A program made the position numbers and the translations under genes. From positions 1-38,512 of the forward strand of contig NZ_KI914979.1 of NCBI RefSeq assembly GCF_000520595.1: 38,512 nt of DNA, in the 5' to 3' direction. Below the pieces are notes generated by a model, which was given only the letters and a program-made list of their open reading frames with translations, was not told where the DNA came from and ran no database searches. The DNA is from Arthrobacter sp. H5 (GTDB lineage: Bacteria; Actinomycetota; Actinomycetes; Actinomycetales; Micrococcaceae). Of the stretch, positions 1-38,512 are shown piece after piece (position 1 is the first letter of the stretch; the number at the start of each line of letters is the position of its first letter).

Positions 1-278
1 GTTCCCGTGGACATCAGGTAAGCAGCCCAGAACCACAAATGCAGCGCGGTATGGGTCTTGTGCAGGACTGTACCGGCCGTCAGAGACACCTGATAGGCGC
101 AGCCACCGCACTGCCATAGTCGTCGTGCTGCTATCGGCCACGCCGTTGTGCCGCCACACCGCGGACAGACGAAACCCTCAGGCCACCGGCACTGGAACAG
201 ATAGTCCAGACACGCCTGCTCATCGCCGAATCTGGCCTGGAAATCCAATATCGTCCGCGGAAAATCTGGCTTGGCCAT
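1..278 (-). CDS. IS1595-family transposase, N-terminal part (runs off left edge)
   Basis: The first 92 codons of a transposase are visible, reading leftwards off the window. The N-terminus is a zinc ribbon with Cys38-x2-Cys41 and Cys57-x2-Cys60, followed by a YQVSLTAGT-like stretch and an H-T-xxx-L-xxWFWAAY segment. This order is typical of IS1595/ISXO2-type transposases, in which the ribbon precedes a DDE/DDN domain that would lie outside the window. The start is ATG at 278. The element's terminal inverted repeat should lie a little upstream of the start, roughly 280-330, but I could not define it. The gene marks the left side of a region full of broken genes, consistent with a mobile-element-rich accessory zone. 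Confidence 0.85.
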   Translation of the reverse strand, partial: MAKPDFPRTILDFQARFGDEQACLDYLFQCRWPEGFVCPRCGGTTAWPIAARRLWQCGGCAYQVSLTAGTVLHKTHTALHLWFWAAYLMSTG

Positions 279-306
279 GAATAAACCCTACCTGAGCTAA
301 CCGTTC

Positions 307-321
307 ACCCACTAGTTGGGT
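307..321. repeat. Short inverted repeat between transposase and methyltransferase
   Basis: ACCCA and TGGGT face each other across CTAGT. The hairpin sits in the 142-base gap between the divergent end of the insertion element and the 3' end of the methyltransferase gene. There is no T-run on either strand, so it is not a convincing terminator; it could belong to the insertion-element end. Confidence 0.3.
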
Positions 322-420
322 TACTCGGTTGCCACTTGCTGAGATCCGCGACGGTGAGACACGTGGTATCAACACCCCACGATTGGCGAAAAGAGCGCTC
401 GAGCTCGACCAGGGTGATGG

Positions 421-1266
421 TCATGACTTGCGGGCGACGATCGTATACGTGCAGGGAATAAGGACTCGCTCGGCTTCGGGCCATGCGAAACCGTCGGGCA
501 CCTCGATCATGCGGGAGGAGAACTTCCATGGGAGTGTCGCGCCCTCGTCAACGCGAAGGATCTGCAGACCCACCCCGATGAGGGAGTTGATGATGTCAGA
601 CAACGGGTGCGCCCATTGGTACGTCCGGGAATGAGCGACCGTGCCATCTCCTGCGTAGGTCGACTCCTCGTCCCACACCTGCGCCTGATTGGTGCTGAAG
701 TACGGGTAGCGAAGCCGCAGTTCGTCAGCGTCTTCATCCATGGCATAGAGCATCGGATGACCGTCGCGGATGTAGAACGTCCCGCCGGCCCGGAGCAGGC
801 CGGCTATCTGGGCTGCCCAACGGTCCAGATCCGGGAACCAGTTGATGGTTCCGATGCTGGTGTAGACGAGGTCGAAGTCACCGGTCACAGCGGCGCGAGC
901 GTCAAGAACATCGGTTTCCACCCATGTCGCGTCGAGATTCAGTCGCTCGGAGAGTTGGGCTGCTGATGCCAGCGCGGCCGGCGAGAAATCGACGCCGGTG
1001 ACCCGGGCTCCTGCCCTGGCCAGTGACAGGGTGTCAGTGCCGATATGGCACTGAAAGTGGCACACATCCAACCCCGCAACGGTGCCACCAGGGAGAAAGG
1101 GCGACAGAGCGATCAGATCCGTTCGGATGACAGAGCTCAAATGGTCAGGGGCGTCGAGGTCGCTGATCCCGTACGCCTTTTCGTGCAGCGGGACCCTGTC
1201 CTCCCAGTTCTCCCGATTACTCGCACGCGCAGCATCCCAATCGATCACTATCCGGTCATCACCCAT
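421..1266 (-). CDS. Class I SAM-dependent methyltransferase
   Basis: A 281-residue cytoplasmic protein with a Rossmann-type methyltransferase fold. Motif I is the variant LDVCHFQCHIGTDT (about residues 66-79), followed by GARVTGVDFS (86-95) carrying the acidic residue that binds the SAM ribose, and TDVLDA (118-123) near the adenine site. The QCHxGxDT form of motif I is seen in a known subgroup of small-molecule methyltransferases, but the substrate cannot be read from sequence. The ATG at 1266 gives the usual N-terminal helix of this subgroup. The gene is divergent from the P-loop gene that follows. No truncation is seen; this is one of the few intact genes in the first 2.6 kb. Confidence 0.85.
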   Translation of the reverse strand: MGDDRIVIDWDAARASNRENWEDRVPLHEKAYGISDLDAPDHLSSVIRTDLIALSPFLPGGTVAGLDVCHFQCHIGTDTLSLARAGARVTGVDFSPAALASAAQLSERLNLDATWVETDVLDARAAVTGDFDLVYTSIGTINWFPDLDRWAAQIAGLLRAGGTFYIRDGHPMLYAMDEDADELRLRYPYFSTNQAQVWDEESTYAGDGTVAHSRTYQWAHPLSDIINSLIGVGLQILRVDEGATLPWKFSSRMIEVPDGFAWPEAERVLIPCTYTIVARKS

Positions 1267-1372
1267 GAGGCGAGCTTATGAGCAAAAGGGCCACGACGGG
1301 CGGCCCCCGTCCTTCCGCATGTCCTCACTCGAGTCCATACCTCAGGCCCTTCAGGGCATTACGGTGGAACCC

Positions 1373-1882
1373 ATGACGGCGGTACCGGCCCAACGGGTCC
1401 TCTTCCATGGCGTGACCGGCAGCGGGAAGACCTCAGCCGCCCACGCCTATACCGTTATCACCGGTATCCCCGAGTTCTCAGCCGACGACGACCTCGGGTG
1501 GCTCCCTAACTGGGAGGGCCGCCCCATCGAGGACCAATATCGGATCGCAGCCAGCATCGCCGCGCGCGACCGGTGGGTCCTCGACAGTGCCTACTCGTCC
1601 TGGCGGGACATCATCCTCGCCCGCACAGATCTCATCGTGTTCCTCGACAACCCCAGATGGCTCTCCCTCGGACGCCTCGTCCACCGGACCATCCGCCGAA
1701 TCGTCAGCAAACAACCCGTGTGCAACGGCAACACGGAAACCCTCCGACGCGCCCTCGCGAAGGACTCCATCATCGGCTGGCATTTCAAAACCTTCTCCCG
1801 GAAACGGGACGCGATCGAGAAGATCAGGGCCGATCCGTCCATGCCTGCCCTCCTGTCCTGTCCTGTCCTGTCCTGTCCTTGA
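1373..1882 (+). CDS. Adenylate-kinase-like P-loop NTPase, C-terminus frameshifted by a TCCTG repeat
   Basis: As read, 169 residues. Walker A is GVTGSGKT (residues 13-20). Further family marks are a DDLGW segment, DRWVLDSAYSSW, a DLIVFLDNPRW strand (Walker B-like) and VCNGNTET, all found in actinobacterial small P-loop kinases of the adenylate kinase/topology-modulation type. The cellular substrate of that group is unknown to me. The reading frame runs into five TCCTG units and stops at TGA 1880-1882 after an atypical LLSCPVLSCP tail. The natural family ending (LKRPHELDAWLA) is present directly downstream in another frame, to a stop near 1944. Removing one unit or adding two would join them. 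ATG 1373 was chosen because it places Walker A near the N-terminus; in-frame ATGs also exist at 1319 and 1265. Confidence 0.75.
   Translation: MTAVPAQRVLFHGVTGSGKTSAAHAYTVITGIPEFSADDDLGWLPNWEGRPIEDQYRIAASIAARDRWVLDSAYSSWRDIILARTDLIVFLDNPRWLSLGRLVHRTIRRIVSKQPVCNGNTETLRRALAKDSIIGWHFKTFSRKRDAIEKIRADPSMPALLSCPVLSCP
1851..1879. repeat. Pentanucleotide tandem repeat (TCCTG)5-TCCT
   Basis: Five perfect TCCTG units (1851-1875) plus TCCT lie inside the 3' part of the P-loop kinase-like gene. Because the unit is not a multiple of three, each gain or loss changes the frame. With five units the protein ends at 1882; with four or seven it would continue in frame into the family's normal C-terminal segment. 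Slipped-strand changes at such repeats are well known in phase-variable genes, but whether this one varies is not visible from one sequence. Confidence 0.9.
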
Positions 1883-1947
1883 AACGACCACACGAGCTCG
1901 ACGCTTGGCTGGCAACTGGCGCCCCGCGCCGGTCGGACGGGTGACCG

Positions 1948-2542
1948 ATGAAGGCTGAAGGAATGAGCGCAGACATAGGGGCCGATCGATACGGTGCCGG
2001 GATTATCATCGAACCGCACTCACCGGACTGGGCGCGCCAGTTCCGGCTCGTCGCCGACGCTATGGACATCATTCTGGCTGGACTGTGGATCACATCGATC
2101 GAGCACGTCGGCTCGACGGCCATCCCTTGGACTACCGGCCAAACCCATCCTCGACATCGACATCATCGTTCCGCGGGACGTCATCGCTCCCGCCACCGAA
2201 GCGCTCGAAGATGCGGGTTACACGCACCTTGGAGACCTCGGAGTAACGGACCGTGAAGCCTTCGCGGCACCCGATGAGACACCAGCGCGCAACGTCTACC
2301 TATGTGTGGCCGACACGCTGCACGTCCGCAATCACCTGGCCGTGCGGGCGGCACTCCTCGCGCACCCCGCACTCCGGGACCGATACGGCTCGGTGAAACG
2401 ACAGCTGGCAGCCGAACCGGACATGAACATCCACCGCTACACCGCAGGCAAGTCCGCCGTCCTCCAGGACATCCTCGCAGCCTCGGACCTCACCGCCGAG
2501 GAGAAGAGGAAGATCTACGAGCTCAACACCCGACAGGAGTGA
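1948..2542 (+). pseudogene. GrpB/UPF0157 family protein, frameshifted
   Basis: The two halves of a GrpB-family (UPF0157, nucleotidyltransferase-like) protein lie in different frames. The first half reads to ..ITSIEHVGSTAIP in the frame of the ATG at 1948 (an internal ATG at 1963 is another plausible start). The second half, GLPAKPILDIDIIV onward to the TGA at 2540-2542, is shifted by one base. The family motif HVGSTAIPGLPAKPxxD is restored exactly if one T of the TT at 2127-2128 is removed. The C-terminal part, with Y-x4-R-x-L and the YTAGKSAVLQDIL helix region, looks otherwise intact. It is either a young pseudogene or a sequencing error. Function in the family is poorly known. Confidence 0.85.
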
Positions 2543-2814
2543 TCGAAGCGGCCACGAGCCCAACGACGCCCAAAGAGGGCCGCACCCCCGCCACCACCCC
2601 AGCACAAAGCCCGCCATCCTGACGAAAAGTCACAGGAATGGATCAGAACCTTTTGGGTCTCAAACGGTCCTTTATGCCACCTCCCTTCTCAACAGGGCTG
2701 GGAGTGCTCCACACACAGCTCAAACCAGGTTTCAATTGGATATGTACCGCCCCTCCTGCCCATCGGCTAACGGACAGCTTGCTTGGGCCAACTTTGCGGC
2801 TTTAGCCTCAGTTG

Positions 2815-3228
2815 ATGGAGCCCGTCGAGTACCGAGTGATTACAGTGCGCCAAGGAACTGTCCGCCCAAGCGGCTCCTGGCTTTATGTATGGGTAGACAC
2901 CGTTGACGGAGCGGTTGCATACGTTGGGGCCACCGGTTTCGACCCTGAGCTCCGTGCGCATCTACACCTGATGAGTGACAACCCGGATCACGGACGAGTG
3001 CGGGCTTCGGTCCCGCACTATCGAGAGCGAGACTTTGACGTCCTTGCGTTCAGTCTCCCCGATAACGTGAAGCGGCCCGACGTAAAGGCGGCTCTGGTCG
3101 AGCAACTTGCCGCACACAGCCGTACGGCCAAAGAGAGTGCGGAAGCTGACAAGTTCTCCGACGTCACAGGCCCCATAATCGAGGCGCTTGAAAACTATCG
3201 CAACCAACTGCAGCAACCGTCCCGGTAA
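2815..3228 (+). CDS. Small protein with GIY-YIG-like motif
   Basis: 137 residues from ATG 2815 (an in-frame TTG lies one codon upstream). The N-terminal half carries YVWVD (about 24-28), AYVGATG (35-41) and then a charged helix with Arg47, His49 and His51. The spacing resembles the GIY-YIG nuclease core, in which two aromatic-glycine motifs precede an Arg-containing helix. The C-terminal half (residues 85-130) is a charged helical region. The match is short and the usual catalytic Glu is not obvious, so nuclease activity is only a suggestion. A 269-base gap without a recognisable gene precedes it. It stands alone between the GrpB pseudogene and a convergent ATPase gene. Confidence 0.5.
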   Translation: MEPVEYRVITVRQGTVRPSGSWLYVWVDTVDGAVAYVGATGFDPELRAHLHLMSDNPDHGRVRASVPHYRERDFDVLAFSLPDNVKRPDVKAALVEQLAAHSRTAKESAEADKFSDVTGPIIEALENYRNQLQQPSR

Positions 3229-3285
3229 GAGATCCCTTGCCGGGCGGCCGAAGTTAGCGAGGCGTCGGGCGCCTCGGTGGTGCAG

Positions 3286-4008
3286 TTAGAGATGCCTGAG
3301 GTACCGCTCGGGTGAGGTGAGGAATGCTTGCCAGCTCGTGACGAGGTCGAGGTTCTCCCACTGTTGAGGACGTAAGCCCCAGCTGCCTACTTCGAAGATC
3401 TGAGCATTTGGCAGAGCCGCTAGGAGGGGTGAGTGCATGGAGAGGATCACCTGGGACTTCCCTGACGCCACGAGTTCTTTCAGGACGCCGAGCAACGCAA
3501 GGCACCCCGAGAAGGACAATGCTGACTCTGGTTCATCGAGAACCCACAAACCTGATCCGCGAAAGCGATCGACCACGAGTTCGAGGAACGATTCACCGTG
3601 GGACATTTCGTGGAAGGGAACGTCCGGACCACTCGTGCTCGGATTCGACTCGAGGTAGGTAAAGAAGCCATGCATGGTTTCGGCTCTCAGGAAGTACCCG
3701 CGCCGAGTGGTGCTGGCGTTGCGGACCAGCTGGAGGTGATCAGCAAGGACCGACTCCGTTGAACGCGTCCTGTGTTGGGCTCCAGTCGAGCCGCCCTCGG
3801 GGGACAGCCCGTAGGCTAACGCGATTGCCTCGATGATGGTGGATTTACCGGACCCGTTCTCACCCACGAGGACGGTAGCGGGGCCGAGATCTAGTCCGCG
3901 ATCGAGGATCGTAGCTACTGGCGCCAAAGTCGCCGGCCACGTCCGCCGGTCCAGAGTGTTAGAGGGATGTTCGGTCAGTCTTCGGATGGGAAGTCGTTCG
4001 AAGGCCAT
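3286..4008 (-). CDS. AAA/ABC-type ATPase (stand-alone)
   Basis: 240 residues, cytoplasmic. Walker A is GENGSGKST (49-57), preceded by a strand-loop typical of SMC/ABC-like ATPases. An ABC-signature-like SHGESFL is followed by Walker B LWVLDEPESAL and the H-loop region ILSMHSPLLAALP. This order matches the short predicted ATPases of COG3910 type, which lack transmembrane domains and whose role is not settled; some work in defence or RNA/DNA maintenance. I chose the ATG at 4008, since the reading frame can be extended upstream but the extension has no family-like sequence. Convergent with the GIY-YIG-like gene and divergent from the next gene. Confidence 0.8.
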   Translation of the reverse strand: MAFERLPIRRLTEHPSNTLDRRTWPATLAPVATILDRGLDLGPATVLVGENGSGKSTIIEAIALAYGLSPEGGSTGAQHRTRSTESVLADHLQLVRNASTTRRGYFLRAETMHGFFTYLESNPSTSGPDVPFHEMSHGESFLELVVDRFRGSGLWVLDEPESALSFSGCLALLGVLKELVASGKSQVILSMHSPLLAALPNAQIFEVGSWGLRPQQWENLDLVTSWQAFLTSPERYLRHL

Positions 4009-4313
4009 GCGCCCAGTGTGCCAGCCGCGAGCTAGGACATTCAGTGATGTGCATGCTGGCCCGGGGCCGACACCGTCCCGCTCAAGGATCTCTCCGCGGG
4101 GCACAGCTTCAATGCCAGGCGAGCGGGCTGTCGTTATGGGGCGCTTCAAACCCTGGGCGGCAAAAGCCGTGCCGCCCGCTCCCCCAAGCACCGCGACTCC
4201 CTGCAATACCAACGTTCGGCCGCCTCAGGAGGATCAGAATCCTCGGTTGCTCAATGGGTCCTTTTTGCACGGTAGTCCCACTGGCGGCATCAAGTGCCAG
4301 CTATCATCCGGTC

Positions 4314-4976
4314 ATGACTGACTTAGATCTCCTCGTGACGGCCATCGCTGAGGATCTCGGCGACCCTTCCGCTTGGAGGGCCCCGATAGAGTTCCGCGAC
4401 TCTCTTGCGCTTTGCGCTCTGAACTCCGCCTATTCCCTGCGCGCGAGCTCGGCCGCAGGGACGAATGTACTTGCCCGGTACCGAGCACTTCGCCCAACGG
4501 CAGACACCGACAGTGGCCCAGACCTGATGAAGGTCATGGATAGCGCAGGTGGCCCCGCAGACTTCGCCCGTGACGTCCTGCACAACGAAAGCAAACTCCC
4601 CGGTACGAACCGTTTGCGACCTGAGGGTATCTACGAGGGTCTCTCCCGGCTCGCAGCACTGGACACCGCAGTGACGAGCACAGAACACCTCCGAACCGCC
4701 GCCACCAACGGAAGTACCTCCGCAAAGACAGCATGGCTTTCAGTCAATGGCTTCGGCACGCTTGCCTGGTCATACCTGATCATGAACGCAGGAGTCAGCA
4801 CAGAAACAAAACCAGACGTGATGGTGCAGCGCTACCTCGCCCGAGTTCTCCCCGACGACAACAGACCTACTCCCGCACGAACACGGCAGCTCCTCCAGCT
4901 CGCGGCCACGAAGCTCGCTGCTGAACCCCGGGACTTAGACCGAGCAATATGGCTGTACGAGAGTCCGTCGAAGTAG
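4314..4976 (+). CDS. Hypothetical protein with possible HhH-GPD-like segment
   Basis: 220 residues. I do not recognise a named family with certainty. A central segment (SVNGFGTLAWSYLIMNAGV, then KPDVMVQRYLARVL) resembles the helix-hairpin-helix plus downstream KxD..V.R pattern of endonuclease III-type proteins (there: GVGPKTA then DTHV.R). Charged helices flank it on both sides. A TATCAT hexamer at 4302-4307 lies six bases before the ATG, which would fit a leaderless mRNA, but there is no clear -35 box. The roughly 300-base gap between this gene and the divergent ATPase holds no further gene that I can support. Confidence 0.55.
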   Translation: MTDLDLLVTAIAEDLGDPSAWRAPIEFRDSLALCALNSAYSLRASSAAGTNVLARYRALRPTADTDSGPDLMKVMDSAGGPADFARDVLHNESKLPGTNRLRPEGIYEGLSRLAALDTAVTSTEHLRTAATNGSTSAKTAWLSVNGFGTLAWSYLIMNAGVSTETKPDVMVQRYLARVLPDDNRPTPARTRQLLQLAATKLAAEPRDLDRAIWLYESPSK

Positions 4977-5127
4977 TCGCCTGATTGGAGATCCCTCAGC
5001 GGGATACGCCAGCCGCTGCAATGACCGCTGACCCGGCACCCAGCCTCAAAAAATCCGCCATCGTCAAAAACACTCACAGGCAGGGGCCGTGGCCACCCCA
5101 CTGCTCTCGCGGTCGCAACGTCGCTAG

Positions 5128-5418
5128 GTTGGTGACCGATTCGAGGTCGAACCGGCAGTTTTCACCATCCCCGATCTATTGGAAAACTGGGAAGCCTTTT
5201 TCACAGACCTGGCCCAAGCCTTGGGGGAAGCCGATTCTTACCTGGTGACCCGCCATAACCACACCGACGACAACTGTTAGCGGCCAGGTGCGGTGGATGA
5301 AGTCATTTGGGCGTTCGCGTATAACTCTCTGCACCCGGTGGCCTTCTTCAGATCCGAAACAGAGGCATTTCACTGGCTGAACGGCTACCGCCAGGAGCGA
5401 CGCGAACCGGCCACCTAG
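5128..5418 (+). pseudogene. Unidentified reading frame interrupted by in-frame TAG
   Basis: A single frame stays open from 5128 to the TAG at 5416-5418 except for one internal TAG at 5278-5280. It reads FEVEPAVFTIPDLL... before the stop and VDEVIWAFAYNSLHP... FHWLNGYRQE after it. The composition is protein-like on both sides, and no start codon is seen before 5128, where another TAG (5125-5127) closes the frame. I do not recognise the family. It may be a remnant of a small gene with a nonsense mutation and a lost 5' end. It ends at the converging antitoxin stop. The rest of the 4977-5414 gap shows nothing I can name. Confidence 0.35.
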
Positions 5419-5768
5419 GATGCCCGGTGCAGGTACTGGTGCAGTGCCTCGCGCACAATCTCGCTCGGTTTGCGGTGTTCAGCTTCGGCCCGCTCCCCCA
5501 GCTCGCGCAGCAATTCCTCCGTCAGCCGGTAGGAACGCACCGGCGCCGGTGCTGCCTTACCACTCAGTGAAGGCCGGCCAACGGAACGCTGCACGGCTTC
5601 CGGGGATCCCAGCGCGGCTTCCAGCAGTGCCTGACCAGCACCCGGGCCGTCGCTCTTAGTGAACACGGCACCTTCGGGCAGGGTATCCATGTTCTCGGCC
5701 GACTCCGCCAGCCGATGATAGCGCTCCTGCTCCTGGCTGGTCAGTGCAGGCTCGTTGTTCCTGGTCAT
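5415..5768 (-). CDS. Ribbon-helix-helix antitoxin of a type II toxin-antitoxin pair (BrnA-like)
   Basis: 117 residues. The N-terminal 70 residues are acidic and probably the toxin-binding part; the C-terminal 40 residues (VRSYRLTEELLRELGERAEAEHRKPSEIV in pattern, then REALHQYL) form a ribbon-helix-helix fold with a basic strand, as in CopG/MetJ-type repressors. Its ATG (5768-5766) shares a base with the toxin stop in a TGATG overlap, so the two proteins are translationally coupled, toxin first. That gene order is the one of BrnTA pairs. The antitoxin is expected to neutralise the toxin and repress the palindromic promoter upstream. A GTG one codon earlier is an alternative start. Confidence 0.75.
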   Translation of the reverse strand: MTRNNEPALTSQEQERYHRLAESAENMDTLPEGAVFTKSDGPGAGQALLEAALGSPEAVQRSVGRPSLSGKAAPAPVRSYRLTEELLRELGERAEAEHRKPSEIVREALHQYLHRAS

Positions 5769-6040
5769 CACTGCCTCTCTTCTGCAATGTCGATGATTTT
5801 CCTCCGGGCTTCCATCACGTGGAAGATCACAATGTCCGCCGGCGGGGTGATGATCGCCATGACTTCAAGCATCGCCTGGCGGTTCCGTGGCGGGCCGATG
5901 AACAGATCCGGGCGTTGACCGCCCTCAATGCGCGGCTCATCAAACTTCTCGATCCGATAGACGAAATTCTGCATCGCAAACAACGCATCCGCTTGGTCGA
6001 TGCCGTGCTTCGCTGCGCTGTCTGTCCATCGAATCGCCAC
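5768..6040 (-). CDS. Toxin of a type II toxin-antitoxin pair (BrnT-like)
   Basis: 90 residues from GTG 6040. The pattern is IRWTDSAAKHGI, then an EKFDEPRIEGG turn, LFIGPPRN, LEVMAIITPPADIVIFHVMEAR, a small alpha/beta protein like those encoded ahead of RHH antitoxins in actinobacteria and comparable in layout to BrnT (RelE-like ribonuclease fold). No nuclease residues can be assigned with confidence. An ATG at 6079 would add 13 hydrophobic residues that overlap the operator, so GTG is preferred. TACAAT at 6052-6047 and TTACAT at 6074-6069, 16 bases apart, form a promoter that would start transcription at or next to this GTG, suggesting a leaderless message. Confidence 0.7.
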   Translation of the reverse strand: MAIRWTDSAAKHGIDQADALFAMQNFVYRIEKFDEPRIEGGQRPDLFIGPPRNRQAMLEVMAIITPPADIVIFHVMEARRKIIDIAEERQ

Positions 6041-6042
6041 CT

Positions 6043-6084
6043 TTATATTGTAGTACAGTACCGCAATAATGTAATACAATATAA
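6043..6084 (-). promoter_or_regulatory. Toxin-antitoxin promoter with long inverted-repeat operator
   Basis: A 14-base left arm (6043-6056, TTATATTGTAGTAC) faces a 14-base right arm (6071-6084, GTAATACAATATAA) with 13 of 14 positions complementary and a 14-base spacer. On the minus strand the right arm covers the -35 (TTACAT) and the left arm the -10 (TACAAT). An RHH dimer pair bound here would block the promoter, the usual autoregulation of type II modules. The stretch is strikingly A/T-rich compared with its surroundings. Confidence 0.75.
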
Positions 6085-6103
6085 GAGCGAATAGAATTGC
6101 GGG

Positions 6104-6371
6104 GTGGAGCTAAATGGAACCATCCGCGCGGCCCTCGGGTCTGCCGAAGACAAGAGCTCTCCCGCGCAGACCGAGATGGAGGCATTGAGCGAGCGCGAGT
6201 TGCGCGTGCTCAGGCTCCCTGTCGACCGAGCTGAGCGGGCCCGAGATTGCCCGTGAACTATTCGTGTCGCTGAACACGCTCCGCACCCACACGAGCCACA
6301 TCTTCGGCAAACTCGCCGTCCACAGCCGCCCGGCAGCAGTCCGTTACGCCAGGGAACAAGGACTGCTCTAG
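6104..6371 (+). pseudogene. LuxR-type helix-turn-helix regulator, C-terminal remnant with frameshift
   Basis: What remains is the GerE/LuxR DNA-binding domain of a large (MalT-like) regulator. The segment MEALSERELRVLRL lies in the frame of GTG 6104, and STELSGPEIARELFVSLNTLRTH plus the end ..AAVRYAREQGLL lies one base further, to TAG 6369-6371. Deleting one C of the CCC at 6217-6219 restores RVLRLLSTELSGPEIA, the family pattern. Hundreds of residues that would form the ATPase and TPR parts of such a regulator are missing upstream. So this gene is both truncated and frameshifted. Its usual small neighbour is still present downstream. Confidence 0.8.
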
Positions 6372-6495
6372 GCCTGAGGTCATAGATCACCGCATCGGTC
6401 ACCAGATGTGGTGATGGCCAGCCATCACACGTCTTCATAGATTTGGGAGGTCCTTGGCGCCCGCCCTGGGGTAACCCCAGAAAAGGTGTGCGCTC

Positions 6496-6717
6496 GTGCA
6501 ACACACAAGATATGAAATTCGCATTCAAGGTCTCCTCGATGCGTATTGGGGCGAGTGGTTCGGGGGTCTCACCGTCACCAACGAGAGCGATGGGACAACA
6601 ACACTCTCCGGCGCCGTGACCGATCAGGCTGGGCTCCACGGCTTGTTGAGAGAGGTTGGCGCACTCGGCATGACATTGATCTCGGTGAACTTGATCGAAA
6701 CCCACGAGCCGAAGTAG
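6496..6717 (+). CDS. Small conserved protein usually found next to LuxR/MalT-type regulators
   Basis: 73 residues from GTG 6496, with AAAAGG about nine bases ahead. The sequence YEIRIQG...WFGGLTVTN...GTTTLSGAVTDQAGLHGLLREVGALGMTLISVN has a compact alpha/beta pattern, ending in a strand. From memory of actinobacterial genomes, proteins of this pattern (TLSGxxxDQxxLxGLLxxxxxLGxxLxSV) are often encoded beside large LuxR-family regulators; no biochemical role is known to me. Here the regulator is ruined but this gene is intact, so it may be an orphan. A 124-base gap separates it from the regulator remnant. Confidence 0.6.
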   Translation: MQHTRYEIRIQGLLDAYWGEWFGGLTVTNESDGTTTLSGAVTDQAGLHGLLREVGALGMTLISVNLIETHEPK

Positions 6718-6760
6718 CGGGACCACGTTTTTGGTCCACCCGAGCAGCAATCTCGCCAAC

Positions 6761-6773
6761 ATTGTTGAACAAT
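6761..6773. promoter_or_regulatory. Predicted GntR operator upstream of pxpA
   Basis: ATTGTT-G-AACAAT is a perfect 13-base palindrome 52 bases before the pxpA start. The same palindrome occurs twice in front of the divergently placed Nramp-like/DUF1445 operon (14214-14226 and 14238-14250). The half-site TTGT..ACAA fits GntR-family sites, and a GntR gene sits at the end of this operon. A CATACT hexamer just downstream may be the -10, so binding would overlap the promoter. Confidence 0.75.
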
Positions 6774-6825
6774 CCATACTTCTCGTGCATCCTAAAGAGA
6801 CCACTTCAACGAGACGGGGATCACA

Positions 6826-7584
6826 ATGACCTTTATTGACCTCAACAGTGACGTCGGCGAATCCTTTGGAAACTGGACAATGGGCGACGACGCCGCGATC
6901 TTCCGTTCGGTCTCCAGCGCCAACGTCGCGTGCGGGTTCCACGCCGGCGACCCCTCCACCATCGCCCAGACCTGCCGCGATGCCGTTACCGCCGGCGTCA
7001 CGATCGGCGCGCATGTGGGCTACCGCGACCTCGCTGGGTTTGGCCGGCGGTTCCTGGACTGCTCCCCCACCGAACTGGCCGACGACGTCCTCTACCAACT
7101 CGGCGCCCTCGACGCGATCTCGCGCGCGGCCGGTGGCAATATCCGCTATGTGAAGCCGCACGGCGCCCTGTACAACACCATCGTCACGCACAAAACACAT
7201 GCCCAGGCCGTAGTAGACGCCGTCAAGGCCTTCGGCGGGGATCTTCCGCTGCTGCTGCTGCCGGGTTCGGTGGCGCTGACAACTGCCGAGGCCGCAGGAC
7301 TGCGCGGGGTAGCCGAGGCCTTCGCCGACCGCGCCTACAACCCGGACGGAACGCTGGTCTCCCGCCGCGAACAGGGCGCCGTCCTTCACGACGAGGAAAC
7401 GGTCGCCGCCAACATGGTCCGCCTCGCCACCGAGGGCACCATCATCGCCCGGGACGGTTCGGCAATGAAGACCACCGCGGAGAGCATCTGCCTGCACGGA
7501 GACACAGCCGGAGCCGTGTCCATGTCGGCAACAGTCCGCCGTGAGCTGGAGGCTGCCGGCGTCGGTATCCGGAGCTTCGTGTGA
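6826..7584 (+). CDS. pxpA: 5-oxoprolinase subunit A (LamB/YcsF family)
   Basis: 252 residues, full length for the family. Typical segments are [11 protein letters not shown] (4-14) with acidic residues of the active site, [12 protein letters not shown] (about 34-45), [16 protein letters not shown] and [10 protein letters not shown]. PxpA with PxpB and PxpC forms the bacterial ATP-dependent 5-oxoprolinase that opens pyroglutamate to glutamate. The start ATG 6826 has GGGGAT 5-10 bases ahead. The stop overlaps the GTG of the next gene by four bases (GTGA), indicating translational coupling. First gene of a four-gene operon controlled by the palindrome at 6761. Confidence 0.95.
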
Positions 7585-9185
7585 GCGCTGTGCAAGTTCA
7601 GGCGGACATTCGTTGGGCCGGCCCCCGCGCCCTGCTGATCGACGTGGATTCCCTCGAATCGGTCCTGGCCCTGCACGCCCGGTTGCTGAAGGGCCCGCTG
7701 GCGGGGCAGATTGATGTCCTTGCCGCAGCGCGGACCGTGCTCGCCGTTTTCGACTCCCGTGCACACGCCCGCGCTGCCCGCGCCGTCGTCGAGGCGTTGG
7801 ACACTTCACCGTCGGAGAATGCGTCGTCGTCGGGGGACCCGGTGCGGATCGAGGTGGTGTACGACGGCGAGGACCTCACCGAGGTGGGCAACCTCACCGG
7901 CCTCGGGGCAGACGGCGTGATCGCAGCCCATACCGGTCAGCTGTGGACGGCAGCGTTCGGCGGATTTGCGCCCGGCTTCGCCTATCTGGCCGGCGAGGAC
8001 GAGACGCTTACAGTGCCCCGCCGCAGCACGCCGCGCACCGCGGTTCCGGCCGGTTCGGTGGCTCTGGCCGGAAATTTCTCGGCCGTCTATCCGCGGCGCT
8101 CCCCCGGCGGATGGCAGCTCATCGGACACACGGCCACCCGCATGTGGGACCTGGACCGGGAACAGCCCGCCCTCCTGCGGCCCGGAACCACCGTGCGGTA
8201 TGTGGCCGTACGGGAACTGATCGAGCCCGCAGGGAAGCCCAGCGACAATCCCGCACCGGATGACGCCCCGAATCCTGCAGACCCTTTCCTGGAGGTCCTC
8301 TCCCCCGGACCGCAGTCCCTGGTGCAGGATCTCGGCCGGCCCGGACTGGGCGACCTCGGCGTCTCACCCTCCGGCGCCGCCGACACCGCGGGTGCCCGGC
8401 AGGCCAACCGCCTGGTCGGGAATGAGCCCGGTGACGCCGTGATCGAGACCGTCCTCGGCGGGCTGGCCGTGCGCGCCCACGGCGAGCTGACGGCCGCACT
8501 CAGCGGCGCGGGCGCTCCTGCCGGGATCCGCAGCGCACACGGCGAGCGCCAAGCACCGATGTGCGCTCCGTTTGCACTGCACGACGGCGAGAGTCTCCAC
8601 CTCGGTGCGCCCGGCTCCGGTCTGCGCACCTATCTCGCGGTCCGCGGCGGCATCAACGTTCCCTCCGTGCTCGGAAGCCGTTCGACGGACCTGATGTCCG
8701 GGATCGGCCCGGCACCCCTGATGGGCGGAACGGTACTGCCCGTCGGCGTCGTCGAACGCGGACGCTTGGTCGGCAGCCCCGAATCCTCAACTCTGCCGCA
8801 GGCGATCACCTCAGACCAGCCGGTGATCCTGCGCATCACCGCCGGCCCCCGCCAGGACTGGTTCACTCCCGAATCCCGATCCGCCCTCACCACGCAGACC
8901 TGGACTGTGACGGCCGAGTCCAACCGGATCGGCGTCCGGCTCGGGTTGGCAGCTGCCACAAAGCCCCTGGAACGTGAGCAAACCGGCGAGCTGCCCAGCG
9001 AAGGTGTGGTGGCCGGCTCACTCCAGGTGCCGCCGTCGGGCCTTCCCGTCCTGTTCCTGGCCGACCATCCGGTGACGGGCGGGTATCCGGTGATCGGCGT
9101 CGTCGTACCCGAAGACCTCCCAATCGCCGCCCAACTGCCGCCCGGCGCCACCCTGCATTTTGTCGAAGTGGATCCCCCATCGTGA
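7581..9185 (+). CDS. pxpB-pxpC: 5-oxoprolinase subunits B and C fused (KipI-KipA type)
   Basis: 534 residues. Residues 1 to about 215 are the PxpB/KipI (AHS1) domain, with [32 protein letters not shown] and the GGWQLIGHT motif. A Pro/Asp-rich linker (about 216-238) joins it to a PxpC/KipA (AHS2) domain with [22 protein letters not shown] and TYLAVRGGI. In many bacteria these are two genes. The AHS1-AHS2 pair is also the fold of the carboxyltransferase domain of urea carboxylase, which matters because a biotin carboxylase/biotin carrier protein is encoded 19 bases downstream. Both domains look complete, and both conserved glycine-rich loops are present. GTG start overlapping pxpA. Confidence 0.93.
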
Positions 9186-9204
9186 GCACGTGGAAAGAGC
9201 ACCC

Positions 9205-10941
9205 ATGAAAAAGGTCCTGATCGCCAACCGCGGTGAAATTGCCGTCCGGATTGCACGCGCCTGCGCCGATGCGGAACTGGCGTCCGTCGCGGTGTATTCC
9301 GCCCCCGACGCCGACGCGCTGCACGTCCGCCTCAGCGACGAGGCCTACGCGCTGGACGGTTCAGCGAGTGCGGACACGTACCTGAATATTGGGAAACTGC
9401 TCGGCGTCGCGGCCCGTGCCGGCGCCGATGCAGTCCACCCCGGCTACGGCTTCCTGTCCGAGAACGCGGACTTTGCGCAGGCAGTGCAGGACGCCGGACT
9501 CACCTGGATTGGCCCCTCGCCGGAGGCCATCCGGAGCCTGGGCAACAAGGTCACCGCCCGCGAGATTGCTGTCCGTGCCGGCGCGCCGCTGGTGCCGGGC
9601 ACAGATGGGCCGGTTGCGGACGCAGCTGAAGTCCGTGCGTTCGCGGAACAGCACGGCGTCCCGGTGGCGATCAAAGCGGCCTTCGGCGGCGGCGGCCGCG
9701 GGTTGAGGATTGCCCACCGGATGGAGGATATTGATGACGCCTTCGACTCGGCGGTGCGCGAGGCGACGGTGGCGTTTGGCCGCGGCGAGTGCTTCGTGGA
9801 GCGGTTCCTGGCCAAGCCGCGGCACGTCGAGGCGCAGGTGCTGGCAGACACGCACGGAAACGTGATTGTGGTGGGTACCCGCGATTGTTCGCTGCAGCGC
9901 CGCAACCAGAAGCTGGTCGAGGAGGCGCCCGCACCGTTCCTGACGGATGAGCAGCGCACCCGCATCCACGAATCCGCCCGTGCCATTTGCCGTGAGGCAG
10001 GCTACGCCGGCGCCGGCACCGTGGAGTATCTGGTGGCGCCCGACGGCGTGATCTCCTTCCTTGAGGTCAACACGCGCCTGCAGGTGGAGCACCCGGTGAC
10101 GGAGGAGACCTCCGGAATTGACCTGGTGCGCGAGCAGTTCCGCATCGCCGCCGGGCTGCCGGTGTCCATCACCGAGGATCCCGTTCCGCGCGGCCACGCG
10201 ATCGAGTTCCGGCTCAACGCGGAGGACGCCGGACGCGGCTTCCTGCCTTCCCCTGGACCCGTTGACGTGTTCGAGGCGCCCACCGGTGCCGGGATCCGGG
10301 TGGATACCGGGGTCCGCTCCGGGTCGACAGTTCCTGCCGAGTATGACTCGCTGATGGCCAAGCTCATTGTCCACGGCGAGGACCGTGCGCAGGCCCTGCG
10401 CCGTGCCCGGACGGCGCTGGACGAACTCCGGATCGAGGGCGTGCCGACGGTGGTCCCGTTCCATCGCGCCGTGGTGCGGGACCCGGATTTCACCCAGCCA
10501 GACCGGTTGGGCGTGTACACGACGTGGATCGAATCGGAGTTCGCCGACCGCCTCGCCGCTTCCCTTGAGAGTGGGGTGACAGGGCCCGTTGCCCGGCGGG
10601 AGACGCTCACCGTGGAAATCGACGGCAAGGCCGTCCAGCTCGGGCTGCCGGCCGAAGTGTTCGCGGCGTTGATGACCGGCGGTAGCGCCGCCGTCGTGCC
10701 GTCAGCTGAAAAGACCACGGACGACGACGGCGCGGTCACCGCCCCGATGGGTGGGAACCTGGTGAAGTGGCTGGCCGACGACGGCGCGGAAGTTGCTGCC
10801 GAACAGCCCCTCGCCGTGCTGGAGGCCATGAAGATGGAGACGGTGGTTCATGCCTCCCGCGCCGGGATGTTGAAGCGGGGCGGGCAGGAGGCGGGTGCCG
10901 CCGTCGTCCGTGGTGAAGTGATTGGTACGGTTTCCACATGA
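9205..10941 (+). CDS. Biotin carboxylase fused to biotin carboxyl carrier domain
   Basis: 578 residues from ATG 9205, preceded by GGAAAG. The biotin carboxylase part (1 to about 445) has [32 protein letters not shown], the ATP-grasp glycine loop [29 protein letters not shown] and the catalytic [14 protein letters not shown]. The C-terminal 75 residues are a biotinyl domain with EAMKM; Lys543 (codon 10831-10833) is the predicted biotin site. The architecture equals actinobacterial acyl-CoA carboxylase alpha chains, but no carboxyltransferase beta chain is nearby. In context the PxpB-PxpC fusion is the only partner with a carboxyltransferase-like fold. It may alternatively serve a carboxylase encoded elsewhere. 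Confidence 0.92.
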
Positions 10942-11606
10942 CACTTGGGGAGGAGCCTGCGGCTGAGCACGCCCACACCACGGCGTGGATCGCGTCAGTG
11001 CTGCGGGGCCGGATTGCGGCGGGGCGGCTGACTCCGGGGTCAAAGCTGTCCGAGCAGTCGTTGTCGGCGGCGCTCGGTGTATCGCGCAACACGCTGCGGC
11101 AGGCGTTCACCACGCTTGCCGGCGAGTCGATCGTGACCCGCGTTCCCAACCGCGGCGTCTTTGTGGCGTCGCCCGGTGCTGAGGAAGTGCGCGAGATTTA
11201 CCGGGTTCGCCGGACGATCGAGCCGGCGGCGGTACTGTGGGGCGAGGCCACACCGGAGGCGCTCAATGCGATGGAAGCCATCGTGCAGCGGGCGCAGGCT
11301 GCCCGGGAGGCTGGGTCGGTGGCCGACATGGCGGGTGCCAACCAGGAGTTTCACGAGGCGGTGGTGGGACTCACCGGAAGCTCCGCTTTGCGGGCACTGA
11401 TGGACCGGGTGCTGGCGGAGATGCGGCTGGTGTTTTACGCCATGGCGTCCGCTCCGGACTTCCACAGCCACTATGTGAGCCGCAATGCGGGGTTGGTTCA
11501 GCGGCTGCGGGCGGGCCAGAATGAGTTGGCCGCAACAGAGCTCCGCGAGTACCTCGACGCGGCCGAAGCGGAACTGTTGGAGCACCTGACCGGCGTCGCC
11601 CAGTAA
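10938..11606 (+). CDS. GntR-family regulator (FCD-type), probable pyroglutamate regulon repressor
   Basis: 222 residues, overlapping the biotin carboxylase stop (ATGA). The N-terminal winged helix includes [33 protein letters not shown] and [11 protein letters not shown]; the rest is helical and FCD-like ([11 protein letters not shown], then [12 protein letters not shown]). The two histidines that usually complete the FCD metal site near the C-terminus appear replaced (SRNAGLV and LREYL where EHxxI and xxHL are usual), so the effector pocket may work without a metal. The ATTGTT-S-AACAAT palindromes before pxpA and before the Nramp-like gene are the likely sites, which would give autoregulation. 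Confidence 0.88.
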
Positions 11607-11641
11607 ACTCCCGTGCACCTCGCCACCTGACGCTCATGAAG

Positions 11642-11683
11642 TCCTGCTCATGGGATAGTAGAACTCCTGCTAACGGGATAGTA
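11642..11683. repeat. Imperfect direct repeat upstream of DUF4143 remnant
   Basis: TCCTGCT-x2-x-GGGATAGTAG occurs at 11642-11661 and again at 11665-11683, with a period of about 23 bases. The second copy is bracketed by CTCCT/AGGAG. This may be the operator zone of the decayed gene that follows. Further on, GAACAACC is repeated twice at 11747-11762. No gene is visible between 11607 and 11720. Confidence 0.45.
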
Positions 11684-11720
11684 GGAGATCTATAAACGCT
11701 TCAGCTGGCGGGCTATGTAG

Positions 11721-12155
11721 ATCGGATCTGGCGGCGCAGCTCACTGGAACAACCGAACAACCGAACAGTCGATCGGCTCGGCGCGCGGCTTTGCCGGTGG
11801 CGGCTGGCTGGGCCAGTTGTTCGAAGCTTTAGCCACCCTCTCTGTTCGCGTCCTTGCGCAGGCTGCTGAGGCTTCCGTTGGGCATTTTCGCACTCGCAAC
11901 GGTGATCGGGAGGTCGACCTCGTACTCGAAAGGTATGACGGAAAACTTGTGGCATTTGAGATCAAGCTTGCCGCGGCGGTGAGCGACAGAGACGTGAGCC
12001 ACCTTCACTGGCTGCGCGACGCGCTGGGAGATCGGCTGGTCGAAACCGCCGTGCTGACTGCGGGCCCCGCAGCTTATAGACGAGCGGATGGGATCGCTGT
12101 TATTCCGCTAGCCCTGCTTACGGCACCAGGTAGTCGCTGTCCCTCGCGTCGGTGA
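11721..12155 (+). pseudogene. ATPase with DUF4143 domain, C-terminal remnant
   Basis: The frame contains GGGWLGQLFEALATLSVRV, then RTRNGDREVDLVLE, AFEIKL and ALLTA, the end of AAA-type ATPases with a C-terminal DUF4143 nuclease-like domain (ExD and ExK-type residues). The family is about 400-450 residues long; only about the last 110 are left. No start codon with a ribosome site exists, and the N-terminal ATPase is gone. The frame runs on to 12155, past the normal end and into the 3' end of the convergent DUF1445 gene. It is not part of the flanking pyroglutamate operons and shows decay between them. Confidence 0.75.
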
Positions 12156-12936
12156 TGAGCATGTGTCCCGGGGCGTGTCCGATCGCCAGAGGTGGCCTCG
12201 ACTGCATCACGGCCGCCTGCGGTGTGACGCCGCAGGCCCAGAACACCGGCAGATGACCATCCGGGATTTCCACCGCGTCGCCGAAGTCCGGTTCATTCAA
12301 CTGGATGCCCAACTCACCCGGGTTGCCCACATGTACCGGTGCCCCGTGGACAGCCGGATAACGCGAGGTGATGCGGACAGCGTCGGCCACCTGTGCAGCG
12401 GGGACCGGTCGCATGGAGACCACCAGTGGACCGGACATGGCTCCGGCGGGTGCGCACTCGCGGTTGGTGCGGTACATCGGCACGTTCACGCCCTGGTCGA
12501 TGTGCGCGATGCTGATGCCGCCGTCCTGCAGTGCGGCCTCGAAGGTGAAGGAGCAACCGATCAGGAAGGTCACCAGGTCATCGCGCCAGTGGGCGGAGAT
12601 GTCGGTGGGTTCGTCGACTTTTTCGCCGTCGTGGTAGACCGTGTACTTCGGGACATCGGTCCGGATGTCGCCGCCGGCCAGCAGCGGCCCGGTGGTTTCG
12701 CCGGACTCCAACACTCCAAGGATGGGACACGGTTTGGGATTGCGCTGGGCGAAGAGCAGCAGGTCGAAGGCCTGTTCACGCGGGATTGCGAGCACGTTTG
12801 CCTGCGCGTACCCTCGTGACCAGCCCGACGTCGGCACCACCAGTCCGCCCCGGAACATCCCGCGCGCTTCGGCGGGCGGCAGGGACGCAACGTCAGTTTC
12901 GTCGTCGTTCGCTGGGCTGATCACGCGGTTGATCAC
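12118..12936 (-). CDS. DUF1445 / YcsI-type protein (putative hydro-lyase family)
   Basis: 272 residues from GTG 12936, whose GTGA overlaps the stop of the Nramp-like gene. Characteristic pieces are [59 protein letters not shown] and [10 protein letters not shown]. These are typical of DUF1445, listed as putative hydro-lyase (YcsI; D-glutamate cyclase-related). D-Glutamate cyclase makes 5-oxo-D-proline from D-glutamate, so a protein of this family in a pyroglutamate regulon is chemically sensible, although the activity here is an inference. The Bacillus subtilis ycs/kip region has the same partners. A longer in-frame extension upstream overlaps the transporter and is unlikely. Confidence 0.9.
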
Positions 12937-14153
12937 ACCGCCCACAGCTGCGCCAGGCCGGTGATGGAGATATAGCCGAGGAACAGGGTAAGCAGCCAGG
13001 TCACCACGCCCACGATCAGCAGCCACTTGGGGTAGGCGTACCCGTGCATCAGGTCGCGGCGCCGCCAGGCCACCCAGAGGAGCACGCCAAAGCCCACGGG
13101 GAGGATGAGCCCGTTGAACGCACCGGCGAAGATGAGCAGCTGCTGCGGTGCCTGGCCAAGGAAGAGGTACACAATCGCGCAGCCTGCAATGAAAGCAACG
13201 GTGATGAGGTTGCGCTTGCGCTCCGGCGTCTTTGAGGACGTAATGAAGGAAACCGAGGTGAACGCGGCGCCGATCACCGAAGTAATTGCGGCGGCCCAGA
13301 GGACTACGCCGAACATCCGCATGCCAATTTCTCCGGCCGCTGCGCCGAAAGCTTCGGCGGCCATGTTGTCGCTGGTGAGTACGGTGCCGCCGGCAACAAC
13401 GCCGAGGATGGCCAGGAACAGCAACACCCGCATGATGCCGGTGACAATGATGCCCAGCACTGAGCTGCGGGTGATTTCCCCGACGTTGTCGATGCCCGTG
13501 ACACCGGAGTCGAGCATGCGGTGGGCGCCTGCGTAGGTAATGTAGCCGCCCACGGTGCCGCCCACAAGGGTAGTGATGATGAGGAAGTCCACTTCTTCGG
13601 GGAAGATCGTGTTTCTCAGGGCATCGCCGACGGGTGGGGCAGCGACGATGGCCACGTAGATCATGAGAAGGATCATGATGGCGCCAAGCAGCACCACGAT
13701 GCGGTCCATTGCCATGCCGGCCTTCTTGCTGACGAAGATCAGGATGGCAATGACTGCCGAGATGCCCCCACCAATTTTGGGGTCCACGCCGAGCATCGCA
13801 TTGACTCCAAGGCCGGTGCCGGCGATGTTGCCGATGTTGAAGACCACGCCACCGATGAAGACCAGTCCGGCGAGGAACCAGCCGACGCCCGGGATGACTT
13901 TGTTGCCGAGCTCCTGGGCGCGGAGGCCGGAGACGCCGATGACGCGCCAGACGTTCATCTGGACGGCAACGTCGATCAGGATTGAGGCCAGGATGGCGAA
14001 GGCGAAGGCCGCACCAAGCTGCGCGGTGAACACCGTGGTCTGGGTGATGAAGCCCGGTCCAATCGCACTGGTGGCCATCAGGAACATGGCCCCCAGAAGG
14101 GCCGTGCGCCGAGCGGAGGAGCTCAGCTTAGGTTTGCTGCCGGTATCTGCCAT
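12933..14153 (-). CDS. Nramp-fold transporter lacking the metal-binding motif (YcsG-like)
   Basis: 406 residues with about eleven hydrophobic segments. The Nramp fold is recognisable from [19 protein letters not shown] in helix 1 onward. In true metal transporters helix 1 carries DPGN; here the aligned residues are G32-P33-G34-F35, so both metal ligands (Asp and Asn) are gone. Helix 6, where MPH is expected, reads [12 protein letters not shown]. Such a protein is unlikely to carry divalent metal. Its partners (DUF1445 in the same operon and the shared GntR sites with pxpA) make a small organic acid such as 5-oxoproline a reasonable cargo, by inference. ATG 14153 follows a leader with the inverted repeat 14175-14188. 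Confidence 0.88.
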
Positions 14154-14174
14154 GGGTCCGTCCGTTGCCTCGAG

Positions 14175-14188
14175 GTGACTGGAGTCAC
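14175..14188. repeat. Perfect inverted repeat in the leader of the Nramp-like operon
   Basis: GTGACT-GG-AGTCAC lies 22 bases upstream of the start codon, between it and the two GntR palindromes. The loop of two bases is too tight for a good RNA hairpin, so a protein-binding site is more likely than an attenuator. Confidence 0.5.
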
Positions 14189-14213
14189 ATTATTGTTGCT
14201 GGAGACGATACAG

Positions 14214-14226
14214 GTTGTTGAACAAT
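14214..14226. promoter_or_regulatory. Predicted GntR operator, promoter-proximal copy
   Basis: GTTGTT-G-AACAAT differs from the perfect palindrome before pxpA only in its first base. Its centre is 24 bases from the centre of the second copy at 14238-14250, which would put two dimers on nearly the same face of the helix. It lies 61 bases upstream of the Nramp-like gene start. Confidence 0.75.
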
Positions 14227-14237
14227 CTACGCAAGCT

Positions 14238-14250
14238 ATTGTTCAACAAT
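14238..14250. promoter_or_regulatory. Predicted GntR operator, distal copy
   Basis: ATTGTT-C-AACAAT is a perfect 13-base palindrome, the same as the site at 6761-6773 except for the central base. Three copies in 7.5 kb at the two promoters of functionally linked genes is unlikely to be chance. Confidence 0.78.
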
Positions 14251-14519
14251 TTCACAAATCGCGGCGTCCGGGTGCCCTCTCAAGCGCAAGCCCGACCTTC
14301 GATCCGGACCTAACACCGCACTTTCTCTGGGTCACATCGCAGAGCTGGCCTGCAAATCCAAAATCCGTCTAATACAAACTGGGGCACAATTGCTCAGAAA
14401 GTGCAGGACTTGGTCCAAGCAGACAGTGGGTGACGGCGACCCGGCCTCAAACCGGGTGAAAAGGCGGACAGAAGCATGGCCGCGATGGTTCCCGTAAGTG
14501 CCGTCCGCGAGGCATCGCC
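14251..14519. other. Intergenic stretch without recognisable gene
   Basis: The stretch separates the Nramp-like operon promoter from the 3' end of the peptide operon. It contains one perfect stem, ACCCGG (14439-14444) and CCGGGT (14452-14457) with a seven-base loop, but no T-run follows it on the minus strand, so it is a weak terminator candidate for the peptide operon. I see no coding signal, tRNA or riboswitch-like conserved fold. Confidence 0.4.
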
Positions 14520-15362
14520 TCAGTAAAGTGCGTGCGCCTTCAGGAATTCCCGTACCGTCTGCTGGAACAGCTCCGGCTCATCCGACGGCGGCGAGTGCCC
14601 GGACTTTTCAAAGATCACCAACTGCGATTCCGGTATCAGTTCGGCGATATGCTCACTGCAGGAGACCGGTGTAATCCAGTCGGTCCGGCCGACGGTCACC
14701 AGCGTGGGGCAGGTAACGCCGGGAAGCGTCGCCTTCAGGTCATACTGGGCCAGGTTCTGCGAGAACGCTGCGTTGTGAGTTGCGAAGTGATAGTCGGTGC
14801 TGTTGGCCCGTTCTTCCACCATGGCGGGGTCGAAGGTAAAACCGTACAGCGGCAGCAGTGCACGCCAAGAGTCCTTGAAGTCCTGATTGTCGCGGATTCG
14901 ACCCTCCATCATGCGCATCAACATGTCCTCGTCGATATCAACCCGGTCAGATGAGCGCGCATTGTCGATCGCGAGGTCATGATGAACATTGTCCGCGGAA
15001 GTGTCCCGCAGCACCATCGCCCGAAGCCGCTCCGGGTGCGCGATGGCGTATTCCATCGCAATGAATCCGCCATATGATCCGCCGGCCATCACGAAGGTTT
15101 CCGCGCCGGCCCACTCGCGGAGCGCGTCGACGTCGGCAACCCATTGCTCGTGTGTGAATGGTCCCTGGTCTCCGCTCTTGCCACTGCCGCGAGCGTCAAA
15201 GACGAGGACGCGGAACAGGTCTGAGATCGGGCCAAAGGCCATCTGCGGCTCGCTCTTCGAACCGAGGCCGGGAGCCCCGTGATGCGCGATGAGCAGCGGC
15301 GCGCCGGGGGCGTCGCCCAGCATTTCGACGTCGAGCGGGTTGCCATTGATGGTCAGGATCAT
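14520..15362 (-). CDS. Alpha/beta hydrolase, proline iminopeptidase type
   Basis: 280 residues, cytoplasmic. The oxyanion region HHGAPG (27-32), DARGSGKS (56-63), nucleophile elbow GGSYGG with Ser96, acid Asp in GRTDWITP and His in KSGHSPPS complete a catalytic triad. The HGGPG-like loop and DxRGxGxS match prolyl aminopeptidases (S33), which release N-terminal proline, though many relatives hydrolyse other amides or esters. It is the last gene of the peptide import operon, ten bases after the M24 gene with AAGG as ribosome site. Its place suggests intracellular cleavage of an imported peptide or amide. Confidence 0.82.
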   Translation of the reverse strand: MILTINGNPLDVEMLGDAPGAPLLIAHHGAPGLGSKSEPQMAFGPISDLFRVLVFDARGSGKSGDQGPFTHEQWVADVDALREWAGAETFVMAGGSYGGFIAMEYAIAHPERLRAMVLRDTSADNVHHDLAIDNARSSDRVDIDEDMLMRMMEGRIRDNQDFKDSWRALLPLYGFTFDPAMVEERANSTDYHFATHNAAFSQNLAQYDLKATLPGVTCPTLVTVGRTDWITPVSCSEHIAELIPESQLVIFEKSGHSPPSDEPELFQQTVREFLKAHALY

Positions 15363-15372
15363 GAAGTGCCTT

Positions 15373-16548
15373 TCACAGGTTGATGATCACGTCGTCGAGG
15401 TCGCGGGGATAGCGCGTAAGGCGTTCGGCGCCGTCGTCCGTAACCAGGACGGTGTCGGATATGCGGTAACCGGCGTGCCCGGGAACGTAGATTCCCGGTT
15501 CGCTGGAAACCACCATCCCGGCTTCGAGCGCGGATGCGTCTCCGTCCTCCAGCCATGGGGGTTCATGGAAGTTCAAGCCGATCCCGTGGCCCTGCCGGTG
15601 GCGGATATATTCGGTCAGTCCAGCGTCGCGGATGACGTCCAGGCAGGCTCGGTTGACGTCGCGGCAGAGGGCGCCCGGCCGTAGTTCCTTGGTGCCCACC
15701 TCCTGGGCGCGGTGATCAGCTGAGAAGTAGCGCAGCTGATCGTCGGTGGGATCACCCAGGAAGAACGTTCGCTCACTTTCGGCGTAGCGACCGCCAACCG
15801 CACCGCCCAGAGAGAGGATGACGGTATCGCCCGCCTGCAGCCTGTATGACGACGGTAGTCCGTGCGGAAAGGCGCTGTTGGCGCCCGCATAGACCAAGCC
15901 GGCCGCCAGCATGGGAACGACGACGACGTCGTTGTGGTTCTCGTACATCCAGGAGGTGCCGGTGCGGGCCACATGACCGGCCAGCTCAGCTTCGGTGGGG
16001 AGCGCACCGCCATCTGCAATGGCAGCCTCGATCAGATCACGGCCGGCGTACAACATGACATCCCCCAGCGCAGCGGCCTGGCGGTGCAGGGCGATCTCCT
16101 CGGGACTTTTTATCAGCCGTAACGAGTCAACGATGCCGCTCATGTGCCACTTGACGCCGTCGAATACCGTCTGCAGTTCGTGGAGCCGTCCGGTAGAGAG
16201 ATTCGGAGAGTGGCCCCACGTGCCGGATCGGCCGACAGAACGGGCCAGCGGCTCAAAGGGGCTGTGCAATCCGGGATACTCGGCGAAGGCAACGATCTCG
16301 TCGACCGCGGCACACTGCGCAGTTGCGTGCTCACGCTCCAGTTCGGGCACGAGAAGCACTGTGCGGTCACCGGAAATCCATACCGCCGCTGGGCGTTCGT
16401 TCGGGTGATGGAAGAAGCCGCTGAGGTAAGCCACCTCATGTGGGTCATCGACGAGGAGTGCGTCAAGTCCGTGATGTTCGAGTTCGGTGCGCACTCGGCG
16501 GTGCACATCCTGGTAGAAGGACAAAGGCAATCGTTGCGAGAAGCTCAC
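15373..16548 (-). CDS. M24-family hydrolase with creatinase-like, non-metal active site
   Basis: 391 residues: an N-terminal creatinase domain (about 15-140) and a pita-bread M24 domain (about 150-385). At first sight it is an Xaa-Pro peptidase, but the metal ligands are not kept: the first Asp is Ser246 (VILSLGG), the second is Glu257 (YAESERT), and the last Glu is Ser364 (YRISDTV). Instead it has the pieces I recall for creatinase: a His in the SAFPHG loop (His229), Glu259 in SERT followed by FFLG, and Glu350 in VVSSEP. His321 and His328 are also present. Creatinase and ectoine hydrolase cleave C-N bonds without metal. The substrate is unknown. Between the importer permease and the hydrolase gene. 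Confidence 0.85.
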   Translation of the reverse strand: MSFSQRLPLSFYQDVHRRVRTELEHHGLDALLVDDPHEVAYLSGFFHHPNERPAAVWISGDRTVLLVPELEREHATAQCAAVDEIVAFAEYPGLHSPFEPLARSVGRSGTWGHSPNLSTGRLHELQTVFDGVKWHMSGIVDSLRLIKSPEEIALHRQAAALGDVMLYAGRDLIEAAIADGGALPTEAELAGHVARTGTSWMYENHNDVVVVPMLAAGLVYAGANSAFPHGLPSSYRLQAGDTVILSLGGAVGGRYAESERTFFLGDPTDDQLRYFSADHRAQEVGTKELRPGALCRDVNRACLDVIRDAGLTEYIRHRQGHGIGLNFHEPPWLEDGDASALEAGMVVSSEPGIYVPGHAGYRISDTVLVTDDGAERLTRYPRDLDDVIINL

Positions 16549-16554
16549 GGTGTT

Positions 16555-17451
16555 TCAGTCACCTCGAATTCGGGGGTTACGGGCGTCGTTGTAGGCAAGG
16601 GAACAGAGGGTGGCCGCCACAACAAACAGCAGGATGGCCAGGGACGGAAACAGCGCCGTCCACCATGCGGAGGCAAGTACGCCACTGCGCTGCGCGTTGT
16701 AGAGGATGGTGCCCCAGGACCAGCTATTCGGGTCACCCAGTCCCAGGAAGGAAAGGCCGGCCTCACTGAGCACGGCTTTGGAGGCTGTCAACACCACGGA
16801 GACCACGACCACCGGGGTGACGGCAGGCAGGATGTGCCTGGTCAGTACCCAAAGGTTCGAGGCACCGATAACGTGCGACGCATTGACATACGTCAGCGTC
16901 ACCGTGGGAAGCGCCTGGGAACGGACTACGCGCGCCACTTCAGGCCAGGAGAACACCGCGATCACTACCACCAGAGTGGAAATGCTGGGACCGACCAACG
17001 CGGCGATCAGGATCATCAGCGGCAGGATGGGCAGCGAAAGCATCACATCGATCAGCATGCCGAGCGGTGTGTTCAGCTTCGGGAAGTAGGCAGCAGCCAC
17101 CCCCACTACAGTGCCCAGGAGGATGGCGAGCACCGAAGCCCCCACCGCGACTGCCACGCTGGTCCGCGCCCCCCAGACGATCTGGGCAAAGATGTCCTGG
17201 CCGATATGGTCCGTGCCGAACCAGTGCTCGGGCGACGGTGGTTCCAGCACTGCCACGCTGAAGCCGCTGGGCTCCTCGACGATGAGCGGCGCAGCGAGCG
17301 CAAGCAGAACCATGAGGATCAGTACGATCAGCGAACTGAGGCCGAGCGGGTTGCGAACAAACGCCCGCCAGGTTTTTCGGCGCGGAGACATCTGTGACAA
17401 ATCGGTGCCGAGCAATACGCCGGTCGAGATGGGTGCTGGGTTGTAGGTCAT
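16555..17451 (-). CDS. Peptide-type ABC importer permease (DppC/OppC family)
   Basis: 298 residues. After a cytoplasmic N-terminus (about 1-38) there are six hydrophobic segments, with the typical HWFGTDHIGQDIF motif after the first and an EAA-type loop (VVRSQALPTVTLTYVNASHVIGAS in pattern; Gly in the ASxxxG turn) that docks on the ATPase. N-terminal OppC domain is present. It starts inside the last codons of the DppB-like gene (ATGA overlap), so the two permeases are coupled. It ends with NDARNPRIRGD, the usual DppC ending. Confidence 0.92.
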   Translation of the reverse strand: MTYNPAPISTGVLLGTDLSQMSPRRKTWRAFVRNPLGLSSLIVLILMVLLALAAPLIVEEPSGFSVAVLEPPSPEHWFGTDHIGQDIFAQIVWGARTSVAVAVGASVLAILLGTVVGVAAAYFPKLNTPLGMLIDVMLSLPILPLMILIAALVGPSISTLVVVIAVFSWPEVARVVRSQALPTVTLTYVNASHVIGASNLWVLTRHILPAVTPVVVVSVVLTASKAVLSEAGLSFLGLGDPNSWSWGTILYNAQRSGVLASAWWTALFPSLAILLFVVAATLCSLAYNDARNPRIRGD

Positions 17452-18410
17452 GCCTGCCTGACTCTCGGGTCGAGGATGCCGTAGAGGAGATCGGTCAGCA
17501 GATTGGCCAGGACAACGGTTGCTGCCAACAGGACGAAGGCGCCCTGCAGTACTGCGAAGTCCAGTTGACCAACGGCCTCGTAGATAGCCCGGCCGATGCC
17601 GGGATAGGCAAAGATCGTCTCGGTCAGCACGGCTCCACCGACGAGGAAACCCAGCTGCAGCCCAACGAGCGTGACGGTGGGTAGCAGCGCGTTACGCAAC
17701 GCGTGCTTCCACACCACGGTGCGCTCCGAAACACCCTTGGAACGAGCGACGGTTGTGTACTCCTCGCCGAGGGCGTCGATCAGGCTGGTGCGGAGGAACA
17801 GTACGTACGAGCCAAGCTGGAGAAGCACCAGGCTGAGGCACGGCAGGACGAGGTGCCTCAGCATGCTGCCGTAGGCTTCCAGCCCCGAGACCCCTCTATC
17901 GATGGCCCCGCCGATGGGCAGCCAACCGAGCCATAGGCCAAAGACGTACAGAAGAAAGATCCCGACGGTTGGCACAAAGAGCGATTGACCAATGACTCCA
18001 CCGACCTGCACTGCACGGTCAATGTGGGAACCACGCCGCCGTGCTGCCGCGACGGCCAATGGAACCCCAATGATGAGCGTGACAATCAGCGAGCTGCCGG
18101 TCAGGATCAATGTCCAAGGCAGCCGTTCCAGCAGCACGTCCAGTACTGGCACGCTCTGCCGGAACGAGATCCCCAGGTTGCCCTGCAGAAGCTGGCCCAG
18201 ATAGGTGAAGTACTGGACCGGCAACGGCTGGTCCAGACCAAAGTCCGCGAGCATGATTGCCCGCTGTTCCTCGGTCATGGTTGGACTGGCCACGGCCAGG
18301 GCAGGGTCTCCGGGCAGCAACCGGACCAGGAAGAAGGTCACGGTTATGGCAAACCACAGGGTCAAGAGACCCCGCAGCAGCCGTGACAACGCGAAGCGGG
18401 CGAACGCCAT
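17448..18410 (-). CDS. Peptide-type ABC importer permease (DppB/OppB family)
   Basis: 320 residues with six predicted membrane segments. N-terminal FALSRLLRGLLTLWFAITVTF is the first helix; LLPGDPA follows, as usual in DppB. The coupling loop includes EEYTTVARSKGVSERTVVWKHALRNALLPTV in pattern, and the C-terminus is DLLYGILDPRVRQA, a standard family ending. The start lies four bases after the stop of the binding protein gene. It forms the translocation pore with the DppC-like subunit. Confidence 0.93.
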   Translation of the reverse strand: MAFARFALSRLLRGLLTLWFAITVTFFLVRLLPGDPALAVASPTMTEEQRAIMLADFGLDQPLPVQYFTYLGQLLQGNLGISFRQSVPVLDVLLERLPWTLILTGSSLIVTLIIGVPLAVAAARRRGSHIDRAVQVGGVIGQSLFVPTVGIFLLYVFGLWLGWLPIGGAIDRGVSGLEAYGSMLRHLVLPCLSLVLLQLGSYVLFLRTSLIDALGEEYTTVARSKGVSERTVVWKHALRNALLPTVTLVGLQLGFLVGGAVLTETIFAYPGIGRAIYEAVGQLDFAVLQGAFVLLAATVVLANLLTDLLYGILDPRVRQA

Positions 18411-18414
18411 GGAC

Positions 18415-20043
18415 TTATTCCTTGCTCACATTTGCGAGAGATTCAGCGTTGACAATCGAGAGCAGATCACTGGGCTTGGGTACAAAGCCGCTCCACTCCG
18501 ACGATGCGGCGAAGTTGAACGTCTCCACGTACATGACGTTGTCGTACACCTGGTCGTGGACGATACGGGCAATCTCCTGCAACGGTTCCTGCGCTACTTC
18601 CGGCGTGAGTGCTGTCGCGGCTTCTTCCATGAGTTCGCTGACCTCTGGATCGTCCACGCCGGCGTAGTTGATAAATCCTTCCGGCGAGAACAGCAGGGCG
18701 AAGTTGGACTGCGGCTCGTCGATGATGGCCCAGGAGCCCGCATAGATGTCAAAGTCCCTGTCAGCGGTGCGGGCGAGATAGGTGTTGCGATCCAGGCCCA
18801 CGAGCTCAATGTTGATGCCGGCATCAAGGCTCTGATCCTGCACTAGCTCCGCCCAGGTGGAGACCATCGGATCGCCCTGGTCGTAGACCATTTCGAAGCT
18901 CAGCTCGTCATAGACATCGTCACCGTCAGCGTCAGCGAAACCAGCGTCTTCCAGCAACTGCCGGGACATTTCCGGATCGTAGGCGTACTCCTCCAGATCC
19001 AGGCCGTCCTGCCACTGCTCGTAGACGGGCGTCAGCACACTGGAGTTCGATGAAATGGCGTTGCCGCCCAGCACCACCTCGCGGATCGCGTCATAGTCGA
19101 CCGCGTGGGCGAGCGCCTCCCGTACCTCGACCTGATCCAGCGGCGCCCTCCGCATGTTGTACTGCATGTGTGCCCAGCCCAGCGAGGGAACGGTGAACAG
19201 CTGCACCGAGTCGTCACCGGCCAGGTCTTCCGCGACCGCTGGCGGGAGAGCGTTGCCGATCATGTCCAGGTCGCCGGCGCGGAGCGCGAGCACTTCGGTG
19301 TTGACATCCGGGAACACCCGGAAGATCACCTCGTCCACGTTCGCGCTGCCCGATTCGACCAGCGGATAGTTCTCGGTTGCCTCCAGCACATAACGCTGCC
19401 CGTCCTCGACCTCGGTGAGCACAAAGGGGCCGGCCGAAACCCAGTCCGAGTCATTGGCGAACTCGGCGACTGACGGTGCTTCGCCGAAGACATGCTCGGG
19501 CACGATCGGCATCCAGAACCCAACACTGTTCAGGAACGCACCGTCAGGACGGCTCAGGGTGAACTCAATCCGGGTGTCCGAGACCGCCTCCGCACTTTCA
19601 TACGCTGCGAGCATTCCAGCGACTGTGCCGATTTGCTCCTCTTTGATCGCGTTGATGGTGAAGATGACGTCTTCGGCGTTCAGAGGCTCGCCGTCCGTCC
19701 ACTCCATGTCATCGCGCAGTTCCACAAACGCGGTCAGACCGTCCTCGGAATAGCCCCACTCCGTTGCAACAGAGGGAACTTTTTCGGCCTCATCGTTGAG
19801 GGTCATCATCGACGGATACATCAGATTGGTAACCCACGTGTCAGTGCGGCTATTGCCGACGAGCGGGTTGAAGTTGACCACGCCGGCGGTGGTACCCACC
19901 ACCAGCTGGTTCCCGCCGTCGTCGTTGGCTTCCCCTGTGTCCTGCGTATCCGGGTCCGACGGCACACACCCGGCGAGCGCAAGCATCAGGGCCAAGGGAA
20001 CGGCCAGCCGCGCCAAGTGTTTTCTCGCTGTGGAATTCTCCAT
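18415..20043 (-). CDS. Peptide-type ABC importer substrate-binding lipoprotein
   Basis: 542 residues. A basic N-terminus and hydrophobic stretch end in the lipobox LAGC with Cys26, so the mature protein is tethered outside the membrane. The rest is a DppA/OppA-type (SBP_bac_5) fold: TDTWVTNLMYPSM, TFVEL-like strand with DDMEWTDGEPLNAEDV, and LDMIGNALPP. Family members bind peptides, but also nickel, opines or oligosaccharides, so the cargo is open. ATG 20043-20041 overlaps the dipeptidase stop as TGATG, an unusual coupling of enzyme and receptor. Confidence 0.92.
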   Translation of the reverse strand: MENSTARKHLARLAVPLALMLALAGCVPSDPDTQDTGEANDDGGNQLVVGTTAGVVNFNPLVGNSRTDTWVTNLMYPSMMTLNDEAEKVPSVATEWGYSEDGLTAFVELRDDMEWTDGEPLNAEDVIFTINAIKEEQIGTVAGMLAAYESAEAVSDTRIEFTLSRPDGAFLNSVGFWMPIVPEHVFGEAPSVAEFANDSDWVSAGPFVLTEVEDGQRYVLEATENYPLVESGSANVDEVIFRVFPDVNTEVLALRAGDLDMIGNALPPAVAEDLAGDDSVQLFTVPSLGWAHMQYNMRRAPLDQVEVREALAHAVDYDAIREVVLGGNAISSNSSVLTPVYEQWQDGLDLEEYAYDPEMSRQLLEDAGFADADGDDVYDELSFEMVYDQGDPMVSTWAELVQDQSLDAGINIELVGLDRNTYLARTADRDFDIYAGSWAIIDEPQSNFALLFSPEGFINYAGVDDPEVSELMEEAATALTPEVAQEPLQEIARIVHDQVYDNVMYVETFNFAASSEWSGFVPKPSDLLSIVNAESLANVSKE

Positions 20044-21251
20044 CAGATCCAGACCTCCTCGATAACCCGCATGGCATTTCCTCCGACGACGGCGCGGATC
20101 TCGTCGTCCGAGTAGTCGTGGGATACCAGCCACGAGACGATGTTCCAGAAGCATTCAGCCGGGTTCTCCAGACCATCCACATAGGGAACGTGTTCGTATT
20201 CAACCCCTGCGTGGGCCTCGCCCAGGGAAAGCGCACCCGCAAAGAGGTTGTGCAGGCCCACATGGTCGCCGAACAGGGTGTCCGGGCCGAAGGCGACGTG
20301 TTCGATTCCGACCAGGTCAACGCAGTACACAAAGTGGTCCATCACCGACTCGATCGTGTGGAGCGGATGTGCCGCCGAGAGAGTGGTGTGCGGGGCCGCC
20401 TCCAGTCCAATCACCCCGCCGCGCTCCGCGCACGCCTTGATGACGGAGTCCGGCTTCATCCGGTTTGTGTTCCACACGCCACGAGCTCCGGCATGGGTGA
20501 TCATGATGGGCTTGGTGGAGTGTTCGATAGTGTCCATCGAGGTGACATCCCCGGAGTGTGAAACGTCGACGACGATGCCCAGCTTGTTCATTCGCTCCAC
20601 GGCGCGCCGGCCAAAGACTGTCAGGCCGCCGTCGCCCTTTTCCTTCAAGCCACTGCCCAGCGTGTTCGCCTCGCTGTAGGCGATGCCGAGCTGACGTATG
20701 CCGAATCCGTAAAGAATGTCGATCCGGTCCAACTCGTTCTCGATTGGAGTTGACGCCTCCAGCCCGGCGATGAGCGCCAGCCGCCCGGTGTCCTTGGCGT
20801 GATGAATGTCGGCGACGGTTTCGGCCTTGATGACATAGTCCTGATGAGCAAGATCGGAGAAGCGCAGCCCCAGATCGGCAATGATGTCGGTCCACTTCCA
20901 GCCAGCCTGGCTGGTGACGCAGGCGGTACCGTCCATGAAATTGTCAATCACCGCTGTCATCCCGGAGCGGGCCAACCCTTCGTACCCGGTGCGGTGCCGG
21001 CCGGTCCGGTTGTAGTCAATGGTCTCGTCAATCTCCTCCGGAAACCGGGTGGGATGGTCATGGGTGGAAAGCACGATGCTCTCGGTGAGCAGACGTTGGA
21101 CCCGTTCCTGCTGGGCCGTGGACAGTTTGGGCCCAGCATAAGCCGGAACGCGCTCGATCTCAGGTGCGAGGTTGAAAGATTTATAGTCGCGGCCTTCCTC
21201 GAGATAGCTGTAGGAGCGGTAGCCGGTGTAGCGCTTGGCGGGGTGGGGCAC
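20043..21251 (-). CDS. Membrane dipeptidase-type enzyme (peptidase family M19)
   Basis: 402 residues without a signal peptide, hence probably cytoplasmic. The binuclear zinc set is complete in pattern: HxD in STHDHP (near 64), the bridging Glu in ALIAGLEAS, His in VVDVSHSGD, His in MITHAGARG and Asp in VAFGPDTLFG. M19 enzymes hydrolyse dipeptides, including those with a C-terminal D-residue, and some cyclic or beta-lactam substrates. It is the first gene of the importer operon and has an extended N-terminus (about 50 residues) before the core. The promoter lies in the 174 bases shared with the divergent Lrp gene. Confidence 0.9.
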   Translation of the reverse strand: MPHPAKRYTGYRSYSYLEEGRDYKSFNLAPEIERVPAYAGPKLSTAQQERVQRLLTESIVLSTHDHPTRFPEEIDETIDYNRTGRHRTGYEGLARSGMTAVIDNFMDGTACVTSQAGWKWTDIIADLGLRFSDLAHQDYVIKAETVADIHHAKDTGRLALIAGLEASTPIENELDRIDILYGFGIRQLGIAYSEANTLGSGLKEKGDGGLTVFGRRAVERMNKLGIVVDVSHSGDVTSMDTIEHSTKPIMITHAGARGVWNTNRMKPDSVIKACAERGGVIGLEAAPHTTLSAAHPLHTIESVMDHFVYCVDLVGIEHVAFGPDTLFGDHVGLHNLFAGALSLGEAHAGVEYEHVPYVDGLENPAECFWNIVSWLVSHDYSDDEIRAVVGGNAMRVIEEVWI

Positions 21252-21425
21252 GGCGTTAGCCTTCCTGGTGGATTCTTCCGCGTCCCGAAATGGTCAGATA
21301 ATGCATGAGAGACGACGGTAAAACTCATACGACTCCCACAATCTGTCATATATCCCCATCAAGAGCAATAGATTTGGCGGATTTCTGCATAGACATAGTT
21401 GGAAGCGGGAGCCATACTTGAACCC
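21252..21425. promoter_or_regulatory. Divergent promoter region between M19 operon and Lrp gene
   Basis: 174 bases, A/T-richer than the flanks, hold the promoters of both the importer operon (minus) and the Lrp-ATPase operon (plus). Short partial repeats such as GTCATATATC near 21352 are possible binding sites, but I cannot define a clear palindrome. Lrp-type regulators commonly bind such shared regions and respond to amino acids. Confidence 0.6.
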
Positions 21426-22457
21426 ATGACCAAACCAAGCCCGCCGCGACTGGACGAACTGGATCGATGCATCCTCTCAGCGCTGCAGATCCATGGCCGC
21501 GCCAGTTGGCAGCAGATTGCCCGCGCCGTCGGCAGTTCCGACTCCACTGTGTCCCGTCGCGTCAACCAGATGCTGAGCGACGGCACCGCCCAGGTCATCG
21601 CTGCGACCGACCCACTGTTGTGCAGCGAGGGTTACCCGGTGCTCGTGCAGATCACCAGCCGGGCAGGAGCGACCGCCGAAGTGGCCAGGAAGCTCGCCCT
21701 CAGGCCTGATGTCCGGTTTGCGGCGCTGGTCACCGGATCCTTCGACGTCGTCGTGGAGCTGATTGTGCGCTCCCAGACGGAGCTTGGGTCCATACTTTTC
21801 AACGAGATTGACCGCATTCCGGGCGTCTGGTCGACCACCACCGAAAGCGTCGTGGCGCACTATAAGTTGGCCAACCTTTGGCTCGAGGGCGCGCTGCCAC
21901 CCGAGGCAGTATCACGGCTGGAATCCGAGCGTGGAATGGTGGAGGCCGGTTCCCCGCGCCCTCTGGACGAACGCGAGCAGGCGCTTGTGGACCTGCTGGC
22001 CGGGGATGCACGGGCAAGTTTCGCGGCCATGGCCCAGCAGTTGGGAACCAGCGAATCGGCAGTACGACGACGGCTGGATGCCCTGGTGCGGGAGAGCCGC
22101 GTCCACTTCTCAACGATTGTTGATCCCGAGGTTTTCGGGTACACGGCACCCACAATGTACTGGTTGCACATGGAGCTCCGTCATGTGGAGGAGGCGGCGC
22201 GGATTCTGACGCAGCAGCCTGACGTCCGCTACGTGGCGGCCACCGCCGGGTACAGCGACCTCACCGTCGAGGTGGTACTGCGCGACCAGCAGGATCTGCA
22301 CCGCTTCAACATGCAGGTATTGGGCGAGCTACCCGGGTTACGGCGCGCCGACGCCGGACTTGAGTTGGCGACGCTGAAACGTGCCTTCGTGCTCAACCAG
22401 AAGGCGCTCGACATGCTCACCGAACAACCGGTTCTCTCCGAAGGGGCACTAGCATGA
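21426..22457 (+). CDS. Two-module Lrp/AsnC family regulator
   Basis: 343 residues, about twice the usual Lrp length. Module one has an HTH (LDELDRCILSALQIHGRASWQQIARAVGSSDSTVSRR in pattern) and an AsnC-type ligand fold (about 70-145). Module two repeats both: REQALVDLLAGDARASF...LGTSESAVRRRLDAL and a second ligand fold ending near residue 320. Both HTH copies look functional. ATG 21426 was chosen because it starts directly before the first HTH. The gene overlaps the ABC ATPase gene by four bases (ATGA), so the regulator and the import ATPase are co-translated; it probably controls the divergent operon. Confidence 0.9.
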   Translation: MTKPSPPRLDELDRCILSALQIHGRASWQQIARAVGSSDSTVSRRVNQMLSDGTAQVIAATDPLLCSEGYPVLVQITSRAGATAEVARKLALRPDVRFAALVTGSFDVVVELIVRSQTELGSILFNEIDRIPGVWSTTTESVVAHYKLANLWLEGALPPEAVSRLESERGMVEAGSPRPLDEREQALVDLLAGDARASFAAMAQQLGTSESAVRRRLDALVRESRVHFSTIVDPEVFGYTAPTMYWLHMELRHVEEAARILTQQPDVRYVAATAGYSDLTVEVVLRDQQDLHRFNMQVLGELPGLRRADAGLELATLKRAFVLNQKALDMLTEQPVLSEGALA

Positions 22458-24190
22458 CTGAGTCTTCAGCACCTGCAGCAGTGAAGATCGAGGACCGTCC
22501 GGTGCTGGACATCCGCGACCTGTCTGTCACCTTCAAGGTCGGCGGACGGGAAGCGCCCGCCACCCGTGACGTCAACTTCTCCGTCTACCCGGGCGAAATT
22601 CTGGCGATCGTTGGAGAATCCGGGTCGGGGAAGAGCGTCAGCGCCATGTCGGTGCTGGACCTGCTTCCAAAGACCGCCACGCGCCGGGGCGTCATCGAGC
22701 TCAACGGTGAGGACATCAGCGGATTCGACGCGAAACGGGTTCGGAAGATGCGCGGTGGAGACATCGCGATGATTTTCCAGGAGCCCATGACGGCCCTGAA
22801 TCCGGTATTTACCATCGGTTGGCAAATCAGTGAGATTCTCCGATTGCACACGTCCTTGTCACGCAAAGAAGCCAAGGCACGGGCCGTAGAGCTATTGGAC
22901 CTCGTTGGTCTACCGGATCCCGAGAACCGTGTGAATTACTATCCGCACCAGCTCTCCGGCGGCCAGCGGCAGCGGGCGATGATTGCCATGGCAATCTCCT
23001 GCGACCCGAAAGTTCTGATTGCGGACGAGCCCACCACCGCCCTTGACGTCACGGTTCAGGCTGAAATCCTGGACTTGTTGCGCGATCTCCGGCACCGGGT
23101 TTCCTCGGCAATGATCCTCATCACCCACGACATGGGGGTTGTCGCTGACATCGCCGACCGTGTGATCGTCATGAAGGACGGGGAGATCGTCGAAGCGGCG
23201 CCCGTGCACAAACTGTTCGCTGAGCCTGCTCATCCTTACACCCAGCAATTACTTGCCGCAGTGCCTCACCTGGGTCACCGTCCCGAATCCGGTCGGCTTC
23301 TGGAAAGTGCCGACGAAGTCACGAAAGTAGCGGCTGAGAGCCGTGCGACCGTGAACGACGACGGCCCGATCCTTCAATTGCAGGACATAGTGGTCGACTA
23401 TCCCGGGCGGCTGGGTCGCCCATCTTTCCGCGCCGTCGATTCGGTCACTTTGGAGATGCATCGCGGCGAGGTTCTGGGATTGGTGGGTGAATCCGGATCG
23501 GGCAAATCGACGCTCGGCCGGGTAGTGGTAGGACTCCAGGCTGTGACATCCGGCCGGGTTGTGCTCGCGGGACAGGACATAACCCATGCGTCGCGGGCCC
23601 AGCTCCGCCCACTGCGGCGCCGGTTGGGCATGGTGTTTCAGGATCCGGCTGCTTCCTTGAACCCGCGCTACACAATTGGCGACTGCATCAGCGAACCATT
23701 GCGGCTGCACCGTCTGGTGCGCGGTCGAAAGGATATGGATGCACGGGTTATGGAATTGCTGGAGAGCGTGGAGCTGCCGCCCTCCTGGCGGCAGCGCTTC
23801 CCGCATGAGCTCTCCGGAGGGCAGCGGCAGCGGGTGGCTATCGCCCGAGCAATAGCTCCCGAACCCGAACTCCTCGTGGCGGACGAGCCTACCAGCGCAC
23901 TCGATGTGTCAGTCCAGGCGCGGCTGCTGGATCTGCTGATGGACCTTCAGGCGCGCCTGCAATTCTCCTGCCTGTTTATCAGCCATGATCTCGCCGTTGT
24001 AGAACTGTTGGCAGACCGCATTGCGGTGATGAATCGCGGAGTTGTCGTTGAGCAGGGCGGCCGTGAACAGGTACTTCGCCGACCGGAGCACCCCTATACG
24101 CGCCGACTTCTCGCGGCAGCGCCGGTGCCCGACCCGATTGAACAGCGGCGACGGCGCGCGCAGCTGACGTCAGGCGTCGACGTCCCATAA
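22454..24190 (+). CDS. Peptide-type ABC importer ATPase, two nucleotide-binding domains fused (DppD-DppF)
   Basis: 578 residues. Domain one: Walker A GESGSGKS (54-61), signature [14 protein letters not shown], Walker [13 protein letters not shown], and the C-terminal peptide-importer extension [12 protein letters not shown]. Domain two (from about 300): [35 protein letters not shown] and [12 protein letters not shown]. This single-chain ATPase would serve the two permeases on the opposite strand; no other ATPase is near. All catalytic motifs are intact. In many bacteria the two are separate genes. Confidence 0.94.
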
Positions 24191-24201
24191 GAAAAGCCTT
24201 T

Positions 24202-24224
24202 GGAGTTGTGCATTAGCACACTCC
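24202..24224. repeat. Hairpin after the ABC ATPase gene
   Basis: GGAGTTGTGC and GCACACTCC pair around ATTA with one bulged T, twelve bases after the ATPase stop. No T-run follows, so termination would have to be of an atypical kind; it may also be an mRNA end stabiliser. Confidence 0.4.
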
Positions 24225-24279
24225 CGGCCGCATAACCGGTTGCCCTCAACCAGTACCACCCGCACCCAATCGCTGGCAG

Positions 24280-24289
24280 TCTTATAAGA
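24280..24289. repeat. TCTTATAAGA palindrome just before the amidohydrolase start
   Basis: A perfect ten-base palindrome ends three bases before ATG 24293. It contains TATAAG, a possible -10, but that lies too close to the ATG for normal initiation there. It could be an operator, or a chance A/T-rich site at the ribosome-binding position. Confidence 0.3.
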
Positions 24290-24292
24290 ATC

Positions 24293-25966
24293 ATGCTTGA
24301 TCTAAAACTCATCAATGCCCTGATCTTCACCATGGCGGACGGCGCGTCCCCTGCCTACGCTCTGGGGGTGCTTCACGGCAGGATCGTTGGCCTGGACCAG
24401 GACGTCCTCGACCTCCCAGCGCGCCGGACGCTGGATGGTGGCGGCGGCGTCGTCGTTCCCGGGTTTGGCGATGCGCACAACCACATGGCGTGGTTTGGAC
24501 AGTCGCTGAGCGAGCTCGATCTCAGCGACTGCCGCACGCTGGAGGAACTGTATAGCGCCGTTGGGCGGTGCGCGGACGGGCTCGACGACGGCGCGTGGGT
24601 GATCGCTTCCGGCTACGACGACACGGTGCTCGGCGCGCATCCGCACCGGACGTCCCTGGATGCGGCGGCGCCCGGCCGTCCCGTCTGGCTCAAGCACAGG
24701 TCCGGGCACATGTGCACGGTCAACACCGAGGTGCTGCAGCGGGCAGGAGTGCTGGACGGTTCGGCGGAGACTCCCGAGGGCGGGAAGGTGGTCCACGACG
24801 ACGACGGCCCCACCGGCACGCTCGAAGAGCAGGCGCAGAAGCTGGTCACCGAGCTCGTGGTCCCCTACCCCGTGGGCGTCCTCGCCGACGCCATTGCGGC
24901 AGCCAGTTCGGTGTATGCCTCCGAAGGGCTGACCCATGTGACGGAAGCGGGCATCGGGTCCGGGTGGATTGGGCGGAGCCCGGTGGAGCTTGCCGCGTAC
25001 ACACTGGCCCGCAGCCGCGGAGAACTGAAGACTAGGGTGCAGCTGATGGCGTCGAGCGACGCGCTGCACCCTGTGACGTCGCATGTGGAGGATGGCATCA
25101 GCTTTGGGCTGGACCTCGGGGTGTCGTCCGGTTTTGGCGATGACCACGTGCGGCTGGGTGCGATGAAGATCTTTGTGGACGGCTCGTTGATCGGACGCAC
25201 CGCCGCGGTGACTGAACCGTTCTGCGACCATGGCCACCCCAGCGGCAGCTTTCAGCTGTCTGTGGAGGAGCTGACCCGTCGGATTGTCGAGGCGCACTGC
25301 TCGGGCTGGACCGTTGCTGCGCATGCGATCGGGGACAGCGCCGTCGACGTCGCACTCGACGCCTTTGAGGCAGCCCAGCTGGCACTCCCCCGGCCCGATG
25401 TCCGTCACCGCATAGAGCACGCCGGAATTGTCCGGCCGGATCAGGTGAACCGGTTTGCGTCGCTGGGTGTCACTCCGGTGCCGCAACTGCGGTTTCTGTA
25501 CGAGATGGGCGACACCTTCGCGGACGCGCTTGGGCCTGACCGCGAGCCGTGGGTTTACCGGCACCGCACGTTCCTGGATTCCGGGGTGCGGGTGCCGGGC
25601 AGTTCGGACCGTCCGGTGGCTAATGGTGCCCCGATGCTGGGGATGCAGTCGATGGTGCAGCGGAGAACGTCGTCGGGCAGGGTCTTCGGTCCTGCCGAGT
25701 GCGTGGACGCGGAGACTGCGCTGCGCGCATACACGGTCGACGCCGCGTGGACGGCCGGCGATGAGAACCTGCGCGGCACACTGGAGGCGGGAAAGCTGGC
25801 CGACTTTGTGTTCCTGTCCGATCATCCGGCCGCGGTGTCCCCGGACGCGATCGGTGCGATCAGCGTGCTGGCGACAGTTGTTGACGGTGGCTGTGTCTTC
25901 GGCAAGGACTATTTCGATGCCCTTGAAACACCCGATCAATCCGTTTCACTCACCAAGGAAGTATGA
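24293..25966 (+). CDS. YtcJ-type amidohydrolase (amidohydrolase family 3)
   Basis: 557 residues, cytoplasmic. The metal HxH is DAHNHMAW (His62, His64) after a beta-sandwich start (LKLINALIFTMADG). A later His in VAAHAIGDSAVD, His in RIEHAGIV and Asp in GSSDRPVANG (SSDxP) complete the metal-site pattern. The C-terminal LEAGKLADFVFLSDHP is typical of the composite barrel/sandwich fold. YtcJ relatives hydrolyse N-acyl or formyl amides and N-acyl-D-amino acids in some cases, but most lack assigned substrates. It overlaps the MFS gene by ATGA and probably hydrolyses what that protein imports. Confidence 0.88.
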   Translation: MLDLKLINALIFTMADGASPAYALGVLHGRIVGLDQDVLDLPARRTLDGGGGVVVPGFGDAHNHMAWFGQSLSELDLSDCRTLEELYSAVGRCADGLDDGAWVIASGYDDTVLGAHPHRTSLDAAAPGRPVWLKHRSGHMCTVNTEVLQRAGVLDGSAETPEGGKVVHDDDGPTGTLEEQAQKLVTELVVPYPVGVLADAIAAASSVYASEGLTHVTEAGIGSGWIGRSPVELAAYTLARSRGELKTRVQLMASSDALHPVTSHVEDGISFGLDLGVSSGFGDDHVRLGAMKIFVDGSLIGRTAAVTEPFCDHGHPSGSFQLSVEELTRRIVEAHCSGWTVAAHAIGDSAVDVALDAFEAAQLALPRPDVRHRIEHAGIVRPDQVNRFASLGVTPVPQLRFLYEMGDTFADALGPDREPWVYRHRTFLDSGVRVPGSSDRPVANGAPMLGMQSMVQRRTSSGRVFGPAECVDAETALRAYTVDAAWTAGDENLRGTLEAGKLADFVFLSDHPAAVSPDAIGAISVLATVVDGGCVFGKDYFDALETPDQSVSLTKEV

Positions 25967-27294
25967 CCATGCAACCCCATGAGACAAGTTCGAAGGATGA
26001 GCCGGAAGTACCGGAGGTGAGCGGGGCAGATGCGGGCAAGATTGCACGCGCCGCCTTTGTGGGCACCGCGCTGGAATGGTACGACTATTTCCTCTTCGGC
26101 ACCGCCGCGGCCATTGTGTTCAACCGGCTGTTCTTCACCGAACTCGACCCGACGGCGGCGACGCTGGCGGCGTTCGCGACCTTCGGCGTCGGCTTTGCTG
26201 CCCGGCCGATCGGCGCTGTGCTCTTCGGATACATCGGTGACCGGGTGGGCCGCAGACCGGCGTTGCTGATCACGATTGTGATGATCGGCTGTGCCACCGG
26301 GTTGATCGGTATCCTGCCGGACTTTGGCAGCATTGGCCTCGCCGCCCCGATCATGCTGGCCGTGCTGCGGCTGATGCAGGGACTGGCCGTTGGTGGTGAA
26401 TGGGGCGGCGCCATGACCATTGCCGTGGAGCACGCGCCGATTGAGAAGCGCGGCAGGTATGCGGCGCTGGTCCAGGTGGGTTCGCCGATTGGCACACTGA
26501 TGTCCTCGGGAGCATTTGCCCTGGTGCTGCTGCTGCCGTCGGAGCAGTTCGATGCGTGGGGCTGGCGGCTGCCGTTCCTGGGGGCATTCCCGCTGCTGCT
26601 CATTGCGCTGTACATCCGGTTGAAGGTGGAGGAGTCGCCGATCTTCCGCGAGCTGGTCAAGCTGGAGGAACGCGCAAAGATTCCGGCGCTCGATGTGTTT
26701 AAGCAGGCCTGGGGCCGACTGCTGGTTGCCATTGCCGCGGCGTTCCTCGGTGTTGGCGGGTTCTACATCATGACCACGTTTGTAATCAGCTACGGTGCTG
26801 ACACGCTTGGCCTGGACCGCGGGCTGATGGTGAATGCAACGTTGGTAGCCGCCGTCGTGCAGATTTTTGTGGTGCTCGCGGTGGGTCGCGTGGCCGAGAA
26901 AGTCGGACCCGGACGCATGACGTTCTATGGTGGCCTGGCCACCGCTGTGGGGGCGTTCCCGCTGTTCTGGATGATCGATACCCGCAATCCGGCGGCGATC
27001 ATCCTGGCGGTGACCATCGGTATTGCGCTGGTTTCGCTGGCCTATGCGGTCACGGGTGCGCTGCTCACCGAGCTGTTCCCGCCGAACCTGAGGTACAGCG
27101 GTGTGGCGCTTGGCTACAACCTGGCCGGCGCGTTGAGCGGTTTCCTGCCGTTGATCGCGGTGGCGCTGTTGGGTGTGTCCGACGGCGGATCGTGGACTGC
27201 TGCGCTGCTGCTGATTGTGGTGTCGCTGATTACGGCAGTCGGCGGGTTCTACGGCGAGCGCCTGCGGGTGAAGGACAAGGCGATTGTGCGGTAA
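25963..27294 (+). CDS. MFS transporter of the metabolite:H+ symporter (MHS) family
   Basis: 443 residues, twelve hydrophobic segments. GTALEWYDYFLFGTAAA in helix 1 and the GYIGDRVGRRPAL loop between helices 2 and 3 are the hallmarks of MHS carriers (shikimate, proline/betaine and alpha-ketoglutarate types). RLMQGLAVGGEWGGAM is the helix 4 signature. The charged central loop (about 225-250) and second half are intact. Translation is coupled to the amidohydrolase. A second in-frame ATG at 25969 is equally possible as start. The cargo is probably an amide, N-acyl amino acid or carboxylate. Confidence 0.92.
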   Translation: MTMQPHETSSKDEPEVPEVSGADAGKIARAAFVGTALEWYDYFLFGTAAAIVFNRLFFTELDPTAATLAAFATFGVGFAARPIGAVLFGYIGDRVGRRPALLITIVMIGCATGLIGILPDFGSIGLAAPIMLAVLRLMQGLAVGGEWGGAMTIAVEHAPIEKRGRYAALVQVGSPIGTLMSSGAFALVLLLPSEQFDAWGWRLPFLGAFPLLLIALYIRLKVEESPIFRELVKLEERAKIPALDVFKQAWGRLLVAIAAAFLGVGGFYIMTTFVISYGADTLGLDRGLMVNATLVAAVVQIFVVLAVGRVAEKVGPGRMTFYGGLATAVGAFPLFWMIDTRNPAAIILAVTIGIALVSLAYAVTGALLTELFPPNLRYSGVALGYNLAGALSGFLPLIAVALLGVSDGGSWTAALLLIVVSLITAVGGFYGERLRVKDKAIVR

Positions 27295-27337
27295 GAGGCA
27301 GTCAAGACGCGATGTGGAGTACCGCGACTCCTCAAGC

Positions 27338-28594
27338 TCAAGGCTGCATTCGGGCTATCCGTACCGCAACCATCGCGGGGATGTCATCCGGCACGGAGGG
27401 AAACGCGTCCGAAGCCGATTGGATGGAAGCGCCAAGCCGCTCCAGGGTGGCCTTGACGGTTGCGCTGGCGAGTCGACGCGGTATCCCCCAGCTTGCGCCT
27501 TCTTCAGCGATGTCGTCGGCGAAGATCCTGTTCATGGTGGAGTTCCCGTTGACCCACAGGCCGGCCGAGTCTGTTTGCGGCAGAAAGTGCATGGTGGGTA
27601 CCACATCGTACATGGGCGACACTGAGCACCCTACCGGGCCGAGCATGAGCGAGTAGTTTTTTGCGTGGGCGCCGGCGTTACCAACAGCAATGTTGACTGT
27701 GACCTGCCGCAGCAGTGTGAGCAACTGCACCCTCGGATCGTTGGAGTATCGGCTCACGGCGCCGGCGATCTTGTGGAGGGAGGGCCTGACCGCCCTGGAA
27801 CCGTCGGAGTTCACCGCCGAGTCAGAAGCGTATTTTGCATGAGGAGGACTACCCAGCATCTGGCAGCCATCCTCCTGATGCAACCTGCGGACGCCGTCTT
27901 TGGTCCCGGTACGGTCAAACCGGGTCACCAGCAGGGCTGGAACATCTTCAGGGTTTCCCATCATTGACACTGCGGCTGCCGGCGTCGCGGCGCCGGCAAG
28001 CGTCATTGCCCAGGCCTCGGCTGCCGCCATGCCCTGGTATTCGGTTTTCTCGGGCTTGACCAGGTGCGTTGAAATGGCTCCCTGCAGGGGTAGTGCCCAG
28101 CCTTCTCCGACACGGGTCAGCAGCAATTTGGACTGGAATCCACCCAGTGAGCTGCGGACCTCCCCTGCATCCTGCACCGGCCACTGAGGCAGCCGGTCAA
28201 GCATTGACGCGAGCTCCTCATGCGACACCAACTGGAGGGATGCTTCCTGTTCTGGTGCAAACCCCGCGGGACCTACGGCGACGGCACCCGCGCATTCCCA
28301 GCCAATCTTCTCCAAGAGGAGGAAGTCGTCATGGGAGGGGACCCCGGCTGCCCGGGCAGCCGCAGCGCGCTGATCGCCTTCCGGAAGCAGACCGGAGAAC
28401 CAGTTGCGGGTGAGCACAGAGTTGAAGGGCTCCGGGCCCACGGGCATTGAGCAGGAGAGAAGCGGCTCCGCCCAATGCTCTTTCACCGTGTCCGGCAGGT
28501 ACTTAAAGGTCCCTTCGCCGGCACGATCGAGGCTGATCTGCCCAACCAGTTGCCCGTGCAACAGCACGTCAAGGGTTCTCCCGGTCGGGCTCAT
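27338..28594 (-). CDS. hipA: HipA-like Ser/Thr kinase toxin with substituted catalytic Asp
   Basis: 418 residues with the N-terminal HipA couple domain (LLHGQLVGQI, NWFSGLLPEGDQR) and the kinase core (SLGGFQSKLLL, STHLVKPE, HQEDGCQMLG, YDVVPT). HipA phosphorylates glutamyl-tRNA synthetase in Escherichia coli and depends on an Asp in the motif NxDxHxKN. Here that motif is N-A-G-A-H-A-K-N (306-313), with Gly308 (codon 27671-27673, GGC) at the Asp position. The metal Asp330 in MYDVV is kept. So it is probably weakly active or inactive. It overlaps hipB by four bases, converges with the MFS gene over a 43-base gap. Confidence 0.88.
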   Translation of the reverse strand: MSPTGRTLDVLLHGQLVGQISLDRAGEGTFKYLPDTVKEHWAEPLLSCSMPVGPEPFNSVLTRNWFSGLLPEGDQRAAAARAAGVPSHDDFLLLEKIGWECAGAVAVGPAGFAPEQEASLQLVSHEELASMLDRLPQWPVQDAGEVRSSLGGFQSKLLLTRVGEGWALPLQGAISTHLVKPEKTEYQGMAAAEAWAMTLAGAATPAAAVSMMGNPEDVPALLVTRFDRTGTKDGVRRLHQEDGCQMLGSPPHAKYASDSAVNSDGSRAVRPSLHKIAGAVSRYSNDPRVQLLTLLRQVTVNIAVGNAGAHAKNYSLMLGPVGCSVSPMYDVVPTMHFLPQTDSAGLWVNGNSTMNRIFADDIAEEGASWGIPRRLASATVKATLERLGASIQSASDAFPSVPDDIPAMVAVRIARMQP

Positions 28595-28845
28595 CGTCCA
28601 CGCTCCTCGTCGCCACGCAACACTGGCGTCCCTTTGGGCGCCAGTGCAAAGAAGTCACCGAGTATGGACAGCGTCTTCAGCGCCGTCTCCAGAGACACCC
28701 CGCCCACACCATTCTCGAGTGCCGCCAGCGTAGGCCGGGATACACCGACCCATTCGGCAAGCTCTGCCTGGGTCATCTCCTGGTGACGACGCCGGGCACG
28801 TAGATAACGGCCAAAGTCGACTGGGTCATATCCTGACGTCCACAC
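28591..28845 (-). CDS. hipB: HipB-like antitoxin, XRE-type DNA-binding protein
   Basis: 84 residues from GTG 28845, with GGAGG nine bases ahead. The HTH is LRARRRHQEMTQAELAEWVGVSRPTLAALENG in pattern (about 16-47), followed by GVSLETALKTLSILG, the usual Cro/C1-like helices 4-5. Its C-terminus (ALAPKGTPVLRGDEERGR) is the tail that could contact HipA. The stop overlaps the hipA start. It is expected to repress its own promoter through the inverted repeats upstream (28863-28924). Confidence 0.88.
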   Translation of the reverse strand: MWTSGYDPVDFGRYLRARRRHQEMTQAELAEWVGVSRPTLAALENGVGGVSLETALKTLSILGDFFALAPKGTPVLRGDEERGR

Positions 28846-28862
28846 AGCTGACTACCTCCATA

Positions 28863-28880
28863 TGTAAACTTTTCTTTACA
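28863..28880 (-). promoter_or_regulatory. hipBA operator, promoter-proximal inverted repeat
   Basis: TGTAAA-CTTTTC-TTTACA overlaps the end of the likely -10 element (TAATGT, minus strand, 28883-28878), 18 bases upstream of the hipB start. TTTACA occurs again at about 28952. It would allow HipB to block the start of transcription. Confidence 0.65.
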
Positions 28881-28896
28881 TTAGGGGTCCTCGAAG

Positions 28897-28924
28897 ACAA
28901 ATGTCAAGGATTCTTGACATTTGT
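28897..28924 (-). promoter_or_regulatory. hipBA operator, perfect 12-base inverted repeat with -35 box
   Basis: ACAAATGTCAAG and CTTGACATTTGT are perfectly complementary with a four-base spacer. Each arm holds a TTGACA consensus -35, one on each strand. The minus-strand copy (28908-28903) with TAATGT 19 bases further would drive hipBA. The plus-strand copy (28914-28919) has no clear -10 at 17 bases but faces the sugar-acid operon. The site is unlike the known HipB box of Escherichia coli. Confidence 0.7.
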
Positions 28925-29025
28925 ACTGTGAGCTAGATATGGCAAAAATTGTTTACATCTGAGAGCCGGACCTATTGCCTCATGTCAATACCTCCGGGTA
29001 GGGGTTGTGATTCGGCACCCTTTGT

Positions 29026-29051
29026 ATATAGGATTCAAGCAATTCCTATAT
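29026..29051. promoter_or_regulatory. Inverted repeat before the sugar-acid operon
   Basis: ATATAGGA and TCCTATAT face each other over ten bases, ending 16 bases before the TTG start of the first gene. The left arm contains TATATA, a possible -10. It is a candidate operator for the GntR/FCD regulator at 37149 or for another factor; I found no second copy in the window. Confidence 0.5.
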
Positions 29052-29067
29052 TGAAGGGTTTTCACTG

Positions 29068-30111
29068 TTGCATTCCCATCAGACTTTTTCCGTCGCCGAT
29101 CTGCTCCGTCTCGCCTCAGCCGTCCTTGAGGCCCGCGGCGTTTCGGCGGATGACGCGGATCTGACTGCACGTTCGCTTGTGCAGGCGGATCAGCGCGGCA
29201 TCTTTTCCCATGGTTTGTTACGCCTGCCGTTGTATTCGGAAGCCCTGCGTCTTGGCGGGATCAATCCGACTCCGGCAATGACGTTCTCCTCCGGACGGGA
29301 CGCGGTCGCTGTCCTCGATGCGGATGCAGCGCTTGGCCAGGTGGCCATGCAGGCCGCCGTCGATCGGATCGTTGAGACCGGTCGCGGGCACGGCATAGCC
29401 GCCGTCGCTGTCCACAACAGCAGCCATTACGGCGCGGGTGCCTTCTGGAGCGACCAGCTCGCCGCCGCAGGCTTCCTTTCGTTCATCACGTCATCAACCG
29501 GACCTGTGGTCGCACCGCACGGCGGCATCGCCAAGGTGTTGGGGACCAACCCGCTGACGCTTGGCGCTCCCAGCGCTGACGGATGGCCACTCACCGCGGA
29601 CCTGGCGACCAGCAACGGCGCCTATGGCAAGCTCATCGCCGCGAGGAACGAAGGCCGGCAGCTCCCCGAGGGCTGGGCTGTCGACGCTGAGGGCAACCCA
29701 ACCACGGATCCGGATGCAGCCGCTGCCGGCTCCATGATCCCCTTCGGCAATCACAAGGGCTCGGCTGTTGCTGTACTCCTTGAGGCCTTCACCTCTTCCC
29801 TGACGGACGCAACGTACGCATTCGAGACGGTCGATATCTGGTCCAATCCCGCATCCAGGATGAACAACGGGCACCTGATAGTGGGCATCGACACCGAGGC
29901 GTTCTCGGGCCGTGCCCACACCGAAGCCCGCGTGGCGGACCTTCAGCAGCGGGTGCGTGAATCCGGACCGGCAGGCAGGGAAGTACTGGCCCCGGGAGAT
30001 CCGGAACGTATCCGGGAATCCGAAGCGGATTCGGACGTGCACCTGCCAGCCTCCACCGCAAACCAGTTGCGTCAACTCGCAGAAGAGCTCTCACTTCCAT
30101 CGACCGTCTAA
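29068..30111 (+). CDS. Ldh-family (malate/L-lactate dehydrogenase type) oxidoreductase
   Basis: 347 residues, full length for the family. Typical segments are SHGLLRLPLYSEALR (Ser-His pair of the active site), GIAAVAVHNSSHYGAGAFW, TSSTGPVVAPHGG, GTNPLTLGAPS and PFGNHKGSAVAVLLE. The family uses NAD(P)H on 2-oxo acids and sometimes on cyclic imines or ureidoglycolate-type substrates. In a sugar-acid operon it may reduce or oxidise a 2-keto or 2-hydroxy acid. The start is TTG 29068, since no better start precedes the conserved FSVADLLRLA; GAAGGG lies 13 bases ahead. First gene of the TRAP operon. Confidence 0.87.
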   Translation: MHSHQTFSVADLLRLASAVLEARGVSADDADLTARSLVQADQRGIFSHGLLRLPLYSEALRLGGINPTPAMTFSSGRDAVAVLDADAALGQVAMQAAVDRIVETGRGHGIAAVAVHNSSHYGAGAFWSDQLAAAGFLSFITSSTGPVVAPHGGIAKVLGTNPLTLGAPSADGWPLTADLATSNGAYGKLIAARNEGRQLPEGWAVDAEGNPTTDPDAAAAGSMIPFGNHKGSAVAVLLEAFTSSLTDATYAFETVDIWSNPASRMNNGHLIVGIDTEAFSGRAHTEARVADLQQRVRESGPAGREVLAPGDPERIRESEADSDVHLPASTANQLRQLAEELSLPSTV

Positions 30112-30164
30112 CAAAAAACCCACCACCAACCGTTCACAACCGTATTCCCGGAAGGAATCCAGCA

Positions 30165-31202
30165 ATGAAGCTCGAAAACTCCACCCTCACCCGCCGTCGT
30201 CGTACCTTCACAGCTCTCGGCCTCGCAGCAAGCGCCGCGCTCCTGCTCTCGGCGTGCAACGTCGGCACTCCAGTGGACCGCGATGAAGCCGGTCAGGCAG
30301 ACACAGATGCCAAGACGCTGCGCCTTGCACACGTCTACGAAGCTGGCCACCCCGTCGAAGAGTGCGGCGTCACCACTCTGAAGGAAGAACTGGACGGAAG
30401 CGGGCTGCAGATCGAAAGCTTCCCCGCCGCGCAGCTGGGCAACGAGTCCGAGTCCCTGGAGCAGGTTGCTTCCGGTGCCCTCGACATGGCCATCGCCGGC
30501 CCCTCATTCCTCGGAGTATGGGAAGAGGACGCAGCAGTGCTGGACGGCGCCTACCTGTTCGAGGACGTGGAACACTTCATCGAGACCGTCGAGGGCGACA
30601 CCATGACCAGCGTGTTCGACGCACTCTACGAAAGCTCCGACATCAAGGTCCTCTCCAGCTGGTACTACGGCACCCGCCACGTGACCGCCAATAAGGAGAT
30701 CAGCACGTCCGAGGACTTCGCCGGCCTGAAGATCCGCACCCCCAACGCGCCGCTGTACCTCGCGAACATCGCGGCCATGGGCGGCACCGCCACTCCGATG
30801 GCACTCGACGAGGTCTACCTCGCCCTCCAGCAGGGCGTCATCGACGCGCAGGAGAACCCGATCCCCACCATCTCCACCGCTAAATTCAACGAGGTCCAGG
30901 ACTACATCAACCTCACCGCCCACATGATCCAGGGCGTCCAGATCACCACCGGCCGCACCGTCTACGAAGGTCTCAGCGAAGAAGAGCGCAGCGCGCTTGA
31001 AGGCGCTATGGCTGCAGCAGCCGACGCCACCCGCGTATGCATCGAGGAGCAGGAACAGGGCATCCTGGAGGAATGGAAGTCCGGCGAGGGCATCCAGGTC
31101 AACGAGGACGTAGACCGTGAGTCCTTCGCTGCTGCTGCCGAAGAAGCCATGCTCAAGCAGCCTTGGGGTGAGCTGTACCAGGAAATCAAGGACGCCCGGT
31201 GA
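30165..31202 (+). CDS. dctP: TRAP transporter substrate-binding lipoprotein (DctP family)
   Basis: 345 residues. Four arginines, a hydrophobic stretch and the lipobox LSAC (Cys31) make it a lipoprotein, as usual for TRAP receptors in Gram-positive bacteria. The DctP fold shows in LRLAHVYEAGHPV, IESFPAAQLGNE, GLKIRTPNAPLYLANIAAMGGTATPMALDEVYLALQQGVIDAQENPI in pattern, where the Arg of KIRTP typically salt-bridges the carboxylate of the ligand. That Arg argues for a sugar acid or other carboxylate. AAGGA lies about eight bases before the ATG. The stop overlaps the next start (GTGA). Confidence 0.93.
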   Translation: MKLENSTLTRRRRTFTALGLAASAALLLSACNVGTPVDRDEAGQADTDAKTLRLAHVYEAGHPVEECGVTTLKEELDGSGLQIESFPAAQLGNESESLEQVASGALDMAIAGPSFLGVWEEDAAVLDGAYLFEDVEHFIETVEGDTMTSVFDALYESSDIKVLSSWYYGTRHVTANKEISTSEDFAGLKIRTPNAPLYLANIAAMGGTATPMALDEVYLALQQGVIDAQENPIPTISTAKFNEVQDYINLTAHMIQGVQITTGRTVYEGLSEEERSALEGAMAAAADATRVCIEEQEQGILEEWKSGEGIQVNEDVDRESFAAAAEEAMLKQPWGELYQEIKDAR

Positions 31203-31810
31203 GTTCACACCCTTCCCGTGCCGAAGCACCAAACGAGAACAACGTCGCCACCGGCTCTCATGTCCCCGATGAACCCGACGATCCGGACTTCGCAGAACAG
31301 CACAGCCGGCTCTACCGGGGACTGGTCAACGTCGAACGGGGTGCCTCCTGCACCCTGCTGGTGGCGACACTAGGCCTGATCGTCCTCCAGGTTGTCAGCC
31401 GCTACGTGTTCAATTCGCCGTTCAGCTGGACAGAGGAACTGGCACGGTTTGCGCTGCTCTGGTTCACCTTTGTCTCCGCCGGTTTTGTGATGGCGCGCCG
31501 CATCCACATCGCGGTAGACCTGCTCGCCAGCAAGCTTGGGCGGGTCGGCACCATTGTCCTGGACACTTTCGCCCTCACCGCGGTGCTGGTGACGGCGGGA
31601 GTGATGTCCGTGGCCGGCGCCGAGTTCGCCATCGGCGCCAACCGGCTTTTGGCTCCAGCCACGAGCCTGCCTATGAGCGTCGTCTACAGCGCCGCAGTGA
31701 CCGGGTTTGTGCTCATCTTCCTGCACGCCGCCCTGCACATCTACCTCAATATCCGCCATCCCGAGGTTGTTCCGGATGCCATGGAAAACCTCGAGCGGGA
31801 AGCGGTCTAG
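31199..31810 (+). CDS. dctQ: TRAP transporter small membrane subunit (DctQ family)
   Basis: 203 residues. The first 45 residues are an unusually long acidic, soluble extension before four hydrophobic segments. ELARFALLWFTFVSAGFVMARRIHIAVDLL is the typical DctQ loop and second helix region. It forms the membrane part with DctM. GTG start in GTGA overlap with dctP. Confidence 0.92.
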   Translation: MSSHPSRAEAPNENNVATGSHVPDEPDDPDFAEQHSRLYRGLVNVERGASCTLLVATLGLIVLQVVSRYVFNSPFSWTEELARFALLWFTFVSAGFVMARRIHIAVDLLASKLGRVGTIVLDTFALTAVLVTAGVMSVAGAEFAIGANRLLAPATSLPMSVVYSAAVTGFVLIFLHAALHIYLNIRHPEVVPDAMENLEREAV

Positions 31811-31818
31811 GACACCAT

Positions 31819-33099
31819 ATGACTCTCCTCATCATGCTCATTGCGCTGCTGGTGCTACTTGCCCTGCGCGTCCCTGTCTCCTTTGCGCTACTCATTCCCT
31901 CCGTCGCCTACGTCATCATGGATCCGACGGCGCGAATCGGCACCGCCGTGCAGCAGACCGTTTCCGGCGTGGACAGCTTCGCGATCCTCGCGGTGCCGAT
32001 GTTCATCCTGCTCGGCAACCTTGCCAACGTCTCCGGAGTTACGGACAAGCTCTACGACGCCGCCGTGGCTGCCATCGGGCACCTGCGTGGCAGCCTCGGC
32101 TACGTGAATGTCGCCACCAGCTTCGGCTTCTCCTGGATGAGCGGCGCCGCGATTGCCGACGCAGCGGCCATGGGCCGGGTACAGGTGCCGGCCATGGTGG
32201 AACGCGGCTACAAGCGCGAATTTGCGCTCGGCGTCACCGGTGCCTCAAGCCTCATCGCGCCCATGATTCCGCCCAGCATTCCAGCCGTAATCTACGCGGT
32301 CACCGCAGGAGTCTCCGTGGGTGCACTGTTCATGGCCGGCATCGTGCCCGCCCTGGTGCTGGTCACCGCCCTGTGCTTCACCGTCTGGCTGCTCATGCGC
32401 AAGCGTGAGGACCTGCGCCTGCCGAAGTCATCGTGGAAGGTGCGCGGACGCACCACCCTTGCGGCGCTGCCCGCCATGGGATCCGCCGTCGTCATCCTCG
32501 GCGGAATCCTCAGCGGCATCTTCACGCCAACGGAGGCGAGCGGGATCGGCGTGATCTACATCTTCGTCCTCGCTCTCGTCTACCGGATGCTGTCCTGGCG
32601 GAAGATCTACCGGACACTGCTCACTACGGTTGAAACCTCCGGGTCCGTGCTCCTGATCGTTGCCGCGGCAGCGCTCTTCGGCTGGGTCCTGGCCCGTGAG
32701 CAGGCACCCCAGGTGGCTGCGAACCTGATCCTGGAAATCACCAACCAGCCGATCGTGTTCTTGATCCTGGTCAACATCCTGCTCCTCCTCGTGGGCTGCG
32801 TCCTGGAACCCACCGCTGCAATCCTGATCCTGGTACCGGTGCTGCTTCCCGTAGCGGAAACCTTCGGCATCGATCCCATCCACCTGGGCATCATGGTGAT
32901 CTTCAACCTCCTGATCGGCCTGATCACTCCCCCGGTGGGACTGGTGCTCTTTGTGCTGTCGAGCGTGACCCGGGCGCCGGTACCCACCGTCATCAAGGGC
33001 ATCCTTCCGTTTTTCGCCCCGATGGTCGTCACACTCCTGGTCATCACTTTCGTCCCTGCCCTCACGATCGGACTGCCCACGCTATTGGGCTTCCTTTAG
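31819..33099 (+). CDS. dctM: TRAP transporter large permease (DctM family)
   Basis: 426 residues with 12 or more hydrophobic segments. Typical signatures are LLALRVPVSFALLIPS, AVPMFILLGNLAN, SGAAIADAAAMGRV and TGASSLIAPMIPPSIPAVIYAV (conserved proline loop), and GLITPPVGLVLFVLSSV in the second half. It is the sodium-coupled translocator of the TRAP system. Eight bases separate it from dctQ. No broken motif. Confidence 0.94.
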   Translation: MTLLIMLIALLVLLALRVPVSFALLIPSVAYVIMDPTARIGTAVQQTVSGVDSFAILAVPMFILLGNLANVSGVTDKLYDAAVAAIGHLRGSLGYVNVATSFGFSWMSGAAIADAAAMGRVQVPAMVERGYKREFALGVTGASSLIAPMIPPSIPAVIYAVTAGVSVGALFMAGIVPALVLVTALCFTVWLLMRKREDLRLPKSSWKVRGRTTLAALPAMGSAVVILGGILSGIFTPTEASGIGVIYIFVLALVYRMLSWRKIYRTLLTTVETSGSVLLIVAAAALFGWVLAREQAPQVAANLILEITNQPIVFLILVNILLLLVGCVLEPTAAILILVPVLLPVAETFGIDPIHLGIMVIFNLLIGLITPPVGLVLFVLSSVTRAPVPTVIKGILPFFAPMVVTLLVITFVPALTIGLPTLLGFL

Positions 33100-33135
33100 A
33101 CCTGACTGCCCGCACCAACTGAACAAGGAATACCT

Positions 33136-34440
33136 ATGTCACGCATCGCTTCAGTGCACACCACCGATGTGCGCTTCCCCACCTCCCTGGACCTCTCCGG
33201 ATCCGACGCCGTCAACGTCGATCCCGACTACTCCGCCGCGTACGTCGAAATAGCAACGGACGACGGCGAGCGCGGCTACGGCCTCGTCTTCACCTGCGGG
33301 CGGGGCAACGAACTCATCACCGCGGCGATGGACAGCTACGGCGAGCTGCTGGTCGGCCGCGACACCGATGAGCTGGTCAACAACCTTGGCGATGCTTCCA
33401 GCAGGCTGGTCCACGACTCCCAGATGCGCTGGCTCGGCCCTGAGAAGGGTGTCTCGCACATGGCCTGCGGCGGCCTGATCAACGCCCTCTGGGATGTTCG
33501 GGCCCGGCGCGAGAACAAGCCTTTGTGGCTCCTCCTGAGCGACATGCCGGTGGCGGAACTGGTGAGCGCCGTGGACTTCACGCACATCGGCAATGCCCTG
33601 ACCCCGCAGGACGCCACGGACATCCTCCAGCGCGGCCAGGAAGGTAAGCAGGAACGCATCGCGGAGCTGCAGCAGAACGGCTACCCCGCCTACACCACCA
33701 CCCCGGGCTGGCTGGGCTACAGCGACGAGAAGCTGGTGCGCCTGGCGAAGGAGGCCGTCGCGGACGGTTTCGGGATGATCAAACTCAAGGTTGCCGGCAG
33801 CATCGAGGACGACCGCCGTCGCCTCTCCCTGGCGCGCGAAGCGGTGGGACCCGATGTCCGCATTGCCATCGACGCCAACCAGCGCTGGGAGGAACAGGAG
33901 GCCATCGACTGGGTGAACCAGCTCCAGGACTTCAACCCGTACTGGATCGAGGAGCCCACCAGCACCGATGACATCCTCGCCCACGCGGCCATCCGCAAGG
34001 CTGTGCACCCGATCAAGGTGGCAACCGGTGAGGCCGTCCAAAGCCGCATCATCTTCAAGCAGCTGCTGCAGGCCGGGGCGATTGACATCATGCAGATCGA
34101 CTCGACGCGGGTTGCCGGTGTCAATGAGAACATCGCCAACCTGCTCCTCGCGGCAAGGTTCAACACCCCGGTCTGCCCGCATGCCGGCGGCGTGGGCCTG
34201 TGCGAGCTGGTCCAGCATTTCTCATTCTTCGACTACGCAGCGATCACGGGGTCCATGGAGGATCGGGTTATTGAGTTCGTTGACCACCTCCACGAGCATT
34301 TCGCCGAGCCGGTGGTCGTCACGGGCGGACGCTACCAGGCACCGAAGCTTGCAGGGGTCGGCGCCGAGATGCTGAACGATTCCACCGCACGGTGGACGTT
34401 CCCCACAGGCGCCGGCTGGCAGGAACTGAACGCACGCTGA
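33136..34440 (+). CDS. Enolase-superfamily sugar acid dehydratase, L-fuconate dehydratase type
   Basis: 434 residues. Characteristic FucD-type segments are RWLGPEKGVSHMACGGLINALWD, AYTTTPGWLGYSDEKL and FGMIKLKVAG (catalytic Lys pair), AIDANQRW (metal Asp), YWIEEPTSTDD (Glu), KVATGEAVQ (Glu) and CPHAGGVGLCE (His base). L-Fuconate dehydratases convert L-fuconate to 2-keto-3-deoxy-L-fuconate and often accept D-arabinonate and similar acids. With the TRAP importer and the aldehyde dehydrogenase it forms the core of an aldonate pathway. AAGGA before the ATG. All catalytic residues present. Confidence 0.92.
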   Translation: MSRIASVHTTDVRFPTSLDLSGSDAVNVDPDYSAAYVEIATDDGERGYGLVFTCGRGNELITAAMDSYGELLVGRDTDELVNNLGDASSRLVHDSQMRWLGPEKGVSHMACGGLINALWDVRARRENKPLWLLLSDMPVAELVSAVDFTHIGNALTPQDATDILQRGQEGKQERIAELQQNGYPAYTTTPGWLGYSDEKLVRLAKEAVADGFGMIKLKVAGSIEDDRRRLSLAREAVGPDVRIAIDANQRWEEQEAIDWVNQLQDFNPYWIEEPTSTDDILAHAAIRKAVHPIKVATGEAVQSRIIFKQLLQAGAIDIMQIDSTRVAGVNENIANLLLAARFNTPVCPHAGGVGLCELVQHFSFFDYAAITGSMEDRVIEFVDHLHEHFAEPVVVTGGRYQAPKLAGVGAEMLNDSTARWTFPTGAGWQELNAR

Positions 34441-34468
34441 CCACCCGAACCAACCCGGAAGGAGTCCC

Positions 34469-35971
34469 ATGACTGCCGCTACCCTGACCATTGCAACGAC
34501 CACTGACGAGGTGGAGGCGGCGGCCAAGAGCGCCCATGCTGCCTTCCTTTCCGCTGCCGGAACCGATCCGTCCACCCGCGCGGGCTGGCTGGACGCCGTC
34601 GCGCAGGCCCTGCGGGAGAATGCCGGGGAGCTGGTGCCGCTCGGCGTCGCTGACACCCACCTTGCGGAGGCGCGCCTGCAGGGGGAGCTAAAACGCTCGG
34701 CCTTCCAGCTCGAGCTCCTGGCCGGCGAGGTGCGCTCCGGCGTCGTCCTGGATGCGGTGATTGACCACACCGATCCCGACTGGGGTATGGGGCCGCGGCC
34801 GGATATCCGCCGCGTCAATGTGCCCCTCGGCGTCGTTGGTGTGTTCGGTGCCTCCAATTTTCCGTTCGCTTTCAGTGTGATGGGCGGTGACAGCGCGTCT
34901 GCCCTCGCTGCGGGCTGCGCCGTCCTGCACAAGATCCATCCCGGGCATAAGACCCTTGCGCTGCGCACGGCTGAGGTGGTGGTCGAGGCGCTGCGGAACG
35001 CCGGTGCGCCGGAGGGCCTGTTCGCCGTCGTCGACGGTCGCCCTGCGGCAGAGGCTATGGTGGACCACCCGCTGGTGAAGGCCATCGGGTTCACCGGGTC
35101 CACCGCCGGCGGCCGCGCCCTGTTCAACCGCGTGTCAGCCCGGCCGGAGCCCATCCCCTTCTACGGGGAACTCGGCAGCATCAACCCGGTCTTTGTCCTG
35201 CCGGAGGCCTGGTCCTCCCGGTCGGCGGACATCCTATCCGGCTACGCGGCGTCGTTCACGATGGGCATGGGACAGTTCTGCACCAAACCCGGCGTCCTGT
35301 TCATCCCGGACTCAGCCACAGAGGACCTGCTCCGCGGCGCTCTGGCTCCGGCACTGGAACAGGCACCGCTCGCGAAGCTGCTGACTCCGGGCCTCCGGAA
35401 TTCGTTTGGCCAGGCGCGCGACGGGGTGGCCGGCTTCGACGGTGTCCGGGCCCTTGTGCCCGGGTCCGACGACGAGGCCCCGTCCCCCACCGTCCTGCTG
35501 ACGGACGCGGCGGCCGTGCGGTCGAATCCGGAGATCCTGCGGCAGGAGATGTTCGGGCCGGCGACCGTAGTGGTCCGGTACAGCAGCCCCGCGGTCCTGC
35601 CGGAGCTGGCACAGGCGATGGAGGGCCAGCTCACCGCCACCATCCATGCGGACGATGCCGACGACGCCGGCGACCTGCTCCGGACCCTTACCGGCATCGC
35701 GGGCCGCGTGTTGTGGAACGGCTGGCCCACCGGGGTGACCGTCTCACATGCCCAGCAGCACGGCGGACCGTACCCGGCCACCACGGCGCCGGGAACGACG
35801 TCGGTCGGTACCGCCGCCGTCGGACGCTTCACGCGCCCGGTCGCTTACCAGGATGTACCCGACAGTGCGCTGAATCCGGCTCTGCAGGAGGCCAATCCGT
35901 GGGGTATCCGCCGGCGGGTGGACGGCCGGTTCGACGACGCGCCATCCGGATTCGGGGAGGCCGTACGATGA
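34469..35971 (+). CDS. Aldehyde dehydrogenase, 2-oxoglutarate semialdehyde (2,5-dioxovalerate) type
   Basis: 500 residues, NAD(P)-dependent ALDH fold. FGASNFPFAFSVMGGDSASALAAGC binds the cofactor in pattern, GFTGSTAGGRALF is the Rossmann turn, Glu in FYGELGSINP and Cys in GMGQFCTKPG form the active site. The GELGSINPVF and GQFCTKPG forms are usual for ketoglutarate semialdehyde dehydrogenases, the last step of oxidative pentose pathways. Gene start ATG 34469 with GGAAGGAG ahead. Overlaps the next gene by ATGA. Confidence 0.9.
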   Translation: MTAATLTIATTTDEVEAAAKSAHAAFLSAAGTDPSTRAGWLDAVAQALRENAGELVPLGVADTHLAEARLQGELKRSAFQLELLAGEVRSGVVLDAVIDHTDPDWGMGPRPDIRRVNVPLGVVGVFGASNFPFAFSVMGGDSASALAAGCAVLHKIHPGHKTLALRTAEVVVEALRNAGAPEGLFAVVDGRPAAEAMVDHPLVKAIGFTGSTAGGRALFNRVSARPEPIPFYGELGSINPVFVLPEAWSSRSADILSGYAASFTMGMGQFCTKPGVLFIPDSATEDLLRGALAPALEQAPLAKLLTPGLRNSFGQARDGVAGFDGVRALVPGSDDEAPSPTVLLTDAAAVRSNPEILRQEMFGPATVVVRYSSPAVLPELAQAMEGQLTATIHADDADDAGDLLRTLTGIAGRVLWNGWPTGVTVSHAQQHGGPYPATTAPGTTSVGTAAVGRFTRPVAYQDVPDSALNPALQEANPWGIRRRVDGRFDDAPSGFGEAVR

Positions 35972-37152
35972 GCAGCGTACTTCCCGAAGATGCCGAGAGG
36001 GCTCTGCTCGTGGGGCGCCTCTGGGACCCGGTGACCGCCGGTCCGAGGCCTGTTCTGGTTGACGGTGACACCCTGGTGGACCTGTTCGGCTATGCCGCCA
36101 CGTTGTCGGAGCTGCTCAACGAGGATGCCTCTGGCGCCCTGCTTGAGCAGGCCCGGGCGTCCGATGCGCAGCGCTGGGATCTAGCCGGCGTGGTCAGCAC
36201 AACACCGGATGACGACGGCCTGCCCCATCTGCTGGCGCCGGTGGACCTGCAGGCTGTGAAGGCCTGCGGAGTCACCTTCGTCGACAGCATGATCGAACGC
36301 GTCATCGAGGAACGCTGCGCGGGCGATTCCACGCTCGCCGAGCAGATGCGCGCACAGGTGCTTGAGGCACTCGGGGGCACCCTTGCCGGTGTCCGCCCCG
36401 GATCACCGGAGGCGGCCCGCGTCAAGGAGGTTCTGGTCCGCGAAGGATTCTGGTCGCAGTACCTGGAGGTGGGGATCGGCCCGGATCCTGAAGTGTTCAC
36501 CAAGGGCCCCGTCCTGTCCGCGGTGGGTACCGGGGCGCGCATCGGCATCCCGTCCTTCTCCTCCTGGAACAATCCGGAGCCGGAGCTGGTGCTCGTGGTG
36601 GACAACCGCGGCCGGATCCGTGGCTGCACCCTCGGCAACGACGTCAACCTCCGCGACGTCGAGGGCCGCAGCGCGCTGCTGCTCGGGATGGCCAAAGACA
36701 ACAACGGGTCCACCGCAATAGGACCCTTTGTGAGATTGTTCAATGGTTCCTACACGCTCGACGACGCCCGGCAGGAGACCATCCAGCTCACGGTGCGCGG
36801 CTCCGACGGTTACATCCTGAGTGGAACCAACAGCGTCCAACGGCTGAGCCGCCCGTTCGAGGAACTTGTTGGAGCGGCGTATGGATCCCACCACCAGTAT
36901 CCGGACGGCTTTGTCCTGTTCACGGGAACGCTTTTCGCGCCGAATGAGGACCGGGACACTCCCGGAATGGGGTTCACGCACAAGGGCGGCGACGTGGTGG
37001 AGATCGGCAGTGCCCGGCTGGGTACACTGACAAACATGGTGGCACCCACGGAGGACCTGGAGCCCTGGCGGTTTGGGATCGGCAGCCAGCTGCAGTACAT
37101 CCTGGCGCACTCGCGCGCCAACACGCCCGCAGGCAGGGCAGGTGCCCGATGA
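35968..37152 (+). CDS. FAH-fold protein, XylX-like 2-keto-3-deoxy sugar acid dehydratase candidate
   Basis: 394 residues, longer than plain fumarylacetoacetate hydrolases (about 280). After an N-terminal domain of about 90 residues comes ACGVTFVDSMIERVIEE, then WNNPEPELVLVV, TLGNDVNLRDVEGRSALLLG with metal-site acids, AKDNNGSTAIGPF, and FTHKGGDVVEIG. This layout is that of XylX-type proteins, which dehydrate 2-keto-3-deoxypentonates to 2-oxoglutarate semialdehyde. That fits the aldehyde dehydrogenase just upstream. A 2,4-diketo acid hydrolase role is the alternative. ATG 35968 overlaps the upstream stop; an earlier frame extension is ignored. Confidence 0.87.
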   Translation: MSSVLPEDAERALLVGRLWDPVTAGPRPVLVDGDTLVDLFGYAATLSELLNEDASGALLEQARASDAQRWDLAGVVSTTPDDDGLPHLLAPVDLQAVKACGVTFVDSMIERVIEERCAGDSTLAEQMRAQVLEALGGTLAGVRPGSPEAARVKEVLVREGFWSQYLEVGIGPDPEVFTKGPVLSAVGTGARIGIPSFSSWNNPEPELVLVVDNRGRIRGCTLGNDVNLRDVEGRSALLLGMAKDNNGSTAIGPFVRLFNGSYTLDDARQETIQLTVRGSDGYILSGTNSVQRLSRPFEELVGAAYGSHHQYPDGFVLFTGTLFAPNEDRDTPGMGFTHKGGDVVEIGSARLGTLTNMVAPTEDLEPWRFGIGSQLQYILAHSRANTPAGRAGAR

Positions 37153-37862
37153 CTGAGACCACCATCCGGGATCTTGAACCCCGCGGCCGCTCGGGCGCTG
37201 ACGTCTACGGGATTCTGCGCGCGAAGATCCTGGACCTGCAGCTGCCGCCGGATGGGAAGATCAACATCGACGCGCTTGCCCGCGAATTGGGTGTCTCCCA
37301 GACACCCATCCGCGAAGCCCTCAGCCAGCTCGAGGGTGACAGGCTCATTGTGAAGAGTCCGGGCAAGGGGTACCGCACCACGGCGCTCCTGGGTACCGCG
37401 GAACTGCGCGAGTTGTTTGAGTTCCGTCTGCTCGTTGAACCGTGGGCGGCTCGTGCGGCCGCGGTGAACCGTCTGGTCAACCCGGCGCGGATGCTCCAGG
37501 CGTCCCTGGAGGACTTCGAATCGGGCGCTGCACTGGACGGCGGCGTCAGGCACCAGCTGGTCGCCCACGACACTGTCTTCCACGACCGCATCCTCTCGGC
37601 CAGCAGCAATGAGTTTGCACTTCACGCCTACCGGGCGACGCACTGTCACCTGCACCTTTTCCGCCTCCACCCGGCGGACTATCAGGGAACCACCACCGTG
37701 GAGGAGCACCGCGAGATTGTGAACGCCATCGCTGCGTGCGACCCGGATGCAGCGGAGGAAAGCATGCACCGGCACCTCATCGGCGCCTACCACCGCTTCG
37801 CTGAGGCGTTTTCGCAGGAGGATTCAGGGCTGAGGGTTCCGCCTCCGGCCAAGCTCTGCTGA
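37149..37862 (+). CDS. GntR-family regulator with FCD domain, probable sugar-acid operon regulator
   Basis: 237 residues. Winged helix: VYGILRAKILDLQLPPDGKINIDALARELGVSQTPIREALSQLEGDRLI in pattern. The FCD domain is complete, with DTVFHDRIL (Asp and His), VEEHREIVNAI (His) and MHRHLIGAYHRF (His), the residues that hold a metal and often a sugar acid ligand. Compare the other GntR gene at 10938, in which two of these histidines look lost. Overlaps the FAH gene by ATGA and so is the operon's own regulator. The inverted repeat at 29026-29051 is a candidate site. Confidence 0.9.
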   Translation: MTETTIRDLEPRGRSGADVYGILRAKILDLQLPPDGKINIDALARELGVSQTPIREALSQLEGDRLIVKSPGKGYRTTALLGTAELRELFEFRLLVEPWAARAAAVNRLVNPARMLQASLEDFESGAALDGGVRHQLVAHDTVFHDRILSASSNEFALHAYRATHCHLHLFRLHPADYQGTTTVEEHREIVNAIAACDPDAAEESMHRHLIGAYHRFAEAFSQEDSGLRVPPPAKLC

Positions 37863-37898
37863 TTTTCTACCCTTCCCGGACTGACAAGGACGTTGACG

Positions 37899-38512
37899 AT
37901 GGATTCTTTTGCGGGCGTGCGCGCCCTGGTAACCGGCGGTGCCTCCGGGATCGGCGCCGCTGTGACCGCTGCCCTGACCGCACGTGGAGCGCGTGTAGCG
38001 GTGCTGGATCTGCGACCTGGGGGCCTGCCCGACGGCGTGGCCGGGTTCACCTGCGACATCGGCGATCGTGCGTCGGTTGACGACGCCGTTGCGGCGGCGG
38101 CCCGGGAACTGGGCGGGATTGACGTCGTCGTCAATAATGCGGGCGTCGGAGCGGCGGGAACCGTTGCCGATAATGACGACGACGAGTGGCTGCGCGTGCT
38201 CAATATCAACGTGGTGGGGATTGTCCGGGTATCCCGCGCCGCCCTGCCCTTCCTGCGGGAATCCGGGAGTCCGGCGATCGTGAATACGTCATCGATCGCG
38301 GCGACGCACGGCCTGCCGCAGCGCGCGCTGTACTCGGCTAGCAAAGGAGCCGTGGCGGCGCTGACGCGTGCCATGGCTGCGGACCACCTCCGCGAGGGCA
38401 TCCGCGTGAATTGCGTCAACCCGGGCACGGCCGACACTCCGTGGGTGGCCAGACTGCTGGACGCGGCCGAGGACCCCGCGGCTGAACGCCAGGCGCTCGA
38501 GGCACGCCAGCC
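37899..38512 (+). CDS. Short-chain dehydrogenase/reductase, start only (runs off right edge)
   Basis: 204 residues are visible. VTGGASGIGAAV is the cofactor loop, VNNAGVG follows, Ser in VNTSSIAA and YSASK give the catalytic residues, and the segment CVNPGTADTPW lies after the active site. The last residues (LLDAAEDPAAERQALEARQ) resemble 2-keto-3-deoxy-L-fuconate dehydrogenases, which oxidise the FucD product, though L-fucose dehydrogenases are similar. ATG 37899 with AAGGA nine bases ahead. It sits 36 bases after the GntR gene, in the same direction. The end lies outside the window. Confidence 0.9.
   Translation, partial: MDSFAGVRALVTGGASGIGAAVTAALTARGARVAVLDLRPGGLPDGVAGFTCDIGDRASVDDAVAAAARELGGIDVVVNNAGVGAAGTVADNDDDEWLRVLNINVVGIVRVSRAALPFLRESGSPAIVNTSSIAATHGLPQRALYSASKGAVAALTRAMAADHLREGIRVNCVNPGTADTPWVARLLDAAEDPAAERQALEARQ

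Follow-up and report, generated by a model that had tools for sequence, protein, structure and literature searches.

A pyroglutamate operon of Arthrobacter sp. H5 with its own biotin carboxylase gene: a probable biotin-dependent 5-oxoprolinase

Bacterial disposal of pyroglutamate (5-oxoproline) proceeds widely through the PxpABC proteins, and in the usual view the substrate is phosphorylated by PxpBC (PMC13274462). In Corynebacterium glutamicum, where pxpTABC was described without a carboxylase gene, the regulator PxpR binds 5-oxoproline and not proline, Glu, Gln or Asp, and the core of its operator was tested (PMC13274462). Biotin-driven attachment of CO2 to pyroglutamate has so far not been credited to this pathway. 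We know of no ATP-binding fold in PxpB or PxpC.

The window considered here is the whole analysed stretch of Arthrobacter sp. H5 DNA, 38,512 nucleotides long. Open reading frames and Pfam matches place pxpA, a pxpB-pxpC fusion, a fused biotin carboxylase/carrier gene (BC-BCCP) and a GntR/FCD gene in one operon on the + strand, with the following features in and around it:

6761 to 6773, + strand: PxpR-type operator ATTGTTGAACAAT, 52 bases upstream of pxpA
6826 to 7584, + strand: pxpA, LamB/YcsF family (PF03746, 327 bits; NF003814, 354 bits, cut-off 226)
7581 to 9185, + strand: pxpB-pxpC fusion (PF02682, 189 bits; PF02626, 273 bits; TIGR00724, 247 bits, cut-off 230)
9205 to 10941, + strand: BC-BCCP fusion, 578 aa (Pfam Biotin_carb_N, CPSase_L_D2, Biotin_carb_C and Biotin_lipoyl)
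10938 to 11606, + strand: GntR/FCD regulator (PF00392 and PF07729)
12118 to 13026, - strand: putative hydro-lyase/D-glutamate cyclase family gene (PF07286, 216 bits; NF003969, 393 bits, cut-off 324)
12933 to 14153, - strand: NRAMP-fold transporter gene (PF01566, 80 bits)
14214 to 14250, unstranded: two PxpR-type operators, one with a single mismatch (14214-14226) and one exact (14238-14250)

The pxpA gene overlaps the pxpB-pxpC fusion by 4 nt, a 19-nt gap separates the fusion from the BC-BCCP gene, and the latter overlaps the GntR gene by 4 nt. The consecutive order and the 19-base gap given in the initial annotation are thus borne out, as is the lack of a carboxyltransferase gene, both PF01039 genes of the host lying outside the window. 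The region that this annotation delimited began at position 7581, and pxpA sits just 5' of this point. Homologues of PxpA, PxpB and PxpC are encoded together, as in a PxpABC 5-oxoprolinase gene set, and the PxpB and PxpC equivalog profiles score below their cut-offs (123 against 146 bits and 177 against 500 bits). The fusion carries CT_C_D at residues 10-199 and CT_A_B at residues 259-528. The true start of the hydro-lyase/cyclase-family gene is probably downstream of 13026, since the NF003969 match begins at residue 44.

It is proposed that the operon is 5-oxoproline-inducible and probably encodes a biotin-dependent 5-oxoprolinase, acting by N-carboxylation (PxpBC), ring opening (PxpA) and CO2 release. 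With ATP and bicarbonate, the BC domain would carboxylate the BCCP-bound biotin. The PxpB-PxpC fusion, a putative carboxyltransferase of the urea carboxylase type built of AHS1/AHS2, would then transfer this carboxyl to the nitrogen of the 5-oxoproline lactam, and PxpA, as the presumed ring-opening hydrolase, would open the activated ring. The resulting N-carboxyglutamate would fall apart into L-glutamate and CO2, so that the net reaction would be 5-oxoproline + ATP + 2 H2O -> glutamate + ADP + Pi and bicarbonate would be regenerated. We infer which atom accepts the carboxyl, in what sequence the steps follow, how PxpA acts once the lactam is carboxylated and which substrate this host uses. 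The split biotin-dependent lactam carboxylase suggested in the initial annotation is supported, in that most indirect tests agree with it.

The BC-BCCP protein bears the biotin motif EAMKM, with the biotin lysine at residue 543 (codon 10831-10833), and the MK biotin lysine is present in 57/57 BC-BCCPs compared (the window's and 56 relatives). At 13 of 15 positions chosen as catalytic by E. coli AccC numbering, all 57 match E. coli AccC; position 287 is Leu in place of Ile throughout, and position 236 is variable (Asn in the window). With a BC domain that has its catalytic residues and a BCCP with a predicted biotinylation site, the protein is, judging by sequence, a biotin-dependent carboxylase component. 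Its candidate carboxybiotin-accepting partner is the AHS1/AHS2 protein that adjoins BC-BCCP or is fused to it. The AlphaFold model of PxpB-PxpC (pLDDT 92.6) was matched by Foldseek to TTHA0988, M. smegmatis 3mml and E. coli YbgJK, and to urea carboxylase 3va7 over 322 columns; the PxpC part has the same fold as the urea carboxylase carboxyltransferase. Across urea carboxylases, BC-linked PxpC and BC-less PxpC, 35 positions conserved at >= 85% are identical, and among the positions conserved to that degree in all three groups none tells BC-linked from BC-less PxpC.

The partnership recurs, as a survey of PxpBC fusions beside BC-BCCP genes suggested in the initial annotation now indicates. In 80 named related loci, found with a seed alignment that contained BC-linked fusions only, a BC gene lies beside 64/76 fused PxpBC places, and 3 of the 12 exceptions are at most 360 bases away from where the stretch ends. 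The host-family sample gave 24/35 such places with BC and 11/35 without it, and the Proteobacteria sample 3/3 with it. When the host-family, Actinomycetota and Proteobacteria samples are taken together, a BC gene is found <= 4.5 kb from 46/89 PxpC places that are not urea carboxylases. Of one set of 33 CT_A_B places, all were added except G124, cut by a contig end, and one already included as L053. By rough arithmetic, not simulation, with about 5 BC genes per genome of about 4 Mb, chance would put a BC gene this close to a PxpC place in 1-2%. One of the 46 places, L160, also has a PF01039-like gene near. Within the stretches searched, no PF01039-like gene occurs <= 9 kb from any fused PxpBC. 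In 4/5 genomes of one genus, PxpB, PxpC, BC and BCCP are encoded in a single open frame; these fusions are 71-100% identical and free of internal stops. On the PxpC tree found, BC presence requires 21 changes, 6 to 7 of them forced by starred branches, and therefore an operon-borne BC is often absent from close relatives.

The best-surviving alternative, which we regard as unlikely, assumes that PxpABC needs no biotin, being complete by itself as a 5-oxoprolinase that phosphorylates its substrate, and that BC-BCCP modulates it or acts elsewhere in the same catabolic regulon. It draws on the frequency of BC-less loci, E. coli included (58/131 scored PxpC rows of the chosen set, 2 of the 58 grouping with urea carboxylases), and on the C. 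glutamicum genes named above. In addition, Niehaus is said to have reconstituted the B. subtilis 5-oxoprolinase in 2017 with nothing but recombinant PxpA, PxpB and PxpC, in which case no biotin would act there, unless a host carboxylase was carried along. However, this alternative does not fit well with the retention of catalytic positions and biotin lysine throughout the BC-BCCPs, the single-polypeptide fusion, the lack of a PF01039-like gene near fused PxpBC, or a PxpC fold common to the urea carboxylase carboxyltransferase. Since BC-less PxpABC is common, the biotin-dependent reading implies either that some of these enzymes do without biotin or that they draw on housekeeping carboxylases for it. 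A wider reading, offered tentatively and at somewhat less than even chances, is that PxpABC in general is a biotin enzyme with PxpBC as the carboxyltransferase everywhere, and that BC-less operons (E. coli, B. subtilis, C. glutamicum, mycobacteria) rely on the housekeeping acetyl/acyl-CoA carboxylase for their carboxybiotin; PDB entry 9YX5 may show such a case. Bicarbonate would then be needed in catalytic amount only, because CO2 is released again, and its requirement could be missed.

The second issue is the substrate. Read as its reverse complement, ATTGTTGAACAAT is the 13-base core of the C. glutamicum operator that was tested in PMC13274462. This core has only two exact matches in the 4.3-Mb host genome, one ahead of pxpA and one 84 bases ahead of the transporter gene, against 0 matches of a reversed control pattern. 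By its operon position and by the operator, the GntR/FCD gene is the probable PxpR counterpart. With the NCBIfam Nramp metal transporter profile, the NRAMP-fold transporter scores 19 bits, short of the cut-off of 50; by context it is YcsG/PxpT-like and would take up 5-oxoproline. A transporter or cyclase-family gene occurs in the stretch in 38/64 BC-linked as against 2/16 BC-less named loci. PxpR-type sites accompany 42/51 BC-linked and 3/22 BC-less fused rows, a difference not significant on 5 independent pairs; they were found at 0/7 BC-linked loci in the Actinomycetota sample and 2/9 in the Proteobacteria sample. The acceptor differs among members of the urea carboxylase family, and a biotin-dependent lactam or amide carboxylase working with PxpA on another substrate, e.g. 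a different lactam, can be conceived; on contig C12 the host has a second cluster, in which PxpC is UC-like and a PxpR-type site is absent. Such a substrate is, however, quite improbable given the operators before pxpA and the transporter gene, the adjoining D-glutamate-cyclase-family and NRAMP-fold genes, and the ligand selectivity of C. glutamicum PxpR.

The paralogues bear on the last alternative. Among 41 host-family genomes, 66 BC-BCCP rows exceed 600 bits; sorted by eye, the 22 most similar to that of the window (>= 64% identity) all adjoin PxpBC, 3 more do so, and the remaining 41 correspond to one per genome. In trees built, like that of PxpC, from chosen subsets of named loci, 21 AccA3-like rows form one clade (support 100), and constraining the 57 chosen operon rows together gave a likelihood 14.5 above that of a quick unconstrained search (AU p 0.69). 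A single clade joining the Proteobacteria BC-BCCPs beside PxpBC (Pseudomonas, Comamonas, Xenorhabdus) with the actinobacterial ones is not rejected. The sequences are compatible with PxpBC-linked BC-BCCPs being a single clade that excludes the alpha chain of the housekeeping acyl-CoA carboxylase. That BC-BCCP is an extra alpha chain serving a beta chain encoded elsewhere, the outcome named in the initial annotation as refuting its reading, is suggested by its closeness to actinobacterial AccA3 (737 bits to a PDB chain; 55% identity to the host's own AccA3-like copy) but was rejected as very improbable: no PF01039 beta chain is encoded with it, the host's two (contigs C94 and C11) each share a contig with another BC gene, a separate AccA3-like copy exists in 41/41 family genomes, and the tree and the natural fusion to PxpBC point the same way.

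If the biotin-dependent 5-oxoprolinase is correct, the biotin carboxylase would provide the ATP step and give the AHS1/AHS2 proteins a chemistry, and a new acceptor class would be added for biotin-dependent carboxylases. It would also account for the presence of bound PxpB-PxpC homologues in the solved mycobacterial acyl-CoA carboxylase. BC/BCCP genes of this kind, annotated for instance in PMC12427679 as additional acetyl-CoA carboxylase, would have to be reannotated.

Among known systems, urea carboxylase/amidolyase (3VA7, 5I8I) shares BC, BCCP and an AHS2/AHS1 (CT_A_B/CT_C_D) carboxyltransferase and, as expected here, carboxylates an amide nitrogen before a hydrolase step. In contrast to it, PxpA, PxpB-PxpC and BC-BCCP are separate proteins, the domain order is B-C instead of C-B with BCCP beside BC, and PxpA replaces allophanate hydrolase; the single-chain family profile TIGR02712 (cut-off 1304) instead matches two separate proteins, with 145 and 517 bits. 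The window PxpC lies outside the UC clade, and in place of its Q482, P484 and Y502 most UCs have D, T and F. Caprolactamase CapAB, as presented in the accessible part of PMC8453981, also opens a lactam with ATP and bicarbonate, and its authors consider a carboxylated lactim as one mechanism; its proteins are of the unrelated OPLAH/HyuAB type, and that part describes no biotin protein. The same paper quotes 64 + 51 kDa and 82 kDa for the classical two-component 5-oxoprolinase of Pseudomonas putida. A comparison with the masses predicted for 8 Pseudomonas loci (BC-BCCP 60.5-62.1, PxpBC 55.2-57.1 and PxpA 26.5-27.4 kDa) is suggestive only. CapA/CapB-type proteins, 75 and 63 kDa in PMC8453981, would fit the P. 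putida masses too if the gels ran low, and a phosphorylated intermediate has reportedly been described. PxpABC of E. coli, B. subtilis and C. glutamicum shares homologues of all three proteins with the operon, that of C. glutamicum also the transporter gene and PxpR-type operator, but is described without a biotin protein, whereas here a BC-BCCP gene lies inside the operon. The entry 9YX5, known here from its title and sequences, is the M. smegmatis long-chain acyl-CoA carboxylase complex with bound PxpB-PxpC homologues; the window fusion is 44-45% and 49-50% identical to the 3mml chains and 50% to 9yx5_W. It likewise brings PxpC/PxpB homologues (MSMEG_0435-MSMEG_0436) together with a BC-BCCP, which is AccA3 there, whereas Arthrobacter sp. 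H5 has an additional, operon-encoded copy.

The pxp genes of Arthrobacter sp. H5 form a four-gene run, which is followed by two genes on the opposite strand and accompanied by sites of the PxpR type (PxpR being a 5-oxoproline-responsive regulator):

6761-6773, exact PxpR-type site, 52 bases before pxpA
6826-7584, plus strand, pxpA, 4-nt overlap with the PxpB-PxpC fusion gene
7581-9185, plus strand, PxpB-PxpC fusion, 19-nt gap before the next gene
9205-10941, plus strand, fusion of biotin carboxylase and biotin carrier (BC-BCCP), 4-nt overlap with the GntR/FCD gene
10938-11606, plus strand, GntR/FCD regulator, last of the run
12118-13026, minus strand, D-glutamate-cyclase-family gene, after the pxp genes
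12933-14153, minus strand, NRAMP-fold transporter gene, after the pxp genes
14214-14226, PxpR-type site with one mismatch, near the following site
14238-14250, exact PxpR-type site, 84 bases before the transporter gene

The initial annotation described pxpA, PxpB-PxpC, and BC-BCCP correctly, although the interval assigned to them left pxpA just outside. The adjoining genes (14520-24190) encode an alpha/beta hydrolase, an M24 creatinase/prolidase-like peptidase, a peptide-type ABC transporter, an M19 dipeptidase, and an AsnC-type regulator, and might supply pyroglutamyl or other small peptides. A HipA-family gene lies at 27338-28594, and genes for a TRAP transporter (DctP, DctM), Ldh_2, a mandelate-racemase-family protein, aldehyde dehydrogenase, and GntR (29068-37862) perhaps form a sugar-acid catabolic cluster.

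We favor the reading that PxpBC is a carboxyltransferase, which would N-carboxylate 5-oxoproline via biotin before PxpA opens the ring. In one relative genome (G020), PxpB, PxpC, a linker, BC, and BCCP are encoded in a single open frame. This fusion occurs without stops in 4/5 genomes of the genus (100, 89, 87, and 71% identity); in the fifth, the PxpBC part was unmatched at the threshold used. All five carry a separate copy (58-59% identity) resembling AccA3, the housekeeping-type BC-BCCP chain of acyl-CoA carboxylases. We take the one-chain fusion as the strongest evidence that PxpBC and BC-BCCP would work as one enzyme.

The adjacency of PxpBC fusions and BC, for which a genome survey had been proposed, proved recurrent. 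With BC counted as linked when its gene lies within 4.5 kb of PxpC, it accompanied fused B-C genes at 64/76 places among the named loci, 24/35 in the host's family (one being the one-chain fusion), 0/0 in Actinomycetota, and 3/3 in Proteobacteria; for split genes, the values were 1/6, 6/11, 7/21, and 6/17, respectively. Urea carboxylase (UC)-like places numbered 0, 1, 2, and 11, and pxpA was near every non-UC place with BC. The named loci are the best 80 of at least 568 confirmed relatives of fused PxpBC and are biased toward the window's type, because the search was seeded with four fusions, all having an adjacent BC. The family sample comprised 47 CT_A_B loci of 38 genomes (match in 39/41 genomes, host included), the Actinomycetota sample 25 loci (match in 23/80 genomes, two already counted), and the Proteobacteria sample 31/33 places (21/80 genomes). 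Among the seven BC-linked Actinomycetota split loci, L160 additionally encodes a chain resembling PF01039, the carboxyltransferase beta chain of acyl-CoA carboxylases, and its BC may therefore belong to that chain. Both UC-like Actinomycetota loci (L152, L161) carry C-B fused pairs, which grouped with urea carboxylases in the PxpC tree, and no BC gene was found within 4.5 kb. Nesterenkonia natronophila has two pxpA-PxpBC copies close to each other, the first with BC-BCCP; none is present in the 355 bases left after the second before the stretch ends. On a Lactiplantibacillus plantarum plasmid, BC/BCCP and pxpB/pxpC-type genes adjoin pxpA and an NRAMP transporter gene.

The host genome holds five BC and two PF01039 genes. 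One BC is the window's, another belongs to a second pxp cluster (contig C12), a third is beside a PF01039 beta chain (C11), a fourth is about 11 kb from a PF01039 gene (C94), and the last lies inside a 1157-aa open frame, the length of pyruvate carboxylase (C9). Thus, each of the two pxp clusters has a BC and a BCCP of its own, distinct from the BC genes in the vicinity of PF01039 chains. The second cluster (L011; C12, 20000-35000) carries on one strand pxpA, BCCP (EIMKQ motif), BC, pxpB, and pxpC, and no PxpR-type site was found in it; 100 consecutive N bases break up pxpB, and its PxpC is UC-like. Judged by eye, the cluster adjoins a gene similar to asparaginases, one similar to deacetylases, and a regulator in divergent orientation. 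In its PxpC clade, BC was present in 13/15 rows, one more being cut by a contig end and one lacking BC; the substrate may be another lactam or amide.

A family search gave 66 BC-BCCP rows above 600 bits. The 22 closest to the window's protein (64-100% identity) and three further rows adjoin PxpBC; the remaining 41 (53-61%) occur one per genome, including two genomes without PxpC. In a quick BC tree of 57 chosen operon, 21 housekeeping, and four outgroup rows, the housekeeping rows, so labeled from AccA3 similarity (a beta chain on the contig was checked for the host's copy), formed one clade with support of 100. The operon rows, which include Pseudomonas, Comamonas, Xenorhabdus, Photorhabdus, Cedecea, and a Rhizobiales bacterium, showed 2 changes in the free tree, and constraining them together gave a likelihood 14.5 higher (AU p 0.69), which is compatible with a single clade, neither proved nor rejected. 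In all 57, 13 of 15 chosen catalytic positions equal those of E. coli AccC, position 287 is Leu for Ile, and the lysine of the MK motif is kept (EAMKM in 50); position 236 varies (Asn 39, His 14, other 4).

The regulatory sites point to 5-oxoproline as the probable substrate. In Corynebacterium glutamicum, PxpR binds 5-oxoproline and represses pxpTABC via 5'-agattgttcaacaatct-3' (PMC13274462). The 4.3-Mb host genome contains two exact copies of the 13-base core and none of a control pattern; with up to two mismatches allowed, the window holds three core matches versus 0.29 expected, and 1/100 shuffles reached three. Allowing one mismatch, sites 5' of pxp genes were found at 48/64 BC-linked versus 2/16 BC-less named loci, 20/30 versus 2/16 in the family, 0/7 versus 0/16 in Actinomycetota, and 2/9 versus 0/11 in Proteobacteria. 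In the tree set, they occurred with and without BC in 42/51 versus 3/22 fused and 1/22 versus 1/36 split rows, an association that after kinship comprises five independent pairs and is not significant. One reading is that the fused BC-carrying operon is the inducible form used for catabolism, and that many forms without BC may do damage repair with a shared carboxylase.

However, PxpABC without BC is common (58/131 scored rows of a chosen set; 11/35 fused family places), no BC was found near the E. coli pxp genes, and 5-oxoprolinase activity was reportedly obtained from three recombinant B. subtilis proteins, all of which speak against the biotin reading. Either biotin is not strictly required, or the BC-less enzymes use a borrowed housekeeping biotin carboxylase, as suggested by PDB 9YX5. 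This entry (released 2025-11-26), titled as the Mycobacterium smegmatis long chain acyl-CoA carboxylase complex with MSMEG_0435-MSMEG_0436 bound, contains by sequence AccA3 (BC-BCCP) and "Allophanate hydrolase" subunits 1 and 2; its title and sequences are independent evidence for a PxpBC pair binding a BC-BCCP complex. Some PxpC proteins carry the NCBI name "biotin-dependent carboxyltransferase family protein". Split AHS genes were noted in 2011 as lacking functional data (PMC3199775), and an extra BC/BCCP pair and pxpB/pxpC were given as separate peculiarities of Lactiplantibacillus pentosus (PMC12427679). No open-access title, abstract, or passage retrieved linked PxpABC with biotin carboxylase; since subscription papers and preprints were outside this scope, the novelty of the link is provisional.

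If carboxylation precedes hydrolysis, as we infer, N-carboxy-5-oxoproline would be an activated lactam, which PxpA would hydrolyze to N-carboxyglutamate, followed by loss of CO2. Bicarbonate would then act catalytically and be easily missed. Urea carboxylase is known to N-carboxylate an amide, and structure comparison showed that the PxpC part has the same fold as its carboxyltransferase. At conservation of at least 85% in each group, no PxpC position separated BC-linked from BC-less proteins, three differed in urea carboxylases, and 35 were identical across all three groups.
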